A stretch of 64,000 bases of DNA from a virus: the IMG/VR virus record IMGVR_UViG_3300031963_000020, positions 84,341 to 148,340 of that record; one strand, 5' to 3'. Made by a program: the position numbers and the translations under genes. Of this stretch, positions 1-64,000 are shown piece after piece. The notes beneath the pieces were generated by a model that saw nothing but the letters and a program-made list of their open reading frames with translations, was not told the DNA's origin and made no database searches. The stretch's first letter is position 1; every line of letters starts with the position of its first letter.

Positions 1-17
1 AAACTCAGGATGTATTT

Positions 18-63
18 ATCCCCTTCGTGATGCAGGTGTTCTATACTCACGAAGGGGATTTTT
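18..63 (+). terminator. Rho-independent terminator
   Basis: A perfect 13-bp stem (18-30 pairs with 47-59) with a 16-nt loop is followed by a short T run. It would end transcription of the gene that lies left of the window edge. Confidence 0.85.
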
Positions 64-94
64 ACTTATAAAATCTATTTGTATCAATTGAAAT

Positions 95-114
95 GATACT
101 TATATAGAGGTAGA
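95..114 (+). promoter_or_regulatory. Late-promoter-like motif, TACTTATA copy 1
   Basis: The block ACTTATATAGAGGTAGA at 98-114 recurs exactly at 19986-20002, in both cases shortly upstream of a structural gene. TACTTATA is a member of a TAYTTATA family seen before several virion genes here. A promoter role is inferred from position and recurrence. Confidence 0.45.
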
Positions 115-139
115 AATATTTTTAACTTGGGTGTGTAAT

Positions 140-487
140 ATGCCACAATTAACAGAATTACGAGTGGGTCAAGGGGAAACATTTGAAGTACTCGTAACGT
201 TATTACAAACTGTCTCAGGCACACCATTAGATATTACACATTACAATATCACTGGTCAAGTACGTGAAAATTATACAACAGATGAAATTGCTACATCATT
301 TAATGTAGCAAAAGTTTTACCATATACATCTGGTAGTTTACGTATTACATTAAATGAAGATCAAACAATAAATCTTACACAACGTAGATATGTGTATGAT
401 ATTTTAATTACAAGCGGTTCAGGCACCCCAGTAAATCGTCGTATTTTAGAAGGACCACTCACCGTTCGTCCAGCTGCAACGAGATAA
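140..487 (+). CDS. Small fibre/baseplate-associated structural protein
   Basis: This 115-residue protein has the look of the beta-rich phage proteins encoded just before tail fibres: a G-x-T-F-E-V strand, a 'TSGSLRITL' strand in the middle, a 'YVYDILITSGSGTPV' segment and a closing 'LEGPLTVRP' strand. This resembles the N-terminal Ig-like domain of BppU-type upper baseplate proteins. The start at 140 is chosen because the residues before it (from a GTG at 131) add nothing conserved; no strong ribosome binding site settles it. It sits 3 nt upstream of the first giant fibre gene, so it probably forms part of the fibre attachment. The exact role is not determined. Confidence 0.6.
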   Translation: MPQLTELRVGQGETFEVLVTLLQTVSGTPLDITHYNITGQVRENYTTDEIATSFNVAKVLPYTSGSLRITLNEDQTINLTQRRYVYDILITSGSGTPVNRRILEGPLTVRPAATR

Positions 488-490
488 AAG

Positions 491-3400
491 ATGAGCTTAC
501 CAGATATTACTGTTGTTATACAAAAACCAGATGTAGTTGTCAGAAACTTAGGTGGTTCAGGATCATTTTTAAATGTCGCTGATTCCGCAGTAAGTTCTTC
601 TTATGCATTGACTGCAAGTTATGCATTAAATGGTGGTGGTGGAGGTGGTGGTGGAGATGGTGCAACAGGTCCAACTGGTGCAACTGGTCCTCGTGGTGCA
701 ACGGGTGTTGCAGGCTCTCCAGGTGGTGCAACGGGACCAACAGGTCCATCAGGTAGTCAAGGTGCAACAGGTATTCAAGGTTTAACAGGTGCACAAGGTG
801 CAACAGGTGTACAAGGTACCACAGGTCCTACTGGTGCGCAAGGACCAACTGGTAGCACTGGTCCACAAGGTATTCAAGGTGTCACAGGTCCAACTGGTGC
901 AATTGGTCCACAAGGTGTAACAGGTAGTACAGGACCACAAGGTATTCAAGGTGTTACTGGATCTACTGGTCCTATCGGTCCACAAGGTGTAACAGGTAGT
1001 ACAGGACCACAAGGAATCACGGGGCCAATAGGTGCAACTGGTCCGGAAGGTCCAACAGGTGCATCTGGTCCAACTGGTAGTACAGGTCCTACGGGTATTC
1101 AAGGTATTCAAGGACCAACTGGTAGTACAGGTCCGCAAGGTGATACAGGTCCACAAGGTTCAATTGGTCCAATAGGCCCAACAGGTCCAACTGGTAGCAC
1201 AGGTCCACAAGGACCACAAGGTGATATTGGTATTACTGGTGCAACAGGTATCCAAGGACCAACAGGGTCAACAGGACCGCAAGGTATCCAAGGTGTCACA
1301 GGTCCAACAGGTCCAATTGGTCCTGGATTAAATATTAGTGGTAGTTTACCAGATACGGGTAGCCTTCCTCCATCGGCGCCAACTGGTTCTGCATTTATTA
1401 TTGGTCAAGATTTATGGGTATATAATGGAACTTCTTGGGTAGACGTTGGTGATATCTACGGACCATCGGGTTCTACAGGCCCAACAGGTCCACAAGGTAC
1501 CACAGGTCCAACAGGCCCAATAGGTCCACAAGGTGTAACAGGCAGTACAGGCCCAACAGGACCAGAAGGCCCAACAGGTGCATCTGGTCCATCTGGTAGT
1601 GTTGGTCCACAAGGTCCAGTCGGTCCAATAGGTCCAACAGGTCCAACTGGTAGTACAGGTCCACAAGGACCAGAAGGTAACCAAGGAGAAACAGGTCCAA
1701 CAGGTGTACAAGGTGCAACAGGTATTCAAGGGCCAACTGGTAGTACAGGTCCACAAGGTATAACAGGTCCAACAGGACCAATTGGTGTAACTGGACCAAC
1801 AGGTGTTGCAGGACCAACGGGTTCAACAGGTCCAGCAGGTACTGCTGGACCAACAGGTAGCACAGGTCCAATTGGTCCAGAAGGACCAACGGGTAGTACA
1901 GGACCAACAGGTCCACAAGGTGTAACAGGTAGTACAGGTCCAGTAGGTTTACAAGGTGTTACTGGTTCTACAGGCCCAACAGGTCCACAAGGTGTAACAG
2001 GCTCAGAAGGTGCAACTGGTCCAATTGGTGTTACTGGTGCAACTGGTGTTACAGGTTCCACAGGTCCAACAGGTCCAGTAGGTCCAACAGGTAGCACAGG
2101 TCCAACAGGTCCACAAGGAACCACGGGTCCAACTGGTGCAACTGGTTTACCTGGTGACATCTATTCTACAACCAGTAGCACATCACTTTCTATCGGAACT
2201 GGTTCAAAAACATTAACTATTGCAACGGGACTTGCATATAGTATTGGTCAATCTGTTATTATCGCATTCGATAATAGTAACAAAATGGAAGGTAGTGTTA
2301 CCTCATACGATAGTGGAACAGGTCAATTAGTAGCTAATATTACAACGGCTACTGGTTCGGGTACATACACAGCATGGCAAGTAAGTTTGGCAGGTGCACC
2401 AGGACCAGCAGGTGTTACAGGTCCAACTGGTCCTGCAGGTCCAATTATTGCAGGACTCGTCAGTAGTTCTGCACAATACCCAGGATGGGTCACTAGTTCC
2501 GCACAAATTGATTATAACGCAATCACTAATAAGTTGAGTGGTGTAATATCCTCCTCAACTCAGTTTAATGCATTAACTGGTACATCTGCCTCATATTCAG
2601 CTACCGCATCGTTGTCTACAGCAGTAAGTGGTGGAACAGAAGATTATATACCACTTTGGTCATCAGCAAATACACTTACACGTAGTAGATTATACCAAAC
2701 TGGTTCTAGTATTATATTTGGTGGAACGACATTCTATGATGAAACCGCACCAGATATCTTTGGCTTGTACGGTGGTATAACAGACTCATTTAATTTAATC
2801 ACTGCGCACGCAATAATTGACAACTACTTACAAATAAATGTTCGTAACTTAAGTACAGGTTCTTCTGCATCATCAGATATAGTTGCGGTTAAGAGACTAG
2901 GAACAGAAACATCTGGCTTCATTGATATGGGTATCAATGATGACAATTATGTTGGTACGGAAATTTATGATGTTGCGGGTGATGCATACCTTTATACAGT
3001 AGGTGGAAATTTAGTAGTAGGTTCTGCAAGTGATACAGGAAGTGTAGTATTATTTACTGGCGGTGATACTCCATCGGATAAAAAAGTAGAATTACGAGCA
3101 AATAATTTACACGACATCACTGGTAGTCTTACAGCAACACAAGGATTTACTGGTTCGTTATCTGGTATAGCAACGACCGCATCATTTGCAACAGCAGTTA
3201 GCGGTGGAACTACAAACTATATTCCATTCTTTAATACAGCAAACACGTTATTTAGAAGTAGATTATATCAAACTGGTTCTAGTATTATATTTGGTGGAAC
3301 TACATTCTTTGACGAAACCGCACCAGATATCTTTGGTTTATATGGTGGTCTAACAAATTCATATAATTTAATCACTGCACACGCAACAATTAACAATTAC

Positions 3401-6319
3401 TTACAAATCAATGTTCGTAACTTAAGTACAGGTTCTTCTGTATCGTCTGACATAGTTGCAGTAACACCATTAGGTACAGAAGATTTTGGTTACATTGATA
3501 TGGGTATCAATAGTGATAACTACGTTGGTAATAGAATTTATGATTTACCAGGAGACGGTTATCTGTATACCACAGGTAGTAATTTAGTAGTTGGTACATC
3601 AACCGCAAATAGTAACGTTACTATTTTCGCAGGTGGTGACACTTACGCCAATCGTAAGTTAACATTAAAAGCAAGTAATCAACACGAAATAACAGGTAGT
3701 GTAAATATCAGTGGTAGTATATTACCATCAAATGATTCTGTATTTGACCTAGGTTCACCATCATTAAAGTTTAGAAGTTTATATCTTTCTGGTTCTACTT
3801 TATATCTTGGCACGCTCGCAATCTCTGATAATAATGGTACATTATCTATAACACCATCGGGGTCATCGACTCTTTCACCTGTATCTGGTGCATTTACTGG
3901 GTCGTTCCTTGGTAATTTGATCGGAAATGCTAATACAGCAACAACAGCATCGTTTGCAACCACAGCATCATTTGCACTAAATGCACAAAACGTACCACTC
4001 GGTACAGTATCAAGTTCAGCACAATATCCTGGTTGGGTCACAAGTTCTGCGCAAATTGATTATAATAGTATACAAAATAAGTTAAGTGGTGTAATATCTT
4101 CATCAACACAATTTAACTCATTAAGTGGTACATCAGCATCATTTGCAACAACCGCAAGTTATGTAGCAGGTGCAGCAAGTGACTGGGCATCATTAGCAAA
4201 TAAACCAGCAGATATCGTAAGTAGTTCTACCCAAGTCAAGGCGTTCTTACCTGGTGGCACTGTAAGTGCATCGGCACAATATCCTGGTTGGGTAACCGCA
4301 TCATCACAAATTGATTATAATAATATTACCAACAAATTATCTGGTGTAGTTTCCGCATCAGCACAAGTAGTACCATTACTTCCTGGTGGAACCGTTTCAA
4401 GTTCAGCACAATACCCAGGATGGGTCACTAGTTCCGCACAAATTGTGGTGCAAAATACCACTGGTATTGGTGCGTTAGCAACAACTGGTTCAAATACATT
4501 TGTTGGTAATCAAGTAATTAGTGGTTCATTAACTACCACCGCAGATACAATGACCTTCAATGGGTCGATGGCCGTATCGGGAACACTTTCATTAACTGGT
4601 AGTTTAAATGTATTAAACGGTGGATTTACTGGTTCATTAACGGGTAGTGCAACTACAGCAACATCGGCGTCATTTGCAACTACCGCAAGCGCAGCAACCA
4701 GTATAACATTTATACCAGCAACGTCATCATTTGCATTAACAGCAAGTTATGTTCCTGGTGCAGCAAGTGATTGGAATTCTGTAGCAAATAAACCAGCAGA
4801 TTTGGTCAGTAGTTCTACCCAAGTCAAGGCGTTCTTACCTGGTGGAACTGTTTCAAGTTCCGTACAATACCCAGGATGGGTAACCGCATCAAGTCAAATT
4901 GACTATAACTCAATTCAAAATAAGTTAAGTGATGTTGTATCAAGTAGTGCACAAGTTCAACCACTACTTCCTAACGGAACAGTATCAAGTTCCGCACAAT
5001 ACCCAGGATGGGTAACCGCATCAAGTCAAATAGAATTAAATAGTATTACAGGAACCACATTTGCAACAGCAAACTTTACTTTCCCACAAAACTTAACTGT
5101 CGCTGGAACACTTACCGCTCAAGAAATACAAACCGAATACGTAACATCATCTATTATTTACGAATCTGGTTCAACTAAGTTCGGTGATACAGCAGACGAT
5201 ACACATCAATTTACAGGTTCATTAAGCGTTCTTGGAACAATTAGTGGTGGATTGGTATTACCAGCAGGAACTGTAACAGCATCATCACAAATTGATTATA
5301 ACTTAATTCAAAATAAATTAAGTGGTGTGGTAAGTAGTTCATCACAAATTCAACCACTACTTCCAGCAGGAACAGTATCAAGTTCTGGTCAAGTAGATGT
5401 TCGTAACACAACTGGTATTTCAACACTTGCAACTACTGGTTCAAACACATTTACCGCAACACAAACAATAATTGGAAACGTATTCTTAAGTTCATCGTTC
5501 CCATTAGTTTATAATAACGATAACACTAACAATATGTTGTTTGGGTTCTTTGATGGTAGCTCCATTTACGGTGCATATTATCAAACATTTGGAAATAACT
5601 ACACGGCACTAAATCAACGTGGTGGTGCAGAGTTTGTATATGATATTAGAAATAATAGTGGTGCAAACTTCCATATCGCATCATTTAATGGTGCAACTTG
5701 GACTGAAAAGTTTAGAGTAGATGATAACGGAGCACACGTAACTGGTTCATTGGTATCAACTGGTGGTATTACTGGTTCATTACTTGGAACAGCAAGTTTC
5801 GCAACTACAGCTTCATTTGCATTAGCAACCGCAGGAACCGTAGAAAATGCAAATACAGCATCATATGTAGCATATACAAATATTGATGGTAAACCAACAC
5901 TAGTATCTGCATCATCACAAATAGATTACAATTCTATTACGAATAAGTTGAGTGGTGTATACAGTAGTTCGGCATTCGCATCACCAAACCAAGGTACTGT
6001 AAGATTAACATTAAATGGTGTTCAGTTAACTGACGTTGATTTGGGTGTACAAACATCTGATACCCCAACATTTGCTGGAGTAAGTAGTTCAAATCATATC
6101 ACTCCAACCGCAGATAATACTTATAACTTGGGTGCACCTGATAAGAGATGGGCAAACATATACACGGGTGACTTAATATTATCTAATGAAGGTTCTTCAG
6201 GTAATACCGTAGATGGAACAACAGGTAACTGGACTATTCAAGAAGGTGAAGAACATCTATACATTATCAATAACAAGTCTGGTAAGAAGTTTAGATTTAT
6301 GTTATCGGAGATTAACTAA
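491..6319 (+). CDS. Giant collagen-like tail fibre protein 1
   Basis: A 1942-residue virion fibre. Order of parts: a short N-terminal head with an [11 protein letters not shown] segment, a poly-Gly hinge, two long Gly-X-Y tracts rich in GPTG, GPQG and GATG (about residues 57-282 and 325-557), then beta-rich modules. The modules include two tandem copies of a roughly 165-residue domain (DNA 2621-3126 and 3194-3699) and six copies of a YPGWVT(S/A)S module linked by LPGGTVS and NKLSGVV. The C-terminus ([21 protein letters not shown]) resembles the closing segment of many marine T4-like fibre and structural proteins. A trimeric, collagen-triple-helix stalk with a host-facing tip is expected. It abuts gene 6319 with a one-base overlap of stop and start (TAATG). 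Confidence 0.8.
660..1336 (+). repeat. Collagen-like Gly-X-Y tract, part 1
   Basis: About 225 codons of nearly uninterrupted Gly-X-Y triplets dominated by GPTG, GPQG and STG. The DNA is a low-complexity 9-base pattern of ggt, cca and aca codons. Confidence 0.9.
1460..2160 (+). repeat. Collagen-like Gly-X-Y tract, part 2
   Basis: A second Gly-X-Y tract, separated from the first by a non-collagenous insert of about 40 residues (1327-1459) with the sequence [18 protein letters not shown]. Confidence 0.9.
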
Positions 6320-9300
6320 TGCCAATTATAGCAGGTCAGATTACAGGTTCAGCACTTAGTGGTTCGTTAAATTATACGTTCCTATCTAATATTCCTTCTG
6401 GAATAGTATCTGGAGCTGCCCAAGTAGCCGCAAATCTACCAGCAGGGACAGTATCAAGTTCTGGTCAAGTAGATTATAACTCAATAACAAATAAACTGTC
6501 TGGTGTTGTTTCTTCGTCAACGCAAATTCAACCATTATTACCTGATGGAACAGTTAGTGCATCAAATCAAGTAGATATTACAGCAACTACCAACTACTCG
6601 ACATTTAGTTCATCGTTGGCAACAGTTGATGCAGGTCAAACCACTCGTATTGATAATCTAGCAAGTTTGACCAGTTCGTATGCAATTAACGCAACTATTC
6701 AAGGCCAACTTGCTGGAGTTGCATCAAGCAGTGCACAAGTAAAAGCATACTTACCAGCAGACACAGTATCAAGTTCTGGTCAAGTAGATATTACCGCAAC
6801 TAGTGGTTATTCAACCTTTAGTTCATCAATTGCAACCAAAAACGATACACAAGACGTATCTATCGGTGCATTAAATGCAGCAACCAGTTCATACGCAATT
6901 AACGCAACTATTCAAGGACAACTTGCTGGTGTTGTTTCTTCTTCTACACAAGTTAAACCATTACTTCCTGGTGGAACTGTATCAAGTTCCGCACAATATC
7001 CTGGTTGGGTCACTGCGTCATCACAAATTGATGTACGTAATACTACAGGTATTGCAACAATTGCAACTACAGGATCAAACACATTTAATGGTACTCAAAC
7101 CGTTACAGGTAGTTTATTTACTAGTGGGTCAAATAGTTTAGTAGGAAGCACTACGTTATCTGGTAGTTTAGTTGTCTCTGGTGCAGCAATTACCTCGACT
7201 CCAAATATTCAAATTTACGGAGATACAGAATTTACTGGATATGCAAAGTTTAACCCAGTCACCAGTAATATTGATACCTCAATTTCCGCATCCTACATTT
7301 ATGTTAGTGGGTCAACCCAAGATTTATATTTCTCTCAAAATAGTGCTGGATATAATAACGTTACTCGTTTACGTTGGTTAGAAAGTAACCTCTACACGGG
7401 TCTATTAAAGGGTGGAATACTAACAACAACAACAGGATCTACCACGTTTAATATCAGTGCAGGTGAAGGTATTGTTGTAACTCTTAACGCATCAACAACC
7501 CAAGACCCATATCCAACAATTAAGTTGGTTCGATGGGACGCAAAAACCAACGTTCCTATTACGTTTTCGGGTTCAGCAAAGATTACCTACGTTGGATTAG
7601 ATGTTGCAGGTAATGTTATACAACAAGTTGTTCCTTGGGGTAGTACCGACATCAATCAATTTGATACCCAAATCAATTTAGGTGTTATTTTACATTCAAG
7701 TGCATCAATATCAACAGGAGCATATAACGCTCCACAAATTTCATATGGAGCTCCGCAAAAGGCGGACGACTTCTTTAGATCATTTGGTCCACTAAAAGTT
7801 TCTGGTCACACCTTACAAGCAAGTGGTAGTAGCCCATCACTTAGTATTAAAAAGACCGCTGGTACATCATATCGTGAAGGGTCAAATTATGCAAATAATC
7901 CAAACCATCCCAACACGGTCACAGAAGAAAGTGATATTACAATATCTAAGATATATCGTTATTATATCTCAGGATCAACTCCTGTTATTGATACGGGTGC
8001 TAGTGGATCAGGATATCCCACTCTCGATAACCAAAACCGCGTTGATACAGCAACGGGGTTATTAACATCAATTGGTTTAAGTAATTGGTCTATTCAACGC
8101 GTATTCTGGGTTCCAGGGTCACCAACCAACGCGTTTATTGTCTATTATGGTAACACCGCATACAGCACACTACTCAATGCAGTTAACGCAATTAATACGG
8201 AACCATTCACGGAAGCACCAGATACGGCAGCTAATGCTGTATTCATCGGATACATCGTAATTCAAGGTGGTAGTAATCGTGACTTACTAAACGCGACGGA
8301 TTGTACTATTATTCAAGCTGGATTGTTCCGTAACATTGCTGGTGTTGGATCGGGTGGAACACAACCAGTAGCAACCACGTTAGCAGGATTATCTGATGTC
8401 GGTATTAGTAGTCCAGCTATTGGTGACTTGTTGGTATATACTGGGGCAACGTGGAATAATACAAAGTCATTAAATGGTAGTTATTCACTTACTGGTAGTT
8501 TAGCAACAAATGATGGTATTACGGCAATAACAATTAATGCAACAGCAGTATCCGCATCACTTTCTGGTAGCGGTGCTGGAGTATTTGGCGTCAACTATAA
8601 TACCTTATCAAATATTCCAGCAGGTATCGTCAGTAGTTCAACACAAGTTCAACCACTACTTCCTGGAGGAACAGTAAGTAGCTCAGCACAATATCCAGGA
8701 TGGGTCACGAGTTCAGCACAAATTGATATTACCGCAACAACTGGATATTCTACCTTTAGTTCATCACTAGCCACCGTAGATGCTGGCCAAACCACTCGCA
8801 TCGATAACTTGGCAAGTCAAACAAGTTCCTACGCAATCAACTCAACAATACAATCGCAACTTGCTGGTGTAGTATCAAGTTCCACACAAGTTAAACCACT
8901 TCTTCCTGATGGAACTGTTTCCTCATCAGCACAATACCCAGGATGGGTCACTGCATCATCACAAATAGATTATAATAATATTACTAACAAGTTAAGTGGT
9001 GTTGTAAGTAGTTCTGCACAAGTAGTACCATTACTTCCTGGTGGGACAGTATCAAGTTCTGGTCAAGTTAGTTTAACTGCCACCTCAGAATACTCTACAT
9101 TTAGTTCATCAATTGCAACTAAAAATGATTTGCAAGATGTTTCTATCAACGCACTGAACGCAGCAACTGGTTCATATGCAATTAACGCAACAATACAAGG
9201 ACAACTTGCTGGTGTCGTATCATCGTCGGCTCAAGTTAAACCATTACTTCCTGGTGGAACGGTATCATCATCTGGACAAGTAGACATCACAGCAACAACC

Positions 9301-10827
9301 AACTATTCAACATTTAGTTCCTCGTTGGCAACAGTTGATGCAGGACAAACTACTCGTATTGATAATCTAGCAAGTTTGACCAGTTCGTATGCAATTAACG
9401 CAACTATTCAAGGTCAACTTGCGGGAGTAGTTTCTTCTTCAACACAAGTTAAGCCACTTCTTCCTGGTGGAACAGTTAGTGCATCAAATCAAGTTGATAT
9501 CACCGCAACTACGGGATACTCTACATTTAGTTCATCACTAGCAACAGTAGATGCAGGACAAACTACTCGTATTGACAACTTGGCGAGTTTGACCAGTTCG
9601 TATGCAATCAACGCAACAATACAAGGACAACTTGCTGGTGTTGTTTCTTCTTCAACACAAGTAAAACCATTACTTCCTGGTGGTACAGTAAGTGCTTCTG
9701 GTCAAGTAGACATTACAGCAACTACTGGATACTCTACATTTAGTTCATCACTAGCAACAGTAGATGCAGGACAAACTGCTCGTATTGATAATTTAGCAAG
9801 TCAAACAAGTTCCTACGCAATTAATGCAACTATTCAAGGGCAACTTGCTGGTGTTGTTTCTTCTTCAACACAAGTTAAGCCACTTCTTCCTGGTGGTACA
9901 GTAACCTCATCAGCACAATATCCTGGGTGGGTAACCGCATCAAGTCAAATTGACTATAATAGTATTCAAAATAAGTTAAGTGGGGTAGTATCGTCATCAA
10001 CACAAATTGTTCCGCTATTACCAGCAGGAACTATTAGTGCGTCATCACAAGTGGCATTAAATGCTATTACTGGAGTTACTTTTAGTAATTCCTCATTCTA
10101 TTTCCCAAATAATTTACGAGTTGAAGGAACATTAACCGCACAAGAAATTAATACAGAATATGTTTCTTCATCGATTATTTATGAATCTGGTTCTACCAAA
10201 TTTGGTGATACAGCTGACGATGTAATGAGTGTTACTGGTTCTATTCGTGTCTTGGGTGGAAATATTAGTGGGTCGTTTATTGGATTGGTTTCTTCATCGG
10301 CACAAATAGACTATAACTCTATACAAAATAAATTATCCGGTGTTGTTTCTTCATCAACACAAGTTCAACCACTGCTTCCAGTTGGAACTGTTAGTAGTTC
10401 CGCACAATATCCAGGATGGGTAACTTCGTCAACACAAATTGTTTGGTCATCAGTAAACTACAACGGAGGTATCGTCAGTAGTTCGGCACAAGTAAAACCA
10501 TTACTTCCTGATGGAACCGTATCAAGTTCAGCACAATATCCTGGTTGGGTCACCGCATCAAGTCAGGTAACAATTACTGGTATATCAGGATTGGGTGCTA
10601 ACGTAGCGACATTCTTGGGAACACCAAGTTCTGCAAATTTAGCAACAGCAGTCACAGATGAAACAGGTACGGGTGCGTTAGTATTTGCAGGAAGTCCAAC
10701 ATTAACTGGTACGGCTACTGCAAATAACATTGTAATGTCTGGGTCGCAATTCTCAGGAATAGTATCAGGTAGTGGATTACAATATAGATTAGTGGTTCCA
10801 GTCGGAACTAACCAATACGCAACCTAA
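6319..10827 (+). CDS. Giant modular tail fibre protein 2
   Basis: A 1502-residue fibre without a collagen tract. It carries repeated units that alternate YPGWVT modules with a STFSSS(L/I)AT-x-DAGQTTRIDN unit and an SYAINATIQGQLAGVVSSS unit. A unique central region (about residues 290-720, DNA 7180-8470) contains non-repetitive beta-rich sequence, possibly a receptor-binding or structural domain. Its final 30 residues (SGSQFSGIVSGSGL, then VVPVGTNQYAT) are almost identical to the end of the 10941 protein, so the two share a C-terminal tip or trimerisation element. The gene ends just before a strong terminator, closing the first fibre operon. Confidence 0.75.
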   Translation: MPIIAGQITGSALSGSLNYTFLSNIPSGIVSGAAQVAANLPAGTVSSSGQVDYNSITNKLSGVVSSSTQIQPLLPDGTVSASNQVDITATTNYSTFSSSLATVDAGQTTRIDNLASLTSSYAINATIQGQLAGVASSSAQVKAYLPADTVSSSGQVDITATSGYSTFSSSIATKNDTQDVSIGALNAATSSYAINATIQGQLAGVVSSSTQVKPLLPGGTVSSSAQYPGWVTASSQIDVRNTTGIATIATTGSNTFNGTQTVTGSLFTSGSNSLVGSTTLSGSLVVSGAAITSTPNIQIYGDTEFTGYAKFNPVTSNIDTSISASYIYVSGSTQDLYFSQNSAGYNNVTRLRWLESNLYTGLLKGGILTTTTGSTTFNISAGEGIVVTLNASTTQDPYPTIKLVRWDAKTNVPITFSGSAKITYVGLDVAGNVIQQVVPWGSTDINQFDTQINLGVILHSSASISTGAYNAPQISYGAPQKADDFFRSFGPLKVSGHTLQASGSSPSLSIKKTAGTSYREGSNYANNPNHPNTVTEESDITISKIYRYYISGSTPVIDTGASGSGYPTLDNQNRVDTATGLLTSIGLSNWSIQRVFWVPGSPTNAFIVYYGNTAYSTLLNAVNAINTEPFTEAPDTAANAVFIGYIVIQGGSNRDLLNATDCTIIQAGLFRNIAGVGSGGTQPVATTLAGLSDVGISSPAIGDLLVYTGATWNNTKSLNGSYSLTGSLATNDGITAITINATAVSASLSGSGAGVFGVNYNTLSNIPAGIVSSSTQVQPLLPGGTVSSSAQYPGWVTSSAQIDITATTGYSTFSSSLATVDAGQTTRIDNLASQTSSYAINSTIQSQLAGVVSSSTQVKPLLPDGTVSSSAQYPGWVTASSQIDYNNITNKLSGVVSSSAQVVPLLPGGTVSSSGQVSLTATSEYSTFSSSIATKNDLQDVSINALNAATGSYAINATIQGQLAGVVSSSAQVKPLLPGGTVSSSGQVDITATTNYSTFSSSLATVDAGQTTRIDNLASLTSSYAINATIQGQLAGVVSSSTQVKPLLPGGTVSASNQVDITATTGYSTFSSSLATVDAGQTTRIDNLASLTSSYAINATIQGQLAGVVSSSTQVKPLLPGGTVSASGQVDITATTGYSTFSSSLATVDAGQTARIDNLASQTSSYAINATIQGQLAGVVSSSTQVKPLLPGGTVTSSAQYPGWVTASSQIDYNSIQNKLSGVVSSSTQIVPLLPAGTISASSQVALNAITGVTFSNSSFYFPNNLRVEGTLTAQEINTEYVSSSIIYESGSTKFGDTADDVMSVTGSIRVLGGNISGSFIGLVSSSAQIDYNSIQNKLSGVVSSSTQVQPLLPVGTVSSSAQYPGWVTSSTQIVWSSVNYNGGIVSSSAQVKPLLPDGTVSSSAQYPGWVTASSQVTITGISGLGANVATFLGTPSSANLATAVTDETGTGALVFAGSPTLTGTATANNIVMSGSQFSGIVSGSGLQYRLVVPVGTNQYAT

Positions 10828-10848
10828 TAAAAGTTGATATTTTATGGT

Positions 10849-10878
10849 AAAAAAGGCATCCAGACGGGTGCCTTTTTT
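10849..10878 (+). terminator. Rho-independent terminator
   Basis: A run of A then GGCATCC, the loop AGAC, then GGGTGCC and a T run: a 7-bp GC-rich stem with one G-T pair, extended by A-T pairs. It lies 21 nt after the stop of the second fibre gene. Confidence 0.85.
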
Positions 10879-10898
10879 CGTTTATTCCGGTATAAAAT

Positions 10899-10909
10899 GA
10901 TATTTATAC
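10899..10909 (+). promoter_or_regulatory. Late-promoter-like motif, TATTTATA copy 2
   Basis: GATATTTATAC lies directly after a terminator and 32 nt before the third fibre gene, the expected place for a late promoter. Confidence 0.45.
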
Positions 10910-10940
10910 GGGGGTGTATACACTTTAGTTTGAGTCTAAT

Positions 10941-13900
10941 ATGAGTTTATTAAAAGTCAATAATATCGAACTTGCTACATCTGGTAGTACTAACGTTACA
11001 TTTAATGACGACGTTACATTCGGTGCCGCAGTTAATATTTCTTCGGGATCTATCACAGCAAGTTTCGCTATTGCAAACGCATCTATCGAAAAAGAAAAAC
11101 TAACAAATGACGCCAGAGACTTCGTAAATATTCTTAATAAACCAGCAGGTCTTATCAGTAGTTCTGGTCAGTTCGTTAGTGCAATTTCTGGTTCCTCTTT
11201 AGAACTTGGTGGTATATTAGCAACGGGTAGTATTAGAACAACGAGTGTATTTAGTGGTAGTGGTGCACAACTATTTGGAATTCCAAACGCAGCATTAAAT
11301 AATAGTTCTATTACAATCAACGGTGGTGCAGTTTCACTCGGTGGAACTAGAACGCTTACCACAAGTGATATTACAGAAGGAACAAATCAATATTATACTG
11401 ACGCACGTGTAAAATCAAAATTAGATAGTGAAACCGTAGTCAGTAGTTCTGGTCAAATTAATTATCAAGCTGTAACGGGGCAACCTACAGTTAATACGTT
11501 TGGTGGAGATGGTAATCAATCGTTTACTATTGTAAATGGTATTTTTATTAGTGCATCTGGTGGTGCAGATGGTATTATTGTCACAAACGATTCAGGTAAC
11601 CAACTATTACGTTTTAGAACTGTTGGTGGAACAGTTTCGTCCTCCGCACAAGTAACAGCAGCATTACCTGCTGGTGTAGTATCAAGTTCAACACAAGTTC
11701 AACCATTACTTCCTGGTGGAACAGTTAGTGCATCGGCACAATACCCAGGATGGGTGACCGCATCAAGTCAAATTGATTATAACTCAATTACAAACAAATT
11801 AAGTGGTGTTGTTTCTACATCAGCACAAGTTCAACCATTATTACCAGCAGATACAGTTTCCGCATCAGCACAAGTTAAAGCATTTTTACCAGATGGAACA
11901 GTAAGTGCATCGGCACAATATCCTGGATGGATTACTTCATCTACACAAGTAGTTCAATCATTACCTGGTGGAACTGTATCGGCATCGGCACAATACCCAG
12001 GATGGGTTACCGCATCATCACAAATAATTGTACAAAACACTACTGGTATTGGAGCTATAGCAACCACTGGATCAAATACCTTTATTGGTAATCAAATTAT
12101 CTCAGGTTCTACAACAATTACTGGTGACTTAACAGTACAAGGAACCTCGTCTGTTACGTATGTTACCTCGTCGCAACTTAACGTAGGATCAAATACCATT
12201 ACACTAAATACTACCGATGTACTTCGTTACGGTGGGTTAACAGTATTTGATTCTGCTTCTGCTGGACAATCTGGTTCACTTCTCTGGGACAGTGTAAATA
12301 ATGTATGGTTATATGTCCACGCAGGAACCAGTAATACCAGTAGTATATTGATTACAGGTCCGGAAAATACTGGTGCGTTGGGTAGTGAACAGTTCTTAAC
12401 ACCTAATTTATTACCAAAGGCTGGACTAACTGGTGACCACATTGTAAATTCACAAATTAGTGATAACGGAACACAAGTGGGTATCGTTGGTGGGCTAAAA
12501 GTTACAGGATCCATCACATCGTCTCATATAGTTCCCGCAGTTACTGATACCTTTGATTTAGGTTCACCAACCTTAAAGTTTAGAGACTTGTATCTTTCTG
12601 GTTCAACGTTATATCTTGGCTCATTAGCAATTAGAGATAATGGTGGTGCGTTATCTATTGGACCATCTGGGTCAGCAATTGGAACCAATTCACCTGTATC
12701 GGGTGCATTTACAGGATCATTCCAAGGTAACGGTAGTCAATTAACTAATATCGCAAATGCAGCACTTCCTGGTGGTATAATTTCATCATCAACACAACTA
12801 CCAGCAGGTACAGTATCCGCATCGTCACAATATCCTGGATGGGTCACCGCATCAAGTCAAATTGACTACAACTCAATCACCAATAAACTTTCTGGTGTTT
12901 TTAGCAGTTCAACACAAATTGCAAATAATTTACCAGCAGGTACAGTATCAAGTTCTGGTCAAATTAATGCAGGTGCAACAGCAAACTTTGCAACTGCAGT
13001 AGCAGCACAACTTGGTACAGTACACTCTGGTAGTTTTATGAGTACCGCAACTACTAATAACTTACCAGAAGGTGTCACTAATCTTTACTACACGGATGCA
13101 CGAGTAAAAACCAAGATGAGTGGTGATGTTGTTCATTCTGGTAGTTTCCTTGGTACCGCAACCACTGATAATTTAACACAAGGATCAACTAACAAGTATT
13201 ACGCAAATTCCTTAGTATTAAGTTATATTGACTCACTTTCAGTTCTCAGTAGTTCACAACAAGTTGTCAATAGATTACCAATTGGAACAGTATCAAGTTC
13301 AAATCAAATTTCAAACGTATTAGTTACTAGTGCAAGTTACGCAGCAACTGCAAGTTTAGCACTTGGGGTATCTGGGTCACTTGCGGTCAGTACTGATGGA
13401 TTAAATGAAGGTAGCATAAATCTTTATTACACAGATGCACGAGTTAAGACCAAGTTAAATGCAGAAAATGTACATTCGGCAAGTTTCTTAGGAACGGCAA
13501 CCACTACCAACTTAACAGAAGGTATTAACTTATATTTTACCAATCAACGTGCGAAGGATGCACTTCCTGGGGTAGTATCATCGTCAGCACAAGTACCAAC
13601 ACTTCTTCCTGGCGGAACGGTATCATCATCAGCACAATATCCTGGTTGGGTCACCGCATCAAGTCAAATTGACTATAACTCAATACAAAATAAATTATCT
13701 GGTGTTATATCTTCTTCTACGCAAGTCAAACCATTACTTCCTGATGGAACCGTCACATCATCAGCACAATATCCAGGATGGGTCACTAGTTCAACACAAG
13801 TTGTCTGGTCATCGGTTAACTACAACGCGGGTATCGTCAGTAGTTCTGGTCAAGTTCAACCACTATTACCTGGTGGAACAGTATCATCATCAGCACAATA

Positions 13901-14297
13901 TCCTGGTTGGGTAACAAGTTCTGGTCAAATTGATTACAACTCAATTACTAATAAATTAAGTGGAGTTGTTTCATCATCCGCACAGACAGTTGCATTAATT
14001 GCATCACAAGATATCGCACCGGCAACAGTAAATGCAACAACGATAAACGCATCTATCGTAACAGCATCAAACTTAACTGCAAATCAAGCAGTATTTACAA
14101 ATGGTAGTGATGGATTGGTCAGTAATGCAATTACCGGAACTGGTAATGTGGTAATGAGTGCAAGTCCAACGTTAACAGGAACATTTACGGCAGATAAATC
14201 AATTATGTCTGGTTCACAATTCTCGGGAATAGTATCAGGTAGTGGATTAGAGTATAGATTGGTGGTTCCTGTTGGAACTAATCAATACGCAACTTAA
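10941..14297 (+). CDS. Giant modular tail fibre protein 3
   Basis: An 1118-residue fibre related to the two before it. The N-terminus (MSLLKVNNIELATSGS) differs, and is followed by ILNKPAGLISSS and then by seven YPGW modules. Three NLYYTDARVK(T/S)K-type units, common in phage fibre stalks, occur near residues 150, 725 and 830. A segment near residues 530-570 (DTFDLGSPTLKFRDLYLSGS) also occurs in fibre protein 1 (DNA 3745-3805), showing module exchange. The C-terminus is almost identical to that of fibre protein 2. It stands alone between the terminator at 10849 and the next structural gene, with its own candidate late promoter. Confidence 0.75.
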   Translation: MSLLKVNNIELATSGSTNVTFNDDVTFGAAVNISSGSITASFAIANASIEKEKLTNDARDFVNILNKPAGLISSSGQFVSAISGSSLELGGILATGSIRTTSVFSGSGAQLFGIPNAALNNSSITINGGAVSLGGTRTLTTSDITEGTNQYYTDARVKSKLDSETVVSSSGQINYQAVTGQPTVNTFGGDGNQSFTIVNGIFISASGGADGIIVTNDSGNQLLRFRTVGGTVSSSAQVTAALPAGVVSSSTQVQPLLPGGTVSASAQYPGWVTASSQIDYNSITNKLSGVVSTSAQVQPLLPADTVSASAQVKAFLPDGTVSASAQYPGWITSSTQVVQSLPGGTVSASAQYPGWVTASSQIIVQNTTGIGAIATTGSNTFIGNQIISGSTTITGDLTVQGTSSVTYVTSSQLNVGSNTITLNTTDVLRYGGLTVFDSASAGQSGSLLWDSVNNVWLYVHAGTSNTSSILITGPENTGALGSEQFLTPNLLPKAGLTGDHIVNSQISDNGTQVGIVGGLKVTGSITSSHIVPAVTDTFDLGSPTLKFRDLYLSGSTLYLGSLAIRDNGGALSIGPSGSAIGTNSPVSGAFTGSFQGNGSQLTNIANAALPGGIISSSTQLPAGTVSASSQYPGWVTASSQIDYNSITNKLSGVFSSSTQIANNLPAGTVSSSGQINAGATANFATAVAAQLGTVHSGSFMSTATTNNLPEGVTNLYYTDARVKTKMSGDVVHSGSFLGTATTDNLTQGSTNKYYANSLVLSYIDSLSVLSSSQQVVNRLPIGTVSSSNQISNVLVTSASYAATASLALGVSGSLAVSTDGLNEGSINLYYTDARVKTKLNAENVHSASFLGTATTTNLTEGINLYFTNQRAKDALPGVVSSSAQVPTLLPGGTVSSSAQYPGWVTASSQIDYNSIQNKLSGVISSSTQVKPLLPDGTVTSSAQYPGWVTSSTQVVWSSVNYNAGIVSSSGQVQPLLPGGTVSSSAQYPGWVTSSGQIDYNSITNKLSGVVSSSAQTVALIASQDIAPATVNATTINASIVTASNLTANQAVFTNGSDGLVSNAITGTGNVVMSASPTLTGTFTADKSIMSGSQFSGIVSGSGLEYRLVVPVGTNQYAT

Positions 14298-14315
14298 TAA
14301 GAGGTTTTATTAAAT

Positions 14316-15170
14316 ATGGGTCTTAATGAACAAATTCTCGCTGGGGCAGCAGCACTAAAGCGTGAAAATATAATAATTCCAATAGAAACAGCAAGTGTTC
14401 AGTATACAGGGTCAATTGAAATGGGCCGTGTATTTGCTATTACTGCTGTGCAAGGTTCCAAAATCTGCCGTATAAGATTATATATGGATTCTGGTAGTCG
14501 TAATGACGGCACGGAATTAGCAAGACCATTTATTTCGCAAAGTATCCCATCGGCAATTAGTTTAATAACAGATATTAGTTTAGATAACGAATCGTTATTT
14601 CGTTTGGCTCCTCCTGTCTTTGGGGTGAACCTTGACAATCCTATTAAGAGTAGTATATATTACACTATTGATTCCAGTTCTGGAGCAAATCTAGATGCTG
14701 GAGATAAAATAACACTTACTAGATTTTTGATGGAAGATCCTGCGGTAAGTAATTTAGTAGGAGTAGATACACACAAGACATTAATTATTAGTGCATCGGG
14801 ATTAGCATCTGGTAGTCACAGAACTGGTAGTATTAGTTCACCACGAACATATCTAGCATACGCAGTGGAACCAACAGTTGCACCTATTAGATTACGACTA
14901 TACACTAGTCAAAGTTATAGAGACGATGTTGGTGAAATTTCTAGGTCATTTACAACAGAACCATCACAGAGTAACGGACTTATCGCTGACTTTTATATGG
15001 AAGATGTTGCAAAGACACCAATGACACCTATACTCATTGGTAGAAATGATGCAGATTTATTAAATCCAGCATTATTGTCGGCAGACCAAATAACATATTA
15101 CACAATTACAAATGGATCTGGCACAGGAACTATATCTGGGTCAGTTTATATATTTTCACTAGAAGATTGA
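14316..15170 (+). CDS. Structural protein with an internal domain duplication
   Basis: A 284-residue beta-rich protein that I do not assign to a named family. The two halves look like diverged copies of one domain: (I/C)RIRLY followed by acidic and Ser-rich text, a hydrophobic strand, and an ending IYYTI-DSSSG in the first half and ITYYTI-TNGSG in the second. Such doubled beta domains are frequent in phage fibre-attachment or decoration proteins. A GAGG motif at 14301-14304 lies upstream of the ATG. Position between the fibres and the collagen-like genes supports a virion role. Confidence 0.55.
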   Translation: MGLNEQILAGAAALKRENIIIPIETASVQYTGSIEMGRVFAITAVQGSKICRIRLYMDSGSRNDGTELARPFISQSIPSAISLITDISLDNESLFRLAPPVFGVNLDNPIKSSIYYTIDSSSGANLDAGDKITLTRFLMEDPAVSNLVGVDTHKTLIISASGLASGSHRTGSISSPRTYLAYAVEPTVAPIRLRLYTSQSYRDDVGEISRSFTTEPSQSNGLIADFYMEDVAKTPMTPILIGRNDADLLNPALLSADQITYYTITNGSGTGTISGSVYIFSLED

Positions 15171-15177
15171 GGTTATT

Positions 15178-15843
15178 ATGAGTGTACAAATGTTTCGTGA
15201 GTTACAAGAACTAATCGATACGGCACAACACATAGTTATTGCTGTTATTGTGGCCGAAGGGTGTGAAAATTACAAGGGTAAATTCTTGACTGATTTGGAA
15301 AATCAAATCAAGGGTCAACAGAACCCAGTACATTTACACACCATTTGTTATCGTGAAGAACCAATTATGTTTCCACGCCCAATGACACAAGCGGTGTATT
15401 ATTTCGCACCAAAAAATTATACACCACTTTTTTATCGTCAAGGTGCAAGAGCGATGGACGCACCAATAGATATTGTAACGGCCATCAAAATGAGGCAGGG
15501 GATGTCCTATGCAGAGGCTGCATACGGTGCGGATAAGATGGAAAGTTACGAACGAACAGAAAATTTGGTAAAGAACGAAGATACATCAAAGTTTCCTTCA
15601 TTGTTTCAACAAGCACGTAATTTTGCAAAAGAAATGTGGCACGCAGGTAAAAATGCAGCAGTTGGATTACCTGTATTAGTAGATGCGGATATTGCATACA
15701 ATAGATTTGAAACGTGTCGTGGTTGTGAATTTTTAACACAAGATAGTTTTCGTTGTGAAAAATGTGGGTGTTTTATGAAAACAAAAACACAAATTGCAAC
15801 TTCTTCATGTCCAATTGGAAAATGGCACGCTATAACGCAGTAA
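15178..15843 (+). CDS. Protein with C-terminal zinc-binding Cys cluster
   Basis: A 221-residue protein. The last 40 residues hold a compact cluster, CRGC-x8-CEKCGC-x11-C (from the text FETCRGCEFL to SSCPIGKW), which resembles a small zinc-binding domain often found at the end of phage proteins of unknown function. The N-terminal 150 residues start with a beta-alpha pattern (HIVIAVIVAEGCENY) and have no motif I can name. It begins 7 nt after the previous stop with GAGGTT as ribosome binding site. Its place just before the collagen-like genes may mean a role in fibre assembly, but this is only positional. Confidence 0.55.
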   Translation: MSVQMFRELQELIDTAQHIVIAVIVAEGCENYKGKFLTDLENQIKGQQNPVHLHTICYREEPIMFPRPMTQAVYYFAPKNYTPLFYRQGARAMDAPIDIVTAIKMRQGMSYAEAAYGADKMESYERTENLVKNEDTSKFPSLFQQARNFAKEMWHAGKNAAVGLPVLVDADIAYNRFETCRGCEFLTQDSFRCEKCGCFMKTKTQIATSSCPIGKWHAITQ

Positions 15844-15867
15844 AAACAAAGTAGACAACTTGTTGGT

Positions 15868-15880
15868 GAATATTTATATT
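15868..15880 (+). promoter_or_regulatory. Late-promoter-like motif, TATTTATA copy 3
   Basis: GAATATTTATATT lies 8 nt before the start of the first collagen-like gene. At that distance it would give a very short or absent leader, so a promoter role is less certain than for the other copies. Confidence 0.35.
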
Positions 15881-15888
15881 AGAATACT

Positions 15889-16620
15889 ATGTTAAGATTT
15901 TTTCCGTATAGAACATTTAGTTCGTCATTTGCATTCACGGGGTCCGCAGCACAAACTGCATCATTCGTGCTGTCTGGAACCACCGCATCGTTTTCACTAA
16001 CTGGTGGTGGTCCAACTGGTCCTGTTGGGCAAACGTCGGTAGTACAAGGTATTACAGGTGTATCAGGACCAACAGGTATAGGTCCAACAGGTCCACGTGG
16101 CACCACAGGTCCAACAGGCCCAAGATCAGCAACAGGTCCAACAGGACCAACTGGTATTACAGGACCAACTGGCGCTACAGGAGCAACTGGAGCTGCATCA
16201 ACTGGTCCAACAGGACCAATAGGAGTTTCAGGTAGTACAGGTCCAACAGGACCAACAGGTGCAACAGGTATTATCGGTATCACAGGTGCAACTGGTCCGA
16301 CAGGAGCAACAGGTCCAAGTGGTCCAACAGGTATTCAAGGTATTGCAGGGCCGCAAGGTGTTACTGGTGCTACGGGTCCAACTGGTGCAATTGGTGTCGC
16401 AGTATCAGGTATCCAAGGTCCAACAGGTGTAACAGGGCCGTCAGGTCCATTTGGTTCTTCTGGTCCACAAGGTACAATTGGTGTTACAGGTCCAACAGGA
16501 CCAACAGGTGCACAAGGAACCGCATTTACAGGGCCAACAGGTGCAACAGGTGCAACTGGTGCTACGGGTCCAACAGGAGCTGTGGGAGCTACTGGTCCAA
16601 CTGGTGCGAACACACCATAA
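15889..16620 (+). CDS. Collagen-like protein A
   Basis: A 243-residue protein with an N-terminal head of about 40 residues ([18 protein letters not shown]) and then Gly-X-Y repeats to the end (terminal GPTGANTP). The head shares an FFP(Y/F/L) start and an Ala/Ser/Thr-rich region with the proteins at 16636 and 19089, so the three form a family whose heads probably dock to the same virion site. It has no C-terminal globular domain, unlike its two relatives. Triple-helical trimer formation is expected from the repeat. Confidence 0.75.
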
Positions 16621-16635
16621 TAGAGAGAAAGTGTT

Positions 16636-18279
16636 ATGACGTTTAAATTTTTTCCGTTCGGTGTACCAACTACTAGTTCGTTTGCAATAGGAGTCGGAGT
16701 AACAGCTACCGCATCTATTGCAATTAATAGTGGTTCTGCGTTCTCTACGGCGTCATACGCACTGGGTGGGTCCACGGGTGCCACAGGTCCAAGTGGTCCG
16801 CAAGGAGCAACAGGTCCAACAGGTCCAACGGGTCCAACAGGCATTTCTGGATCAACTGGTGTTTTGGGTACTTCTGGTTCAACAGGACCACAAACGTCAG
16901 GGTCAACAGGTCCGACTGGACCAAGTGGTATTACTGGAGCAACAGGTCCAACAGGACCAACTGGTATTACGGGTTCTACGGGTGTAATAGGTATTACAGG
17001 ACCATCTGGTATTCGTGGTGCAACAGGTGCAACTGGAGCAACAGGTCCAACAGGCCCAACAGGTAGTGTTGGTATAACTGCTGGTATCATAGGTGTATCA
17101 GGTGTTACAGGCCCAACTGGTTCATCTGGTCCAACTGGTGTACAAGGAAGCACGGGTCCAACTGGTGTGGGGCCAACTGGAGCAACAGGTGCAACGGGTC
17201 CATCTGGTTCAGCAGGACCAACAGGACCAGTGGGACCAACAGGAGCAACTGGTGCAATCGGACCATCTGGATCTTCTGGTCCAAATACATTCGGAATAGT
17301 TGGTATAACTGGAGCAACTGGTCCTACTGGTGTTATCGGACCAACGGGACCACAAGGAAACGCTGGTCGAGCTGTATTTTTCATAACAGGATCATGTAAT
17401 CAAACACATTCCGATATCACCGTTCCTCACAGTGACGTTGCAGCAAGTCATACTGATATCGCAGCAGCACACACAGATACTACCATTAATGCATCACATA
17501 GTGACATTGTTACCACAACACCAGCATCACATACAGATAATACTACACCATTCGTAAATACGACTATTAACGCATCACATAGTGACACAACAATTAATGC
17601 ATCACATAGTGATATTGCGCATAGTAATATTACAATTAACGCCGCACATACTGATAATACCACACCATTTAATAATATCGCATTTACTAATATTGCAAAA
17701 TCACATACGGATATTTCACACAGCAATATATCACATACGAATATCGGAGCAGCACATACAGATAATACTACACCATTTAATAATATCGCGTTTAGTAATA
17801 TTGCATTCACAAATACCACTATACCATTTAGTAACATAGGATTTAGTAATTCGTATACTCCACATTCAAACATTGCTAAAGGTGCAGTTCATAAAGACGA
17901 TTACGGTCCACCAGCACATACAAATAGTACAACACCACATAGTAATATTGCATTCTCAAACACAGGATTCTCTAACTCGTATACTCCACATACAAACGTG
18001 GGTCATACGGATATTGCGTTCTCTAATACAGGATTTAGTAATAGTTATACTCCACATACTAATATTGGTTCAGCTCACACCAACACTACAATCAACGCAT
18101 CACACACAGATAATTACACGGCACATCAAAACGTAGCGCATGGAGATATACCGTTCGTGAATAGTTATACACCGGCACAATGTTCGCAATGTCCTGGTGG
18201 AGATCCGTCTGAATGTGATTCGTTCTGTGAATGTTATCCAAACTGTGGTTGCTTCGGTAATACGTGCATCGGTATATAA
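16636..18279 (+). CDS. Collagen-like stalk fused to [HF]-x-[ND] repeats and a Cys-rich tip
   Basis: A 547-residue chimera. Residues 1-43 are the FFPF-type head. About residues 44-245 are Gly-X-Y collagen-like. About residues 255-514 are low-complexity units such as [19 protein letters not shown] and HTNIG. The last 35 residues have eight cysteines (CSQC, SEC, FCEC, NCGC, TC). Spacing between successive [HF]-x-[ND] triplets is always odd: 5, 7, 9 or 11 residues. The short unit (S/T)(N/D)I(A/G)(F/H) fits the pentapeptide-repeat consensus, suggesting a beta-solenoid. This gene physically links the collagen family to the H/F-x-N/D family, so both are likely virion fibre parts. The Cys-rich end may be disulfide- or metal-stabilised. 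Confidence 0.75.
17401..18177 (+). repeat. [HF]-x-[ND] repeat tract 1
   Basis: About 38 successive units in one frame, each starting with H or F, any residue (mostly T or S), then N or D, with unit lengths of 5, 7, 9 or 11 residues. Confidence 0.85.
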
Positions 18280-18281
18280 TA

Positions 18282-18293
18282 AATGTTTATAAT
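18282..18293 (+). promoter_or_regulatory. Late-promoter-like motif, TGTTTATA variant copy 4
   Basis: AATGTTTATAAT in the 26-nt gap between two fibre genes is a one-base variant of TAYTTATA. Confidence 0.25.
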
Positions 18294-18305
18294 AGGGAAT
18301 AAATA

Positions 18306-19082
18306 ATGCCAGGTCCAACACATACAAATATAGGCCACTCCGATATAGCGTTTGAGAATGTCTACGCTGCGCATACTGATTTTACACAAAATCCGGCACA
18401 CACTGACAATACCACACCATTTAATAATATTGCAGCAGCTCATACCAATATCGCTCATAGTAATCAGGCATTTCTTAATACTTCATTTAGTAATATAGCA
18501 AAATCACACACCAATGTATCACATACAAATATTGGGCATACAGACGGTACGGCAGCACATACAGACAACTATTCACCAGCATCGCATTTAGATAATACTA
18601 GTGCACACTCAAATATCGCAGCAGCTCATACAAATATTGCACATAGTAATATAGCAACATCACACACAGATATATCTCACTCAAATATATCTCATACTAA
18701 CATCGGTGCATCACACACTGACAATACCACACCATTTAACAATATTGCGTTTAGTAATATTGGGTTCGTAAACACCACTATTCCACATACTAATATTGGT
18801 CACACTAATATAGGTGCAGCGCATTCAGATAATACAACACCAGCAGATCACAGCGATATCGCATTTAGTAATATTACGATTAACGCAAGTCACACGGATA
18901 TTACAATCAACGCAAGTCACACGGATATTGCAGCATCACATACCGATACTACCATTAACGCATCACACACGAATATAGTAAGTACCACTCCAGCTTCACA
19001 TACCGACAGTACAACACCATTTACAAATAGTACTACACCACACTCAAATGTTGCGGCCGCTCACAGTAACGCATTCCTATAA
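18306..19082 (+). CDS. [HF]-x-[ND] repeat protein 2
   Basis: A 258-residue protein composed from start (MPGPTHTNIGHSDIAFENV) to end (HSNAFL) of the same repeat type. Units are 5, 7, 9 and once 11 residues long, with no even spacing. It has no signal peptide, membrane segment or separate folded domain. It lacks the collagen head of its upstream neighbour and may assemble on it or act as a separate fibre segment. I do not recognise a named family; a beta-solenoid is inferred from the pentad form of the shortest unit. Confidence 0.65.
   Translation: MPGPTHTNIGHSDIAFENVYAAHTDFTQNPAHTDNTTPFNNIAAAHTNIAHSNQAFLNTSFSNIAKSHTNVSHTNIGHTDGTAAHTDNYSPASHLDNTSAHSNIAAAHTNIAHSNIATSHTDISHSNISHTNIGASHTDNTTPFNNIAFSNIGFVNTTIPHTNIGHTNIGAAHSDNTTPADHSDIAFSNITINASHTDITINASHTDIAASHTDTTINASHTNIVSTTPASHTDSTTPFTNSTTPHSNVAAAHSNAFL
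18318..19075 (+). repeat. [HF]-x-[ND] repeat tract 2
   Basis: Thirty-eight units covering nearly the whole gene, all with odd spacing. DNA-level near-identity with the other tracts is visible, for example in the acaataccacaccatttaa text. Confidence 0.85.
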
Positions 19083-19088
19083 TACACT

Positions 19089-19952
19089 ATGTCGCAATTT
19101 TTTCCACTAGGTACACCAACAACTGCAAGTACAGCACTTATCAGTAGTTTAGCATTTACCGCAACGTATGCTGTGAATGTGAATGTGTTGACAGCATCAT
19201 ATGGTCCTGGACCAACTGGACCACAAGGTGATAAAGGACCAACAGGACCACAAGGTGCAACTGGATTGGCAGGGTCAGGTTCTACAGGACCAACGGGCGC
19301 AACAGGTCCAACTGGGCTAACTAGTTCAGGTCCAACAGGTCCAACAGGACCGCAAGGTGTAATCGGTATTACTGGTATTACAGGCCCAACAGGTGTCACA
19401 GGTTCTACAGGCCCAACAGGTCCAATAGGAATTACTGGTGTAATTGGTGTTACAGGTATTTCTGGTGTAACTGGTATTGCTTCATTTACTTCGGGTTCCA
19501 CAGGCGCTACTGGGCCAACTGGAGCAACAGGTGCTACTGGTGTGGTGGGTATTACTGGTGCAACTGGTATTATTGGAATCACAGGACCAACAGGATTGAC
19601 TAATTTGGTGGGCATTACAGGTCCAACAGGTCCAATAGGATTACCAACCACGGGTTCTACAGGTCCAAGTGGTCCACAAGGAGCAACTGGTGTTGTAGGT
19701 ACTGGTGGTGTTTCTGCAGGAGCGGCGGCATCTGGAGTCATCGGTATTACGGGTATTACTGGTGTACAAGGTACCACAGGACCGCAAGGAAGTCGTGGTG
19801 TGGACGCCGAATGTCCAGCAGGATTTGTAACCTGTACGGAAGGGGCTCCGTCATCGGGGTCAAATACATATACAAACCCAAATAGTAGTATATATTCTGT
19901 GGTTTGTGCCGCAAGACCAGTAGGTTGTTTAGGAACATTTACGTGTGTATAA
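19089..19952 (+). CDS. Collagen-like protein C with Cys-containing tip
   Basis: A 287-residue protein with an FFPLG-type head ([14 protein letters not shown]), a Gly-X-Y tract from about residue 40 to 238, and a non-collagenous C-terminus with five cysteines (AECPAG, VTC, VVC, VGC, FTC). The tract has several breaks ([29 protein letters not shown]) that would kink a triple helix. It starts 6 nt after the previous stop. The head relates it to the proteins at 15889 and 16636. Confidence 0.75.
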
Positions 19953-19984
19953 CGTTATTTTATAAGTAAAGGTATGGAAAATAC

Positions 19985-20002
19985 TACTTATATAGAGGTA
20001 GA
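19985..20002 (+). promoter_or_regulatory. Late-promoter-like motif, TACTTATA copy 5
   Basis: Contains the same 17-base string as 98-114 (ACTTATATAGAGGTAGA) and sits 23 nt before the 20025 start. An exact repeat in two intergenic gaps argues for a functional site. Confidence 0.5.
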
Positions 20003-20024
20003 CGTTATGTGGAGAGTTTAATAT

Positions 20025-21218
20025 ATGGCTAAAGCACCTGGTAGTATTTGGGTAGATGGTGAAACCTTTAGATTTATTGACGCAACTGGAAACGAGTACT
20101 ATTACACTGGTACTGCGGGGTCTAGTCCTGCGGGAGCTAAGGCTGGTTCAATTTGGGTAGACGGAAATGATTTTCATTATATTTCTGCTACTGGTGTTGA
20201 CCGTACAATTGCATACACCGATTTGGGTGTAGCAGCGGGATCAAAACCAGGTTCAGTATGGGTGCAAACCACATTCTGGCAATGGATATCATCGGCAGGA
20301 AACGCTCGTCGTGGTCACACCGACGTAACAGCAGCACACACCGACAATACCACCCCAGCATCTCACACAGATATTGCATTCGTTAATACTACAATTAACG
20401 CGGCACACACAGATACTACAATCAACGCAAGCCATACAGATATAGCAAAAGCACACACGGATAACACAACACCAAATAGTCACACGGACAACACTACTCC
20501 GTTCAATAATATTGCGTTCGTTAATACTACAATCAATGCCGCTCACACGGATAATACAACGAACGCAAGCCATACAGATATAGCAAAAGCACACACGGAT
20601 AACACAACACCAAATAGTCATACTAACAGCTATACTCCACATAGTAATGTCGCACACACCAATATTGGTGCAGCGCACACGGACAACACTACTCCGTTTA
20701 ATAATATCGCATTCACTAACACCTATATTGGTAACAGTCACACCAACAGTTATACTCCACACAGTAATGTCGCACACACCAATATTGGTGCAGCGCACAC
20801 GGACAACACTACTCCGTTTAATAATATAGCATTTACCAATTCATATACAGGTAATAATCACACTAACAATTACACACCACACACCAATATCGGTCACAGT
20901 AATATCGGTCATACTAATATCGGATTTAGTAACATAGCATTTAGTAATATTGGATTTACCAATACAACTATCAATGCATCACACACAAATATCAGTCATA
21001 GTAATATTGGTGTATCGCATACAAATATCGGTCATAGTAATGTTGGATTTAGTAATTCGTATACTGGACACACAAACATTGCACATAGTAATATAGGCGT
21101 ATCGCATACAAATATTGGACATAGTAATGTTGGATTTAGTAATTCGTATACAGGATTTGTAAATTCTTACACACCACAAAATCACACAAATTCGTATCAG
21201 GGTGGTCCTTCAGCCTAA
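20025..21218 (+). CDS. [HF]-x-[ND] repeat protein 3 with WVDG-type head
   Basis: A 397-residue protein. The first 95 residues contain three tandem units of the form G-S-(I/V)-W-V-(D/Q)-x2-F-x-(Y/F/W)-I-(D/S)-(A/S)-(T/A)-G, near residues 5-25, 42-62 and 76-96, probably a small beta head. The remaining 300 residues are [HF]-x-[ND] repeats such as [21 protein letters not shown] and FSNIG. Two DNA blocks inside (around 20630-20700 and 20750-20820) are near-perfect duplicates, showing recent repeat expansion. The ribosome binding site GGAGAG lies 10 nt upstream of the ATG. The head suggests a separate docking point from the FFP-headed collagen proteins. Confidence 0.65.
   Translation: MAKAPGSIWVDGETFRFIDATGNEYYYTGTAGSSPAGAKAGSIWVDGNDFHYISATGVDRTIAYTDLGVAAGSKPGSVWVQTTFWQWISSAGNARRGHTDVTAAHTDNTTPASHTDIAFVNTTINAAHTDTTINASHTDIAKAHTDNTTPNSHTDNTTPFNNIAFVNTTINAAHTDNTTNASHTDIAKAHTDNTTPNSHTNSYTPHSNVAHTNIGAAHTDNTTPFNNIAFTNTYIGNSHTNSYTPHSNVAHTNIGAAHTDNTTPFNNIAFTNSYTGNNHTNNYTPHTNIGHSNIGHTNIGFSNIAFSNIGFTNTTINASHTNISHSNIGVSHTNIGHSNVGFSNSYTGHTNIAHSNIGVSHTNIGHSNVGFSNSYTGFVNSYTPQNHTNSYQGGPSA
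20314..21190 (+). repeat. [HF]-x-[ND] repeat tract 3
   Basis: Continuous units of 5, 7 and 9 residues. The segment with two copies of [19 protein letters not shown] is nearly identical at DNA level. Confidence 0.85.
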
Positions 21219-21238
21219 TGCATGAAAAGGAATAATAT

Positions 21239-22144
21239 ATGAATCATAGTAATTCGACAACACCAGCATCACATACGAACATCGGTGCATCACATACTAA
21301 TATCGGGTTTAGTAATGTGGGGTTTAGTAATAGTTATACTCCATTTTCAAATGTTGGGTTCGGTAATGTCAATGCATCACATACTGATATTGGATTTAGT
21401 AATGTGGGATTTGCAAATTCTTACACACCATTTAGTAATGTAGGGTTTTCCAATAGTTACACACCAAATTCACACACTAATATTGCACACAGCAATATTG
21501 GTCATAGTAATATTGGATTTAATAATATTGCGTTTAGTAATATCGCATTTGGTAATATTGCAAGAACACATACCGATAACACTACAAATGCAAGTCATAC
21601 CAACATTGGTCATACAAATATTGGTGCTGCACACACGAATAACACCACACCATTTAATAATATAGCGTTTAGTAATATTGCGAAGGCACACACAGATAAC
21701 ACTACAAATGCAAGTCATACCAATATCGCGCATACAAATATTGGTGCTGCACATACGGATAACACCACACCATTTAATAATATAGCGTTTAGTAATATTG
21801 CGAAGGCACATACGGACAATACTACAATTGCCTCACACACGGACAATTACACTCCGCATACAAACACTACAATTAATGCGGCACATACCGACAATACAAC
21901 ACCAGCATCACATACGGATATCGCACATACTAATATTGCTGCAGCACATACGGACAATACTACTAACGCAGCCCATACGGACAATTACACCCCGCATACA
22001 AACACTACAATTAATGCCGCACACACGGATACCACAATCAACGCAAGTCATACCGACATTGCGCACACTAATACAACAATTAATGCTGCACACACGGATA
22101 ACACCACACCACATAGCGACCAACCAGTATTTGTTGGTCCATAA
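21239..22144 (+). CDS. [HF]-x-[ND] repeat protein 4
   Basis: A 301-residue protein that is repeat from residue 3 (HSN) to near the end (HSDQPVFVGP). I parsed every unit: all are 5, 7 or 9 residues long. Phe-type units dominate the first third and His-type units the last third. AAGGA precedes the ATG. It is the last gene before the promoter of the radical SAM enzyme and so the nearest candidate substrate or partner. No catalytic motif is present. Confidence 0.65.
   Translation: MNHSNSTTPASHTNIGASHTNIGFSNVGFSNSYTPFSNVGFGNVNASHTDIGFSNVGFANSYTPFSNVGFSNSYTPNSHTNIAHSNIGHSNIGFNNIAFSNIAFGNIARTHTDNTTNASHTNIGHTNIGAAHTNNTTPFNNIAFSNIAKAHTDNTTNASHTNIAHTNIGAAHTDNTTPFNNIAFSNIAKAHTDNTTIASHTDNYTPHTNTTINAAHTDNTTPASHTDIAHTNIAAAHTDNTTNAAHTDNYTPHTNTTINAAHTDTTINASHTDIAHTNTTINAAHTDNTTPHSDQPVFVGP
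21242..22130 (+). repeat. [HF]-x-[ND] repeat tract 4
   Basis: Whole-gene repeat. A block of about 120 bases ending near 21690 is copied almost exactly in the next 120 bases (to 21810). Confidence 0.85.
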
Positions 22145-22151
22145 TTAGGGC

Positions 22152-22180
22152 TTGACAAGTGGTGTGCGGTGTTGTATATT
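22152..22180 (+). promoter_or_regulatory. Sigma70-type promoter of the radical SAM operon
   Basis: TTGACA at 22152-22157, a 17-nt spacer and TATATT at 22175-22180, 30 nt before the radical SAM start. It lies in the only gap before that gene and implies expression independent of the late fibre genes. Confidence 0.75.
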
Positions 22181-22209
22181 ATAAAATGATTTATTAATCA
22201 CGAGGTTAT

Positions 22210-23529
22210 ATGACTATTGAATTAGAACCAGTTGGTGTAGTATGTAATTTAAGTTGCCCGTATTGTTACGAACATCCCATGCGAGATGCGGGTAATTTCC
22301 GACATAAAACATATTCCGTTGAAAAAATGTTAGAAGGTCTTGCCAAAGAAGGTGGTAATTTTACCCTCTTTGGTGGTGAACCATTATTAACTGATATTGA
22401 CGATTTAGAAACTATTTTTAAGTGGGGGTTTGACCGATATGGATTTAATGGTATTCAAACAAATGGTGTTTTAATTACTGACCGCCACATAGAAATGTTT
22501 AAGAAGTACAGAGTTCACGTCGGAATATCACTTGATGGTCCTGACGAAATGAACGACACGCGTTGGGCAGGGTCATTAGAAAAGACCAGAGAGGCTACCC
22601 GCAAGTCATTTGAAGCTATTAAAAAGTGTCTTGACAACAAGCTCTCACTTGGTTTAATTATTACTATCCATAAGAAGAACGGATTACCAAAATATCGTGA
22701 ACGTTTCAAGGCATGGATTAAAGAACTTCAGTCGTGGGGTGTTGATGGAGCAAGACTTCATCCACTAGAGATTGACCATAGTTCTGTTGGTGAAACATTA
22801 GCTCTTACACCAGAACAAAATATTGAGTTCCTATTAGATATGTGGGACTTTGAAATCAGTGAACTAAATGTTCCTGGTAAGAAATCATTTCAGTTTGATA
22901 TCTTCCGTGACGTAGAATATATGTTGCGTGCAGACGATGCAAACGCAACCTGTACATTTATGACTTGTGACCCATATACCACGCATGCGGTGCAAGGTAT
23001 TGACTCGCAAGGTAATAAAGCAAACTGCGGTCGTGGTAACAAAGAAGGTATTAACTGGATTAAAGCCGATGTTGACGGATTTGAACGTCAGATGGCACTA
23101 TATAATACACCACAAGAACATGGTGGATGTCAGGGGTGCCGATTCTTTATTATGTGTAAGTCACACTGCCCAGGTACAGGTGCAGATATGGACTGGAGAA
23201 ATAGAACGGATACCTGTATGAATTGGAAGGTAGCGTTTAGTATCTATGAACGAATGATGGTTGAACGTGGTGAGATGCCATTATCTCTAGACCCAAAATT
23301 AAAGAGATATGAAGATATTTTGATGTATGGTTATAGTAGAGGTGCAGAACTTAGATTAGAACACATTAAAAAGTATCTTGACCCAAATATTGGATTTGAT
23401 ATTGAAAGATACATCCAATCATATTTGATGAACCAAGCTATGGGTGGACACAAGCCACACGCAGACCATACAGATGAAACAGGAAGATACGCATTAGAGT
23501 TTAAAGAGAAGTACGGATATTTACCTTAA
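22210..23529 (+). CDS. Radical SAM/SPASM peptide maturase-like enzyme
   Basis: A 439-residue enzyme of the radical SAM superfamily. The 4Fe-4S/SAM motif CNLSCPYC gives C12, C16 and C19, and the SAM-binding GGEP lies at 55-58. A canonical SPASM domain follows: C253-x14-G268-x4-C273, then C307-x2-C310-x5-C316-x3-C320 and C336, expected to bind two auxiliary clusters. Enzymes of this layout (anSME, RiPP maturases) modify peptides or proteins. The last 30 residues carry HADHTDETGRYA, a motif repeated in the next gene. It follows four [HF]-x-[ND] repeat genes and is followed by a small motif-bearing protein and a methyltransferase. The family and cofactors are well supported; the substrate is inference. 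A phage A-type Fe-S carrier at 46939 could supply clusters. Confidence 0.85.
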   Translation: MTIELEPVGVVCNLSCPYCYEHPMRDAGNFRHKTYSVEKMLEGLAKEGGNFTLFGGEPLLTDIDDLETIFKWGFDRYGFNGIQTNGVLITDRHIEMFKKYRVHVGISLDGPDEMNDTRWAGSLEKTREATRKSFEAIKKCLDNKLSLGLIITIHKKNGLPKYRERFKAWIKELQSWGVDGARLHPLEIDHSSVGETLALTPEQNIEFLLDMWDFEISELNVPGKKSFQFDIFRDVEYMLRADDANATCTFMTCDPYTTHAVQGIDSQGNKANCGRGNKEGINWIKADVDGFERQMALYNTPQEHGGCQGCRFFIMCKSHCPGTGADMDWRNRTDTCMNWKVAFSIYERMMVERGEMPLSLDPKLKRYEDILMYGYSRGAELRLEHIKKYLDPNIGFDIERYIQSYLMNQAMGGHKPHADHTDETGRYALEFKEKYGYLP

Positions 23530-23547
23530 TATAAAGAGGATACGTAG

Positions 23548-23946
23548 ATGATACCAGGATTACACGCAGACCACGTTGACACATCGGGTGCATATGGTCA
23601 AAAATTTGAAGTCGTAAAAGACTTGTTAGAAAAAGGAATGTTGAAAGAAATTCCAGAAGAATTCCGTGATAAAGGAAATACTTCCGAAGAAGTTCCGGTT
23701 ATTACTAATTCACAAACAGTTGTTGGTAATCAGCAATCGGGATGGGATATGTCTCGTGACCATGCCGACCACGTTGACGAAACTGGTCGTTATGCACAAT
23801 CGTATATGGAACGATTTGGTTCGGATTCCTTAAATAATAACGAAATTTCACAAGGAACTACAGAACAACAGCAAGATACTGGTAATTCTTGGAAGTCTTT
23901 CTTGAAGAAGATTATTGCAGAAGAAAAGAGTAAGTTGAAGGTTTAA
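23548..23946 (+). CDS. Small HADHxD-motif protein, candidate substrate or partner of the radical SAM enzyme
   Basis: A 132-residue acidic protein with two copies of the motif found at the tail of the upstream enzyme: HADHVDTSGAYGQKF near residue 6 and HADHVDETGRYAQSY near residue 73. The linker between them is Glu/Lys-rich and the C-terminus (SFLKKIIAEEKSKLKV) is basic-amphipathic. There is no leader-like GG cleavage site. It lies 18 nt after the maturase in the same transcription unit. It could be a substrate carrying modification sites, a recognition protein, or an unrelated structural protein; I do not know of a named family. Confidence 0.6.
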   Translation: MIPGLHADHVDTSGAYGQKFEVVKDLLEKGMLKEIPEEFRDKGNTSEEVPVITNSQTVVGNQQSGWDMSRDHADHVDETGRYAQSYMERFGSDSLNNNEISQGTTEQQQDTGNSWKSFLKKIIAEEKSKLKV

Positions 23947-23965
23947 TTTAAACAACGAAGGGGTT

Positions 23966-25447
23966 ATGCAAAGAATAAAGCATGTCTTGCCTGATTGGAC
24001 TCGGGTGCAGTGGACTTCTATAGAAAATAGAAACAAATACGAACCTATCATTGCGTCTATCAATAACGCATGGAAACAGATTGAACGTATGTCGGTTGTT
24101 CACGATATTCGTCCATCTTCACTAGATATATTATCACCAGAAGAACTCATAAATTTAACTGCGGAATACGAAAAACATGGAGTACTCGTAGTTCCTATTG
24201 GTAAAGAAGGAAAAGCAGGAACTTACTCGTCTACAAGTACACCATATAATGGTGGTGATTACAATATTCGTGTTGTATTCACAAAGTCTGAAGCTATAGC
24301 AGATGAATGGTTTAATATCTGGCAAGCAGAACCCCGCATTCGTGACCGTGAGGCTGGTCGTTTACTTGGGTATCCTACCTGCTGCACCAATCATTTTATG
24401 AAGTATTGGGTAGACCAGGAATTTGTTGATACTACGTGGACGATGGCAGCGGAAAATATGCAGTTAAATGATGACGATGAAACGCATCGTACTATTCATA
24501 TTAAGGCAGATACTCCACCTGAAGCAAACATAATGTGGCGTTGGCAAGGTGTACGATTGGTATCACATCTTCCGTGTTCGTTTGATTGCAAGGCAACAGA
24601 AGAACTTGGTATGAAGATGGCAGAACTTGGTCGTACACTTGGGTTTGAAAAAGAAGTAAATTGGATATATGAATTACTTTCGTGGCCTGTTGAATGGTCA
24701 GCACTGCATGGTATCGCAGAAATCCGTACACCAATCAACAAGATTTCATCCAGAACTGATATGACCCCGTGGAAGTATGTGGTACAGAAGCATGCACACG
24801 AATATCCTATTGATGGTATGTCTGGTATAACGTATCCGTATAATCAAAAGAAAATTAAAGTCAAACCCGTCACAAAAACTATCTCGTTCGCTAAATCTCT
24901 TGAAGATACTTCCGTATGGGAAGAAAACGGATTTAGTAATAAGGAAGCTATGGATCACTTCCACCAAGTTATCATTGACGCAATCGGGGATATGAAATAT
25001 ATTCCTGGTGGTAATGTCCTCGACCTCGGTTGTGGAAATGGTGTCTTGTTAGGTCGTGTAGTTGGAGACAGATTTGATCTCATCCCACACGGTGTTGAAG
25101 CAGACCGTCAACGTTGTATGTCCGCAGCAACTACCATCCATTGGGGTGTCTTTACAATGGGTAGCATCTTTGACCTTAATACGTGGAAGGAAGATACATA
25201 TAGTTTGGTACTTTTGATGCCAGGCAGACTTCTTGAAACCACACGTGTAGTATCAGAACAAGTGCGTAAGCAACTCTATGACAAGACAGACCTTGTTCTT
25301 ATCAACCTAACTTGTGATTGGACACAACAATATGGCTCGATTGAGAATATTATGAAGGTCACAGGTCTTGACCAAGAATGGGAACCAGCAGGTAAGTTAA
25401 TCCATCGTCAAGATGATATGGCACAACTTTTCAAGCGTAAGGTGTAA
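23966..25447 (+). CDS. SAM-dependent methyltransferase with N-terminal Cys-motif domain
   Basis: A 493-residue two-part protein. The C-terminal half has the class I methyltransferase motif VLDLGCGNGVLLG (about residues 350-362) followed by an acidic residue at the end of strand 2 (HGVEADRQR). The N-terminal half contains LLGYPTCCTNHF (about 133-144) and LPCSFDC (about 201-207), a pattern like DUF483-type domains of unknown activity. It lies 19 nt after the HADHxD protein and so probably belongs to the radical SAM operon. A role in methylating the same protein or peptide substrate is a reasonable inference. The methyl acceptor cannot be read from the sequence. Confidence 0.7.
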   Translation: MQRIKHVLPDWTRVQWTSIENRNKYEPIIASINNAWKQIERMSVVHDIRPSSLDILSPEELINLTAEYEKHGVLVVPIGKEGKAGTYSSTSTPYNGGDYNIRVVFTKSEAIADEWFNIWQAEPRIRDREAGRLLGYPTCCTNHFMKYWVDQEFVDTTWTMAAENMQLNDDDETHRTIHIKADTPPEANIMWRWQGVRLVSHLPCSFDCKATEELGMKMAELGRTLGFEKEVNWIYELLSWPVEWSALHGIAEIRTPINKISSRTDMTPWKYVVQKHAHEYPIDGMSGITYPYNQKKIKVKPVTKTISFAKSLEDTSVWEENGFSNKEAMDHFHQVIIDAIGDMKYIPGGNVLDLGCGNGVLLGRVVGDRFDLIPHGVEADRQRCMSAATTIHWGVFTMGSIFDLNTWKEDTYSLVLLMPGRLLETTRVVSEQVRKQLYDKTDLVLINLTCDWTQQYGSIENIMKVTGLDQEWEPAGKLIHRQDDMAQLFKRKV

Positions 25448-25448
25448 T

Positions 25449-25679
25449 ATGACAGAAGAAATCAAAGAAGCACCAGTTCCAATAGCAATTCGTCAATTAG
25501 TTGATTTACATAACACCCGTATCCGTGAATACCAACAACGTTCATTACAAGAACTTCAAGATGCAAACATTGAACTAATGTTAATGATGGGTTTAAGCCC
25601 ACAAGACGGATGGCGATTAGATATGGAAACAATGAAATACATTAAAGTTCCAACAGATGGAAATACACAAGTCGGCTGA
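25449..25679 (+). CDS. Small acidic helical protein, unknown
   Basis: A 76-residue protein starting at the ATG one base after the methyltransferase stop. It is predicted mostly helical, with a 'LHNTRIREYQQRSLQELQDANIELMLMMGL' type amphipathic stretch (quoted in part, about residues 20-50) and a short GWRLDMETMKYIKVP beta tail. Its end overlaps the helicase start by 23 nt, so the two are translationally coupled. It may be a helicase accessory factor; no family is recognised. Confidence 0.55.
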   Translation: MTEEIKEAPVPIAIRQLVDLHNTRIREYQQRSLQELQDANIELMLMMGLSPQDGWRLDMETMKYIKVPTDGNTQVG

Positions 25680-27549
25680 ACACGTAATATTTACGTGGGG
25701 TAGGTTCAAAGGGCACTCCTTAGCACACGTTGCAAGGAGTGTTCCTTCGTATTTGGAATGGATGTCTGGTCAAGATGGTTTACCTGAGCAATGGAGAATT
25801 GCAGCAGCAAAAACCTTGATGAACGAAGATATTAGTGAACTTGACCTTCCCAGAACGAACAATCCAACTATCTCATATAAAGATTTACCCAAGCAATCAA
25901 GTGATAAGGTAGAGGTGTTATTAGTTGATAATAAAACCGCTGCAATCATTATGCCATACGACAAAGTGATGTTGGCAAAGTTTAAGTATGAAATTGATGG
26001 TCGCAAATGGAACAACGATGAGAAGCATTGGGAGTTTCCAGTTGTGCATCTTCCAAAACTATTTACGATATTCACCAATATTAAGTGTGATAAGAAAGTA
26101 TTAGATAAAGTTGAGGAACTTAAATCTCGTAGACAAGACCTCGACGAAATCCGTAGTCAAGAAGATACAGACTTCCAAATCAAGGGGATGCAACTCAATC
26201 TGTATCCATATCAGAAAGTTGGTGTACAGTTCGTGGATAGAGCAGGTGGTCGTTGTTTGATTGCAGACGCACCTGGCTTGGGTAAGACGGCACAAGCGAT
26301 TGGATATGCACAACATCACAATCTCAAAACACTTATTGTCTGTCCATTATCTGTTGTAGTCAACTGGCAACGTGAAATCAAAAAGTTTACTGGTAAGAAA
26401 TCTACCATTTGGGATAGTAAACATTATTACGGAGAGTTGGATAATCAGTTCCACATCGTGCATTATGATGCGGTGGCTAAGATTAGTAAATCACTTCGTG
26501 AACAAAAGTTTGACCTCTTGGTGTGTGATGAAGCAACTTACTTAAAGAATAGACAAACCATCAGAGCAAAAAGTATCTTGGGGTCGTGGAAAGAAAGACG
26601 AAAGTATCCTGGGATTAAAACCAAGTATTCTATCTTCTTAACGGGAACACCAGTAATGTCTCGTCCAATCGAAGCATTTAGTTTATTAAACTTTTTAGAT
26701 AAAGAACGATTTAATAACTTTTACCATTTCGTCGAACGCTATGGTGGATGGAAAGGTGATGCTCCACGAAATCTCCAAGACTTGCATGACCGTACAAAAG
26801 ATTTGGTCATCCGTAGAAAGAAAAGTGAGGTGCTTACAGAACTCCCACCAAAGCAACGAAATGACCTGTATGTAGAACTTACCAAAGAAGAAAAAAAGGA
26901 ATATCAAGAACTACTCAAAGAAGTCTTTGGTAAATGGAAAATGGACGGTAAACCCTCGGTCACCCATATGCCAAAACTCCAAGCATTCCTTATCCAAAAG
27001 AAAATGCCACGATTAATGGAAATGATTGACGAGTTCTTGGATAACGACAGGTCAATCTTGATATTCAGTAACTATCTTGGCCCCCTTCGTTTCCTGACGG
27101 AACATTATGGGGACAAAGCCGCCCTCTTGACGGGTGATATGAACAGAGATAAACGGCAGGAAAGTATTGATAGATTAACCAGCGGAAAAGCTAAAATCGG
27201 ATGTTTTAGTCTCTTGGCGGCGGGTATGGGTATCGACGGATTACAGAAAGTCATAGATACCGTAGTATTTCTCAACTGTGATTGGGTTCCTGCAAACCAC
27301 GAACAAGCAGAGGACAGAACCCATCGTATCGGTCAAACCTCCCAAGTCCAAGCCTATTATATGTTATGCGAGGACACCATAGACGAATATATGCGGGACA
27401 TTCTCAAAGAGAAACAACAGGTCGCAGACCTTATTGTGGACGGAGCATTGGTCACTCCTGATAGTAATAAATCATTTTTTAAGGAATTTGTCCGCAGAAT
27501 TAGTTCGGTATATAATACCCATTTTACCGATGAAAATATAGAAGATTGA
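25657..27549 (+). CDS. SNF2-type DNA helicase/translocase with ExoX-C-like N-terminus
   Basis: A 630-residue superfamily 2 ATPase. Residues about 10-40 (FTWGRFKGHSLAHVA to YLEWM) match the small domain found at the C-terminus of exonuclease X and in DUF3820 proteins. About residues 85-150 resemble a HARP-type domain (FKYEIDGRKWNNDEKHWEFP), as in SMARCAL1-like annealing helicases. The motor follows: Walker A APGLGKT with K210, Walker B CDEAT, motif III LTGTP, and motif VI QAEDRTHRIGQT. In T4, branched-DNA processing is done by UvsW; this protein may fill that role in replication restart and recombination. It precedes the tail genes without an obvious promoter. Confidence 0.8.
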   Translation: MEIHKSAEHVIFTWGRFKGHSLAHVARSVPSYLEWMSGQDGLPEQWRIAAAKTLMNEDISELDLPRTNNPTISYKDLPKQSSDKVEVLLVDNKTAAIIMPYDKVMLAKFKYEIDGRKWNNDEKHWEFPVVHLPKLFTIFTNIKCDKKVLDKVEELKSRRQDLDEIRSQEDTDFQIKGMQLNLYPYQKVGVQFVDRAGGRCLIADAPGLGKTAQAIGYAQHHNLKTLIVCPLSVVVNWQREIKKFTGKKSTIWDSKHYYGELDNQFHIVHYDAVAKISKSLREQKFDLLVCDEATYLKNRQTIRAKSILGSWKERRKYPGIKTKYSIFLTGTPVMSRPIEAFSLLNFLDKERFNNFYHFVERYGGWKGDAPRNLQDLHDRTKDLVIRRKKSEVLTELPPKQRNDLYVELTKEEKKEYQELLKEVFGKWKMDGKPSVTHMPKLQAFLIQKKMPRLMEMIDEFLDNDRSILIFSNYLGPLRFLTEHYGDKAALLTGDMNRDKRQESIDRLTSGKAKIGCFSLLAAGMGIDGLQKVIDTVVFLNCDWVPANHEQAEDRTHRIGQTSQVQAYYMLCEDTIDEYMRDILKEKQQVADLIVDGALVTPDSNKSFFKEFVRRISSVYNTHFTDENIED

Positions 27550-27560
27550 TATTTATATAC
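27548..27560 (+). promoter_or_regulatory. Late-promoter-like motif, TATTTATA copy 6
   Basis: GATATTTATATAC begins at the helicase stop, 29 nt before the first tail-morphogenesis gene. This copy marks the switch from a DNA-metabolism gene to virion genes. Confidence 0.45.
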
Positions 27561-27588
27561 AAGTATTTACAACCCAAGGAGTTATTTT

Positions 27589-28332
27589 ATGTCAAATGTT
27601 TCATTCCCTACCGAAGTAATCGATTTACCAAGTAAGGGTAAGTTTTATCCAGAAGGTAGTCCACTCAGTAGTGGTCAAATAGAATTAAAATATATGACTG
27701 CAAAAGAAGAGGATATTTTAACTTCACAAAACCTCATTCAAAAGGGTGTTGTATTAGATAAGTTAATCGATAGTCTTATTGTTACAAAAGGTGTACACGG
27801 TGAAGATTTACTTTTGGGTGATATTAACGCGGTAATGGTAGCAAGTCGTATTATGGGATATGGAAAAGATTATCCAGTTACAGCAACATGTCCATCATGT
27901 TCAAATAGAGAAGAGTTGGATATAGACTTATCACAATTAGAAACAAAAGAAGTATCGGAACGTAATTTGTCAGTAACATTACCAGCTAGTAAGAAAACTA
28001 TTAAAGTAAGATTACTTACCCGTAAGATTGAAAAAGAAATTCAAAAAGAATTGGACGCTATGAAAAAAATAAAGTCCAATATAGATCCAGAAGTATCAAC
28101 CAGACTACGTTATATTATTGCCGAAGTGGATGGGGCATCTGACCAAAAAACTATTCGTGAAACGGTAGAAAACATGTTGGTTGCAGATACACGAGCACTT
28201 CGTGAATTCTACAAGTCGGTGACACCAGACGTAAAGTTTGAAGTATCACATACTTGCGAAAGTTGTAATCACGAAAGTACACTACCAATCACAATCGGCA
28301 CGGACTTTTTTTGGCCTGACGCAAGAATATAG
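27589..28332 (+). CDS. 26: Baseplate hub/tail chaperone protein, T4 gp26-like
   Basis: A 247-residue protein with the N-terminus typical of T4-like gp26 homologues (DLPSKGKFYPEGSPLSSGQIELKYMTAKEEDIL). It also has a zinc-finger-like pair CPSC (about residue 103) and CESC (about residue 225). In myoviruses this gene precedes the tape measure and its product acts in baseplate hub formation or as a tail chaperone. Near its 3' end a run of seven T (28306-28312) allows a clean +1 slip into the frame of the next ORF, giving a 307-residue fusion. GGAG at 27579-27582 is the ribosome binding site. Confidence 0.75.
   Translation: MSNVSFPTEVIDLPSKGKFYPEGSPLSSGQIELKYMTAKEEDILTSQNLIQKGVVLDKLIDSLIVTKGVHGEDLLLGDINAVMVASRIMGYGKDYPVTATCPSCSNREELDIDLSQLETKEVSERNLSVTLPASKKTIKVRLLTRKIEKEIQKELDAMKKIKSNIDPEVSTRLRYIIAEVDGASDQKTIRETVENMLVADTRALREFYKSVTPDVKFEVSHTCESCNHESTLPITIGTDFFWPDARI
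28306..28312 (+). other. T7 slip site, possible +1 programmed frameshift
   Basis: Zero-frame codons are GAC TTT TTT TGG. A +1 slip on TTT gives GGC CTG ACG and an open frame running through the ATG at 28340 to 28513. The fused text DFFGLTQEYRLNMHKVIF reads as continuous protein, while the unshifted frame ends eight codons later. Tail chaperone pairs before tape measures often use frameshifts (lambda G/GT). A homopolymer sequencing error would look the same. Confidence 0.5.
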
Positions 28333-28339
28333 GTTGAAC

Positions 28340-28513
28340 ATGCACAAGGTCATCTTTTCTATGGTGTATCATGGAAAAGGTGGATTTACCTTTCAAGATT
28401 TATATAATATGCCAGTGTTCTTGCGCGGCTTCTATTTGAAGGAAATGAATGACGCAGTAGAAAAAGCAAATGAAGAAATAGAAAAGGCTACGAAACGATC
28501 ACCTCGTAAATGA
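28340..28513 (+). CDS. Small tail assembly protein or frameshift extension, gp51-like
   Basis: A 57-residue product if translated alone (MHKVIFSMVYHGKGGFTFQD), or the C-terminal extension of the upstream gene if the T7 slip is used. The segment YHGKGGF, then LYNMPVFLRGFYLKEM, is typical of short T4-like hub-assembly or tail-chaperone C-termini. No ribosome binding site is evident before the ATG at 28340, which favours the fusion. The product ends 9 nt before the tape measure start. Confidence 0.6.
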   Translation: MHKVIFSMVYHGKGGFTFQDLYNMPVFLRGFYLKEMNDAVEKANEEIEKATKRSPRK

Positions 28514-28521
28514 GATAATAG

Positions 28522-31059
28522 ATGGCTGTAGATCCTAATATGGAAAAAGCAAGTCTAGCAGCGGATGGACTTACTTCTGAATTAAATAATGTGGCTAGCG
28601 AAGCAAAAAAGTTTGCTACCACTATGAATGCCATAAACGAAAAAATAAAAAAGACTGCAAATTTAACACAGGAAGAACTTGAAGCTGCTGGTAATGATAT
28701 AGGTAGAATGCGAAGAGATGCAGCAACACTTGGTCAAGCTTTTAAACGAGGAACGGTTCTTCTCAATGGTTTATTTGATGGTATAAAAGTTACTGACCAA
28801 ACTGCAATAGCATTATTTAATAAAAATGCAATAAGAGTTGGTTCTAATTTTAATACATTCGCTGCAAGATTACAAAGTATGCAAAATACTTTGGCAAATA
28901 CTACTAATGAATTTAATAACGTTAGAAAGGGAATGGGTACTGTAGGGACGGCATTCCTTTATACTAGAACTGCGTTGTTTAGTGTAGGACAAGCATTTAC
29001 ACAATTACGGACAGCAGTTTTTGGATTACAAAAACAAGTAGGTACAACATTTGGGTCCGCTTTAAATGTTGGTGTAGGTGCATTTACTAACCAAATTACT
29101 TCATTTTTTTCTGGTGGTCCACCACTAACCTTTCAAGAAAGTGTTGATGCGATAAATGCATTTCAAAGAGAATTTGGTGGTATATTAACAAGAGGTGAAG
29201 CTCAAAAGATAGCACAAGCTTCCAAAGCATTAGGTATAAGTTCCGCTACTTTCTTACAAGCACAACGTTCATTTTTAGTAGTTGGTGGGGAAGCAACCAA
29301 AAATACATTTATTGGGCAATTTAGAGCAGCAGGTTTAACGGCAGCAAACGCACTAGAATTCGCAGCAAAAAATGCAAATTTAGTTGCAATAGCTGGTACC
29401 AAGTATGCAGCAGCTCTAGCACAGGCAGCAGCAAACGCACAACGTATTGGTGTTGGATTGGATAGAACCGAAGCATTAGCTGACGGTATAGTTGGTAATT
29501 TTGAAGGAGCACTAGAACGGTTCTCTGAACTTCGAGCAATGGGTGTTGAAGTTGATTTTAATAGACTAGCTGCTGTTGCTGGAACAGGTACACCACAAGA
29601 AGTATTATCTGAATTACAAAGTCAACTTGGTGGAAACCAACAGTTATTAGCAGAATTACAACGTAATCGTTTCTTAAAAGTTGCACTGGAACAAGATTTA
29701 GGTCTTAATGTTGCAGAAATCACAAGATTGGCTGCTGGTGGTGGTGCTGTGGCAACAGAGCAAACGCAAGAAGAAAAAGATAGAACTACACGAGATAAAA
29801 TATTAGAACGTGTAGGAACCGTTGCAAACTTTTTAGCAGCACTGATTGCAGTAATACCAGCTCAAACAGTAGCTACTGCACTTAATACGAAAGCTTTATT
29901 GGCTAAAAAAGTCTTGGGGGTAGCTGAAAAACCACAAATAGCAGCAACTACAGCACCAACATCATTACCTAGACAACAAGAACGATTAGCATTACCAGCA
30001 CCTAAATCAGACAGAACTTTTTATCAAGGTGGACAAACACCACCAATACCAGGAAGACCTGGTATACCTGCCGGTAGAGTACCACCTGCGACGACATCTG
30101 GTGTACGTGGATTATTACCAGCATCAACAACAGCAGTGGCTGGACAGACACAACAACAATTACAAAATCAACTTAGTGTTAGACTGGCGGAAACAACTAG
30201 AATTGCCGCCAATTTACAATCACAAGGATTGAGTACAGCCGCCGCAGCGCAAAAAGCATTAGCAATACAAGCAAGTCAACCAGGTACAGTTGCATTAGCA
30301 GCTAGCATGAGACAATCGAACCCAGATATGCCAGCATCACAAGCGTTGGCACTTGCTCGGGGACAATCTGCAATACCAACGCAACAAATAGCGACTACAT
30401 CAACACAAATGACACGAGCAGTTGCAGCACCAACAGTAGCGGCTGGAGGTGGAATGTTTGGTAATGCTATGGCAGGTGCCGGCGGTGGAGCAGCGGTTAC
30501 AGGAGCTGGTGTACTTGGAGGTGCTGTTGCAGGTATAAGTGAATTCCAACAAACAAAAAGTATTAAACGAGCAATCGCAGCAACACTGATTGGAATAGTC
30601 ACATCGGTATTGGCAACACTATTAATTGGAATGATACCAGGTGCACAATTGGTAGCTCCAATAGTTGGTGGTATGATAGGTAGTGCAGTTACTCCGATGT
30701 TAACAAGTTTCTTTATGGGTTCTGCAAAGGCGGCCGGTGGATTAATTACAGGTCCAGGTACCGCAACAAGTGATAATATATTGACACCAACATCACCAGG
30801 TGAATACGTGGTGAATGCAAAGGCAACTAAGGCATACGGTGCCGATATGTTGGATAATATTAACAAAGGAACATTCACACCAACACAAACACCATCGGTT
30901 AACAATGTGGTTAATGTCAATATGGATAAGATGGAAGCTAAATTAGACAAGTTAGCAGCGGCATTCTCAAATATGAAGATTGATATGGACGGAAATACAG
31001 TTGGACGGGTTTCATTAAACGCACGGTCACCACTTGACCGTCTAGCTGTGGTGGGTTAA
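28522..31059 (+). CDS. Tail tape measure protein
   Basis: An 845-residue, Ala/Gln-rich helical protein directly after the chaperone-like pair, the usual tape measure position. The N-terminal 250 residues are predicted coiled coil. Two hydrophobic segments stand out: about residues 430-460 (FLAALIAVIPAQTVATAL) and about 685-735 (TLIGIVTSVLATLLIGMIPG), the latter possibly membrane-active during genome delivery. The text GGLITGPGTATSDNI followed by GEYVVNAKAT near residues 740-770 is a signature of tape measure C-termini. Length would set the tail tube length; at about 1.5 angstrom per residue this implies a tail near 120-130 nm. Confidence 0.8.
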   Translation: MAVDPNMEKASLAADGLTSELNNVASEAKKFATTMNAINEKIKKTANLTQEELEAAGNDIGRMRRDAATLGQAFKRGTVLLNGLFDGIKVTDQTAIALFNKNAIRVGSNFNTFAARLQSMQNTLANTTNEFNNVRKGMGTVGTAFLYTRTALFSVGQAFTQLRTAVFGLQKQVGTTFGSALNVGVGAFTNQITSFFSGGPPLTFQESVDAINAFQREFGGILTRGEAQKIAQASKALGISSATFLQAQRSFLVVGGEATKNTFIGQFRAAGLTAANALEFAAKNANLVAIAGTKYAAALAQAAANAQRIGVGLDRTEALADGIVGNFEGALERFSELRAMGVEVDFNRLAAVAGTGTPQEVLSELQSQLGGNQQLLAELQRNRFLKVALEQDLGLNVAEITRLAAGGGAVATEQTQEEKDRTTRDKILERVGTVANFLAALIAVIPAQTVATALNTKALLAKKVLGVAEKPQIAATTAPTSLPRQQERLALPAPKSDRTFYQGGQTPPIPGRPGIPAGRVPPATTSGVRGLLPASTTAVAGQTQQQLQNQLSVRLAETTRIAANLQSQGLSTAAAAQKALAIQASQPGTVALAASMRQSNPDMPASQALALARGQSAIPTQQIATTSTQMTRAVAAPTVAAGGGMFGNAMAGAGGGAAVTGAGVLGGAVAGISEFQQTKSIKRAIAATLIGIVTSVLATLLIGMIPGAQLVAPIVGGMIGSAVTPMLTSFFMGSAKAAGGLITGPGTATSDNILTPTSPGEYVVNAKATKAYGADMLDNINKGTFTPTQTPSVNNVVNVNMDKMEAKLDKLAAAFSNMKIDMDGNTVGRVSLNARSPLDRLAVVG

Positions 31060-31062
31060 TAT

Positions 31063-33171
31063 ATGGCAAAGATATTTAGTACTATCGCTAAAACCACAAA
31101 AACTTTATCCGAAAGATACGCGGACTCCGTTGTGAATAATGAATTTACAACATTTAAGTCATTACGTGGTACAGTAAGTGGAGATTTAGTACCTTCACGA
31201 TTATTGATTACGAATCGTCCGAAAAAGGTATACGACGATTATACAGATCCTAGATTAACATCTATTCCGTTAGTCAAAGAGTATCAAGAAAGTCAATTGA
31301 TAACAAAAGCATTGATAACTAGATCTAGACGTACTGCATTCTACGAAGCGTTCAGAAGTACAAGTTCAAATCAAACAGCTACGAACCCAGCAAGAAATGA
31401 TACTCTTGTAGAAATTAAACCGTACTCCCAGAACGGTGAAAATGAAACATACGTAATAGACACCAGTAGAATGTTGCAAAATTCACAATCATTACCACTG
31501 GTATCCGGTCCACGTGATATTCAGAGAATGAACAGATACTTCAGAACATCAGATGGTCAAAATTTTAAGGTATTTCAACAATTACTGCAAGCAGGTAATA
31601 CCTTCGGTCAGTCTCGGTCATACAACCCAGCATCAGTAGAAAATATGGTGCTGAATTACAATAATGCAAATCTACTAAACCCACTAAATCGTGTATCACG
31701 ATTGATAGAGGGAACAGCAATACGAGATAGTAGATTACAAGGTAGATTACAAAAGGAAACTGTAATTAATGTACAAACAAAATTACCATTAAAGTTCGTT
31801 GGTGGATCACAACCATCGCAACAAAGTGGATTTACTGGAGCATTAAATAGTGCGTTTGGTGCATATGTTCAAAATAGAATTAATCAAGTTAATTTCAATA
31901 TTGGTGGTCGTACATTTAATGTTGGTCAAGTAGGAAACGCATTAAACGCACTCACTACAGCACAACAAGCACTTGGTGCAGCATTCAGTATAAATGATGC
32001 AACTCTAGTAAAAGACCAAACAGCATATGATGCACTGTATTTAAATAATTTATGGCCATTAATGAAGGAAAACGATGGTACAGTTAAAAATTTTCAAGGA
32101 CCACAAGGTTCACGACAAGCATATCTTGATAGAGCAAGAGCAGCAGTACAAAAAACAAACTTTACAAGTATCAATAGCGGTCTAGGAAATGCATTAAAAG
32201 ATTATCCAACTGATGACTATAGAAGTTCTGCGGACTACACAGAAACATTACGTTCTGTTAGTAGAGGGACGCCACGTGGAAGTAATCTTACAAGTGCAAG
32301 ATATACAAAAGACGTATTCAATTTAATTGATGACAAACGTATAACAAAACTTTCTGATTTACAAACTGCTGGTGATCCATCAACAGAAAAAGATTATGTT
32401 ATGTTTAAAATTGCAGTACCAGGTGTACCAGAATTAGCAAATGGAATAAAGTTCAGAGCATTTATTAGTGATTTGAATCACAACGCACGTGGTCAATACG
32501 AAGAAGTTAAGTATGTCGGCAGACCAGAAAGATTTATAACGTATAAGGGTATGAACAGAAATGCGACATTCTCTATGTATCTTGTCGCATTTAGTGAAGC
32601 AGAATTAAATGGTATATGGGCTAGAGCAGATATGTTAAATAAGTTAGTGTTTCCTATAAAAGATGCTGGTGGATTTATGGTAGCACCACTAGTAAAACTA
32701 ACAATTGGAAACGTATTTGTAGACCAACCAGGATATGTAGAAAACGTTGATATGAAGTTGACCGACATTCCATGGGATATTGACCAAGAACTTCCTATGG
32801 CAATCCAGTTGACTATGGCATTCAACGTAATAGAAAATTCATTTATTACACAACAAGCTAACAGTGCAGAACTATTCAACTACGCTGCATTGAACGCATT
32901 ACAACGTGCAAATCCACAAAACGGAACGGGTGTACAATCGGCACAACAAGCTGGTGGTGCGGTAGCACAAGCAACGCAGCCAGCAGGAGTGGGTACAGGA
33001 ATATCACAAGTAGACACTACTAGTAGAATACGAGCAGATGAAATAAGATACAACCCCAACTATTCTGAGCAAGTGACATCTACAAATCCATTATTGGAAT
33101 ACCAACAAAGAATTCAAAGACAATTACGAGTACCACGCATTGGTTCGACAACCTCAACAGCTGGACGATAA
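31063..33171 (+). CDS. Baseplate/tail-tube-proximal structural protein
   Basis: A 702-residue protein 3 nt after the tape measure. About residues 445-600 contain a recognisable baseplate-type module: VGRPERFITYKGMNR, AFSEAELNGIWARAD, then KLTIGNVFVDQPGYVENV and DIDQELPMAIQLTMAF. This pattern occurs in T4-like proteins near the tube-baseplate junction (gp48/gp54 region), but I cannot choose between them. The N-terminal half is Gln/Asn-rich and the last 90 residues are low complexity. It begins a run of tightly packed baseplate genes. Confidence 0.6.
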   Translation: MAKIFSTIAKTTKTLSERYADSVVNNEFTTFKSLRGTVSGDLVPSRLLITNRPKKVYDDYTDPRLTSIPLVKEYQESQLITKALITRSRRTAFYEAFRSTSSNQTATNPARNDTLVEIKPYSQNGENETYVIDTSRMLQNSQSLPLVSGPRDIQRMNRYFRTSDGQNFKVFQQLLQAGNTFGQSRSYNPASVENMVLNYNNANLLNPLNRVSRLIEGTAIRDSRLQGRLQKETVINVQTKLPLKFVGGSQPSQQSGFTGALNSAFGAYVQNRINQVNFNIGGRTFNVGQVGNALNALTTAQQALGAAFSINDATLVKDQTAYDALYLNNLWPLMKENDGTVKNFQGPQGSRQAYLDRARAAVQKTNFTSINSGLGNALKDYPTDDYRSSADYTETLRSVSRGTPRGSNLTSARYTKDVFNLIDDKRITKLSDLQTAGDPSTEKDYVMFKIAVPGVPELANGIKFRAFISDLNHNARGQYEEVKYVGRPERFITYKGMNRNATFSMYLVAFSEAELNGIWARADMLNKLVFPIKDAGGFMVAPLVKLTIGNVFVDQPGYVENVDMKLTDIPWDIDQELPMAIQLTMAFNVIENSFITQQANSAELFNYAALNALQRANPQNGTGVQSAQQAGGAVAQATQPAGVGTGISQVDTTSRIRADEIRYNPNYSEQVTSTNPLLEYQQRIQRQLRVPRIGSTTSTAGR

Positions 33172-33174
33172 CAT

Positions 33175-33447
33175 ATGATATTCAGATATCTAGAAGATTT
33201 TGAAGTATTAACAACCCGAGATGGTAGAAGATATTACCAAACTGGGATTACAAATATTATACCACCTGATATTTTTGAATATACGATAATCGCACAAGAT
33301 GGAGATCGTCTTGACACACTAGCAGCACGTTATTACGGGGACGCTTCAAAATGGTGGATTATCGCAAAAGCGAACAACTTAGTTAACGGTACGTTTTTCT
33401 TAAAGGGTGGAACACAATTAGTTATACCATCAGCAGGTCTACAATAA
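33175..33447 (+). CDS. 53: LysM-type baseplate wedge protein, gp53-like
   Basis: A 90-residue protein whose second half is a LysM fold: YTIIAQDGDRLDTLAARYYGD, then WWIIAKANNL and GTQLVIPS. T4 gp53 and equivalent small baseplate proteins carry this LysM, which there clamps baseplate subunits rather than binding peptidoglycan. It starts 3 nt after the previous stop and is followed at 3 nt by the next gene, within the baseplate cluster. Confidence 0.7.
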   Translation: MIFRYLEDFEVLTTRDGRRYYQTGITNIIPPDIFEYTIIAQDGDRLDTLAARYYGDASKWWIIAKANNLVNGTFFLKGGTQLVIPSAGLQ

Positions 33448-33450
33448 TCT

Positions 33451-36006
33451 ATGGCACTAAACCCAGTAGAAACATTAAATGTATTTGACAAAGACTTACG
33501 AACAGAATTAAGAAATCGTTCGTTTAGTAAAAATTTGGTGCGTATTAGAACACCATTTTTACGGTTCACCACTGCTACCGATATGTCAAACATTGATAAT
33601 GCTGGGTCATTGGGACCAACATTTGGTGCATATAAGGATTGTAGATTTTTTACTTTAGGATTGCATGGATGGGATAATAAAAATTATTCTGCAGCAGATT
33701 TATATGGCACACAATCTGACAAAGGATTGATTATCGGTACAACATATAAACAGTCTGATACTGGTGGTGAACAACGATTGATGTATACCCAAACCACCAA
33801 AGACACAGCAGCACAAAATTTTCCACCACCAGGTATAACAAGTGCGACTGTAGAACGTTTGCGCAATGGAAACGTATTAAAATTTACTCTTGAAATTCAA
33901 TGTTATACCCAAGAGCAGTTGGAAATTTTAGACGCTGTGTGTTTTATTCCCGGAATGACTTCTATATTGGAATGGGGAACTATACATTCTACTACAGATA
34001 CAGTAGAAGAACTAACTACTCTGGATTTCAAAAGAACCGGAGTAGAAACCGATATAAGGTTAGCGATTGCCGATTCAAGACAAAGCTTTATAGACAAGTG
34101 GTGTAAACCAAATAAGTTTAATTATGATTTTGCCGTAGCAAATATTGCAAATGTAAAAACAAGTTTACAAAATGATGTCTACAAAATCACCGTGGTAGCA
34201 TACGGTAGAGCAGATAATTTATTGTACATCTCTGCGTATTCAACATCAAATCCACTTGACCCAAATCAAGTTAACGCCGATCAAGCGGTAGTCAAGTCTG
34301 TATCAGAATATTTTAGAATAAATGGTCCGTTCTCTACATACTTGAAAGACAACGTTAATAATACGGCTGGAAACATAATACGATTTTATGACCCCATAGA
34401 CAGAGCAGCACAACCAGGAACAGATGTTCCATCGTCTGCTGATTCTGGGACTACTAACGATTTGGGATTGGAAGATTCGTATTTTATAAGTTTTGGACAC
34501 TTTGTAGACGAAATTTTGAATAGACAGGTTGTGTCTATTATTAACTCTGCTACAAATGGTGAAGCACAACTATCTAATTTGGTATCTCCACTAATTGATG
34601 GAACTGATGTTATCGTTGTTGGATTTAATGAATATCTACGGTCAACAAATCCAGAAACAATGATTATCTTCAACGAAGCTGCTATAGCTAAAGCAAATAG
34701 AAGAACTACAAATGAAGCACAGCAATCTGGACTTATCAATCAATTACAAAGAAGTGATGGTAATGGTTCGTGGAGTTATAATAACAGAACTCTTGTTGGA
34801 GATACAAGTTTACTTGGAGCAGGTGGTGCAGCTGGTAATGCAGAACGTGAGGGAACTTATAGCGCGTTACAAAGTAGAAAATTTGGATCAAACGTAATTA
34901 CGGAAAGTGGTATAACTTCACTAGCGACGGGTGTATGGTTGAATAGTAAAGGAATACAATCAGTGTTTTTGAACGCAAGAACTATTATGGAAGGACTAGA
35001 AGCACTCCTTCGTAATATCAACGCAGCAACAGAAAATTACTGGGATTTGAAGTTATTTTATGATGACGACAGACAACAATTTCGTATCTTGGATGATAAC
35101 GCAAGAACAATAGCTATTAATTCAGAAGATAAAATCTATGAGTTCAATAAAAAATTATTAAGCACAGATGTAGTAAATGACAAAGGACAACCAGACATTT
35201 TGGGTCCTGATGTGTTGGATATACAGGTAAGTACCGATTATCCAAAAATGTTGTTCTCGCAATTAGCGGTGTCGGGAATCAACGGTGGTAATTTAATAAC
35301 TGCTCCTGAACGTAGAGATGCAGACTTTGTAAACAATAAAGGACTCACCGATATATTTGCTAGAACGAATAAACCACAATCTGGTGTCGAAACTAGCACA
35401 CCACCAGCATATCCTCCTGGGGGATTGAGTACAACAGATATAGCGAAAACTTTATCTGGTCAATTATTAGGAGATGCGAGTGGAACAGAAAATATATCTG
35501 GCTTACTTGCACCATTTAGTGTTGCTGGAGCACAGGGTGTACCACCACAAGTTGCACAATTTATTACAACAATATTCAATAATAGACAATTTTTAACAGT
35601 ACAGCAAGCTAGAGCTTATCGTTCTACATTTGAACGATTTAGAAGAGATTCTTTAATAACCGAGGCACAAGCAGCAGCTATAACCGCACTATTCGCTTAC
35701 AGAACAAAAGCATTGATTGAACGTGAAAAAAATAGAGAAAAAGCTGAGTGGGGTTCAAGTTTTTATGCATGGAATCGTGATTATGCAGATGCAAGAATAG
35801 CTGCTCGTGCACGTATTATAGTAGAAAATAAAATTGAAGAATCAAAACAATATTTTAGAAATAAAATTGATGCTATAACCAAAACACAAAGAGAAGCGGT
35901 TGCGGCAGCTCAACAACAAATAGATGCGCAAAAACCACAACCAGAAATAGTAGGAGTACCAGGAAGAACAGGTCCAGGTGCCATAGCTGCACGAGGGGGA
36001 CTGTAA
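33451..36006 (+). CDS. Large baseplate hub-like structural protein
   Basis: An 851-residue protein. Residues about 155-175 contain FIPGMTSILEWG, a motif recurrent in large T4-like baseplate or hub proteins, preceded by beta-rich text (LEIQCYTQEQLEILDAVC). The middle (residues 420-620) is mixed alpha/beta and the C-terminal 100 residues form a charged helix (RTKALIEREKNREKAEWG through KIDAITKTQREAVAAAQQ), followed by a Pro/Gly tail. The specific T4 counterpart is not identifiable by eye. Confidence 0.55.
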   Translation: MALNPVETLNVFDKDLRTELRNRSFSKNLVRIRTPFLRFTTATDMSNIDNAGSLGPTFGAYKDCRFFTLGLHGWDNKNYSAADLYGTQSDKGLIIGTTYKQSDTGGEQRLMYTQTTKDTAAQNFPPPGITSATVERLRNGNVLKFTLEIQCYTQEQLEILDAVCFIPGMTSILEWGTIHSTTDTVEELTTLDFKRTGVETDIRLAIADSRQSFIDKWCKPNKFNYDFAVANIANVKTSLQNDVYKITVVAYGRADNLLYISAYSTSNPLDPNQVNADQAVVKSVSEYFRINGPFSTYLKDNVNNTAGNIIRFYDPIDRAAQPGTDVPSSADSGTTNDLGLEDSYFISFGHFVDEILNRQVVSIINSATNGEAQLSNLVSPLIDGTDVIVVGFNEYLRSTNPETMIIFNEAAIAKANRRTTNEAQQSGLINQLQRSDGNGSWSYNNRTLVGDTSLLGAGGAAGNAEREGTYSALQSRKFGSNVITESGITSLATGVWLNSKGIQSVFLNARTIMEGLEALLRNINAATENYWDLKLFYDDDRQQFRILDDNARTIAINSEDKIYEFNKKLLSTDVVNDKGQPDILGPDVLDIQVSTDYPKMLFSQLAVSGINGGNLITAPERRDADFVNNKGLTDIFARTNKPQSGVETSTPPAYPPGGLSTTDIAKTLSGQLLGDASGTENISGLLAPFSVAGAQGVPPQVAQFITTIFNNRQFLTVQQARAYRSTFERFRRDSLITEAQAAAITALFAYRTKALIEREKNREKAEWGSSFYAWNRDYADARIAARARIIVENKIEESKQYFRNKIDAITKTQREAVAAAQQQIDAQKPQPEIVGVPGRTGPGAIAARGGL

Positions 36007-36007
36007 T

Positions 36008-37225
36008 ATGGCAGATGCAGACAAGAAAATAGTAAAAGTACTTAAGGTAGGCGTTGGATATAACATCGTGCAGTACGATGATAACACAACTGCACGGCGT
36101 ACAGGTACGTTTGCCGCAAGAAATAATAATCCTGGTAATTTAGAAAATGGGTCTTTTGCTAGAAGTATGGGGGCATTAGATTTAAGTCAAGCCGAAATAG
36201 ATAGAACTGGACAACAACCCCCACCAGGTGGAAATCCACCTGAACGATTTGCTATTTTTCCTACTTATGCGATGGGTCGTGAAGCAAAAAGAAAATTGCT
36301 ATTTGAAGGGTCAAGATATAAAGATAAGACCATTAGTGTTGCATTGAGCACATACGCACCACCCAGTGAAAATAATACACAAAATTACATTAATACAGTA
36401 GTAAGAGCTTTAAACCCAGCAACACCAGCAATTACCCAAGATACACTAATGAATACGTTGACCGAACAACAACGTATAAGATTTATTGATGCCGTGGAAG
36501 CGGTTGAAGGTGGTAGACGAGGACCAACGGGGTCAACACCAACAGCATATACACCTGGAGCTAGTACACCGTTTAATCCAGATGCAGCTATAGATTCATA
36601 TATGCTAAAAACATATACACAACCATTGAAACAAGAATTTTCAAGAGACACCGATGTTGTAAAATTAGCAGACGATGTACGGGGTGGTAATACATTTGTT
36701 AGTTTTGATAAAAAACCATATAGAGATTGGTTAAAAAATACAAACAAACTATATAGCGATTCACAGTTAGATGGAGAATTGGCTCTTCTTAATCTTGCGG
36801 CGGAAGCAAATCTGTCTCTTCAAGCGGAAGCAAAGTCTAATTTAGCAAAGGTAGATAATTTAATACCAGCAGAAGCAGCATTTTTAATACAACGAAACTT
36901 GTTTGAATTACAACCAGACCTTATGAGACAACAAATGTCTGCAAACGCTGGGTCTGGAAATAGAGAGGTAGATTATTCACACGCGTGGAGAGCACCAGGT
37001 AAATTGGCAATCACAGCCGATATTACGATACCTGGTGCATCTGGGTTCCGTATTGGACAAATATTCTGGGTTGGTAGAACATATGAGCATTACAAAAAGT
37101 TTGGTGCATTCCAACTATTCGGACTAACAGAAAATATTACTATTGGAAGAGGATGGAACACAACAATTCATTCTAGGTTCAATGCGATGCCAACAGGTAA
37201 AGTTAAAAATTTAAAATCGGAATAA
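36008..37225 (+). CDS. Baseplate protein with murein-acting RNNNPGNL domain
   Basis: A 405-residue protein. About residues 30-150 match the virion-associated lytic domain signature: FAARNNNPGNL, then RFAIFPTYAMGREAKRKLL and TYAPPSENNTQNYI. Such domains act on peptidoglycan during injection or are structural relics. About residues 320-400 form a separate beta domain (WRAPGKLAITADITIPGA) likely to join the baseplate. A central spindle or hub position, like T4 gp5, is plausible. The catalytic residue is not certain from sequence alone. Confidence 0.6.
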   Translation: MADADKKIVKVLKVGVGYNIVQYDDNTTARRTGTFAARNNNPGNLENGSFARSMGALDLSQAEIDRTGQQPPPGGNPPERFAIFPTYAMGREAKRKLLFEGSRYKDKTISVALSTYAPPSENNTQNYINTVVRALNPATPAITQDTLMNTLTEQQRIRFIDAVEAVEGGRRGPTGSTPTAYTPGASTPFNPDAAIDSYMLKTYTQPLKQEFSRDTDVVKLADDVRGGNTFVSFDKKPYRDWLKNTNKLYSDSQLDGELALLNLAAEANLSLQAEAKSNLAKVDNLIPAEAAFLIQRNLFELQPDLMRQQMSANAGSGNREVDYSHAWRAPGKLAITADITIPGASGFRIGQIFWVGRTYEHYKKFGAFQLFGLTENITIGRGWNTTIHSRFNAMPTGKVKNLKSE

Positions 37226-37228
37226 TAC

Positions 37229-37645
37229 ATGTTAACAAATATACCTCGTCCACTATTTGAGATTTTGGGAGATACAAATACCAAAAATAAATTGTCTTTG
37301 ACAATTACAAATGTCTCACCAAGTATTACTGATGAAGATATACGAAGAAAAGTGAAGTCTCGTTATTTTGCGAAATATACATCGCAAAGATATGGTACCG
37401 TGTTTGAAATAACTGGTGGTATGTATTCCAATATACTTAATAACCCATTATTTAGAAAAACTAAAATAGATTGGATAATATGCGGTAAACTTGAAGATAC
37501 CATCTTGACATTACCAAGTGGTGATAATATATTAATCAAGGGAGTGATTAGCCAAAACAAGGCACTACTTGGACTAGCAGAAGAAGAACTTCCAGGTATT
37601 ACTAATCATTTACGAAACTATATGGAATTCTATTCGGGGGAATAA
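37229..37645 (+). CDS. Conserved hypothetical, end of baseplate operon
   Basis: A 138-residue alpha/beta protein (MLTNIPRPLFEILGD start) with a C-terminal helix EEELPGITNHLRNYMEF. It lies 3 nt after the baseplate gene and overlaps the polymerase-like gene by one base (TAATG), so it bridges the structural and replication blocks. No motif is recognised. Confidence 0.45.
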   Translation: MLTNIPRPLFEILGDTNTKNKLSLTITNVSPSITDEDIRRKVKSRYFAKYTSQRYGTVFEITGGMYSNILNNPLFRKTKIDWIICGKLEDTILTLPSGDNILIKGVISQNKALLGLAEEELPGITNHLRNYMEFYSGE

Positions 37646-38967
37646 TGGTTGTACAATCGGTTCTGGACTTACAAAAACTACAGAAGCGAATAGATACCGA
37701 GGTGTCGTATATGGCACCTATCCTCGTTGACCAGCACTCGCATCCTGCGGTCAATCAAGTGTCCTCTTTACATATTGCGTTTAACGACGGGGAATACTTC
37801 TGCGTTCCCTTTAATCATCCCGATGGTATCCCTCTATCGGTCGAACTTAAAGACGCATTTAAGATTGTTACCCTATACAAACGAGAAATCCTTCATGCGT
37901 TCCCAAGTGTTCCACACGAACGGGTGCATGATGTTGCGACTATTCTCCACTTATCCAGTAATAGTATTCCAGAAATTCGTGAATACTATACTCCGAATAT
38001 CCAACGAACATTACAGCAGTTTCAGTTTAAGAACCTGCATCTCAGTATCCCGTTGACGATGTGGATGGAATATGGACACAACCTACTTCGTTTCATCCAC
38101 GAATCATACAAGAAGCATACAACACCAGATGGGTATGAGTTTGTCAATAATACAATCATTCCAACGTTGACCACGATTGAGAAGTCGGGGCTATGTATTG
38201 ACCAGAATATCTTGACAGAACACTTTGGGTCAGACATAAAAAAATATATAACTAATAATACAATATATTCAGAATATAATCCATATACTGCTACAGGTCG
38301 TCCAAGCAACAAGTATGGTGGTATCAATTTTGCTGCACTAAATAAATCGGATGGAACTCGTGGAGCATTTACCAGTAGATATGGGGACGATGGACTTCTC
38401 ATCCAGTTTGACTACGAAGCGTTCCACTTACGTCTGGTTGGGGCACAAATGGGATATGACCTTCCAAATAGTTCTGTCCATACCTTTCTCGCTCAGCAGT
38501 ATTATGGTAAAGAGGAGGTCAATCCTGAGGAATATGAGGCGTCAAAAGCAAGAACATTTGCATTGATGTATGGAATGACCGAAGAGTTCGGTAATGTTGA
38601 TTTCTTCCATAAGGTTAGAAAGTATAGTGAACTGATATGGGAAATCTATAGAAGCTCTGGATATGTAAAGACCAAAACGGGTAAGAAACTGGTGGTCGAA
38701 GAACCATCGCAGAATAAAGTGTTTAACTATTCTGTACAATGGTTGGAAACAGAATCAGCACTCACTAATGTCGCAAAGGTGTGTGAGTTATTAAAGGGAC
38801 GATTGACGAAACCTATTCTCTACACTTATGACGCATTACTCTTAGATTTACACAGGTCGGAAGCAGCAATGCTCCCAGCAATCAAGAGTTTGTTAGAGGG
38901 AGAAATGTATCCAACTAGAATGTATAAGGGTAAAAATTACAATGAACTTTTGAAGGTAGAAATATAA
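37645..38967 (+). CDS. Divergent family A DNA polymerase-like protein
   Basis: A 440-residue protein with the motif order of DNA polymerase I. The text TATGRPSNKYGGINFAAL corresponds to TGRLSS-PNLQNIP. Motif A is QFDYEAFHLR with D256 (usual DYSQIELR). The O-helix motif is EASKARTFALMYG with K301 and Y309. A GYVKTKTGKK segment and NYSVQ precede motif C, YTYDALLLDL with D396 (usual VHDE). Both metal-binding Asp are kept, but the motif A Glu is His261, the motif C His is Tyr395 and the Glu is Ala397. The N-terminus (LHIAFNDGEYFCVPFNH) looks like a shortened, probably inactive 3'-5' exonuclease fold. The phage also has a family B polymerase at 49530. Function could be gap filling, lesion bypass or a structural role. 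Confidence 0.75.
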   Translation: MVVQSVLDLQKLQKRIDTEVSYMAPILVDQHSHPAVNQVSSLHIAFNDGEYFCVPFNHPDGIPLSVELKDAFKIVTLYKREILHAFPSVPHERVHDVATILHLSSNSIPEIREYYTPNIQRTLQQFQFKNLHLSIPLTMWMEYGHNLLRFIHESYKKHTTPDGYEFVNNTIIPTLTTIEKSGLCIDQNILTEHFGSDIKKYITNNTIYSEYNPYTATGRPSNKYGGINFAALNKSDGTRGAFTSRYGDDGLLIQFDYEAFHLRLVGAQMGYDLPNSSVHTFLAQQYYGKEEVNPEEYEASKARTFALMYGMTEEFGNVDFFHKVRKYSELIWEIYRSSGYVKTKTGKKLVVEEPSQNKVFNYSVQWLETESALTNVAKVCELLKGRLTKPILYTYDALLLDLHRSEAAMLPAIKSLLEGEMYPTRMYKGKNYNELLKVEI

Positions 38968-39039
38968 GGTTTGACCTTACATAATAATATTTATTAGGAG
39001 TAAAAAAGCAGGAAGTTTTACCCTAATGAGTTTATTATT

Positions 39040-39447
39040 ATGAAACCAGAAACACAGTTACTTTGTACTTTCTGTGCAAAAAAGGATATTGAATCCACCA
39101 TAGAACAAATCAAGAAAATCTACACACTCGCATTTAATTCGGTTTATGTGTTGGATAATGTGAATGATGAGAATCAAGCAATCTTGACGTATAATATCGA
39201 TTTATCGAAACCAGTTCTTGGTGAAGCACCAGAATCTACAATTTCAGTACATAGAAAGAAGCAAACAAACACTATCTACACAATCAATGCTATTAATAAG
39301 TTGATTGAAGAAAAGAATGGTGGTGTATTAGATAAGACCTATAAGATTGATTGGACTGAATTACAAAATACTGTTTTAGTCACCGCATACGGTCGCCTTA
39401 AAAAAGTAAATACTAAAATATCAAATATTATTAATATTCAAAACTAA
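39040..39447 (+). CDS. Conserved hypothetical upstream of ssDNA-binding protein
   Basis: A 135-residue protein (MKPETQLLCTFCAKKDIEST). The pattern is alternating beta and alpha, with a basic C-terminal half (KIDWTELQNTVLVTAYGRLKKVN). A 72-nt gap separates it from the polymerase-like gene, holding TTGACC within a 6-bp inverted repeat (38965-38979) but no good -10. It lies just upstream of the gp32 promoter. In T4, neighbours of gene 32 include translational regulators, but I see no specific family. Confidence 0.4.
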   Translation: MKPETQLLCTFCAKKDIESTIEQIKKIYTLAFNSVYVLDNVNDENQAILTYNIDLSKPVLGEAPESTISVHRKKQTNTIYTINAINKLIEEKNGGVLDKTYKIDWTELQNTVLVTAYGRLKKVNTKISNIINIQN

Positions 39448-39450
39448 GGC

Positions 39451-39479
39451 TTGACAAACACAACTGACCTCATTATCAT
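39451..39479 (+). promoter_or_regulatory. Sigma70-type promoter of the gp32 operon
   Basis: TTGACA (39451-39456), 17-nt spacer, TATCAT (39474-39479). An inverted repeat ACCTCA (39467-39472) and TGAGGT (39486-39491) brackets the -10 and start point, a possible operator. Confidence 0.75.
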
Positions 39480-39531
39480 ACGTGGTGAGGTGTATTAAAC
39501 ACTCAACTCTAAACACTAAGGAGAAAATTGT

Positions 39532-40350
39532 ATGGCACTAGATTTTAATGCCCTAAAGGCAAAGCTCAACACATTCACAAAGCAAAGTGACCGAAGTGAG
39601 TCGCTTTGGAAGCCCACCGAAGGTAAGACAACCATCCGTATTGTCCCGTGGGCAAAGAACCGCGAGAACCCTTTCATTGAACTCTATTTCCACTATATCG
39701 GAAATAAGACTTACATCTCGCCTCTTTCATTTGGTCGCCGCGACCCTATCGCGGAATTCGCAGACAAGTTAGTTGAAGATGCACGCCGTGAAGGTCGTGA
39801 AGCGGAGAAGGCTGCCTGGAAGCAGGCTAACGCTTTCCGTCCGAAGCTTCGTACCTATGTTCCTATCATCGTTCGTGGTGAAGAGGACAAGGGTGTTCGT
39901 TTCTTCTCATTCGGTAAGACGGTCTATCAGGACCTCCTTTCCTACATCGCTGATCCTGACTACGGTGATATTACTGATCCGAAGGTTGGTCGTGATGTTG
40001 TGGTCGAATATATCCCACAAGAGAAGTCCGACACGAACTTTGCCAAGACCTCAGTAAAGGTTAAGCCGAATCAGACCCCTGTGGTCGGTGATGTTGATGT
40101 TGCTAAGAAGCTTCTCTCGGAACAGCCCGATATCTTTGCACTCTACAAGGAACCTTCCTATGAAGAGTTGATGGTTGTTCTCCAGAAGTATCTTGACCCA
40201 GATGGTTCGACTCCCACCCCCGCTCCTGCAAAGGGTAATTCTGAGGTCAAGAGTGTGACCGCCGAAGTCCTTGACGTTAAGACGGAGATTTCTGAGTCGG
40301 CACAAGTCAAGAACGCTCTTGATGAGTTCGATAAGCTATTCGACAATTAA
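39532..40350 (+). CDS. 32: Single-stranded DNA-binding protein, T4 gp32-like
   Basis: A 272-residue protein. The N-terminus (MALDFNALKAKLNTF) is the cooperativity-type basic segment, followed by the OB-fold core with EGKTTIRIVPW and FIELYFHYIGNKTYISP. The acidic C-terminus (EFDKLFDN) is the usual protein-interaction tail. The zinc ligands of T4 gp32 are not visible, as in many distant homologues. It coats ssDNA and coordinates replication, recombination and repair. A very strong ribosome binding site (AAGGAG) and its own promoter suit an abundant protein. Codon usage is more GC-rich than in the fibre genes. Confidence 0.85.
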   Translation: MALDFNALKAKLNTFTKQSDRSESLWKPTEGKTTIRIVPWAKNRENPFIELYFHYIGNKTYISPLSFGRRDPIAEFADKLVEDARREGREAEKAAWKQANAFRPKLRTYVPIIVRGEEDKGVRFFSFGKTVYQDLLSYIADPDYGDITDPKVGRDVVVEYIPQEKSDTNFAKTSVKVKPNQTPVVGDVDVAKKLLSEQPDIFALYKEPSYEELMVVLQKYLDPDGSTPTPAPAKGNSEVKSVTAEVLDVKTEISESAQVKNALDEFDKLFDN

Positions 40351-40363
40351 TCGGTAATCAACT

Positions 40364-41530
40364 ATGGCTACCGAAAAGAAAACTAAGAAACCAATTCCTG
40401 CGGCAGACCGTGACGAGTTGGCACAAGTCATCGCAGACTCACTTAACAAATTAAACAAAGACTCTGACCAGATTGCATATTTCCTTGATGGTAAGGAAGA
40501 TACTCCAACGGATTTCACCGATTTTATTTCGACTGGTGCAACAATGTTGGATATCGCAATCAGTAATCGTCCCCACGGTGGTATCGCTGTGGGCCGTATC
40601 ACTGAACTTACTGGATTGGAAGGTTCTGGTAAATCGTTGGTCGGTGCACAACTTATCGCTAATACACAGAAACGTGGTGGTGTGGCAGTATTGATTGATA
40701 CTGAAACCGCAGTTAATCCAGAGTTCTTTAAGGCTGTAGGTATTGATATGAACAAGTTAGTATATGTTCATCTTTCTACGGTTGAAGATATCTTCGATGC
40801 AATCACCAATATCATTGAAAAGGTCAGAGCTGGCAAGGACAAAGATAAGTTGGTCACGATTATCGTTGACTCCGTTGCCGCAGCTTCTACTAAGAAGGAA
40901 ATGGAAGCCGACTTCGGTAAGGACGGATACGCTACTGACAAGGCAATCATTATCAGTAAGGCAATGCGAAAGATTACCGGCCTCCTCGGTCGTGAACGTA
41001 TCGCATTAGTATTCACCAACCAACTCCGTCAGAAGATGAACGCTCCTGCGTTCTCTGACCCGTGGACTACCTCCGGTGGTAAGGCTATCGCATTCCACGC
41101 ATCAACTCGTATTCGTTTGTCCTTAATTGGTAAAATCCAAGACGGAAACAAGAATGTTGTTGGTGTGAATGTCAAGGCGGTTGTGGTTAAGAATCGTCTT
41201 GGTCCTCCACATCGTGTGGCAGAATTCGACATCTACTTTGACCGTGGTATTGATGATTATGGTAGTTGGTTGGATGTCTTGAAGGAAAACAACTTGGTCA
41301 AGCAATCTGGTGCATGGTATACTATGATTGATGAAACTACTGGTGAAGAAGTTAAGTTCCAATCAAAGGACTTCCCGAAGTTCTTAGACTCGAACATCAC
41401 CCGTAAGGAAGAAATCTATAGTAAGATTTGTGATACACTCATTATGAAGTATCGTAGTGAGTATAATCCAGACGCTATGACACTTGATACTGGTGAAGAA
41501 GATAGTAAACAACTTTTACTGGACGAATAA
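40364..41530 (+). CDS. uvsX: UvsX/RecA-family recombinase
   Basis: A 388-residue strand-exchange ATPase. Walker A is GLEGSGKS (84-91), followed by the RecA-core text LIDTETAVNPEFF and the Walker B strand VTIIVDSVAA. The L1/L2 region is marked by LVFTNQLRQKMNAP and TSGGKAIAFHASTRIRL. The C-terminus is acidic (DTGEEDSKQLLLDE). It loads on gp32-coated DNA for recombination-dependent replication. It lies 13 nt after gp32 and one base before the next gene, in a replication operon. Confidence 0.9.
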   Translation: MATEKKTKKPIPAADRDELAQVIADSLNKLNKDSDQIAYFLDGKEDTPTDFTDFISTGATMLDIAISNRPHGGIAVGRITELTGLEGSGKSLVGAQLIANTQKRGGVAVLIDTETAVNPEFFKAVGIDMNKLVYVHLSTVEDIFDAITNIIEKVRAGKDKDKLVTIIVDSVAAASTKKEMEADFGKDGYATDKAIIISKAMRKITGLLGRERIALVFTNQLRQKMNAPAFSDPWTTSGGKAIAFHASTRIRLSLIGKIQDGNKNVVGVNVKAVVVKNRLGPPHRVAEFDIYFDRGIDDYGSWLDVLKENNLVKQSGAWYTMIDETTGEEVKFQSKDFPKFLDSNITRKEEIYSKICDTLIMKYRSEYNPDAMTLDTGEEDSKQLLLDE

Positions 41531-41531
41531 T

Positions 41532-41858
41532 ATGTTAGAAGAATTCATTGAGGTTGCATTAGAAGCATTTACTAATGCAAACGGAAATGTTGATAAGTTT
41601 GAACTACAACTTCGTAGAAAATTGATGGTATATAACACTACTGTCGCAACACAGCAATCTGTTGTGAATACTACAATTCCTCCAATTCCACTAAATCAAG
41701 TTGAAAAAGCTATAACTAACATAAGTGAAAATGATCCTATTTTTGCCGAACTTGAAAACATAGATGTTAATACTATGACTGATGAAGATGTATTAGCATT
41801 GGCTCGTCGTATGGGAATAATGGAAAACGTAGCTGAGCAATCAGAAGAAAATGAGTGA
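41532..41858 (+). CDS. Small acidic protein between uvsX and the flap nuclease
   Basis: A 108-residue acidic protein; the ATG one base after the uvsX stop is preferred to a longer in-frame start inside uvsX. It has a helical N-terminus (MLEEFIEVALEAFTNANG) and a C-terminal helix pair (DEDVLALARRMGIMENV). The position resembles that of UvsY-type mediators in some phages, but the sequence does not show a UvsY motif. It overlaps the next gene by 8 nt. Confidence 0.45.
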   Translation: MLEEFIEVALEAFTNANGNVDKFELQLRRKLMVYNTTVATQQSVVNTTIPPIPLNQVEKAITNISENDPIFAELENIDVNTMTDEDVLALARRMGIMENVAEQSEENE

Positions 41859-42921
41859 TTTACAGAAAGTTTTTGAATCAATGAAGTTTGATGTCAGTAA
41901 GGAGGACACGAAGTATAATAGTCGTGTCCTCTTTATTGACGCACTCAATACGTTCTTACGTAGTTATGCAGCAATTCCAACACTTGATGATAATGGTAAT
42001 CATATTGGTGGTATGTCTGGATTTCTGAAAAGTGTTGGGTCTGTTGTTCGTGATTTCAAACCTTCTCGTGTTGTGATTGTATTTGACGGAAAGGGTGGGT
42101 CACAGCGTAGACGTAAAATCTATTCAGACTATAAATCAAATCGTAAGCCGCCGACTCGGTTAAATCGTCAGTACGATATGACAACCGAAGAGCAAGAAAC
42201 AGAAAATATGAAGTATCAGTTGGTGACACTTATTGAGATGTTAGAGTGTCTCCCTGTTACGATTTTCACAATGGATAATATTGAAGCAGACGATGTGATT
42301 GCATATGCATCGGAACTGATCACCGCACAAGGTGGAGAATCTATCATCTATTCTACAGATAAAGATTTCTTGCAAATGGTGACGGAAACTACAAAGGTCT
42401 ACAATCCCGTCAAGAAGAAAACATTTGATGTGCAGACGATTATAGAAACCTATGGGGTGCATCCTGATAACTTTGTATATTATCGGGCACTACTTGGTGA
42501 TAAGAGTGATAATATTGATGGTATCCGTGGGGCTGGTGAAAAGACGGTATTAAAGTTATTTCCAGAACTTGTAGATAATACAAATACAGTTGACTATAAT
42601 TTCATCGAACAAAAGTATACAGATGTAAAGAAGAAACCGAAATTAATTGAGAATATTTTAAGTAATAAAGATATAGTAGAAAGAAATATGCAACTCATGC
42701 AGTTACGAGATGTTAATATTTCAACAGATGCAAAAATGAAAATAGTTCATAAATTAGACATTGTTAAGACGGATTTACGCAAGATGGACTTGACAAAGTT
42801 GATGATTCGTAGTAAAGTTATATCTAACTTTCCGACTTACGATATGTGGCTTGCGTCCACATTTGTTCCACTAACGAGGTTCTCTAATGGTTCCGATAGT
42901 ATCAGCACCACAAAATTATGA
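41851..42921 (+). CDS. rnh: 5'-3' exonuclease/flap endonuclease, T4 RNase H-like
   Basis: A 356-residue FEN-family nuclease. The metal-binding Asp-rich motifs appear in order: LFIDALNTFLR, VVIVFDGKGG, a YKSNRKPPTRLN bridge region, NIEADDVIAY, STDKDFLQM and the helix-hairpin-helix text LLGDKSDNIDGIRGAGEKT. It removes RNA primers and flaps on the lagging strand. It overlaps both neighbours (8 nt upstream, 35 nt downstream), indicating translational coupling with the helicase gene. Confidence 0.88.
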   Translation: MSDLQKVFESMKFDVSKEDTKYNSRVLFIDALNTFLRSYAAIPTLDDNGNHIGGMSGFLKSVGSVVRDFKPSRVVIVFDGKGGSQRRRKIYSDYKSNRKPPTRLNRQYDMTTEEQETENMKYQLVTLIEMLECLPVTIFTMDNIEADDVIAYASELITAQGGESIIYSTDKDFLQMVTETTKVYNPVKKKTFDVQTIIETYGVHPDNFVYYRALLGDKSDNIDGIRGAGEKTVLKLFPELVDNTNTVDYNFIEQKYTDVKKKPKLIENILSNKDIVERNMQLMQLRDVNISTDAKMKIVHKLDIVKTDLRKMDLTKLMIRSKVISNFPTYDMWLASTFVPLTRFSNGSDSISTTKL

Positions 42922-44293
42922 TACGAATGTAGATAATCTATCGAAGTATGGTATTGAGTTTCAAACAAAAGTATTATCGTCGATAATCTCTGCACCAGAT
43001 TTTTTGGAGCAGTCGTTTGATGTTATCAATCCATACTTCTTTGATAGTGATTCTGGTAGATGGATTGCGAAGAAAGCTCTATCCTTTTATAACGAATATC
43101 GCACACTACCAACACTTGAATATTTCAAGATTGAATTATCACAAGAAACCGACGATTCACTTCGTGCGGGAACTATTGAATTGCTTCGTAAGGTGGTCAC
43201 GAAGGTCACCGATACGGATGCAGAATATGTTCGTGATAAGTTTCTTGACTTTGCTCGTAATCAGTCATTAAAGTCGGCAATCATTAAATCGGTTGATTTA
43301 CTACAGAGTGGTGATTACGATAAGATTAAGACGGTTGTTGACCACGCACTTCGTAGTGGACAACCAAAGGAAATCGGTCTAAACTGGTCGGAAGATGTCG
43401 AGGCACGATTGGCTCGTATTTCTCGTGATACGGTTCCGACTGGTTGGGATGTAATTGATGCAATTACTGGTGGTGGATTGGGTGGTGGTGAACTTGGTGT
43501 CATCGCAGCTCCGTCTGGTATCGGTAAGAGTTGGGCATTGTCTACGATTGGTGCAAACGCACTACGTAAGGGAAAGCGAGTGGTACATTACACTCTTGAA
43601 CTTAACGAAAACTATGTTGGTATTCGGTATGATACTATCTTTACTGGTATTGAACCTGGAAAGATTCCTGATAATGTTGATGCCGTTAAAGATGTGGTGT
43701 CAAAGATTACTGGACAACTAATTATTAAATACTATCCTGCCAGAAGTGCAACGTGTAATTCACTTATGGCACACGTACAACAGTTGACAGCATTGGGATA
43801 CAAGCCCGATTTGATGTTGGTTGACTACGCAGACTTATTAAGAGCAGCAGAACGAGTAGATGCCCGTTATCAAGAATTGGGTGCAATCTACGAGGAACTT
43901 CGTGGCATCGCTGGGGAACTGAACATTCCATGTTGGACAGCATCGCAGACACAACGTAGTTCTATTCAAGATGACGTTATTCAGGCAGACAAGATTTCAG
44001 AATCATATAATAAGATTATGACTGCTGATTTAGTCATCTCGTTGAGCCGTAAGTTAGAAGATAAGGTCAATAAGACAGGACGTGCCCATATTATTAAGAA
44101 TAGATTTGGTGCAGATGGTCAAACATTTCCTGTCGTGATGGATACAAGTATCGGTCAGATACAAATTTACGATGAGAAATCATCAAAAGGTATTTTGTTG
44201 AAGAAACAGATGGAAAATCAAGTTGCAGATGAAAAGAATACACTCAGAAAAAAGTTGGCAGAGATGAGTGGATTAGAAAGTCTTGATGATTAA
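42887..44293 (+). CDS. 41: Replicative DNA helicase, gp41/DnaB-like
   Basis: A 468-residue hexameric helicase of the DnaB/RecA-fold class. The N-terminal helical domain (residues 1-150) is followed by the motor with Walker A IAAPSGIGKS (K214), the motif LDLMLVDYADLL-type Walker B (here DLMLVDYADLLRAA), and an arginine-finger region with VISLSRKLEDKVN and IKNRFGADGQTFP. It unwinds DNA ahead of gp43. GAGGT at 42876 gives its ribosome binding site inside the nuclease gene. No primase (gp61) or loader (gp59) gene is seen nearby in the window. Confidence 0.88.
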   Translation: MVPIVSAPQNYDTNVDNLSKYGIEFQTKVLSSIISAPDFLEQSFDVINPYFFDSDSGRWIAKKALSFYNEYRTLPTLEYFKIELSQETDDSLRAGTIELLRKVVTKVTDTDAEYVRDKFLDFARNQSLKSAIIKSVDLLQSGDYDKIKTVVDHALRSGQPKEIGLNWSEDVEARLARISRDTVPTGWDVIDAITGGGLGGGELGVIAAPSGIGKSWALSTIGANALRKGKRVVHYTLELNENYVGIRYDTIFTGIEPGKIPDNVDAVKDVVSKITGQLIIKYYPARSATCNSLMAHVQQLTALGYKPDLMLVDYADLLRAAERVDARYQELGAIYEELRGIAGELNIPCWTASQTQRSSIQDDVIQADKISESYNKIMTADLVISLSRKLEDKVNKTGRAHIIKNRFGADGQTFPVVMDTSIGQIQIYDEKSSKGILLKKQMENQVADEKNTLRKKLAEMSGLESLDD

Positions 44294-44377
44294 CTAACAC
44301 ATAATTTTTTCCTAAACAAACACCCTATTTATTTTACCACAACCCATAACATTCAGAGTAGAGATTGGAGTATTCAA

Positions 44378-46228
44378 ATGCAGATTGAAGCAAAGATTTT
44401 AAGTGATATTACCGTATTTATGAAGTACGCAAAGTTTAATCCTACATTAAATCGTAGAGAAAATTGGAAAGAGTTAGTTGATAGAAATAAACAAATGCAT
44501 TTGGAAAAATATCCAAACCTAAAAGAAGAAATAGAGGCAGCATACAAATATGTATATGATAAGAAGATACTTCCTTCCATGCGCAGTTTGCAGTTTGCTG
44601 GGAAACCTATTGCCATTAACAACGCTCGTTTGTATAATTGCTGTTTTCTACCTATTGACCACGTGGACGCGTTCTCAGAAATCATGTTCCTCTTGTTGTC
44701 AGGCACAGGGGTCGGATACTCCGTACAAAGGCATCATGTAGAAAACTTACCTGAGATTAACAAGCCAACAAAGAATCGTCGTTATCTTGTTGGTGATAGT
44801 ATCGAAGGTTGGGCAGATGCGGTGAAGGTATTGATGACCGCATATATGAAGGGTAAGGCAATGCCAATTTATGATTTCACCGATGTTCGTCCAAAGGGTG
44901 CAATGCTCTTGACCTCTGGTGGAAAGGCACCTGGTCCTGAACCATTAAAGGATTGCTTACATAATGTGCAAAAGGTATTGGACAGAAAGCAAAATGGTGA
45001 ACACCTCACTACACTTGAAGTCCACGACATTCTTTGCTATATCGCTGATGCCGTGTTGGCAGGTGGTATTCGTCGGTCAGCAATGATTTCGTTGTTTGAT
45101 ATTGATGACGACGATATGTTGACCTGTAAGTTCGGTAACTGGTGGGAACAAAATGCACAACGTGGTCGTGCAAACAATTCAGCAGTCATTGTTCGTTCAA
45201 AGGTTGAAGCAGAAACATTCTTTGAATTATGGAAGAAAATTGAAGCATCGGGTTCTGGTGAACCTGGTTTCTTCTTTACCAATGATAAGGATTGGGGTAT
45301 GAACCCTTGTGCAGAAATTAGTCTCCGTCCGTTCCAATTCTGTAATCTCACCACCATTCATGCGGGTGATGTTGTAGACCAAGACGATTTGAACGCACGT
45401 GCTAAGGCAGCAGCATTTATCGGCACACTACAAGCAAGTTATACAGATTTTCATTATTTGAGAGACATATGGAAAAGAACAACAGAGAAGGAAGCACTCA
45501 TCGGAGTGTCGATGACTGGAATAGCATCGGGTGGAGTGTTAAAGCTCAACATGAAAGAGGCTGCAAATTTGGTGAAGGAAGAGAATGCACGTGTATCGTC
45601 TATAATTGGTACGATGCCAGCGGCCCGTTGCACGACCGTGAAGCCAGAGGGCACGTCATCTCTCGTTTTGGGTACGAGTAGTGGTATTCATGCTTGGCAT
45701 AACAAGCACTACATTCGTCGTATCCGTGTAGGTAAGAATGAAAGTATCTACGCATACTTGAAGAACAATCATCCAGAACTCGTCACTGACGAATACTTCA
45801 AGCCAAATATTCAAGCAGTTATTGAAGTTCCACAAAAGGCACCAGATGGAGCAATCACTCGTCAAGAAAGTGCATTAGACCTCCTCGGTCGCACCAGTAA
45901 GGTATGGAAGGAATGGGTCAAGACAGGTCACAGAAAGGGTGCAAATAAGAATAATGTATCCGTCACCGTATCTATCAAGGATGGTGAATGGCAAGAAGTT
46001 GGTGAATGGATGTGGGAAAATCGTGAGAACTTTACCGCACTTTCAGTTCTTCCATACTCAGACCACACATACATTCAAGCACCATTTGAAGATGTTGACG
46101 AAGAAACCTATAACGAATTGGTTGGTCATTTACACGAAATCAATCTTGATGATGTCGTAGAAGTTGAAGATGTCACCAATTTACAAGGTGAAGCCGCATG
46201 CTCGGCTGGTGGATGTGAGGTTCAATAA
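44378..46228 (+). CDS. nrdJ: Class II (adenosylcobalamin) ribonucleoside-triphosphate reductase
   Basis: A 616-residue monomeric reductase making dNTPs from NTPs. The active-site text NPCAEISL gives C311 and E313, with the partner C322 in QFCNLTTI; the 11-residue gap equals that in the Lactobacillus enzyme (C408/C419). An upstream cysteine lies at LYNCC (C88/C89). The C-terminal shuttle pair is CSAGGC (C608 and C613). No small R2 radical subunit or glycyl-radical loop is nearby, which fits a cobalamin-dependent enzyme needing host B12. Thioredoxin follows with a one-base overlap and can re-reduce the shuttle cysteines. It is shorter than the about 740-residue Lactobacillus enzyme. The 84-nt leader has no room for a cobalamin riboswitch. 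Confidence 0.85.
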   Translation: MQIEAKILSDITVFMKYAKFNPTLNRRENWKELVDRNKQMHLEKYPNLKEEIEAAYKYVYDKKILPSMRSLQFAGKPIAINNARLYNCCFLPIDHVDAFSEIMFLLLSGTGVGYSVQRHHVENLPEINKPTKNRRYLVGDSIEGWADAVKVLMTAYMKGKAMPIYDFTDVRPKGAMLLTSGGKAPGPEPLKDCLHNVQKVLDRKQNGEHLTTLEVHDILCYIADAVLAGGIRRSAMISLFDIDDDDMLTCKFGNWWEQNAQRGRANNSAVIVRSKVEAETFFELWKKIEASGSGEPGFFFTNDKDWGMNPCAEISLRPFQFCNLTTIHAGDVVDQDDLNARAKAAAFIGTLQASYTDFHYLRDIWKRTTEKEALIGVSMTGIASGGVLKLNMKEAANLVKEENARVSSIIGTMPAARCTTVKPEGTSSLVLGTSSGIHAWHNKHYIRRIRVGKNESIYAYLKNNHPELVTDEYFKPNIQAVIEVPQKAPDGAITRQESALDLLGRTSKVWKEWVKTGHRKGANKNNVSVTVSIKDGEWQEVGEWMWENRENFTALSVLPYSDHTYIQAPFEDVDEETYNELVGHLHEINLDDVVEVEDVTNLQGEAACSAGGCEVQ

Positions 46229-46545
46229 TGTTGAACAAGATTGACACGATTGAACAGTTAAAAGAAGTGGTTCATCACAACGATATTGCAGTGGTGGATT
46301 TATACGCAACGTGGTGCAAACCATGCCAAGAAATGCTTCCAGTTATCGAAGAACTTTCCAATCAAACATCAGTTCCTTTTTACAAGGTAGATATTGATGA
46401 AGTTCCAGATGCAAAGACATTTACTGGAGCAAAGGCTGTTCCAATGTTATACATCTACAAAGACGGACGAATTCGTGAATTTGCATTTGGTGTAAATGAC
46501 AAGTCCAAGATTGAAATGAAACTTAAAAGGGTTATGAGGGCATAA
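46228..46545 (+). CDS. Thioredoxin
   Basis: A 105-residue thioredoxin fold with active site WCKPC (C30, C33) in DLYATWCKPCQEMLP and the cis-Pro segment AVPMLYIY. It is likely the electron donor for the reductase gene it overlaps by one base, and it overlaps dUTPase by one base at its other end. Confidence 0.9.
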   Translation: MLNKIDTIEQLKEVVHHNDIAVVDLYATWCKPCQEMLPVIEELSNQTSVPFYKVDIDEVPDAKTFTGAKAVPMLYIYKDGRIREFAFGVNDKSKIEMKLKRVMRA

Positions 46546-46964
46546 TGAAGGTTAAGAAATTATTTGATAATGCGACATTACCAACCAAGGCACACGCTGG
46601 TGATTTAGGATACGATTTATATGCTCAGGCGCAGATGGTTATCTATCCTGGAGATGTAGGATTAGTCCCTACAGGTATTTCCGTACAATTCCCAGAAGGT
46701 TACGGAGCATTACTTCGTGACCGTTCTTCGGTGGCTACAAAACAATACTTATTTGTAGTGGCTGGTGTAATTGACAATGGTTATACTGGTGAAATTAAAA
46801 TAGCTTTATATAATGGTGGTCGGGATGTCGCCAAGATTCAAGAAGGTACAAAAATTGCACAAATGATTTTGGTTCCAACGGTCAATTTTGAAATAGAAGA
46901 AGTTTCAGAAACCACATCAGTAGATGGAAGGGGGAGCAATGGATTCGGTTCAACAGGCAACTGA
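46545..46964 (+). CDS. dut: dUTPase
   Basis: A 139-residue trimeric dUTPase with the five family motifs: AGDLGYDLYA, LLRDRSSVA, GVIDNGYTGEIKI, GTKIAQMIL and the Gly-rich tail GRGSNGFGSTG. It hydrolyses dUTP to dUMP to keep uracil out of DNA and supply dTMP synthesis. It is the third gene in the nucleotide operon, and its 3' end is overlapped by the Fe-S carrier gene. Confidence 0.92.
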   Translation: MKVKKLFDNATLPTKAHAGDLGYDLYAQAQMVIYPGDVGLVPTGISVQFPEGYGALLRDRSSVATKQYLFVVAGVIDNGYTGEIKIALYNGGRDVAKIQEGTKIAQMILVPTVNFEIEEVSETTSVDGRGSNGFGSTGN

Positions 46965-47289
46965 TTTTAATATTACCTTTACCAAAGCAGCACTTGGGGA
47001 AATGAAGAAGTTTGCAGAAGTAGAAAATGCAAACTACTTCCGTATCTCAGTATTACCAGGTGGATGTTCTGGTTTTAAGTATGATTTTAACTTAGTCGAT
47101 AATCCAGAAGAAGATGATATTGTGATTGAACAAGAAAATGGATTGAAGGTCATTGTAGATCCTTTCTCAACATCATATCTCAATGGAACATTGGTGCATT
47201 ATGTAATGTCAATGCAAGCTTCTGGATTTACATTTAATAATCCAAACTCAACAGCAAAGTGTGGATGCGGAAGTAGTTTCGCAGCATAA
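46939..47289 (+). CDS. A-type iron-sulfur carrier, ErpA/IscA family
   Basis: A 116-residue HesB-fold protein with the conserved cysteines in PGGCSGFKY and the C-terminal CGCGSS. These proteins transfer 4Fe-4S clusters to client enzymes. The ATG at 46939 is chosen over one at 46924 because GGAAGGGGGA lies 5-14 nt upstream. It overlaps dUTPase by 26 nt. In this phage the obvious client is the radical SAM/SPASM enzyme at 22210, which may need three clusters. Confidence 0.85.
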   Translation: MDSVQQATDFNITFTKAALGEMKKFAEVENANYFRISVLPGGCSGFKYDFNLVDNPEEDDIVIEQENGLKVIVDPFSTSYLNGTLVHYVMSMQASGFTFNNPNSTAKCGCGSSFAA

Positions 47290-47298
47290 GGAGACGTT

Positions 47299-47865
47299 AT
47301 GACAAAAAAGGTTGTGAACTGGTTATTTCAGGTACCCGTAGGAATCTATGACCTATCGTATCTTGTAACAGAAGATATCAATAAAACATTACAAGGTATC
47401 GGGTACACTGAAAATGATTTAGTTGACGGTATTCGTGGTAATCAAGACCCAAGTAAAATGCCAGAACTAAAACACTTGTATACAGAATTCCAAAAGTATG
47501 TTGACGATTATTCAGCAGAAATAGGTATTCAAACAAGTTACATTTATGAAAGTTGGATGAATATTCTAACTATGAATGGTTCTGTTGGTGTTCATCGTCA
47601 TTATGAAAGTGTAATCAGCGCAGCATACTATCCATATGTTGATGAAGGAAGTGCACCAATTGTATTTGTTAGTGCAACGGAAGGATATAGAATGTTGGAT
47701 GTGCAACACACCGCACCCAACGCTCCTGGAAAATATACGTCAAATGTAGAAAGAGTAGAAGCAAAGACTGGACAATTAGTATTATTCCCAGGGTGGTTAC
47801 AACATTATGTTCCACCCAATAAGACTAATATGAGAATTACCTTAAGCTTCAACACCAAATACTAA
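47299..47865 (+). CDS. 2-oxoglutarate/Fe(II) oxygenase, prolyl-hydroxylase-like
   Basis: A 188-residue double-stranded beta-helix protein of the type common in T4-like aquatic phages. Metal ligands are probably H99 and H101 (VHRHYES) and H169 (FPGWLQHYV), with R179 (NMRITLSFN) binding 2-oxoglutarate. Such phage enzymes are related to prolyl-4-hydroxylases. The collagen-like virion proteins in this phage are rich in Gly-Pro-Thr, so they are conceivable substrates; this link is inference. It starts with GGAG 10 nt after the Fe-S carrier. Confidence 0.75.
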   Translation: MTKKVVNWLFQVPVGIYDLSYLVTEDINKTLQGIGYTENDLVDGIRGNQDPSKMPELKHLYTEFQKYVDDYSAEIGIQTSYIYESWMNILTMNGSVGVHRHYESVISAAYYPYVDEGSAPIVFVSATEGYRMLDVQHTAPNAPGKYTSNVERVEAKTGQLVLFPGWLQHYVPPNKTNMRITLSFNTKY

Positions 47866-47887
47866 TATATGACCCTTTTGATTACGT

Positions 47888-48274
47888 ATGGCTCGTAAAA
47901 AACAAGAGAAACGAGTAATAGGTAACAAAATTGAGAAAACGGTTTCGACAATACTAACGAGATTGAATCTTCCATTCGAAGAACAAGTCTCGGTAGACAA
48001 ATATACCGTTGACTTTTTGGTAAATAAGAAGTATATTGTTGAATGTTATGGTGACTTCTGGCACTGTAATCCACAGCAATATACTTCTTCGTATTTTAAT
48101 CGTGGAAAGAAGAAAACCGCAGAAGAAATTTGGCAAAGAGATACGGAACGTAAGAAAAAATTTGAAGAAATGGGATACAAGTTTTTATGTTTGTGGGAAA
48201 ATGACATACGGAACAACCCAAAGATTATTCAGTCAAAAATAAAAAAACATATTAGATTAAATGAGGGGTTATGA
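47888..48274 (+). CDS. Vsr-like (PD-(D/E)xK fold) endonuclease
   Basis: A 128-residue basic protein. The core VDFLVNKKYIVECYGDFWHCNP (residues 41-62, quoted in parts: VDFLV, VECYGDFWH) matches very-short-patch repair endonucleases and the related EDxHD homing nucleases, with D42, E52 and H59 as candidate catalytic residues. A second conserved patch, KFEEMGYKFLCLWENDI, is the usual C-terminal strand-helix. It could nick mismatched DNA or be a free-standing homing endonuclease. It overlaps the next gene by 4 nt (ATGA). Confidence 0.7.
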   Translation: MARKKQEKRVIGNKIEKTVSTILTRLNLPFEEQVSVDKYTVDFLVNKKYIVECYGDFWHCNPQQYTSSYFNRGKKKTAEEIWQRDTERKKKFEEMGYKFLCLWENDIRNNPKIIQSKIKKHIRLNEGL

Positions 48275-48705
48275 GAATTTTGTTATTTGGATTACCTGGT
48301 TCTGGAAAGACTACATTAGCAGAAAAGTTAGTGAAACTTCTCCCCAACGCAGGACATTTAAACGCAGACGCGGTTCGTAAAGCATTCGAAGATTGGGATT
48401 TTAGTCCCGCAGGTCGAGCACGACAAGCTCTTCGTATGCGAACAATGTCTGATAATTTACTAGAACAAGAAAGTGTAGAATATGTGGTCGCAGATTTCGT
48501 GGCTCCAACTCGTGAGTTACGTGCAATCTACGAACCACATTTCTGTGTTTGGATGGATACTATCGTAGAAGGACGCTTTGAAGATACGAACAAGGCGTGG
48601 CAAGTCCCACAAGAGGACGAATATAATATTCGTATCACAGAATTTAACTCAGACGTAGAGGCAGAAAAATTATGCAATTTAATTCTAAAGCAACCACGGG
48701 ATTGA
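48271..48705 (+). CDS. Adenylylsulfate kinase-like P-loop kinase
   Basis: A 144-residue P-loop kinase. Walker A is GLPGSGKT (7-14). The text NADAVRKAFEDWDFS, then YVVADFVAPTRELR, follows the APS-kinase layout (GDNVR, FISPYR). Such an enzyme makes PAPS from APS. It is shorter than CysC (about 200 residues) and could instead be a generic nucleotide or sugar kinase. The neighbours, a nucleotidyltransferase and a DUF2061 protein often found with sulfate-activation genes, favour the sulfur reading. Confidence 0.6.
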   Translation: MRILLFGLPGSGKTTLAEKLVKLLPNAGHLNADAVRKAFEDWDFSPAGRARQALRMRTMSDNLLEQESVEYVVADFVAPTRELRAIYEPHFCVWMDTIVEGRFEDTNKAWQVPQEDEYNIRITEFNSDVEAEKLCNLILKQPRD

Positions 48706-49028
48706 TGATTGGACGCTTTCAACCGTGGCATAAGGGACACCGAACACTTTTTGAGAAGATTCTTGAAAAGGAAGGTCAGGTTTGTATTGTGGTGCGTGAC
48801 ACGCAGGGAACAAGTGATAAAGACCCTCTTGATGCCGAAACTGTGGTCACTAACATCCATCACGACTTGGAAGAAGATTATCACGGGAAGTATACGATAC
48901 ACGTGTTACCAAACATCACAGGTGTATATTATGGGCGTGATGTGGGTTACAAGGTCGAACAACTCAAACTGGATGACGAAATCGAAGCTATTAGCGCCAC
49001 AAAGATTCGTAAGGAAATGGGGTTGTAA
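48672..49028 (+). CDS. HxGH nucleotidyltransferase
   Basis: A 118-residue cytidylyltransferase-fold protein. The nucleotide-binding motif is GRFQPWHKGH (H20, H23) and the C-terminal signature is ISATKIRKEM. Families with these motifs include NMN adenylyltransferase, FAD synthetase and ATP sulfurylase. Overlap of 34 nt with the kinase gene implies a joint pathway. NAD-type or sulfate adenylylation are both possible; the short length does not decide. Confidence 0.7.
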   Translation: MQFNSKATTGLMIGRFQPWHKGHRTLFEKILEKEGQVCIVVRDTQGTSDKDPLDAETVVTNIHHDLEEDYHGKYTIHVLPNITGVYYGRDVGYKVEQLKLDDEIEAISATKIRKEMGL

Positions 49029-49243
49029 TGGTCCATGTAAAACGCCATATTGCGAAGGCTATATCCTACAGGTTCCTAGGAAGCGTTCAAACAGTAATGA
49101 TAGGATACATACTCACAGGTAGTATTTATATCTCATCTATTGCTGGTGTAGTTGAGTTAGTGGTGAAACCAATAATATATTTTATTCACGAACGTATTTG
49201 GTATAAATACATTAAGTTTGGAGTTGACAAACACGAGGACTAA
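49028..49243 (+). CDS. DUF2061 small membrane protein
   Basis: A 71-residue protein matching DUF2061: KAISYRFLGSVQTVMIGYILTGS, a membrane helix, then VELVVKPIIYFIHERIWYKY. DUF2061 proteins are found next to or fused with APS kinase in bacteria, which supports the sulfate context of this cluster. It shares one base with the preceding stop. A promoter for the polymerase gene is embedded in its 3' end. Confidence 0.8.
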   Translation: MVHVKRHIAKAISYRFLGSVQTVMIGYILTGSIYISSIAGVVELVVKPIIYFIHERIWYKYIKFGVDKHED

Positions 49244-49252
49244 GGTTATATT
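49224..49252 (+). promoter_or_regulatory. Sigma70-type promoter upstream of gp43
   Basis: TTGACA (49224-49229), 17-nt spacer, TATATT (49247-49252). The start point would fall just after the 49256 ATG, so the promoter most likely serves the polymerase gene at 49530 rather than the small membrane gene. Confidence 0.65.
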
Positions 49253-49255
49253 TCT

Positions 49256-49552
49256 ATGAGATTGCTGTGGGTATTTATCTTTCAAGTATTATTCAATATT
49301 TTCAAGGTGTTGGAAATACGATTTACGTTACAACATAATGTTCGTAAGTTGTTGGTCAACTCTGTATGGATAAATTTGATGGCTCTTGGGTCAACATTCT
49401 TTTCCGTTGATGAACTCTTGAAAGGAAACTTCTGGGTCATTATATTCTATATCTCTGGAAGTGTGGTTGGTAAATACATCGGCATGAACTTAGAAATAAC
49501 ACCAAAGAAGAAAAACAAACGAGGTTTTCGTGTATCAGAATATTTTTATTGA
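49256..49552 (+). CDS. Small membrane protein, UPF0316/DUF5698-like
   Basis: A 98-residue protein with about three hydrophobic segments (WVFIFQVLFNIFKVL, LLVNSVWINLMALGSTFF, FWVIIFYISGSVVGKYIGM). The arrangement, with a GKYIGMNLE ending, resembles the membrane part of UPF0316/DUF5698 proteins. The C-terminus is basic (KKKNKRGFRV). It overlaps the polymerase start by 23 nt. Function unknown. Confidence 0.5.
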   Translation: MRLLWVFIFQVLFNIFKVLEIRFTLQHNVRKLLVNSVWINLMALGSTFFSVDELLKGNFWVIIFYISGSVVGKYIGMNLEITPKKKNKRGFRVSEYFY

Positions 49553-52052
49553 AGATGGTGAAGGTCGTGGTATAGTGCATCTCTGGGATGACCAGAACGG
49601 CTATACCACTTTGCCGTTTTCGCAGTTTGATTACGCATATAAGGCTGACCGCAATGGGTCGAAGTTAAGTATGACGGGTGTTCGGGTCAGCAAGACGAAG
49701 ATGTATAAGTGGGATGACCCCACCCTATTTGAAAGTGATGTCCCTCGTGAAACTCGTGTGTTAACCGATTTATATTTGGAAGAGGATAATCCATCCGCAG
49801 GACACAAGGTTATTTTCTTTGACATCGAAGTGTCAATGGAAAATGGCATTCCTAATATCGAAAACCCCAACAACGAAGTCACTGCTATTACTCTTTACGA
49901 TAATATCACCAAGGAGTATAATGTCCTTGTACTCGACAAGTCGGGGAAGCGGGAAGATTTCGTCAAGGGTGATACCAACACATTCTTTTTCAAGGACGAG
50001 GTAGACTTACTCTATAAGTTTATTGATGTGTATGAAACTATTGGTCCCACAATTATCACGGGATGGAATAGTGATTACTTCGACGTGCCGTATCTCTACA
50101 ACCGATTGAAGCAGCAGTGTGGAAATGGGATTGCCAACCGACTCTCTCCAATCGGGAAGTTGAAGTATTCCAAGTTCCGTAAGAAGTGGATGATTGCGGG
50201 GGTGTCATCCCTTGATTATCTTGACCTTTATAAGAAGTTTACCTACGGACAACAGCAGAACTATCGTCTTGATACGATTGGTCGTATTGAGGTTGATATG
50301 GGTAAGATTGAATACGAAGGGTCGTTGGATGAACTTTTCAGAACTGATTTAGAGAAGTTTATTGAATATAACGTGCGAGACGTGCGTATCATCGTAGAAA
50401 TCGACAAGAAGATGAAGTTGATTGAGTTAGTCCGTGGTATCTGTCACGTGGGTCACGTGCAATACGAAGATTATTGTTATAGTTCGAAGTTCTTGGAAGG
50501 GACGATTATTACTTACCTTCACCGCAAGGGATTGGTGGTCAGTAATAAACCTGCCGATGGTCGGCAGTTGATGAATGAACGAGTAGAGAACGATGACGAA
50601 GGGTTTGCTGGTGCATATGTGAAACCTCCTGTTCCTGGATTGTATGATTGGGTGTATTCACTCGACTTGCAATCTCTTTATCCGTCTATTATTATGTCCC
50701 TCAACATCTCACCAGAAACCAAGCGTGGGTTCATTACGAACTGGGATGTGGAAAAGCATCGCAAGGGTGAGATTGATACCTATCTTATTCGTGAGAAGGA
50801 TACCGATACGATTGTCAAACTTCCAAGAGAGAACTTTATCCAGTTTATGGAAAAGGCAAATCTCTATGTGAGTTCAAACGGGGTAATGTATGATAGTAGT
50901 AAGACTGGTATCATTCCAGAAGTGCTCGACAAGTGGTTCGCAGAGCGTGTTGAGTTTAAGAACTTGATGAAGAAGTATAAGAATGAAGGGAATACGGAGT
51001 TGGCTGAGTTCTATGATAGACGCCAGCATATTCAGAAGATTTTCTTGAACTCACTTTATGGTGTGTTGGGACTTCCTATCTTCCGTTTCTTTGATATTGA
51101 CAACGCTCTTGCGGTCACGGCAACGGGTCAAGATGTGATTAAGAATAGTGCCGACTTTGCCAACAAGTTGTATAACGATAAGTTAAACGACAACAACGAT
51201 TATTGTATCTATATCGATACTGACTCGTTGTATTTCTCGTCGAAGGCATTACTTCCAGAGAACGTTGACCCAAAGGACTTCACGATTAAACTGGCTCGTG
51301 CGGTCGAAAAGAAGTTGAATGATTATTACAATGTGATGTCGAAGGAACTCTTCTTCTGTGATAAGCATCGTCTTTACATCAAGGGTGAGTCAGTTGCAAG
51401 TAAAGGATTGTGGATTGCAAAGAAGCGATATGCGATGAACGCGGTCTATGATTTGGAATCCAATATTGACATCGATAATAAAATCAAGATTAAGGGTCTT
51501 GACGTTGTTCGTTCAACCTTCCCACCCGCATTCCGTGCATTTATGAACGGGGTCTTGAAGGATGTCTTGGGTGGTATTGGTAAAACCGATATGGATAAAA
51601 AGGTATTAGAGTTCCGTGAGAAGTTAAACGATGAACCCTATCTCAATGTCGCACGAAACACTTCTGTCAAGAATATTAGTGAATACGAAAAGGGAACAGG
51701 AAAGCAACTCAACGAGTTTAAGAAGGGCACCCCTGCGCACGTGAAGGCATGTATCAGTTATAACAAACTCCTTCACCACTTCAAGATACAGAACAAGTAT
51801 GAGAAGATTAGTGATGGCGAGAAAATTAAGTATGTGTATCTCACGAACAACCCGTGGAACCTTGAAACTATCGCGGTGAAAGGTTATAATGATCCAAAGG
51901 AAATCACGGATATTGCGGAACAATATATTGACTACGAAGCATTGTTTGTAAACGAGTTAAAGAAGAAGTTGGAAGATTTTTATAGTGCGATGAATTGGGG
52001 ATTACTCCCTACTGATGTTAATCAAAAAGCAGAAGAATTCTTTTCTTTTTAA
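49530..52052 (+). CDS. 43: Family B DNA polymerase, T4 gp43-like
   Basis: An 840-residue replicative polymerase with proofreading. Exo I is FFDIE (D98, E100), Exo II ITGWNSDYFDVPY, Exo III YNVRDVRI. Polymerase motif A is SLDLQSLYPSI (D379), motif B LNSLYGVLG and motif C YIDTDSLYF (D563, D565). The C-terminus (FYSAMNWGLLPTDVNQKAEEFFSF) ends in the hydrophobic peptide expected to bind the sliding clamp. Start is a GTG with GAGG 6 nt upstream. The T4 enzyme is 898 residues, so this one is slightly compact. Confidence 0.95.
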   Translation: MYQNIFIEDGEGRGIVHLWDDQNGYTTLPFSQFDYAYKADRNGSKLSMTGVRVSKTKMYKWDDPTLFESDVPRETRVLTDLYLEEDNPSAGHKVIFFDIEVSMENGIPNIENPNNEVTAITLYDNITKEYNVLVLDKSGKREDFVKGDTNTFFFKDEVDLLYKFIDVYETIGPTIITGWNSDYFDVPYLYNRLKQQCGNGIANRLSPIGKLKYSKFRKKWMIAGVSSLDYLDLYKKFTYGQQQNYRLDTIGRIEVDMGKIEYEGSLDELFRTDLEKFIEYNVRDVRIIVEIDKKMKLIELVRGICHVGHVQYEDYCYSSKFLEGTIITYLHRKGLVVSNKPADGRQLMNERVENDDEGFAGAYVKPPVPGLYDWVYSLDLQSLYPSIIMSLNISPETKRGFITNWDVEKHRKGEIDTYLIREKDTDTIVKLPRENFIQFMEKANLYVSSNGVMYDSSKTGIIPEVLDKWFAERVEFKNLMKKYKNEGNTELAEFYDRRQHIQKIFLNSLYGVLGLPIFRFFDIDNALAVTATGQDVIKNSADFANKLYNDKLNDNNDYCIYIDTDSLYFSSKALLPENVDPKDFTIKLARAVEKKLNDYYNVMSKELFFCDKHRLYIKGESVASKGLWIAKKRYAMNAVYDLESNIDIDNKIKIKGLDVVRSTFPPAFRAFMNGVLKDVLGGIGKTDMDKKVLEFREKLNDEPYLNVARNTSVKNISEYEKGTGKQLNEFKKGTPAHVKACISYNKLLHHFKIQNKYEKISDGEKIKYVYLTNNPWNLETIAVKGYNDPKEITDIAEQYIDYEALFVNELKKKLEDFYSAMNWGLLPTDVNQKAEEFFSF

Positions 52053-52061
52053 GAGGTTATT

Positions 52062-52904
52062 ATGTCAGACAAACAAGATACAATAACAGTTTATAGAACA
52101 CATGATAATAAACCACTGCCTGGATGGCAATTTCACGCGGCATCACCAAAACGTGCGTGGATGGATGAATACATTCATATGTATCGTTGTCTCCCAATGA
52201 CTATTGCGAACCAAAATGGATGGGTGATTGAGTGTCCTTGTGATATTCAAGCAGTGTGGTTCGGTGGTCAAGATAGACGTAGTATGCATTTTTGGGTAGA
52301 ACCAGAATATAACGCAGTTCTCCGCCCAGAAAATCATTGGGTAAAGTGTCATTTCGTTGGTGGTGTTATCACATTTGAATTTGATTTTATGGTAAGAACA
52401 CCACCTGGTGTAAATTTATTAGTTCGTGGTGCACCAAATTTCTTTGTTAATGGTGCAGTTCCTTTGGAGGGAGTAGTAGAAACAGATTGGTTAAACTATT
52501 CCTTTACAATGAATTGGAGAGTAACGGAACCAAACAAGATTATTTATTTCAAGAAGGGTGACCCAATCTGCTTCTTACAACCAATTCCACATAATTACGC
52601 AGAGAAGTTTGATTTCAAGATTGACTTTATGAATAATAACCCAGAACTGGCAGAAAAGTTTCATACTTACCATGCATCACGTTCATCATTTGCCCAAGAT
52701 AAACGTGAGGGTAAACACAACGAAGATTGGCAACGTCATTACTTTACTGGAACTGATGTTAAAAGTGGTGTGAAGGTAGGAAATGATATGCACTCAATTA
52801 AATTAAATATAAAAGAACCAGATAAACAGAATTTAATACACGAGTCAGCAATAACAAAACCAGTTCACACAGATGTGGCACCCACGTTAAAAGTTATTAA
52901 ATAA
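52062..52904 (+). CDS. DUF6065-like protein
   Basis: A 280-residue protein with the family text GVNLLVRGAPNFF, then PLEGVVETDWLNYSFTMNWR and FKKGDPICFLQPIPH. It looks like a beta-rich cupin-type fold. Members are scattered in phages and bacteria and have no established function that I know of. It has GAGGTTATT before the ATG and is probably cotranscribed with gp43. The last 80 residues are charged and may be flexible. Confidence 0.6.
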   Translation: MSDKQDTITVYRTHDNKPLPGWQFHAASPKRAWMDEYIHMYRCLPMTIANQNGWVIECPCDIQAVWFGGQDRRSMHFWVEPEYNAVLRPENHWVKCHFVGGVITFEFDFMVRTPPGVNLLVRGAPNFFVNGAVPLEGVVETDWLNYSFTMNWRVTEPNKIIYFKKGDPICFLQPIPHNYAEKFDFKIDFMNNNPELAEKFHTYHASRSSFAQDKREGKHNEDWQRHYFTGTDVKSGVKVGNDMHSIKLNIKEPDKQNLIHESAITKPVHTDVAPTLKVIK

Positions 52905-52919
52905 TATTTAATAAAGGAC

Positions 52920-52948
52920 TTGACATTTTGGGGGATGTGTGATATATT
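52920..52948 (+). promoter_or_regulatory. Sigma70-type promoter with operator-like palindrome
   Basis: TTGACA (52920-52925), 17-nt spacer, TATATT (52943-52948). A perfect 8-bp inverted repeat, GGGGATGT (52931-52938) and ACATCCCC (52953-52960), extends to 11 of 12 bp and is centred on the -10. It would fit a repressor site or a start-region hairpin. Confidence 0.75.
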
Positions 52949-52977
52949 TCATACATCCCCTATTCCTTGGAGGTAGT

Positions 52978-53079
52978 ATGGCTACTATTGGGTTGTGGTT
53001 GAGTAGAGGTAACGCTGGATGGGTATCTGCGGCTATCGGGTTCGTTATCATCATTTATCTCGTCATCACAGAGGACTAA
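52978..53079 (+). CDS. 33-residue membrane mini-protein
   Basis: ATG with an excellent GGAGG ribosome binding site 6 nt upstream. The product begins MATIGLWLSRGNAGW and continues as one hydrophobic helix (AAIGFVIIIYLVI) ending in TED. It is the first gene after the promoter at 52920. No family is known to me. Confidence 0.6.
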   Translation: MATIGLWLSRGNAGWVSAAIGFVIIIYLVITED

Positions 53080-53080
53080 T

Positions 53081-53203
53081 ATGGTATTCAAGATTGGTGT
53101 CGTTCTTGTTTGTGCGTTCGCAATCTTTGTGTTGATTAGCGCCATCTATGCACACATTTCTTACACTCTTATCAAGATGGACGAAGAGAGGGACATTTCA
53201 TGA
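53081..53203 (+). CDS. 40-residue membrane mini-protein
   Basis: Begins one base after the previous stop. The N-terminal two thirds form a membrane helix (IGVVLVCAFAIFVLISAIYA) and the C-terminus is charged (KMDEERDIS). Tight packing with the mini-genes on both sides supports translation. Confidence 0.55.
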   Translation: MVFKIGVVLVCAFAIFVLISAIYAHISYTLIKMDEERDIS

Positions 53204-53286
53204 TGCGTTGGGACTGGTTGTTTGGTGTAAAACTATTTGTGATTTCACTTATTGTTATGTTCATCCTCGATAGGGTAATCAAATGA
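53200..53286 (+). CDS. 28-residue membrane mini-protein
   Basis: Starts in a 4-nt overlap with the previous gene (ATGA) and ends in a 4-nt overlap with the ligase start (ATGA). The product is MMRWDWLFGVKLFVISLIVM plus a short basic tail. Double coupling is the main evidence that it is real. Confidence 0.5.
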   Translation: MMRWDWLFGVKLFVISLIVMFILDRVIK

Positions 53287-54389
53287 AAATTATCAAGTCA
53301 AGTGATTGGCTCATTTCGGAAAACAAGGCTGGTGGTGAGAAGTTCTGGCGGTTGCATATCCTCCAAGATAACAAAGAAGGAGGATTTTATACACAGACGG
53401 AATGGTTTCAGATTAGTAAGACAGGCCGTGAAACCAAACGACAGTTCTCTTCACCCTATTATGCGGAACCCACAAATGTCGGTCGGTCAAACGAGCGTAA
53501 CTCTGAGCAGCAGGCAGAGTTTGAGTTTGACGCCGTAATCAAGAAGCAGAAGGACAAGGGATTCCGTGCGAAGGGTGAGAAGAAGAACATCCGTCCGATG
53601 CCAATGCTCGCGCATAAGTTTACGGACCATAAAAAGAAGGTTGAGTTTCCTATCTATGTTCAGCCCAAGCTCAATGGTATGCGTATGTTGTTTGACGGAG
53701 AGAACGGATGGAGTCGGGGAAACAAGGAAGTTATTCCAGAAGTAATTCAACACTTGAAGTTTGATACTGGTGGTCATATCCTTGATGGTGAGTTGATGCT
53801 TCCGAATAACGTTCTACTCCAAGAGAGTATGACCGCTATCAAGAAGTATCGTCCTGAGTTGTCCCCAAAGTTGCTCTATCACGTTTATGATATCGTGGAT
53901 AGTGACCTTCCGTATTCCGCACGGCATGAATTGATTCGTGAGATTTGTGCAAACGCTCCAAAGAATGTCGTGAGAGTTCCTACGTGGGAGGCTTTCACGG
54001 AGTCGGATGTGTTGGTGTGGCACAAGTCATTCACCAGAGATGGATTCGAGGGAACGATGATTCGTAACCCCGAGATGGGATATGAGATTGGTAAGCGTTC
54101 CTATTCACTTTTGAAACTAAAGGATTTCGTCGATGCAGAATATCGTATTGTTGATGTTATTGATGGTGATGGTAGTGACGTTGGGCTCGCCATATTTGAA
54201 TTGGAGACTGATTCTGGTCAGCGGTTTAATTGCCGCCCAGAAGGTTCACAAGAAAATCGTGCGGACCTATTCAAGAATCGTCGTTCGCTTATTGGCAAGT
54301 ATCTAACGGTTCGCTATCAAGAGTTGAGCAAGGATGGAGTTCCTATTTTCCCTGTGGGTGTCTCTATTCGTGAATGGGGAGAGTTCTAG
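53283..54389 (+). CDS. ATP-dependent DNA ligase with WGR-like N-terminus
   Basis: A 368-residue nucleotidyltransferase. Residues 1-100 (GEKFWRLHILQ, then YTQTEWFQISKTGRETKR) resemble a WGR DNA-binding domain. The adenylation domain follows: motif I PKLNGMR, motif III HILDGELM, motif IV FEGTMIRNP and motif V SLLKLKDF, then an OB fold ending SIREWGEF. Motif I has Asn where KxDG has Asp, but the lysine is intact. It seals nicks on the lagging strand. It is coupled to the mini-protein upstream and ends 8 nt before the tRNA-like element. Confidence 0.85.
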   Translation: MKIIKSSDWLISENKAGGEKFWRLHILQDNKEGGFYTQTEWFQISKTGRETKRQFSSPYYAEPTNVGRSNERNSEQQAEFEFDAVIKKQKDKGFRAKGEKKNIRPMPMLAHKFTDHKKKVEFPIYVQPKLNGMRMLFDGENGWSRGNKEVIPEVIQHLKFDTGGHILDGELMLPNNVLLQESMTAIKKYRPELSPKLLYHVYDIVDSDLPYSARHELIREICANAPKNVVRVPTWEAFTESDVLVWHKSFTRDGFEGTMIRNPEMGYEIGKRSYSLLKLKDFVDAEYRIVDVIDGDGSDVGLAIFELETDSGQRFNCRPEGSQENRADLFKNRRSLIGKYLTVRYQELSKDGVPIFPVGVSIREWGEF

Positions 54390-54397
54390 TTATATTC

Positions 54398-54516
54398 GGC
54401 ACCGCAGTTGGTCGGGACAACGATAGTATGACACGGGCGCTACCCGAGGTTACAAGCATACTATGCTAGCCAAGGACTAGGTGAGAGCCTAGATGGGTTC
54501 GAATCCCACGGTGCCA
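54398..54516 (+). ncRNA. Atypical tRNA-like RNA of 119 nt
   Basis: A 7-bp acceptor-type stem (54398-54404 with 54509-54515), discriminator A, and a T-arm-like hairpin TGGGTTCGAATCCCA immediately inside it. Other helices are GTTG/CAAC (54407-54421, D-arm-like), an 8-bp perfect stem 54423-54430/54457-54464 enclosing a 26-nt insert with its own CGGG/CCCG hairpin, and CTAGG/CCTAG (54477-54481/54488-54492, like a long variable arm). No canonical 7-nt anticodon loop is visible, the T stem has only 4 bp, and CCA is not encoded. It may be an intron-bearing or degenerate tRNA, or a tRNA mimic. It fills the whole 141-nt gap between ligase and the next gene. Confidence 0.5.
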
Positions 54517-54530
54517 CTTATGAGGTGAAT

Positions 54531-55115
54531 ATGGCATTACAAGGTTATTTCGTAGAACACATTAGTTTTTCAGAAACCGTCCGAAACTTCTTACACAGAT
54601 GGCATTATGCAGATTATCATAATGTCCAACACAAAGAAGTATTTGGATTGTTTCGTGAAGGTCTATTCCTACCAGAACTGGTGGGTGTTTGTGTTTATAC
54701 GCGTCCCGCAGGTGCTGCGGCAGCACAAAAATACTATCCAGATGACCCCGATAAATGTCTCGAACTTCGCAGGTTGTGTTTGATTGATGACACACCAAAG
54801 AACGCGGAGAGTTTCTTTGTCAGTAGAACACTAAAATGGTTACGAAAAAATACTGATTGGAAGTTCGTGGTCAGTTATGCTGATGAAGCACAAGGACACA
54901 AAGGCACCATCTATAGAGCAGCAAACTTTAAGTATGAGGGAATGACTGGAGCAGGAACAACACTTTTGGTTGATGGTAAAGCATTTCATGTCAGAACGCT
55001 CACGATGTTAGATAGACCATATGGTGTAGAAATCAATAATCGATACAAACGTGGTGACCCTGGGATACAAATAATCAAAACCAAACCCAAACACATTTAC
55101 ACATATCAATTATGA
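54531..55115 (+). CDS. Mom-like GNAT protein 1, putative DNA-modification enzyme
   Basis: A 194-residue protein with the signature of phage Mu Mom-like acyltransferase-fold proteins: CLELRRLCLID, SRTLKWLRKN, then FVVSYADEAQGHKGTIYRAANFKYEG. Mu Mom converts adenine in DNA to a carbamoylmethyl form that blocks restriction. The ATG at 54531 is chosen because GAGGT sits 5 nt before it; an in-frame GTG at 54525 is less well placed. A paralogue lies at 62407. Chemistry and target base are inferred from the family. Confidence 0.65.
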   Translation: MALQGYFVEHISFSETVRNFLHRWHYADYHNVQHKEVFGLFREGLFLPELVGVCVYTRPAGAAAAQKYYPDDPDKCLELRRLCLIDDTPKNAESFFVSRTLKWLRKNTDWKFVVSYADEAQGHKGTIYRAANFKYEGMTGAGTTLLVDGKAFHVRTLTMLDRPYGVEINNRYKRGDPGIQIIKTKPKHIYTYQL

Positions 55116-55474
55116 AAGTGAATATTGGAAGATATAAAAAAGTTGGTGACCGCACCATCAATGTGCAAATCCAAGATTGGGATACTTGGAGTTTAGACCA
55201 TACACTTGCATTGATTATTCATCCAGCATTGATTAAGTTTAAACAAGATAGTATGGAAACGGGTCATCCATGTTTAAAGGGTGTGGTAAATTGTGAAGGA
55301 TGCACCTGCCAAACTGAATGGTTGGAAATGCTGGATAAAATGATTTGGTCGTTCGGTCAAATAGTAAATGATGAAGTTTATGTGTTCGAGGAAGGTAATT
55401 ATAAAAACTATAACGAACGAGTGCAGGAAGGATTGGATTTGTTTGGAAAATATTTTCGGTCACTTTGGACATAA
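55112..55474 (+). CDS. Conserved phage hypothetical protein
   Basis: A 120-residue protein of a type common in T4-like phages, with an N-terminal MKVNIGRYK and the core WDTWSLDHTLALIIHPALIKFK. It also has three cysteines (CLKGVVNCEGCTC). It overlaps the Mom-like gene by 4 nt (ATGA). Function unknown. Confidence 0.6.
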   Translation: MKVNIGRYKKVGDRTINVQIQDWDTWSLDHTLALIIHPALIKFKQDSMETGHPCLKGVVNCEGCTCQTEWLEMLDKMIWSFGQIVNDEVYVFEEGNYKNYNERVQEGLDLFGKYFRSLWT

Positions 55475-55475
55475 T

Positions 55476-55847
55476 ATGGATGATGAAAAGAAAAACCCAA
55501 ATGCATTAACATACGGTATATCTCCCAGCGCACCTGCGTCTATTAAACCCGTAGATATTGATAAATGGAAAGCGGTGGTCGCACCTACATTTAAACATTA
55601 TTTTACTGAGCGATATAACGAACTGGTCAAAGAGTATGAAAAACTTGTAAAAGATTACCAAATAAATCAACTTTTATACGAAAGTTCTATAGGTTTTAAG
55701 CCGATTATCGGGCAAACCTATTATTTATATAAGAAGGAAAACGGCTCGGCATTCATCTCTATGGTCAGTCCTGAAGAAACATTTTGGGATGGATATATCG
55801 GAGCATACAAATTCAATGCGCAATACGCGTGGGAAGAGGTTCTATGA
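55476..55847 (+). CDS. DUF2452-like protein
   Basis: A 123-residue protein with the family pattern NPNALTYGISPSAPASIKP, YNELVKEYEKLVKDY and GQTYYLYKKENGSAFISMVSPEE. The start is the ATG one base after the upstream stop; a longer in-frame start lies inside the previous gene. No function is established. It overlaps the next gene by 4 nt. Confidence 0.65.
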   Translation: MDDEKKNPNALTYGISPSAPASIKPVDIDKWKAVVAPTFKHYFTERYNELVKEYEKLVKDYQINQLLYESSIGFKPIIGQTYYLYKKENGSAFISMVSPEETFWDGYIGAYKFNAQYAWEEVL

Positions 55848-56701
55848 CAATAGACTATAGCAGAATTATCAACGCACAACAAGATGGATACGACATCCAG
55901 GCCTATCAACAAATCAAAGCAGAGAAGGGATTTGTCAAGAAAGAATTTCCATTCAAGAAAATGGCAGGTATGTATGTGCATACGTGGAAAACCACAGAAG
56001 AAATGGGTGCTCCATTCAATCCAAATGATATCCATCTTCGTCAAGTAGAACAGGAAGCAGAAAAAGCTGTTCCTGTTATTTGGAATACTATCAAATCACT
56101 AGTAGATGTGTATATGCCAATTCATCTTGCGGATGATGGTAATGAATTTTCATGCCAGCATGCATCAAAGGAATATCCTAATTCTTGGATTGTGATGGCA
56201 CCACTTACAGACGATCCTGTTATTACTATTCGTAATATGTATCACGAAATGATTCATTGGAAATTTACAGCACTTGGGTTTGGTAAAGGTGTCAGCCCAG
56301 AAGTATTTGATATGTTGCACACGACAGATGAGTTTGTATTGAATCCTGTATCGGAACTGCATCATTCAATTGTGAATAGCTACCCAGATACCGCACAACC
56401 ATCCGTTGGTAATAAACCAACAGGCCGTCCTATTAGTGCCTCACTTCACGCATATGGTTCTTTCTTAGGTGAGGCTGAAGTCGCTATGAAATTCGTCCAG
56501 TATAATCCACGAAAGTATTATAGTTGGTTGGGATACGCAAAGAAATGGGGTGACCGTTTAGACGAATCACTTGAAGCTATAATGAAAGGAACCAAAGCAA
56601 CTGCAAAGGGTGCACAACTTCTTCTTGGATTGTATCGTTGGACTAAAGATTATCAAGAAGAATATAATGATACACTTAAAACTTTGTCAAAGTTGATGTG
56701 A
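55844..56701 (+). CDS. HExxH metalloprotein, unknown substrate
   Basis: A 285-residue protein starting at MTIDYSRII. Residues 134-138 form HEMIH, a zinc-protease type HExxH helix, followed by FKKG-like loop text (LGFGKGVSPEVF) and acidic candidates for a third ligand (TTDEF, SELHH, FLGEAEV). The N-terminal 120 residues carry no signal peptide. It could be a metallopeptidase, or one of the HExxH enzymes that act as oxygenases on peptides. The gene context (small phage genes of unknown role) does not decide. Confidence 0.55.
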   Translation: MTIDYSRIINAQQDGYDIQAYQQIKAEKGFVKKEFPFKKMAGMYVHTWKTTEEMGAPFNPNDIHLRQVEQEAEKAVPVIWNTIKSLVDVYMPIHLADDGNEFSCQHASKEYPNSWIVMAPLTDDPVITIRNMYHEMIHWKFTALGFGKGVSPEVFDMLHTTDEFVLNPVSELHHSIVNSYPDTAQPSVGNKPTGRPISASLHAYGSFLGEAEVAMKFVQYNPRKYYSWLGYAKKWGDRLDESLEAIMKGTKATAKGAQLLLGLYRWTKDYQEEYNDTLKTLSKLM

Positions 56702-56710
56702 GGATAGAAT

Positions 56711-57070
56711 ATGGGCATGTTCGATACCATTCAAGTTAATATACAATTACCAGGATATTCATTTATTACTGATGAAAAGTTTCAAACAAAATCGTTCGAA
56801 TGCTTGCTAGAAAATTATGTAATTTCAGATAATAGACAGATATATCGTGAGTTGTGGGATTACGAATGGATTGAAAACCTAGATTCCCCATTTGGAAAAC
56901 AATTAGTTAAAGTAGACGGAACTTATCGCCGCGACTACTTGACAGACTTGCATGGTGATATTATATTCTATAGTGGTGAATTAATAGAAGGAAAACGATA
57001 CGATTATTTCGCTCGGTTCAGTTATGGCACACTTGACCGAATGTGGATGGAGGAATGGGACAGATGGTAA
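56711..57070 (+). CDS. Conserved phage protein of the MGMFDTI type
   Basis: A 119-residue protein opening with MGMFDTIQVNIQLPG, a start seen in many phage proteins, followed by EKFQTKSFECLLENYVI and a beta-rich acidic region. Function unknown. Its 3' half contains a good sigma70-type promoter (56939-56967). Confidence 0.6.
   Translation: MGMFDTIQVNIQLPGYSFITDEKFQTKSFECLLENYVISDNRQIYRELWDYEWIENLDSPFGKQLVKVDGTYRRDYLTDLHGDIIFYSGELIEGKRYDYFARFSYGTLDRMWMEEWDRW
56939..56967 (+). promoter_or_regulatory. Sigma70-type promoter inside the 56711 gene
   Basis: TTGACA (56939-56944), 17-nt spacer, TATATT (56962-56967), matching the other four promoters. It lies within coding sequence, 97 nt before the JmjC-like gene, and may also feed the gp45-gp44 genes. 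Confidence 0.5.
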
Positions 57071-57732
57071 AGGATGAAGTATTTGAACGGATTTTAGAAA
57101 ACAAAGAACGTGCGTTCGTTCTTACCAATTCATGCACCCCAGAGAGTATTCTTACTTGGAATGATGTAGAACGTTATTTAAACGATAATACGCACAATAC
57201 AGAAATTACTATTATCGGTGATAACAAACAAAAGAAAGATGTATATAAGAGTACAGAAACAAGTGGCACTCCGTCTGATGTAATATTTGATGAAGTAAAT
57301 AATGGAAGTTCTTTCATATTAAATTATATGGAACGCCATACAAAAGGTTTGTTTTACGCATCAAATATGTGTTCTCGTATTCACAATATGTACGTCACGA
57401 CAAACATATATGGTGGAATAAAAAATAATTCCAAATCTTTTGAGACACACGCAGACTCACAATATGTTTTGATACTACAGTTAGACGGTGAATCTGATTG
57501 GACTATATATGGTGAAACATGGAATGGAAAATCAAACGAGGTAGTGTGTGTAAACGACAGTATATTAACTGTTGATTTTCGATACACTTTACAACCTGGA
57601 GATGTGTGTTATATTCCATACAGACGGTATCACAAGTGTATTCCGTTAAGTAAGAGGTTGTCAGCAAGTGTAAGTGCAGATTATGATACAGTAAGACCAG
57701 AGAATTATGGTAATTGGTTCGGTTTAAACTAA
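57064..57732 (+). CDS. JmjC/cupin-type 2OG oxygenase-like protein
   Basis: A 222-residue protein. The C-terminal half has a cupin core with HADSQYVLILQLDGESDWTIYG and LQPGDVCYIPYRRYHKC, giving a plausible HxD...H iron triad (H129, D131, H190). This resembles ribosomal-oxygenase/JmjC proteins that hydroxylate protein side chains. The N-terminal 100 residues are not recognised. The ATG at 57064 is favoured by GGAGG upstream, inside the previous gene. Confidence 0.6.
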   Translation: MVKDEVFERILENKERAFVLTNSCTPESILTWNDVERYLNDNTHNTEITIIGDNKQKKDVYKSTETSGTPSDVIFDEVNNGSSFILNYMERHTKGLFYASNMCSRIHNMYVTTNIYGGIKNNSKSFETHADSQYVLILQLDGESDWTIYGETWNGKSNEVVCVNDSILTVDFRYTLQPGDVCYIPYRRYHKCIPLSKRLSASVSADYDTVRPENYGNWFGLN

Positions 57733-57750
57733 AACAGAGGTTAAAAGGTT

Positions 57751-58470
57751 ATGGAAAAGTCAAAGTTAGAGAAGTTTATTGCCAAGTATAATCTTGGTGG
57801 CTCGTGTGAAAGTGTGCTGTGGAAGTCTGACGGTACGGACATCACCGTAAAGTGCATCTCCGATGACAAGAATGTTCTTGGTGTCGTGACGGTCAAGGAT
57901 GCAAAGTTGGATGAGGGGGAGTATGGTATCTTTGATACAAAGCAACTCTCCTCAATGTTGTCGGTTCTTGGTGAAGGCATAAAGATTACGACCAAGAAGA
58001 ATAGTGGTAAAGTTTCAGCTATCCACCTTACTGATGATAATGCAAAGGTTGATTATGTGTTGGCCGATAGTGCAGTCATCCCCGCTGCTCCCGATTTAAA
58101 GCAGCTCCCATCATTTGATATTGAGATTAAGCTTGACCAGAAGGTAATGAACACCTTTCTGAAAGCTAAGGGTGCGTTGTCGGATGTCGAAACCTTCACG
58201 ATTCTAAGTGATGGTGACTCCGCTCAGATTGTTCTTGGATATTCCGATATGAACACCAATCGTATTACGATGGATGTGGAAACCACCAAGAACGCCAAGG
58301 TCAATCCTATCAACTTCTCTGCACGATACCTAAAGGAAATCATCTCCGCTAATCGTGAAGCGGCAAGTGGTGTGTTAAAGGTAAGTGCAAAGGGATTGGC
58401 GTATGTCAAGTTCGGTGTCACGGAATACAACACCGATTACTATCTCGTTCAAATCCAGACTGCTTCCTAA
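57751..58470 (+). CDS. 45: Sliding clamp, T4 gp45-like
   Basis: A 239-residue processivity factor. The arrangement of two similar alpha/beta halves (GEYGIFDTKQLSSMLSVLG; FSARYLKEIISANREAASG) and the end text VSAKGLAYVKFGVTEYNTDYYLV match T4-type clamps (T4: 228 residues). It forms a trimeric ring that holds gp43 on DNA and, in T4, also activates late transcription. GAGGTTAAAAGGTT precedes the ATG. The next gene overlaps its stop by one base. Confidence 0.85.
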   Translation: MEKSKLEKFIAKYNLGGSCESVLWKSDGTDITVKCISDDKNVLGVVTVKDAKLDEGEYGIFDTKQLSSMLSVLGEGIKITTKKNSGKVSAIHLTDDNAKVDYVLADSAVIPAAPDLKQLPSFDIEIKLDQKVMNTFLKAKGALSDVETFTILSDGDSAQIVLGYSDMNTNRITMDVETTKNAKVNPINFSARYLKEIISANREAASGVLKVSAKGLAYVKFGVTEYNTDYYLVQIQTAS

Positions 58471-59906
58471 TGTCATTCTTTGAGTTCAACGATACTCCAA
58501 AACAAACAACACAAAAACCCCCTTCTGCGAAGAAACCGCCGAAGGGTGGTGTTGTCTTAAATACCTCCGCCACCGATTTCTTTAGTGGTGAGGGGGCATC
58601 GTTTGACTTTGATGTAGAGAAGGTCAGATTTAAGGAGCATATGGATAAGCTCAAAAGTCAAAGTGTGCAGGAAAGCACGTTGTATAAGAAGTGGAAGGAA
58701 CTTTCTACCGACTACAACAATACCAAAGATATTCAGATGGCACAAATCGTGCAGGCAAAGATTTGGCAACCCACGGATATTTTTAATAAAGAGTTGACTA
58801 TCCAAGAGGTCAGTGCGATTGACCCAGAGATTATTATTGTTGAACCAGATGATTTACAATATTTTAATGATTGGAAATATATCAGAGTATTCTGTCACAC
58901 AATGGAGTTCACGGCAAATGTTGGTCGTTTGATTCGTGTATTGATTCGTGACCGCAGCTCTGGAAAGTATGTGGGTGCCGCATCACTTGGTTCTGATGTT
59001 GCCTCCATTAATGTTCGAGATAATTGGATTGGATGGTCAAAGGAAAATAAGTTTGAGCAGGGATTACTGAACTCAACTGCTATTTGTACCACTATTATTC
59101 CAACACAACCATTTGGATATAACTTTCTTGGTGGTAAGATGATTGCATCATTACTTACTACGAAAGTGATTCGTGATGAGTGGAAACGTAAGTTTGGTAA
59201 TACATTAGTCGGAGTGACCACAACCTCGTTGTATGGGTCGCATAGTATGTATCAACGTATTCCGTTCTGGAAGGAGCTTGGGGTCACCGCTGGAAAGATT
59301 TCACTTAAACCAGATGATGATGTCTTTAGTGAATGGGCAAACTATCTCAAAGTCAATCACTCCGAAGCATTTGATAAATGCACCATTCCATATTTTGGTG
59401 ATATTACCCAAGATGGTGAGATGTGGATTTGCACAGATGGCACAACCAAGATTACCGCATCTTCTCGTGATGAACTGGTGAGTATGTTAGAAGGAGACAA
59501 CTACTCTGTGCATAGCACTGGTGAAGTCTATGATAAGAAATGTCGTTGCGGCTCACCACCAACAGGTCCAAAGTTGCAACAGATGTTGTTGTTATATAAA
59601 ATCTTGGGTATTAAATCAAGTGATTATGAGCATGGGTTCCAACGAGGTGTCTATTTCGCACCACTCTACGAAAATACCCGTGAATATCTCCGTGGTGAAA
59701 TCGGTGATGACCAACTAAAGTTGTCAAGCCGATTGACAAAGGATGTGGAAAGTGTTATGTTATGGTGGAAGGAAAAAGCACTCAACAGATATAATAATCT
59801 GTTAGCGAATAATAGAATAAATCCAGATATCTTGTATTATCGGAAGATGGTGCAAATGACTTGGGATGAAGCCAAGAACACTTACTTAGGTGAGGTTGGA
59901 CGATGA
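58470..59906 (+). CDS. DUF4338/DruA-like protein between clamp and clamp loader
   Basis: A 478-residue protein. The N-terminal 75 residues are a disordered Pro/Lys-rich tail. About residues 165-270 carry the DUF4338-like core: LIRDRSSGKYVGAASLGSD, VRDNWIGWSKENK, LLNSTAICTTIIP and a VIRDEWKRKFGNTLVGVTT segment. DUF4338 includes DruA of the Druantia anti-phage system, whose activity is not known in detail. A KCRCGSPPTGPKL segment near residue 350 may bind zinc. Overlaps of 1 and 4 nt with gp45 and gp44 place it in the core replisome operon. Confidence 0.65.
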   Translation: MSFFEFNDTPKQTTQKPPSAKKPPKGGVVLNTSATDFFSGEGASFDFDVEKVRFKEHMDKLKSQSVQESTLYKKWKELSTDYNNTKDIQMAQIVQAKIWQPTDIFNKELTIQEVSAIDPEIIIVEPDDLQYFNDWKYIRVFCHTMEFTANVGRLIRVLIRDRSSGKYVGAASLGSDVASINVRDNWIGWSKENKFEQGLLNSTAICTTIIPTQPFGYNFLGGKMIASLLTTKVIRDEWKRKFGNTLVGVTTTSLYGSHSMYQRIPFWKELGVTAGKISLKPDDDVFSEWANYLKVNHSEAFDKCTIPYFGDITQDGEMWICTDGTTKITASSRDELVSMLEGDNYSVHSTGEVYDKKCRCGSPPTGPKLQQMLLLYKILGIKSSDYEHGFQRGVYFAPLYENTREYLRGEIGDDQLKLSSRLTKDVESVMLWWKEKALNRYNNLLANNRINPDILYYRKMVQMTWDEAKNTYLGEVGR

Positions 59907-60817
59907 GTGATAATACACTTTGGGTTGAGAAGTATAGACCCGATACATTAGAAAACTATATTGGTAATGATAATCTCAAAGCCAAGCTGGAGCAGTTTAT
60001 TAAGAATCAAGATATTCCACATCTCTTATTCTGTGGAACAGCGGGAACTGGTAAAACGACTGCTGCAAAGATTTTGATTAAGAATATCGAATGTGATTAT
60101 CTTTTCATCAACGCATCCGATGAAAACTCGGTTGATACGATTAGAAATAAGATTAAGAACTTCGCTGCAACAATGAGTTTTAAGCCGATGAAGATTATCG
60201 TGCTGGACGAGGCGGACTTCATTACTCCACAGGCACAAGCAGCACTCCGTAATCTAATGGAAGTGTTTAGTAAGAATACTCGTTTCATCTTGACTTGTAA
60301 TTATGTGGAACGAATTATTGACCCACTTATCAGTCGGTCGCAAGTCTTTAAACTGACCCCACCCTCGAAAAAGGAAGTGGCGGTGCATGTAATGAAGATT
60401 TTGGATACAGAAGGCGTCTCGTATGAAAAGGGAACCTTGGCGGCGTTGGTCACTTCCTATTATCCAGACATCCGTAGAATATTAAATAACTCACAACTCC
60501 AAACTACGGGTGGGAAGTTAGAACTGAATGTGGATGAGATTATCGCAGGTGATTACAAGCTCCAAGTCTTAGATGTCTTGGCAAGTAATCTCCCACTAAA
60601 GGATAAAGTCAACTCGGTCAGACAGATTGTAGCAGATAGTAATGTAAAAGACTTTACAGAGTTGTATAGGTTATTGTTCGATAAGGTTAATGATTACGCA
60701 GCAACCAAGGTTCCACAGAGTATCTTGGCAATCGCAGAAGGGCAGTATCGTGATAGTTTTGTAGTAGATAAAGAAATAAACTTTGTAGCAACACTTTATA
60801 ACATTTTGAATAGTTGA
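59903..60817 (+). CDS. 44: Clamp loader large subunit, T4 gp44/RFC-like
   Basis: A 304-residue AAA+ ATPase. It has the RFC N-terminus WVEKYRPDTLENYIG, Walker A CGTAGTGKTT (K51), Walker B VLDEADFI (102-103), sensor 1 ILTCNY and the arginine-finger motif SRSQ (144-147; usually SRC). It opens the gp45 ring. No gp62-like small subunit is recognisable next to it; the following zinc-ribbon gene occupies that place. Confidence 0.92.
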   Translation: MSDNTLWVEKYRPDTLENYIGNDNLKAKLEQFIKNQDIPHLLFCGTAGTGKTTAAKILIKNIECDYLFINASDENSVDTIRNKIKNFAATMSFKPMKIIVLDEADFITPQAQAALRNLMEVFSKNTRFILTCNYVERIIDPLISRSQVFKLTPPSKKEVAVHVMKILDTEGVSYEKGTLAALVTSYYPDIRRILNNSQLQTTGGKLELNVDEIIAGDYKLQVLDVLASNLPLKDKVNSVRQIVADSNVKDFTELYRLLFDKVNDYAATKVPQSILAIAEGQYRDSFVVDKEINFVATLYNILNS

Positions 60818-60824
60818 GGCAGTT

Positions 60825-61139
60825 ATGGCACGAGATAAGTTTGGTGGTCCTCCCCCAATGGCTCCGCAGATGAACGTTGATTTGTCTAAGGCTGATGATG
60901 TAGTATGTGAACGTTGTGGAAACTACACATTCCAGAACGTAATGTTGATGAAGCGAATGTCTGCTCTCATCTCTCCAACTGGTAAGGAAGCTATCGTTCC
61001 TATTCCAACTTTCGCTTGTAACGCATGCGGTCATATCAACAAGCAATTCCTTCCAGTAATCCCCAAGGGTATGCAGGAAGAAACAGTACCAACGCAAGAA
61101 GAGGTACCTAAGAAGCCCACTTTAATCTTGGAGAAGTAA
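60825..61139 (+). CDS. Zinc-ribbon protein after gp44
   Basis: A 104-residue protein with two CxxC knuckles: DVVCERCGNYTF and FACNACGHIN, separated by MLMKRMSALISPTGKEAI. It resembles short conserved proteins of T4-like aquatic phages. It could be a transcription or clamp-associated factor, since T4 late transcription runs through gp45, but no direct evidence is visible. The C-terminus is Glu/Lys/Pro-rich. Confidence 0.65.
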   Translation: MARDKFGGPPPMAPQMNVDLSKADDVVCERCGNYTFQNVMLMKRMSALISPTGKEAIVPIPTFACNACGHINKQFLPVIPKGMQEETVPTQEEVPKKPTLILEK

Positions 61140-61140
61140 T

Positions 61141-61710
61141 ATGGCTACGGCACCATCACCGATGATGCCTCCCACCACGACCAGTATGCGGGACGCTGGT
61201 ATCTATTACCTTTGTGATGAGTTTAACACGAATGTTGCAAAGGATGTAGTCTCGTGGATTATGGAGGCAAACTTAAACAATAGCAAGAAGTTCGACCATC
61301 TCACGTTAATGATTACCAGTTATGGTGGTGACTTATCAGCAGCATTCTCAATTATTGATGTGATGCGGGGAAGTAAGATTCCTGTGCATACGGTTGGTTT
61401 GGGATGTATCGCATCGGCAGGATTATTAACCTTCATTTCTGGTGCAAAGAAAAATCGTGTCATCACACCAAATACCAGTATCTTGTCTCACCAATGGTCG
61501 TGGGGTCAAGTTGGTAAGGAACATGAACTTATCGCAACGATGCGTGAGTTTGAGTTGACTACCATCCGTATGATTAATCATTACAAGAAATGCACGGGAT
61601 TATCGGACAAGATGATTCGTGAACGACTTCTTCCACCACAGGACGTATGGCTTTCACCACAGGAAGCATTGAAATACAAGCTCTGTGATGCGGTAAAGGA
61701 TATTGCGTAA
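61141..61710 (+). CDS. clpP: ClpP-like serine protease
   Basis: A 189-residue protein with the ClpP fold and a complete triad by alignment to the family: S92 in GCIASAGLL, H117 in LSHQWSWG and D168 in PPQDVWLSPQEA. The oxyanion-loop text MITSYGGDLSAAFSI is conserved. Phage ClpP may process structural precursors or redirect host proteolysis; host Clp ATPases would be needed for unfolding. It overlaps the next gene by one base. Confidence 0.88.
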   Translation: MATAPSPMMPPTTTSMRDAGIYYLCDEFNTNVAKDVVSWIMEANLNNSKKFDHLTLMITSYGGDLSAAFSIIDVMRGSKIPVHTVGLGCIASAGLLTFISGAKKNRVITPNTSILSHQWSWGQVGKEHELIATMREFELTTIRMINHYKKCTGLSDKMIRERLLPPQDVWLSPQEALKYKLCDAVKDIA

Positions 61711-62426
61711 TGAAAGTATGTGTGTTTTCTTCACCACGAACTCTTTCTATGTTGATACCAAATTTACTAGAACGATATTTAGGATTAACAAACTATAGAG
61801 AAACATTTGCATATCCTAAACGTGTTTATGAAGTTGATTATCATCGTTTGATGAGATTGGTTGATAATGACAACTACGTTGTGAAGATTACACCATCGTC
61901 TTTTCACCATGGAACATTTTTACGACCTGATATTTTTCCGTGGTTAGCGTTTGATAAGATTATAATATTAAATCGTAAAAATATAGTAGAACAAGTTGCG
62001 AGCTGGTTGGTTCTGTCGTATGCACAAACAATAGACCCAAATAATATTTTAGATAGTATAGTAAAAGCATTGAAAGACGTAAAACAAATACGAATTCCTG
62101 TCAGTTTACTACGGTATTCTTTACGATGTATAAATGAGTTTTACCAAATAAACGAACTTATACAAAAGCAAGGAGTTACTACACTTACCTTGACATACGA
62201 AAATTTTGAGGTAAACTCAACAGAATATATATCTACACTTGGTAATTTCTTTGGAGTAAAATTTACACAAGAACACGTAGATAGCGTCAGTGTAAATTTT
62301 ACTGGTGTAGATTATAGTGAATATATTGAATACAAGCAACTAGATTTAATGTGTAGAAATATTATAGAAGAAGATAACTTATCTTACTTAAAGGAACAAA
62401 TAAATCTTGGAAACATCATTTGTTGA
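61710..62426 (+). CDS. Sulfotransferase-like protein 1
   Basis: A 238-residue alpha/beta protein. The N-terminal VCVFSSPRTLSMLIPNLLE resembles the 5'-phosphosulfate-binding loop, and IIILNRKNIVEQVASWL resembles the 3'-phosphate-binding strand-helix of sulfotransferases. If active it would transfer sulfate from PAPS to a sugar, lipid or protein. An APS-kinase-like gene at 48271 could supply PAPS. It has a paralogue at 63231. Glycosyl or other P-loop roles remain possible. Confidence 0.5.
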   Translation: MKVCVFSSPRTLSMLIPNLLERYLGLTNYRETFAYPKRVYEVDYHRLMRLVDNDNYVVKITPSSFHHGTFLRPDIFPWLAFDKIIILNRKNIVEQVASWLVLSYAQTIDPNNILDSIVKALKDVKQIRIPVSLLRYSLRCINEFYQINELIQKQGVTTLTLTYENFEVNSTEYISTLGNFFGVKFTQEHVDSVSVNFTGVDYSEYIEYKQLDLMCRNIIEEDNLSYLKEQINLGNIIC

Positions 62427-63234
62427 TATCTCCCGTGTATCAGTCCGTGAAATCAGTAAGGCTGTGGCACGGGACTTTATCGAAAAGCACCATTACACAC
62501 ATAAGTTCAGTTCGACCCGATATGCCTTAGGGATTTTTTATCGGGAGGAAACTGAGCATATGTTTTTTGCCGGTGAAAACGAACAACTGATTGGATGTAT
62601 GACTTATGGGCATCCTGTGAGTAATCGCACGGTAGATAGTATTGTTGATGGATTGGAATTAGACGAGGTATTAGAACTCACCAGATTGGTGTGTTTAGAT
62701 GGGTATGGTAAGAACTTGGAAAGTTTTGTTATCGCACAATCCTTTGAATGGATGCGACAGAACGATAAAAGAGTAAAGGTATTAGTCAGTTACGCAGACC
62801 CCGAACAAGCACACACAGGTGGGATTTACCGAGCAACTAACTGGATTTATCAAGGATGTGGATATTCTAAACTGATGCCTGATTTTAGTCTCAGATTAAA
62901 AGAAGATGACCTCTGGATACATTCCCGAACCGTGGGGGCTAAGTTTGGAAATAAGAATGTAGAAAACTTGGCAAAAACAATCGGTCATACGTTCTGGAGA
63001 AAAGAGGAAACCGCAAAGCACCGATATATTTATTTCCTCTGTAACAAGAAGGAAAAGAAACAGATGATGAAGAACTTAAAGATACCCGTTATTCCGTATA
63101 ATGACATCAAGGAGTATGTACAGTTGATACAGAAGGTGCACGTAAAAGATGGAATAATTGAAAAGATTGAAGTGATACAAGGTGTGGACAATGGATGGAA
63201 ACCACAGAAGGTGGAATTACAGGAGAAAGTATGA
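62407..63234 (+). CDS. Mom-like GNAT protein 2
   Basis: A 275-residue paralogue of the 54531 protein with FIEKHHYTHKFSS, LELTRLVCLDGYGKNLES and VLVSYADPEQAHTGGIYRATNW. An extra C-terminal region of about 80 residues (HTFWRKEETAKHRYIYFLC and onwards) is absent from the first copy. The start is a TTG at 62407, needed to include the conserved N-terminus; no ATG is suitably placed. The HTGGIYRATNW text is closer to Mu Mom than the first copy. It lies between two sulfotransferase-like genes, overlapping both. Confidence 0.65.
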   Translation: METSFVDISRVSVREISKAVARDFIEKHHYTHKFSSTRYALGIFYREETEHMFFAGENEQLIGCMTYGHPVSNRTVDSIVDGLELDEVLELTRLVCLDGYGKNLESFVIAQSFEWMRQNDKRVKVLVSYADPEQAHTGGIYRATNWIYQGCGYSKLMPDFSLRLKEDDLWIHSRTVGAKFGNKNVENLAKTIGHTFWRKEETAKHRYIYFLCNKKEKKQMMKNLKIPVIPYNDIKEYVQLIQKVHVKDGIIEKIEVIQGVDNGWKPQKVELQEKV

Positions 63235-63935
63235 GAATAGTTGTGGTGTGTACGTCTAGGTCAAGTGGAGCAGCTGTTGCAAATATACTAGAAAAGAAAT
63301 ATAGTCTAAACAACTTGTCAGAGGTATTTGCTGACGGAAGTGGACTAACAGGTAATATACGAACAAAGTTAAAGAAGTTGAAGAAGATAGATAACTACGT
63401 GGCACGAGTGACTAGTACCACATTTTTACAAGCAAAATATTTTACATATAAAAACTTTCCGTGGAAGATATTTGATAAGATAGTGTTGGTCGAACGAGAT
63501 ATGGTAGAAACATGCGCAAGTTGGTTTTTGACGGGATATTGCCAAATAGAAGGATATAGTGAAGCGTCAGAAATGAATACGTTTCTAGAAGAAAAACTTA
63601 AAACACCAAAAGATATTTTGTTAGACGAAGGGCAATTGCAGAATATAGTAGAGGACATAGATTTCTTCTATTCTGTTATCAAACCATATATGATAACAAA
63701 TTATCCACAGGTATGTATAATATCTCGTGAATTAGTCAGCAGACCACAAGAAGAATTTTTACCAATATTATCTAACATTCTGGGTGATGAAATTACCACA
63801 GAACATTTAGAAATACAGCGATTTCCAAAAGATTACTTAGATTTCATACAACAATCTGGATTGGCAGATGTTATAAATTCTATTAGAGAGAAATTACATG
63901 CTATACCTGATACGCCACGGGACAACGCAGTTTAA
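63231..63935 (+). CDS. Sulfotransferase-like protein 2
   Basis: A 234-residue protein related to the 61710 product: N-terminal IVVVCTSRSSGAAVANILEKKY and FDKIVLVERDMVETCASWF correspond to the two nucleotide-binding elements. The first loop is more degenerate (SRSSG). The start at 63231 follows AGGAG and overlaps the Mom-like gene by 4 nt. Same caveats as for its paralogue. Confidence 0.45.
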   Translation: MRIVVVCTSRSSGAAVANILEKKYSLNNLSEVFADGSGLTGNIRTKLKKLKKIDNYVARVTSTTFLQAKYFTYKNFPWKIFDKIVLVERDMVETCASWFLTGYCQIEGYSEASEMNTFLEEKLKTPKDILLDEGQLQNIVEDIDFFYSVIKPYMITNYPQVCIISRELVSRPQEEFLPILSNILGDEITTEHLEIQRFPKDYLDFIQQSGLADVINSIREKLHAIPDTPRDNAV

Positions 63936-64000
63936 CTCACGAGCAGAAGTGCAAGAACACGGAGAACGTATTCGTGGGTGGTTAAACATATCGTTAGACG
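63898..64000 (+). CDS. Histidine phosphatase superfamily protein, 5' part only
   Basis: Overlaps the end of the previous gene by 38 nt and runs off the window. The first 34 residues read MLYLIRHGTTQFNS, then ERIRGWLNISL. RHGTTxxN and RGW are the N-terminal signature of the phosphoglycerate mutase/histidine phosphatase family. The catalytic His is in RHG. The substrate cannot be judged from this part. Confidence 0.7.
   Translation, partial: MLYLIRHGTTQFNSRAEVQEHGERIRGWLNISLD

Follow-up and report, generated by a model that had tools for sequence, protein, structure and literature searches.

The divPolA1 family was named by Yutin et al. (2024, Virol J 21:200, PMC11348598) on the basis of 14 phages, Flavobacterium phage immuto among them, and was described as a protein with a truncated thumb, an inactivated exonuclease, conserved catalytic residues, and a replication-gene context. 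It is accompanied by a regular polymerase, which may belong to family A, B, or C; the authors inferred that divPolA1 retains polymerase activity and found it less obvious what the "regular" polymerases do in such phages. In the literature that we searched, divPolA1 is named only in that paper and in the preprint of the same work. The same study described divPolA2 of the barbaviruses, which resembles divPolA1 in being a second PolA beside a regular PolB and in missing the thumb but has an unrelated N-terminal domain, no exonuclease domain, and variable gene neighborhoods.

By gene arrangement and description, divPolA1 can also be likened to the PolA-SSB primases (CcPol-MP; Rice 2023, PMC10061031), in which a truncated PolA with a shortened thumb likewise occurs with an SSB and a helicase. 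In SCCmec elements, the truncated PolA beside the SSB and helicase can make primers, and the shorter last thumb helix has been argued to leave space in which the initiating triphosphate can sit. However, CcPol-MP belongs to Bacillota mobile elements, not to T4-like phages, and its catalytic and O-helix residues are reported to be conserved. Thumb-truncated Pol I has low processivity, according to Minnick et al. 1996 as cited in PMC10061031.

Here we analyzed a window of 64,000 nucleotides (positions 84,341 to 148,340 of IMG/VR virus record IMGVR_UViG_3300031963_000020). It encodes a 440-aa protein that we assign to the already described divPolA1 family as a further, gp43-bearing member (Table 1). 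What is new beyond PMC11348598 is a set of several hundred IMG/VR loci, the invariant changes at the positions of Klenow E710, R754, and H881, and a near-universal neighbor, orf135.

Table 1. Features of the divPolA1 locus and associated replication genes (positions in the window unless G000 is given)
Feature	Position	Strand	Basis
orf138, upstream neighbor at the end of the structural block	37229..37645	+	Sequence; relatives upstream in most loci
divPolA1, family A DNA polymerase without thumb, exonuclease-dead	37645..38967	+	440 aa; Pfam, profile, and fold
Degenerate 3'-5' exonuclease domain (about residues 1-160)	37645..38124	+	Model and alignment
Thumb stump (residues 187-204)	38203..38256	+	Alignment to Klenow
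TATGRPSN (residues 215-222), R219 = Klenow R668	38287..38310	+	R219 invariant, 83/83
Motif A, DYEAFHLRL (256-264), D256 = D705, H261 = E710	38410..38436	+	Profile alignment
Motif B/O-helix (297-310), Y297 = R754, K301 = K758, F305 = F762, Y309 = Y766	38533..38574	+	Profile alignment
Motif C, YTYDA (393-397), Y395 = H881, D396 = D882, A397 = E883	38821..38835	+	Profile alignment
orf135, next conserved gene downstream	39040..39447	+	Nearly all loci reaching far enough
gp32-like ssDNA-binding protein	39532..40350	+	PF08804, E = 2.1e-15
UvsX/RecA-like recombinase	40364..41530	+	PF00154, 1.5e-51; phrog_97, 1.5e-71
PolI-N-terminal-type 5'-3' exonuclease (FEN/RNase H)	41851..42921	+	Positions 2-277 of PolI model NF004397
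gp41/DnaB-like replicative helicase	42887..44293	+	Pfam and PHROG profile matches
gp43 family B DNA polymerase, regular replicase, exonuclease and polymerase domains intact	49530..52052	+	PF00136, 3.6e-42; PF03104, 3.2e-20; phrog_262, 3.1e-185
Zinc-ribbon/Toprim primase-like protein of the phage	G000 54182-55114		Missed by a plain PF08275 search

Results

The divPolA1 ORF begins with an ATG that overlaps the stop codon of orf138, just upstream (TAATG). The gene is under strong purifying selection, with a dN/dS of about 0.05 against relatives that are 93 to 95% identical. Pfam DNA_pol_A matched the protein with an E value of 1.3e-7 at 31.3 bits, slightly below the gathering score of 34.3, and matched 45/45 aligned relatives (best, 2.2e-13). 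In PHROGs the protein fell to phrog_17, DNA polymerase (2e-10), and phmmer against the PDB returned a putative PolA (9qhs, 1e-6) and Klenow (3e-4). When compared by hhalign with a set of six canonical PolA sequences, divPolA1 was matched at a probability of 99% (E = 9e-18), and a second run with match columns taken from the first sequence aligned residues 3-433 with Klenow 333-925, that is, over the full length. An AF2 model built on the 45-sequence alignment had a mean pLDDT of 92.2 and a pTM of 0.91, and Foldseek searches of the PDB with it were led by Klenow fragments and Pol I (1d8y, E = 3.9e-20; 8oo6, TMq 0.80). The palm/fingers fold is present, motifs A, B, and C follow one another in the family A order, and neither catalytic Asp is missing. 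By predicted fold and by profile, divPolA1 is thus a true family A polymerase. The original prediction had called it a second, family A-like polymerase in a gp43-bearing phage, which the fold, the hhalign match, and an intact gp43 support; it had also made the presence of a palm fold and of in-register motifs the point to check, and AF2, Foldseek, and hhalign against Klenow and the PolAs recovered exactly that.

Homology to the immuto protein is evident by tblastn (E = 6e-42, 27% identity, residues 22-431, 93% of the length), and the other divPolA1 traits recur here, namely, the truncated thumb, an inactivated exonuclease with its Asp replaced, retained palm residues, replication genes downstream, and an additional regular polymerase elsewhere. 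In a tblastn search of 50,697 phage records, near-full-length homologues were confined to Immutovirus, Microcystis phage Mel-JY01, and one uncultured phage of 484 kb; three divergent queries gave the same set plus weak matches to ordinary PolAs. A single-sequence search of IMG/VR found 53 loci, and an alignment-based search gave at least 598 pattern matches, at least 583 of them encoding a relative. Copies in bacterial genomes were limited to one MAG contig.

Next, we examined the residues of the active site. Besides the pairs listed in Table 1, the profile alignment with the six PolAs equates N228 with N675, H279 with H734, N361 with N845, and Q365 with Q849. Among 83 distinct family members, each of at least 250 aa, R219, N228, D256, H261, K301, F305, Y309, Q365, Y395, and D396 are invariant, and N361 is Asn in 82/83. 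Other positions vary narrowly: residue 279 is His in 73 members and Tyr in 10, residue 297 is Tyr in 74 and Ile in 9, and residue 397 is Ala in 45 and Ser in 38. E710, R754, and H881, each found in 6/6 canonical PolAs, are replaced in every divPolA1 member, so that the family differs from Klenow by E710H, R754Y/I, H881Y, and E883A/S. We take K301 to be the dNTP lysine, R219 and Q365 to be the primer-template minor-groove readers, and D256 and D396 to be the metal-binding residues. The roles that we assume for E710, R754, and H881 likewise come from general Klenow knowledge, an open literature search for papers on mutants (E710/R754/K758) having returned none.

At 20 functional positions of Klenow, 12 residues are identical in divPolA1, compared with 19% identity overall (hypergeometric p = 4e-5, which is indicative only because the positions were picked from general Pol I knowledge after the alignments had been seen). 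Replacement of E710, R754, and H881 thus goes together with retention of the catalytic Asp residues and of the residues that contact the primer-template, a pattern that points to a re-tuned active site and not to decay. Because the replacements run throughout the family, the enzyme may catalyze differently or select other substrates. We therefore place divPolA1, on its residues, in a divergent branch of family A and not with canonical Pol I. These results agree with much of what had been read from the motifs: both catalytic Asp residues are kept, in register with D705 and D882, the order of the PolI motifs holds in the alignment to Klenow, and the motif A Glu is indeed His. The reading of TYDA in place of VHDE fared less well, in that TYDA is present but the contrast was overstated, position 883 being Q, A, or S in other phage PolAs. 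Given this variability in ordinary phage PolAs, the change of H881 to Tyr alone is distinctive in motif C, and we dropped the notion that TYDA as a whole is aberrant.

With Klenow, divPolA1 shares the exonuclease and palm/fingers folds, the motif order, and the register. The exonuclease fold persists, and in one alignment register, which gives D501 no clear counterpart, the positions of Klenow D355, E357, and D424 are never acidic in the family; in an alternative register set by eye, D29 stays near ExoI and could be a displaced ExoI Asp. Our claim is therefore confined to the predicted loss of the full carboxylate set. The thumb is a different matter, as about 81 of its residues are missing: Klenow about 556-641 has no counterpart except for five scattered residues, which leaves segments 556-577, 580-610, and 614-641 unmatched. 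A further 17 finger residues of Klenow are missing as well, and one sub-clade of the family has not even the thumb stump. The original prediction had placed the truncation in the exonuclease part, which proved to be little shortened and to have lost its active-site carboxylates instead; the real truncation, that of the thumb, had been overlooked.

The gene neighborhood is conserved. The order orf138-divPolA1-orf135-gp32-UvsX-FEN-gp41 was found in nearly every locus with enough flanking sequence, usually followed by ribonucleotide reductase, and some lineages have extra genes between divPolA1 and orf135. The cassette order is kept from the IMG/VR loci to Immutovirus, Microcystis phage Mel-JY01, and the 484-kb phage. 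So that the polymerase itself would not drive the selection, we also fetched loci through UvsX. With at least 3.5 kb of upstream sequence, 40/40 of these carried divPolA1 in the cassette divPolA1-orf135-gp32-UvsX-FEN-gp41, although the 40 are loci and not independent events, several sharing contigs with the first set and some being close relatives. The gp32/UvsX/FEN/gp41 block downstream also fits the earlier description of the protein as sitting at the head of the recombination genes.

The product of orf135 is a highly conserved protein of 130 to 140 aa with the pattern STISVHRKK.TNT.YT.NA.N. Its AF2 model had a pLDDT of 93 and found no PDB fold match with an E value of <0.001, and searches of Pfam, PHROG, and NCBIfam gave nothing convincing. 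We regard orf135 as a candidate partner of divPolA1. We set orf138 aside for that part, as its relatives look like variable virion-type proteins that end the structural block, some of them fused to long extra regions.

The family B enzyme that had been reported at 49530 was identified as gp43 by Pfam and PHROG. A family B polymerase was present in 9/13 related records, with 2 more found in another search; the records without one are fragments of 66 to 99 kb plus Immutovirus, in which no family B polymerase was detected. The idea that Immutovirus has only divPolA1 as a polymerase was ruled out by its gp199, a canonical full-length PolA of 777 aa with a DTET exonuclease motif, an SLE motif A, and an IHDQ motif C. 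Thus, Immutovirus has a canonical PolA in place of gp43 and still keeps divPolA1, which separates the role of divPolA1 from that of the main replicase. In Immutovirus (NC_055915.1 16001-66000, locus L118), gp199 lies beside groES/groEL and a group of genes for 7-deazaguanine DNA modification (QueC/D/E, FolE, and DpdA). In the 484-kb phage (LR756508.1 259363-267281, loci L112-L115), gp43 matches fall in separated pieces inside ORFs of 1022 and 625 aa, which suggests inteins, introns, or a split gene.

A plain PF08275 search missed the primase-like protein of our phage, a zinc-ribbon/Toprim protein whose presence led us to drop, as the default reading, the idea that divPolA1 stands in for a missing primase. 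The genome also encodes a clamp loader and an ATP-dependent ligase and so already has these replisome roles filled.

Discussion

Family membership, fold, register, the losses from the thumb and the exonuclease residues, the invariant catalytic residues, the gene context, and the independence from the type of main polymerase were all computed. Building on them, we infer that divPolA1 is probably, though by no means surely, an active, nonproofreading, low-processivity accessory polymerase for short-patch synthesis in a lagging-strand/recombination module. As a distributive enzyme working with the gp32-UvsX-FEN-gp41 module, it would add short stretches to 3' ends, either in the gaps that the co-encoded PolI-type 5'-nuclease opens when it removes primers or on recombination intermediates, or in both settings. 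Loss of the thumb would weaken the grip on the duplex and lower processivity, and loss of proofreading would lower fidelity; both would be tolerable provided that only a few nucleotides are added, as after primer removal. The grip that the missing thumb would give may be supplied by gp32, UvsX, orf135, or another cassette protein, and gene order suggests that gp32, FEN, or orf135 could be a physical partner. Together, the adjacent FEN and divPolA1 recall a split Pol I. Against this reading, the replacement of E710, R754, and H881 in every member may have changed catalysis or the choice of substrate, and gp43 alone should be enough to fill Okazaki gaps, as in T4, which leaves the need for a second enzyme unexplained.

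The dead exonuclease, the lost thumb, the altered nucleotide-pocket residues, and the UvsX neighborhood would also suit a translesion polymerase, to whose open active site gp43 would hand over at lesions or abasic sites. In eukaryotes, Pol theta and Pol nu, also of the PolA family, do this. However, divPolA1 is shorter than Klenow, without large insertions such as those of Pol theta, and its presence in every tested member of the lineage suits a core gene better than an accessory gene, and we consider a translesion role unlikely. A noncatalytic pseudo-polymerase would instead bind primer-template ends or ssDNA and either load gp41, gp32, or UvsX or serve these proteins as a scaffold; it might, for instance, do the work of gp59. 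Such a function would accommodate the absence of the thumb and the loss of E710, R754, and H881 in all members, and divPolA1 adjoins gp32, beside which T4 has gene 59. Yet a scaffold would hardly need D256, D396, K301, F305, and Y309, which are identical in 83/83 members, so this explanation strikes us as decidedly unlikely.

Thumb loss might, alternatively, permit de novo initiation. With its nucleotide pocket reset (E710H/R754Y/H881Y), divPolA1 would then be a primer-making or repriming, PolA-based PrimPol of the PolA-SSB type working with gp32 and orf135, one of which would hold the ssDNA template. The operon logic is that of SCCmec CcPol-MP (truncated PolA, SSB, and helicase), and gp32 and gp41 are both present in this cassette, but UvsX, FEN, and orf135 intervene, and gp32 is an ordinary T4 SSB. 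CcPol-type enzymes keep the O-helix residues (PMC10061031), whereas divPolA1 replaces R754; the retained primer-terminus readers R668, N845, and Q849 suggest the use of a primer; and Immutovirus has an annotated DnaG-like primase. Because our phage has a primase-like gene of its own and the primer-terminus contacts are kept, we give primer synthesis little credence. Finally, the position in the replication cluster and the less obvious role of the regular polymerases (PMC11348598) could cast divPolA1 as the main replicative polymerase, but it has no thumb and no proofreading, and gp43 is intact with both domains. An RNA polymerase fits no better, as 50/50 of its best PDB folds by Foldseek are DNA polymerases and none is a single-subunit RNA polymerase, and F305 is a DNA-polymerase-type residue. 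T7 RNA polymerase has Tyr at the matching position. Either of these last functions we regard as extremely improbable.

All tested members of this T4-like lineage, which is large and abundant in the environment, keep a second polymerase regardless of which enzyme is the main replicase; this suggests that T4 deals differently with some step of replication or recombination. Because divPolA1 is small and confidently modeled, its activity and partners are directly testable. It would also serve as an experiment of nature on how far Pol I can be pared down and still be of use.

Other features of the window

A DruA-like protein (58470-59906; PF14236, E = 2.1e-25) is flanked by a clamp-sized ORF (57751) and by the gp44-like clamp loader (59903). 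The phage also has two genes of the Mom family, which acts in DNA modification, at 54525-55115 and 62407-63234 (PF25680, E = 7.7e-35 and 7.7e-47, respectively). Positions 15889-22144 hold ORFs with collagen-like and His/Asn-rich repeats (HTNIAFSN/HTDNTT units), and the gene immediately after them encodes a radical SAM protein (22210-23529; PF04055, E = 1.4e-15). Together, the repeat ORFs and the radical SAM protein look like a repeat precursor plus its maturase or like a modified tail protein.
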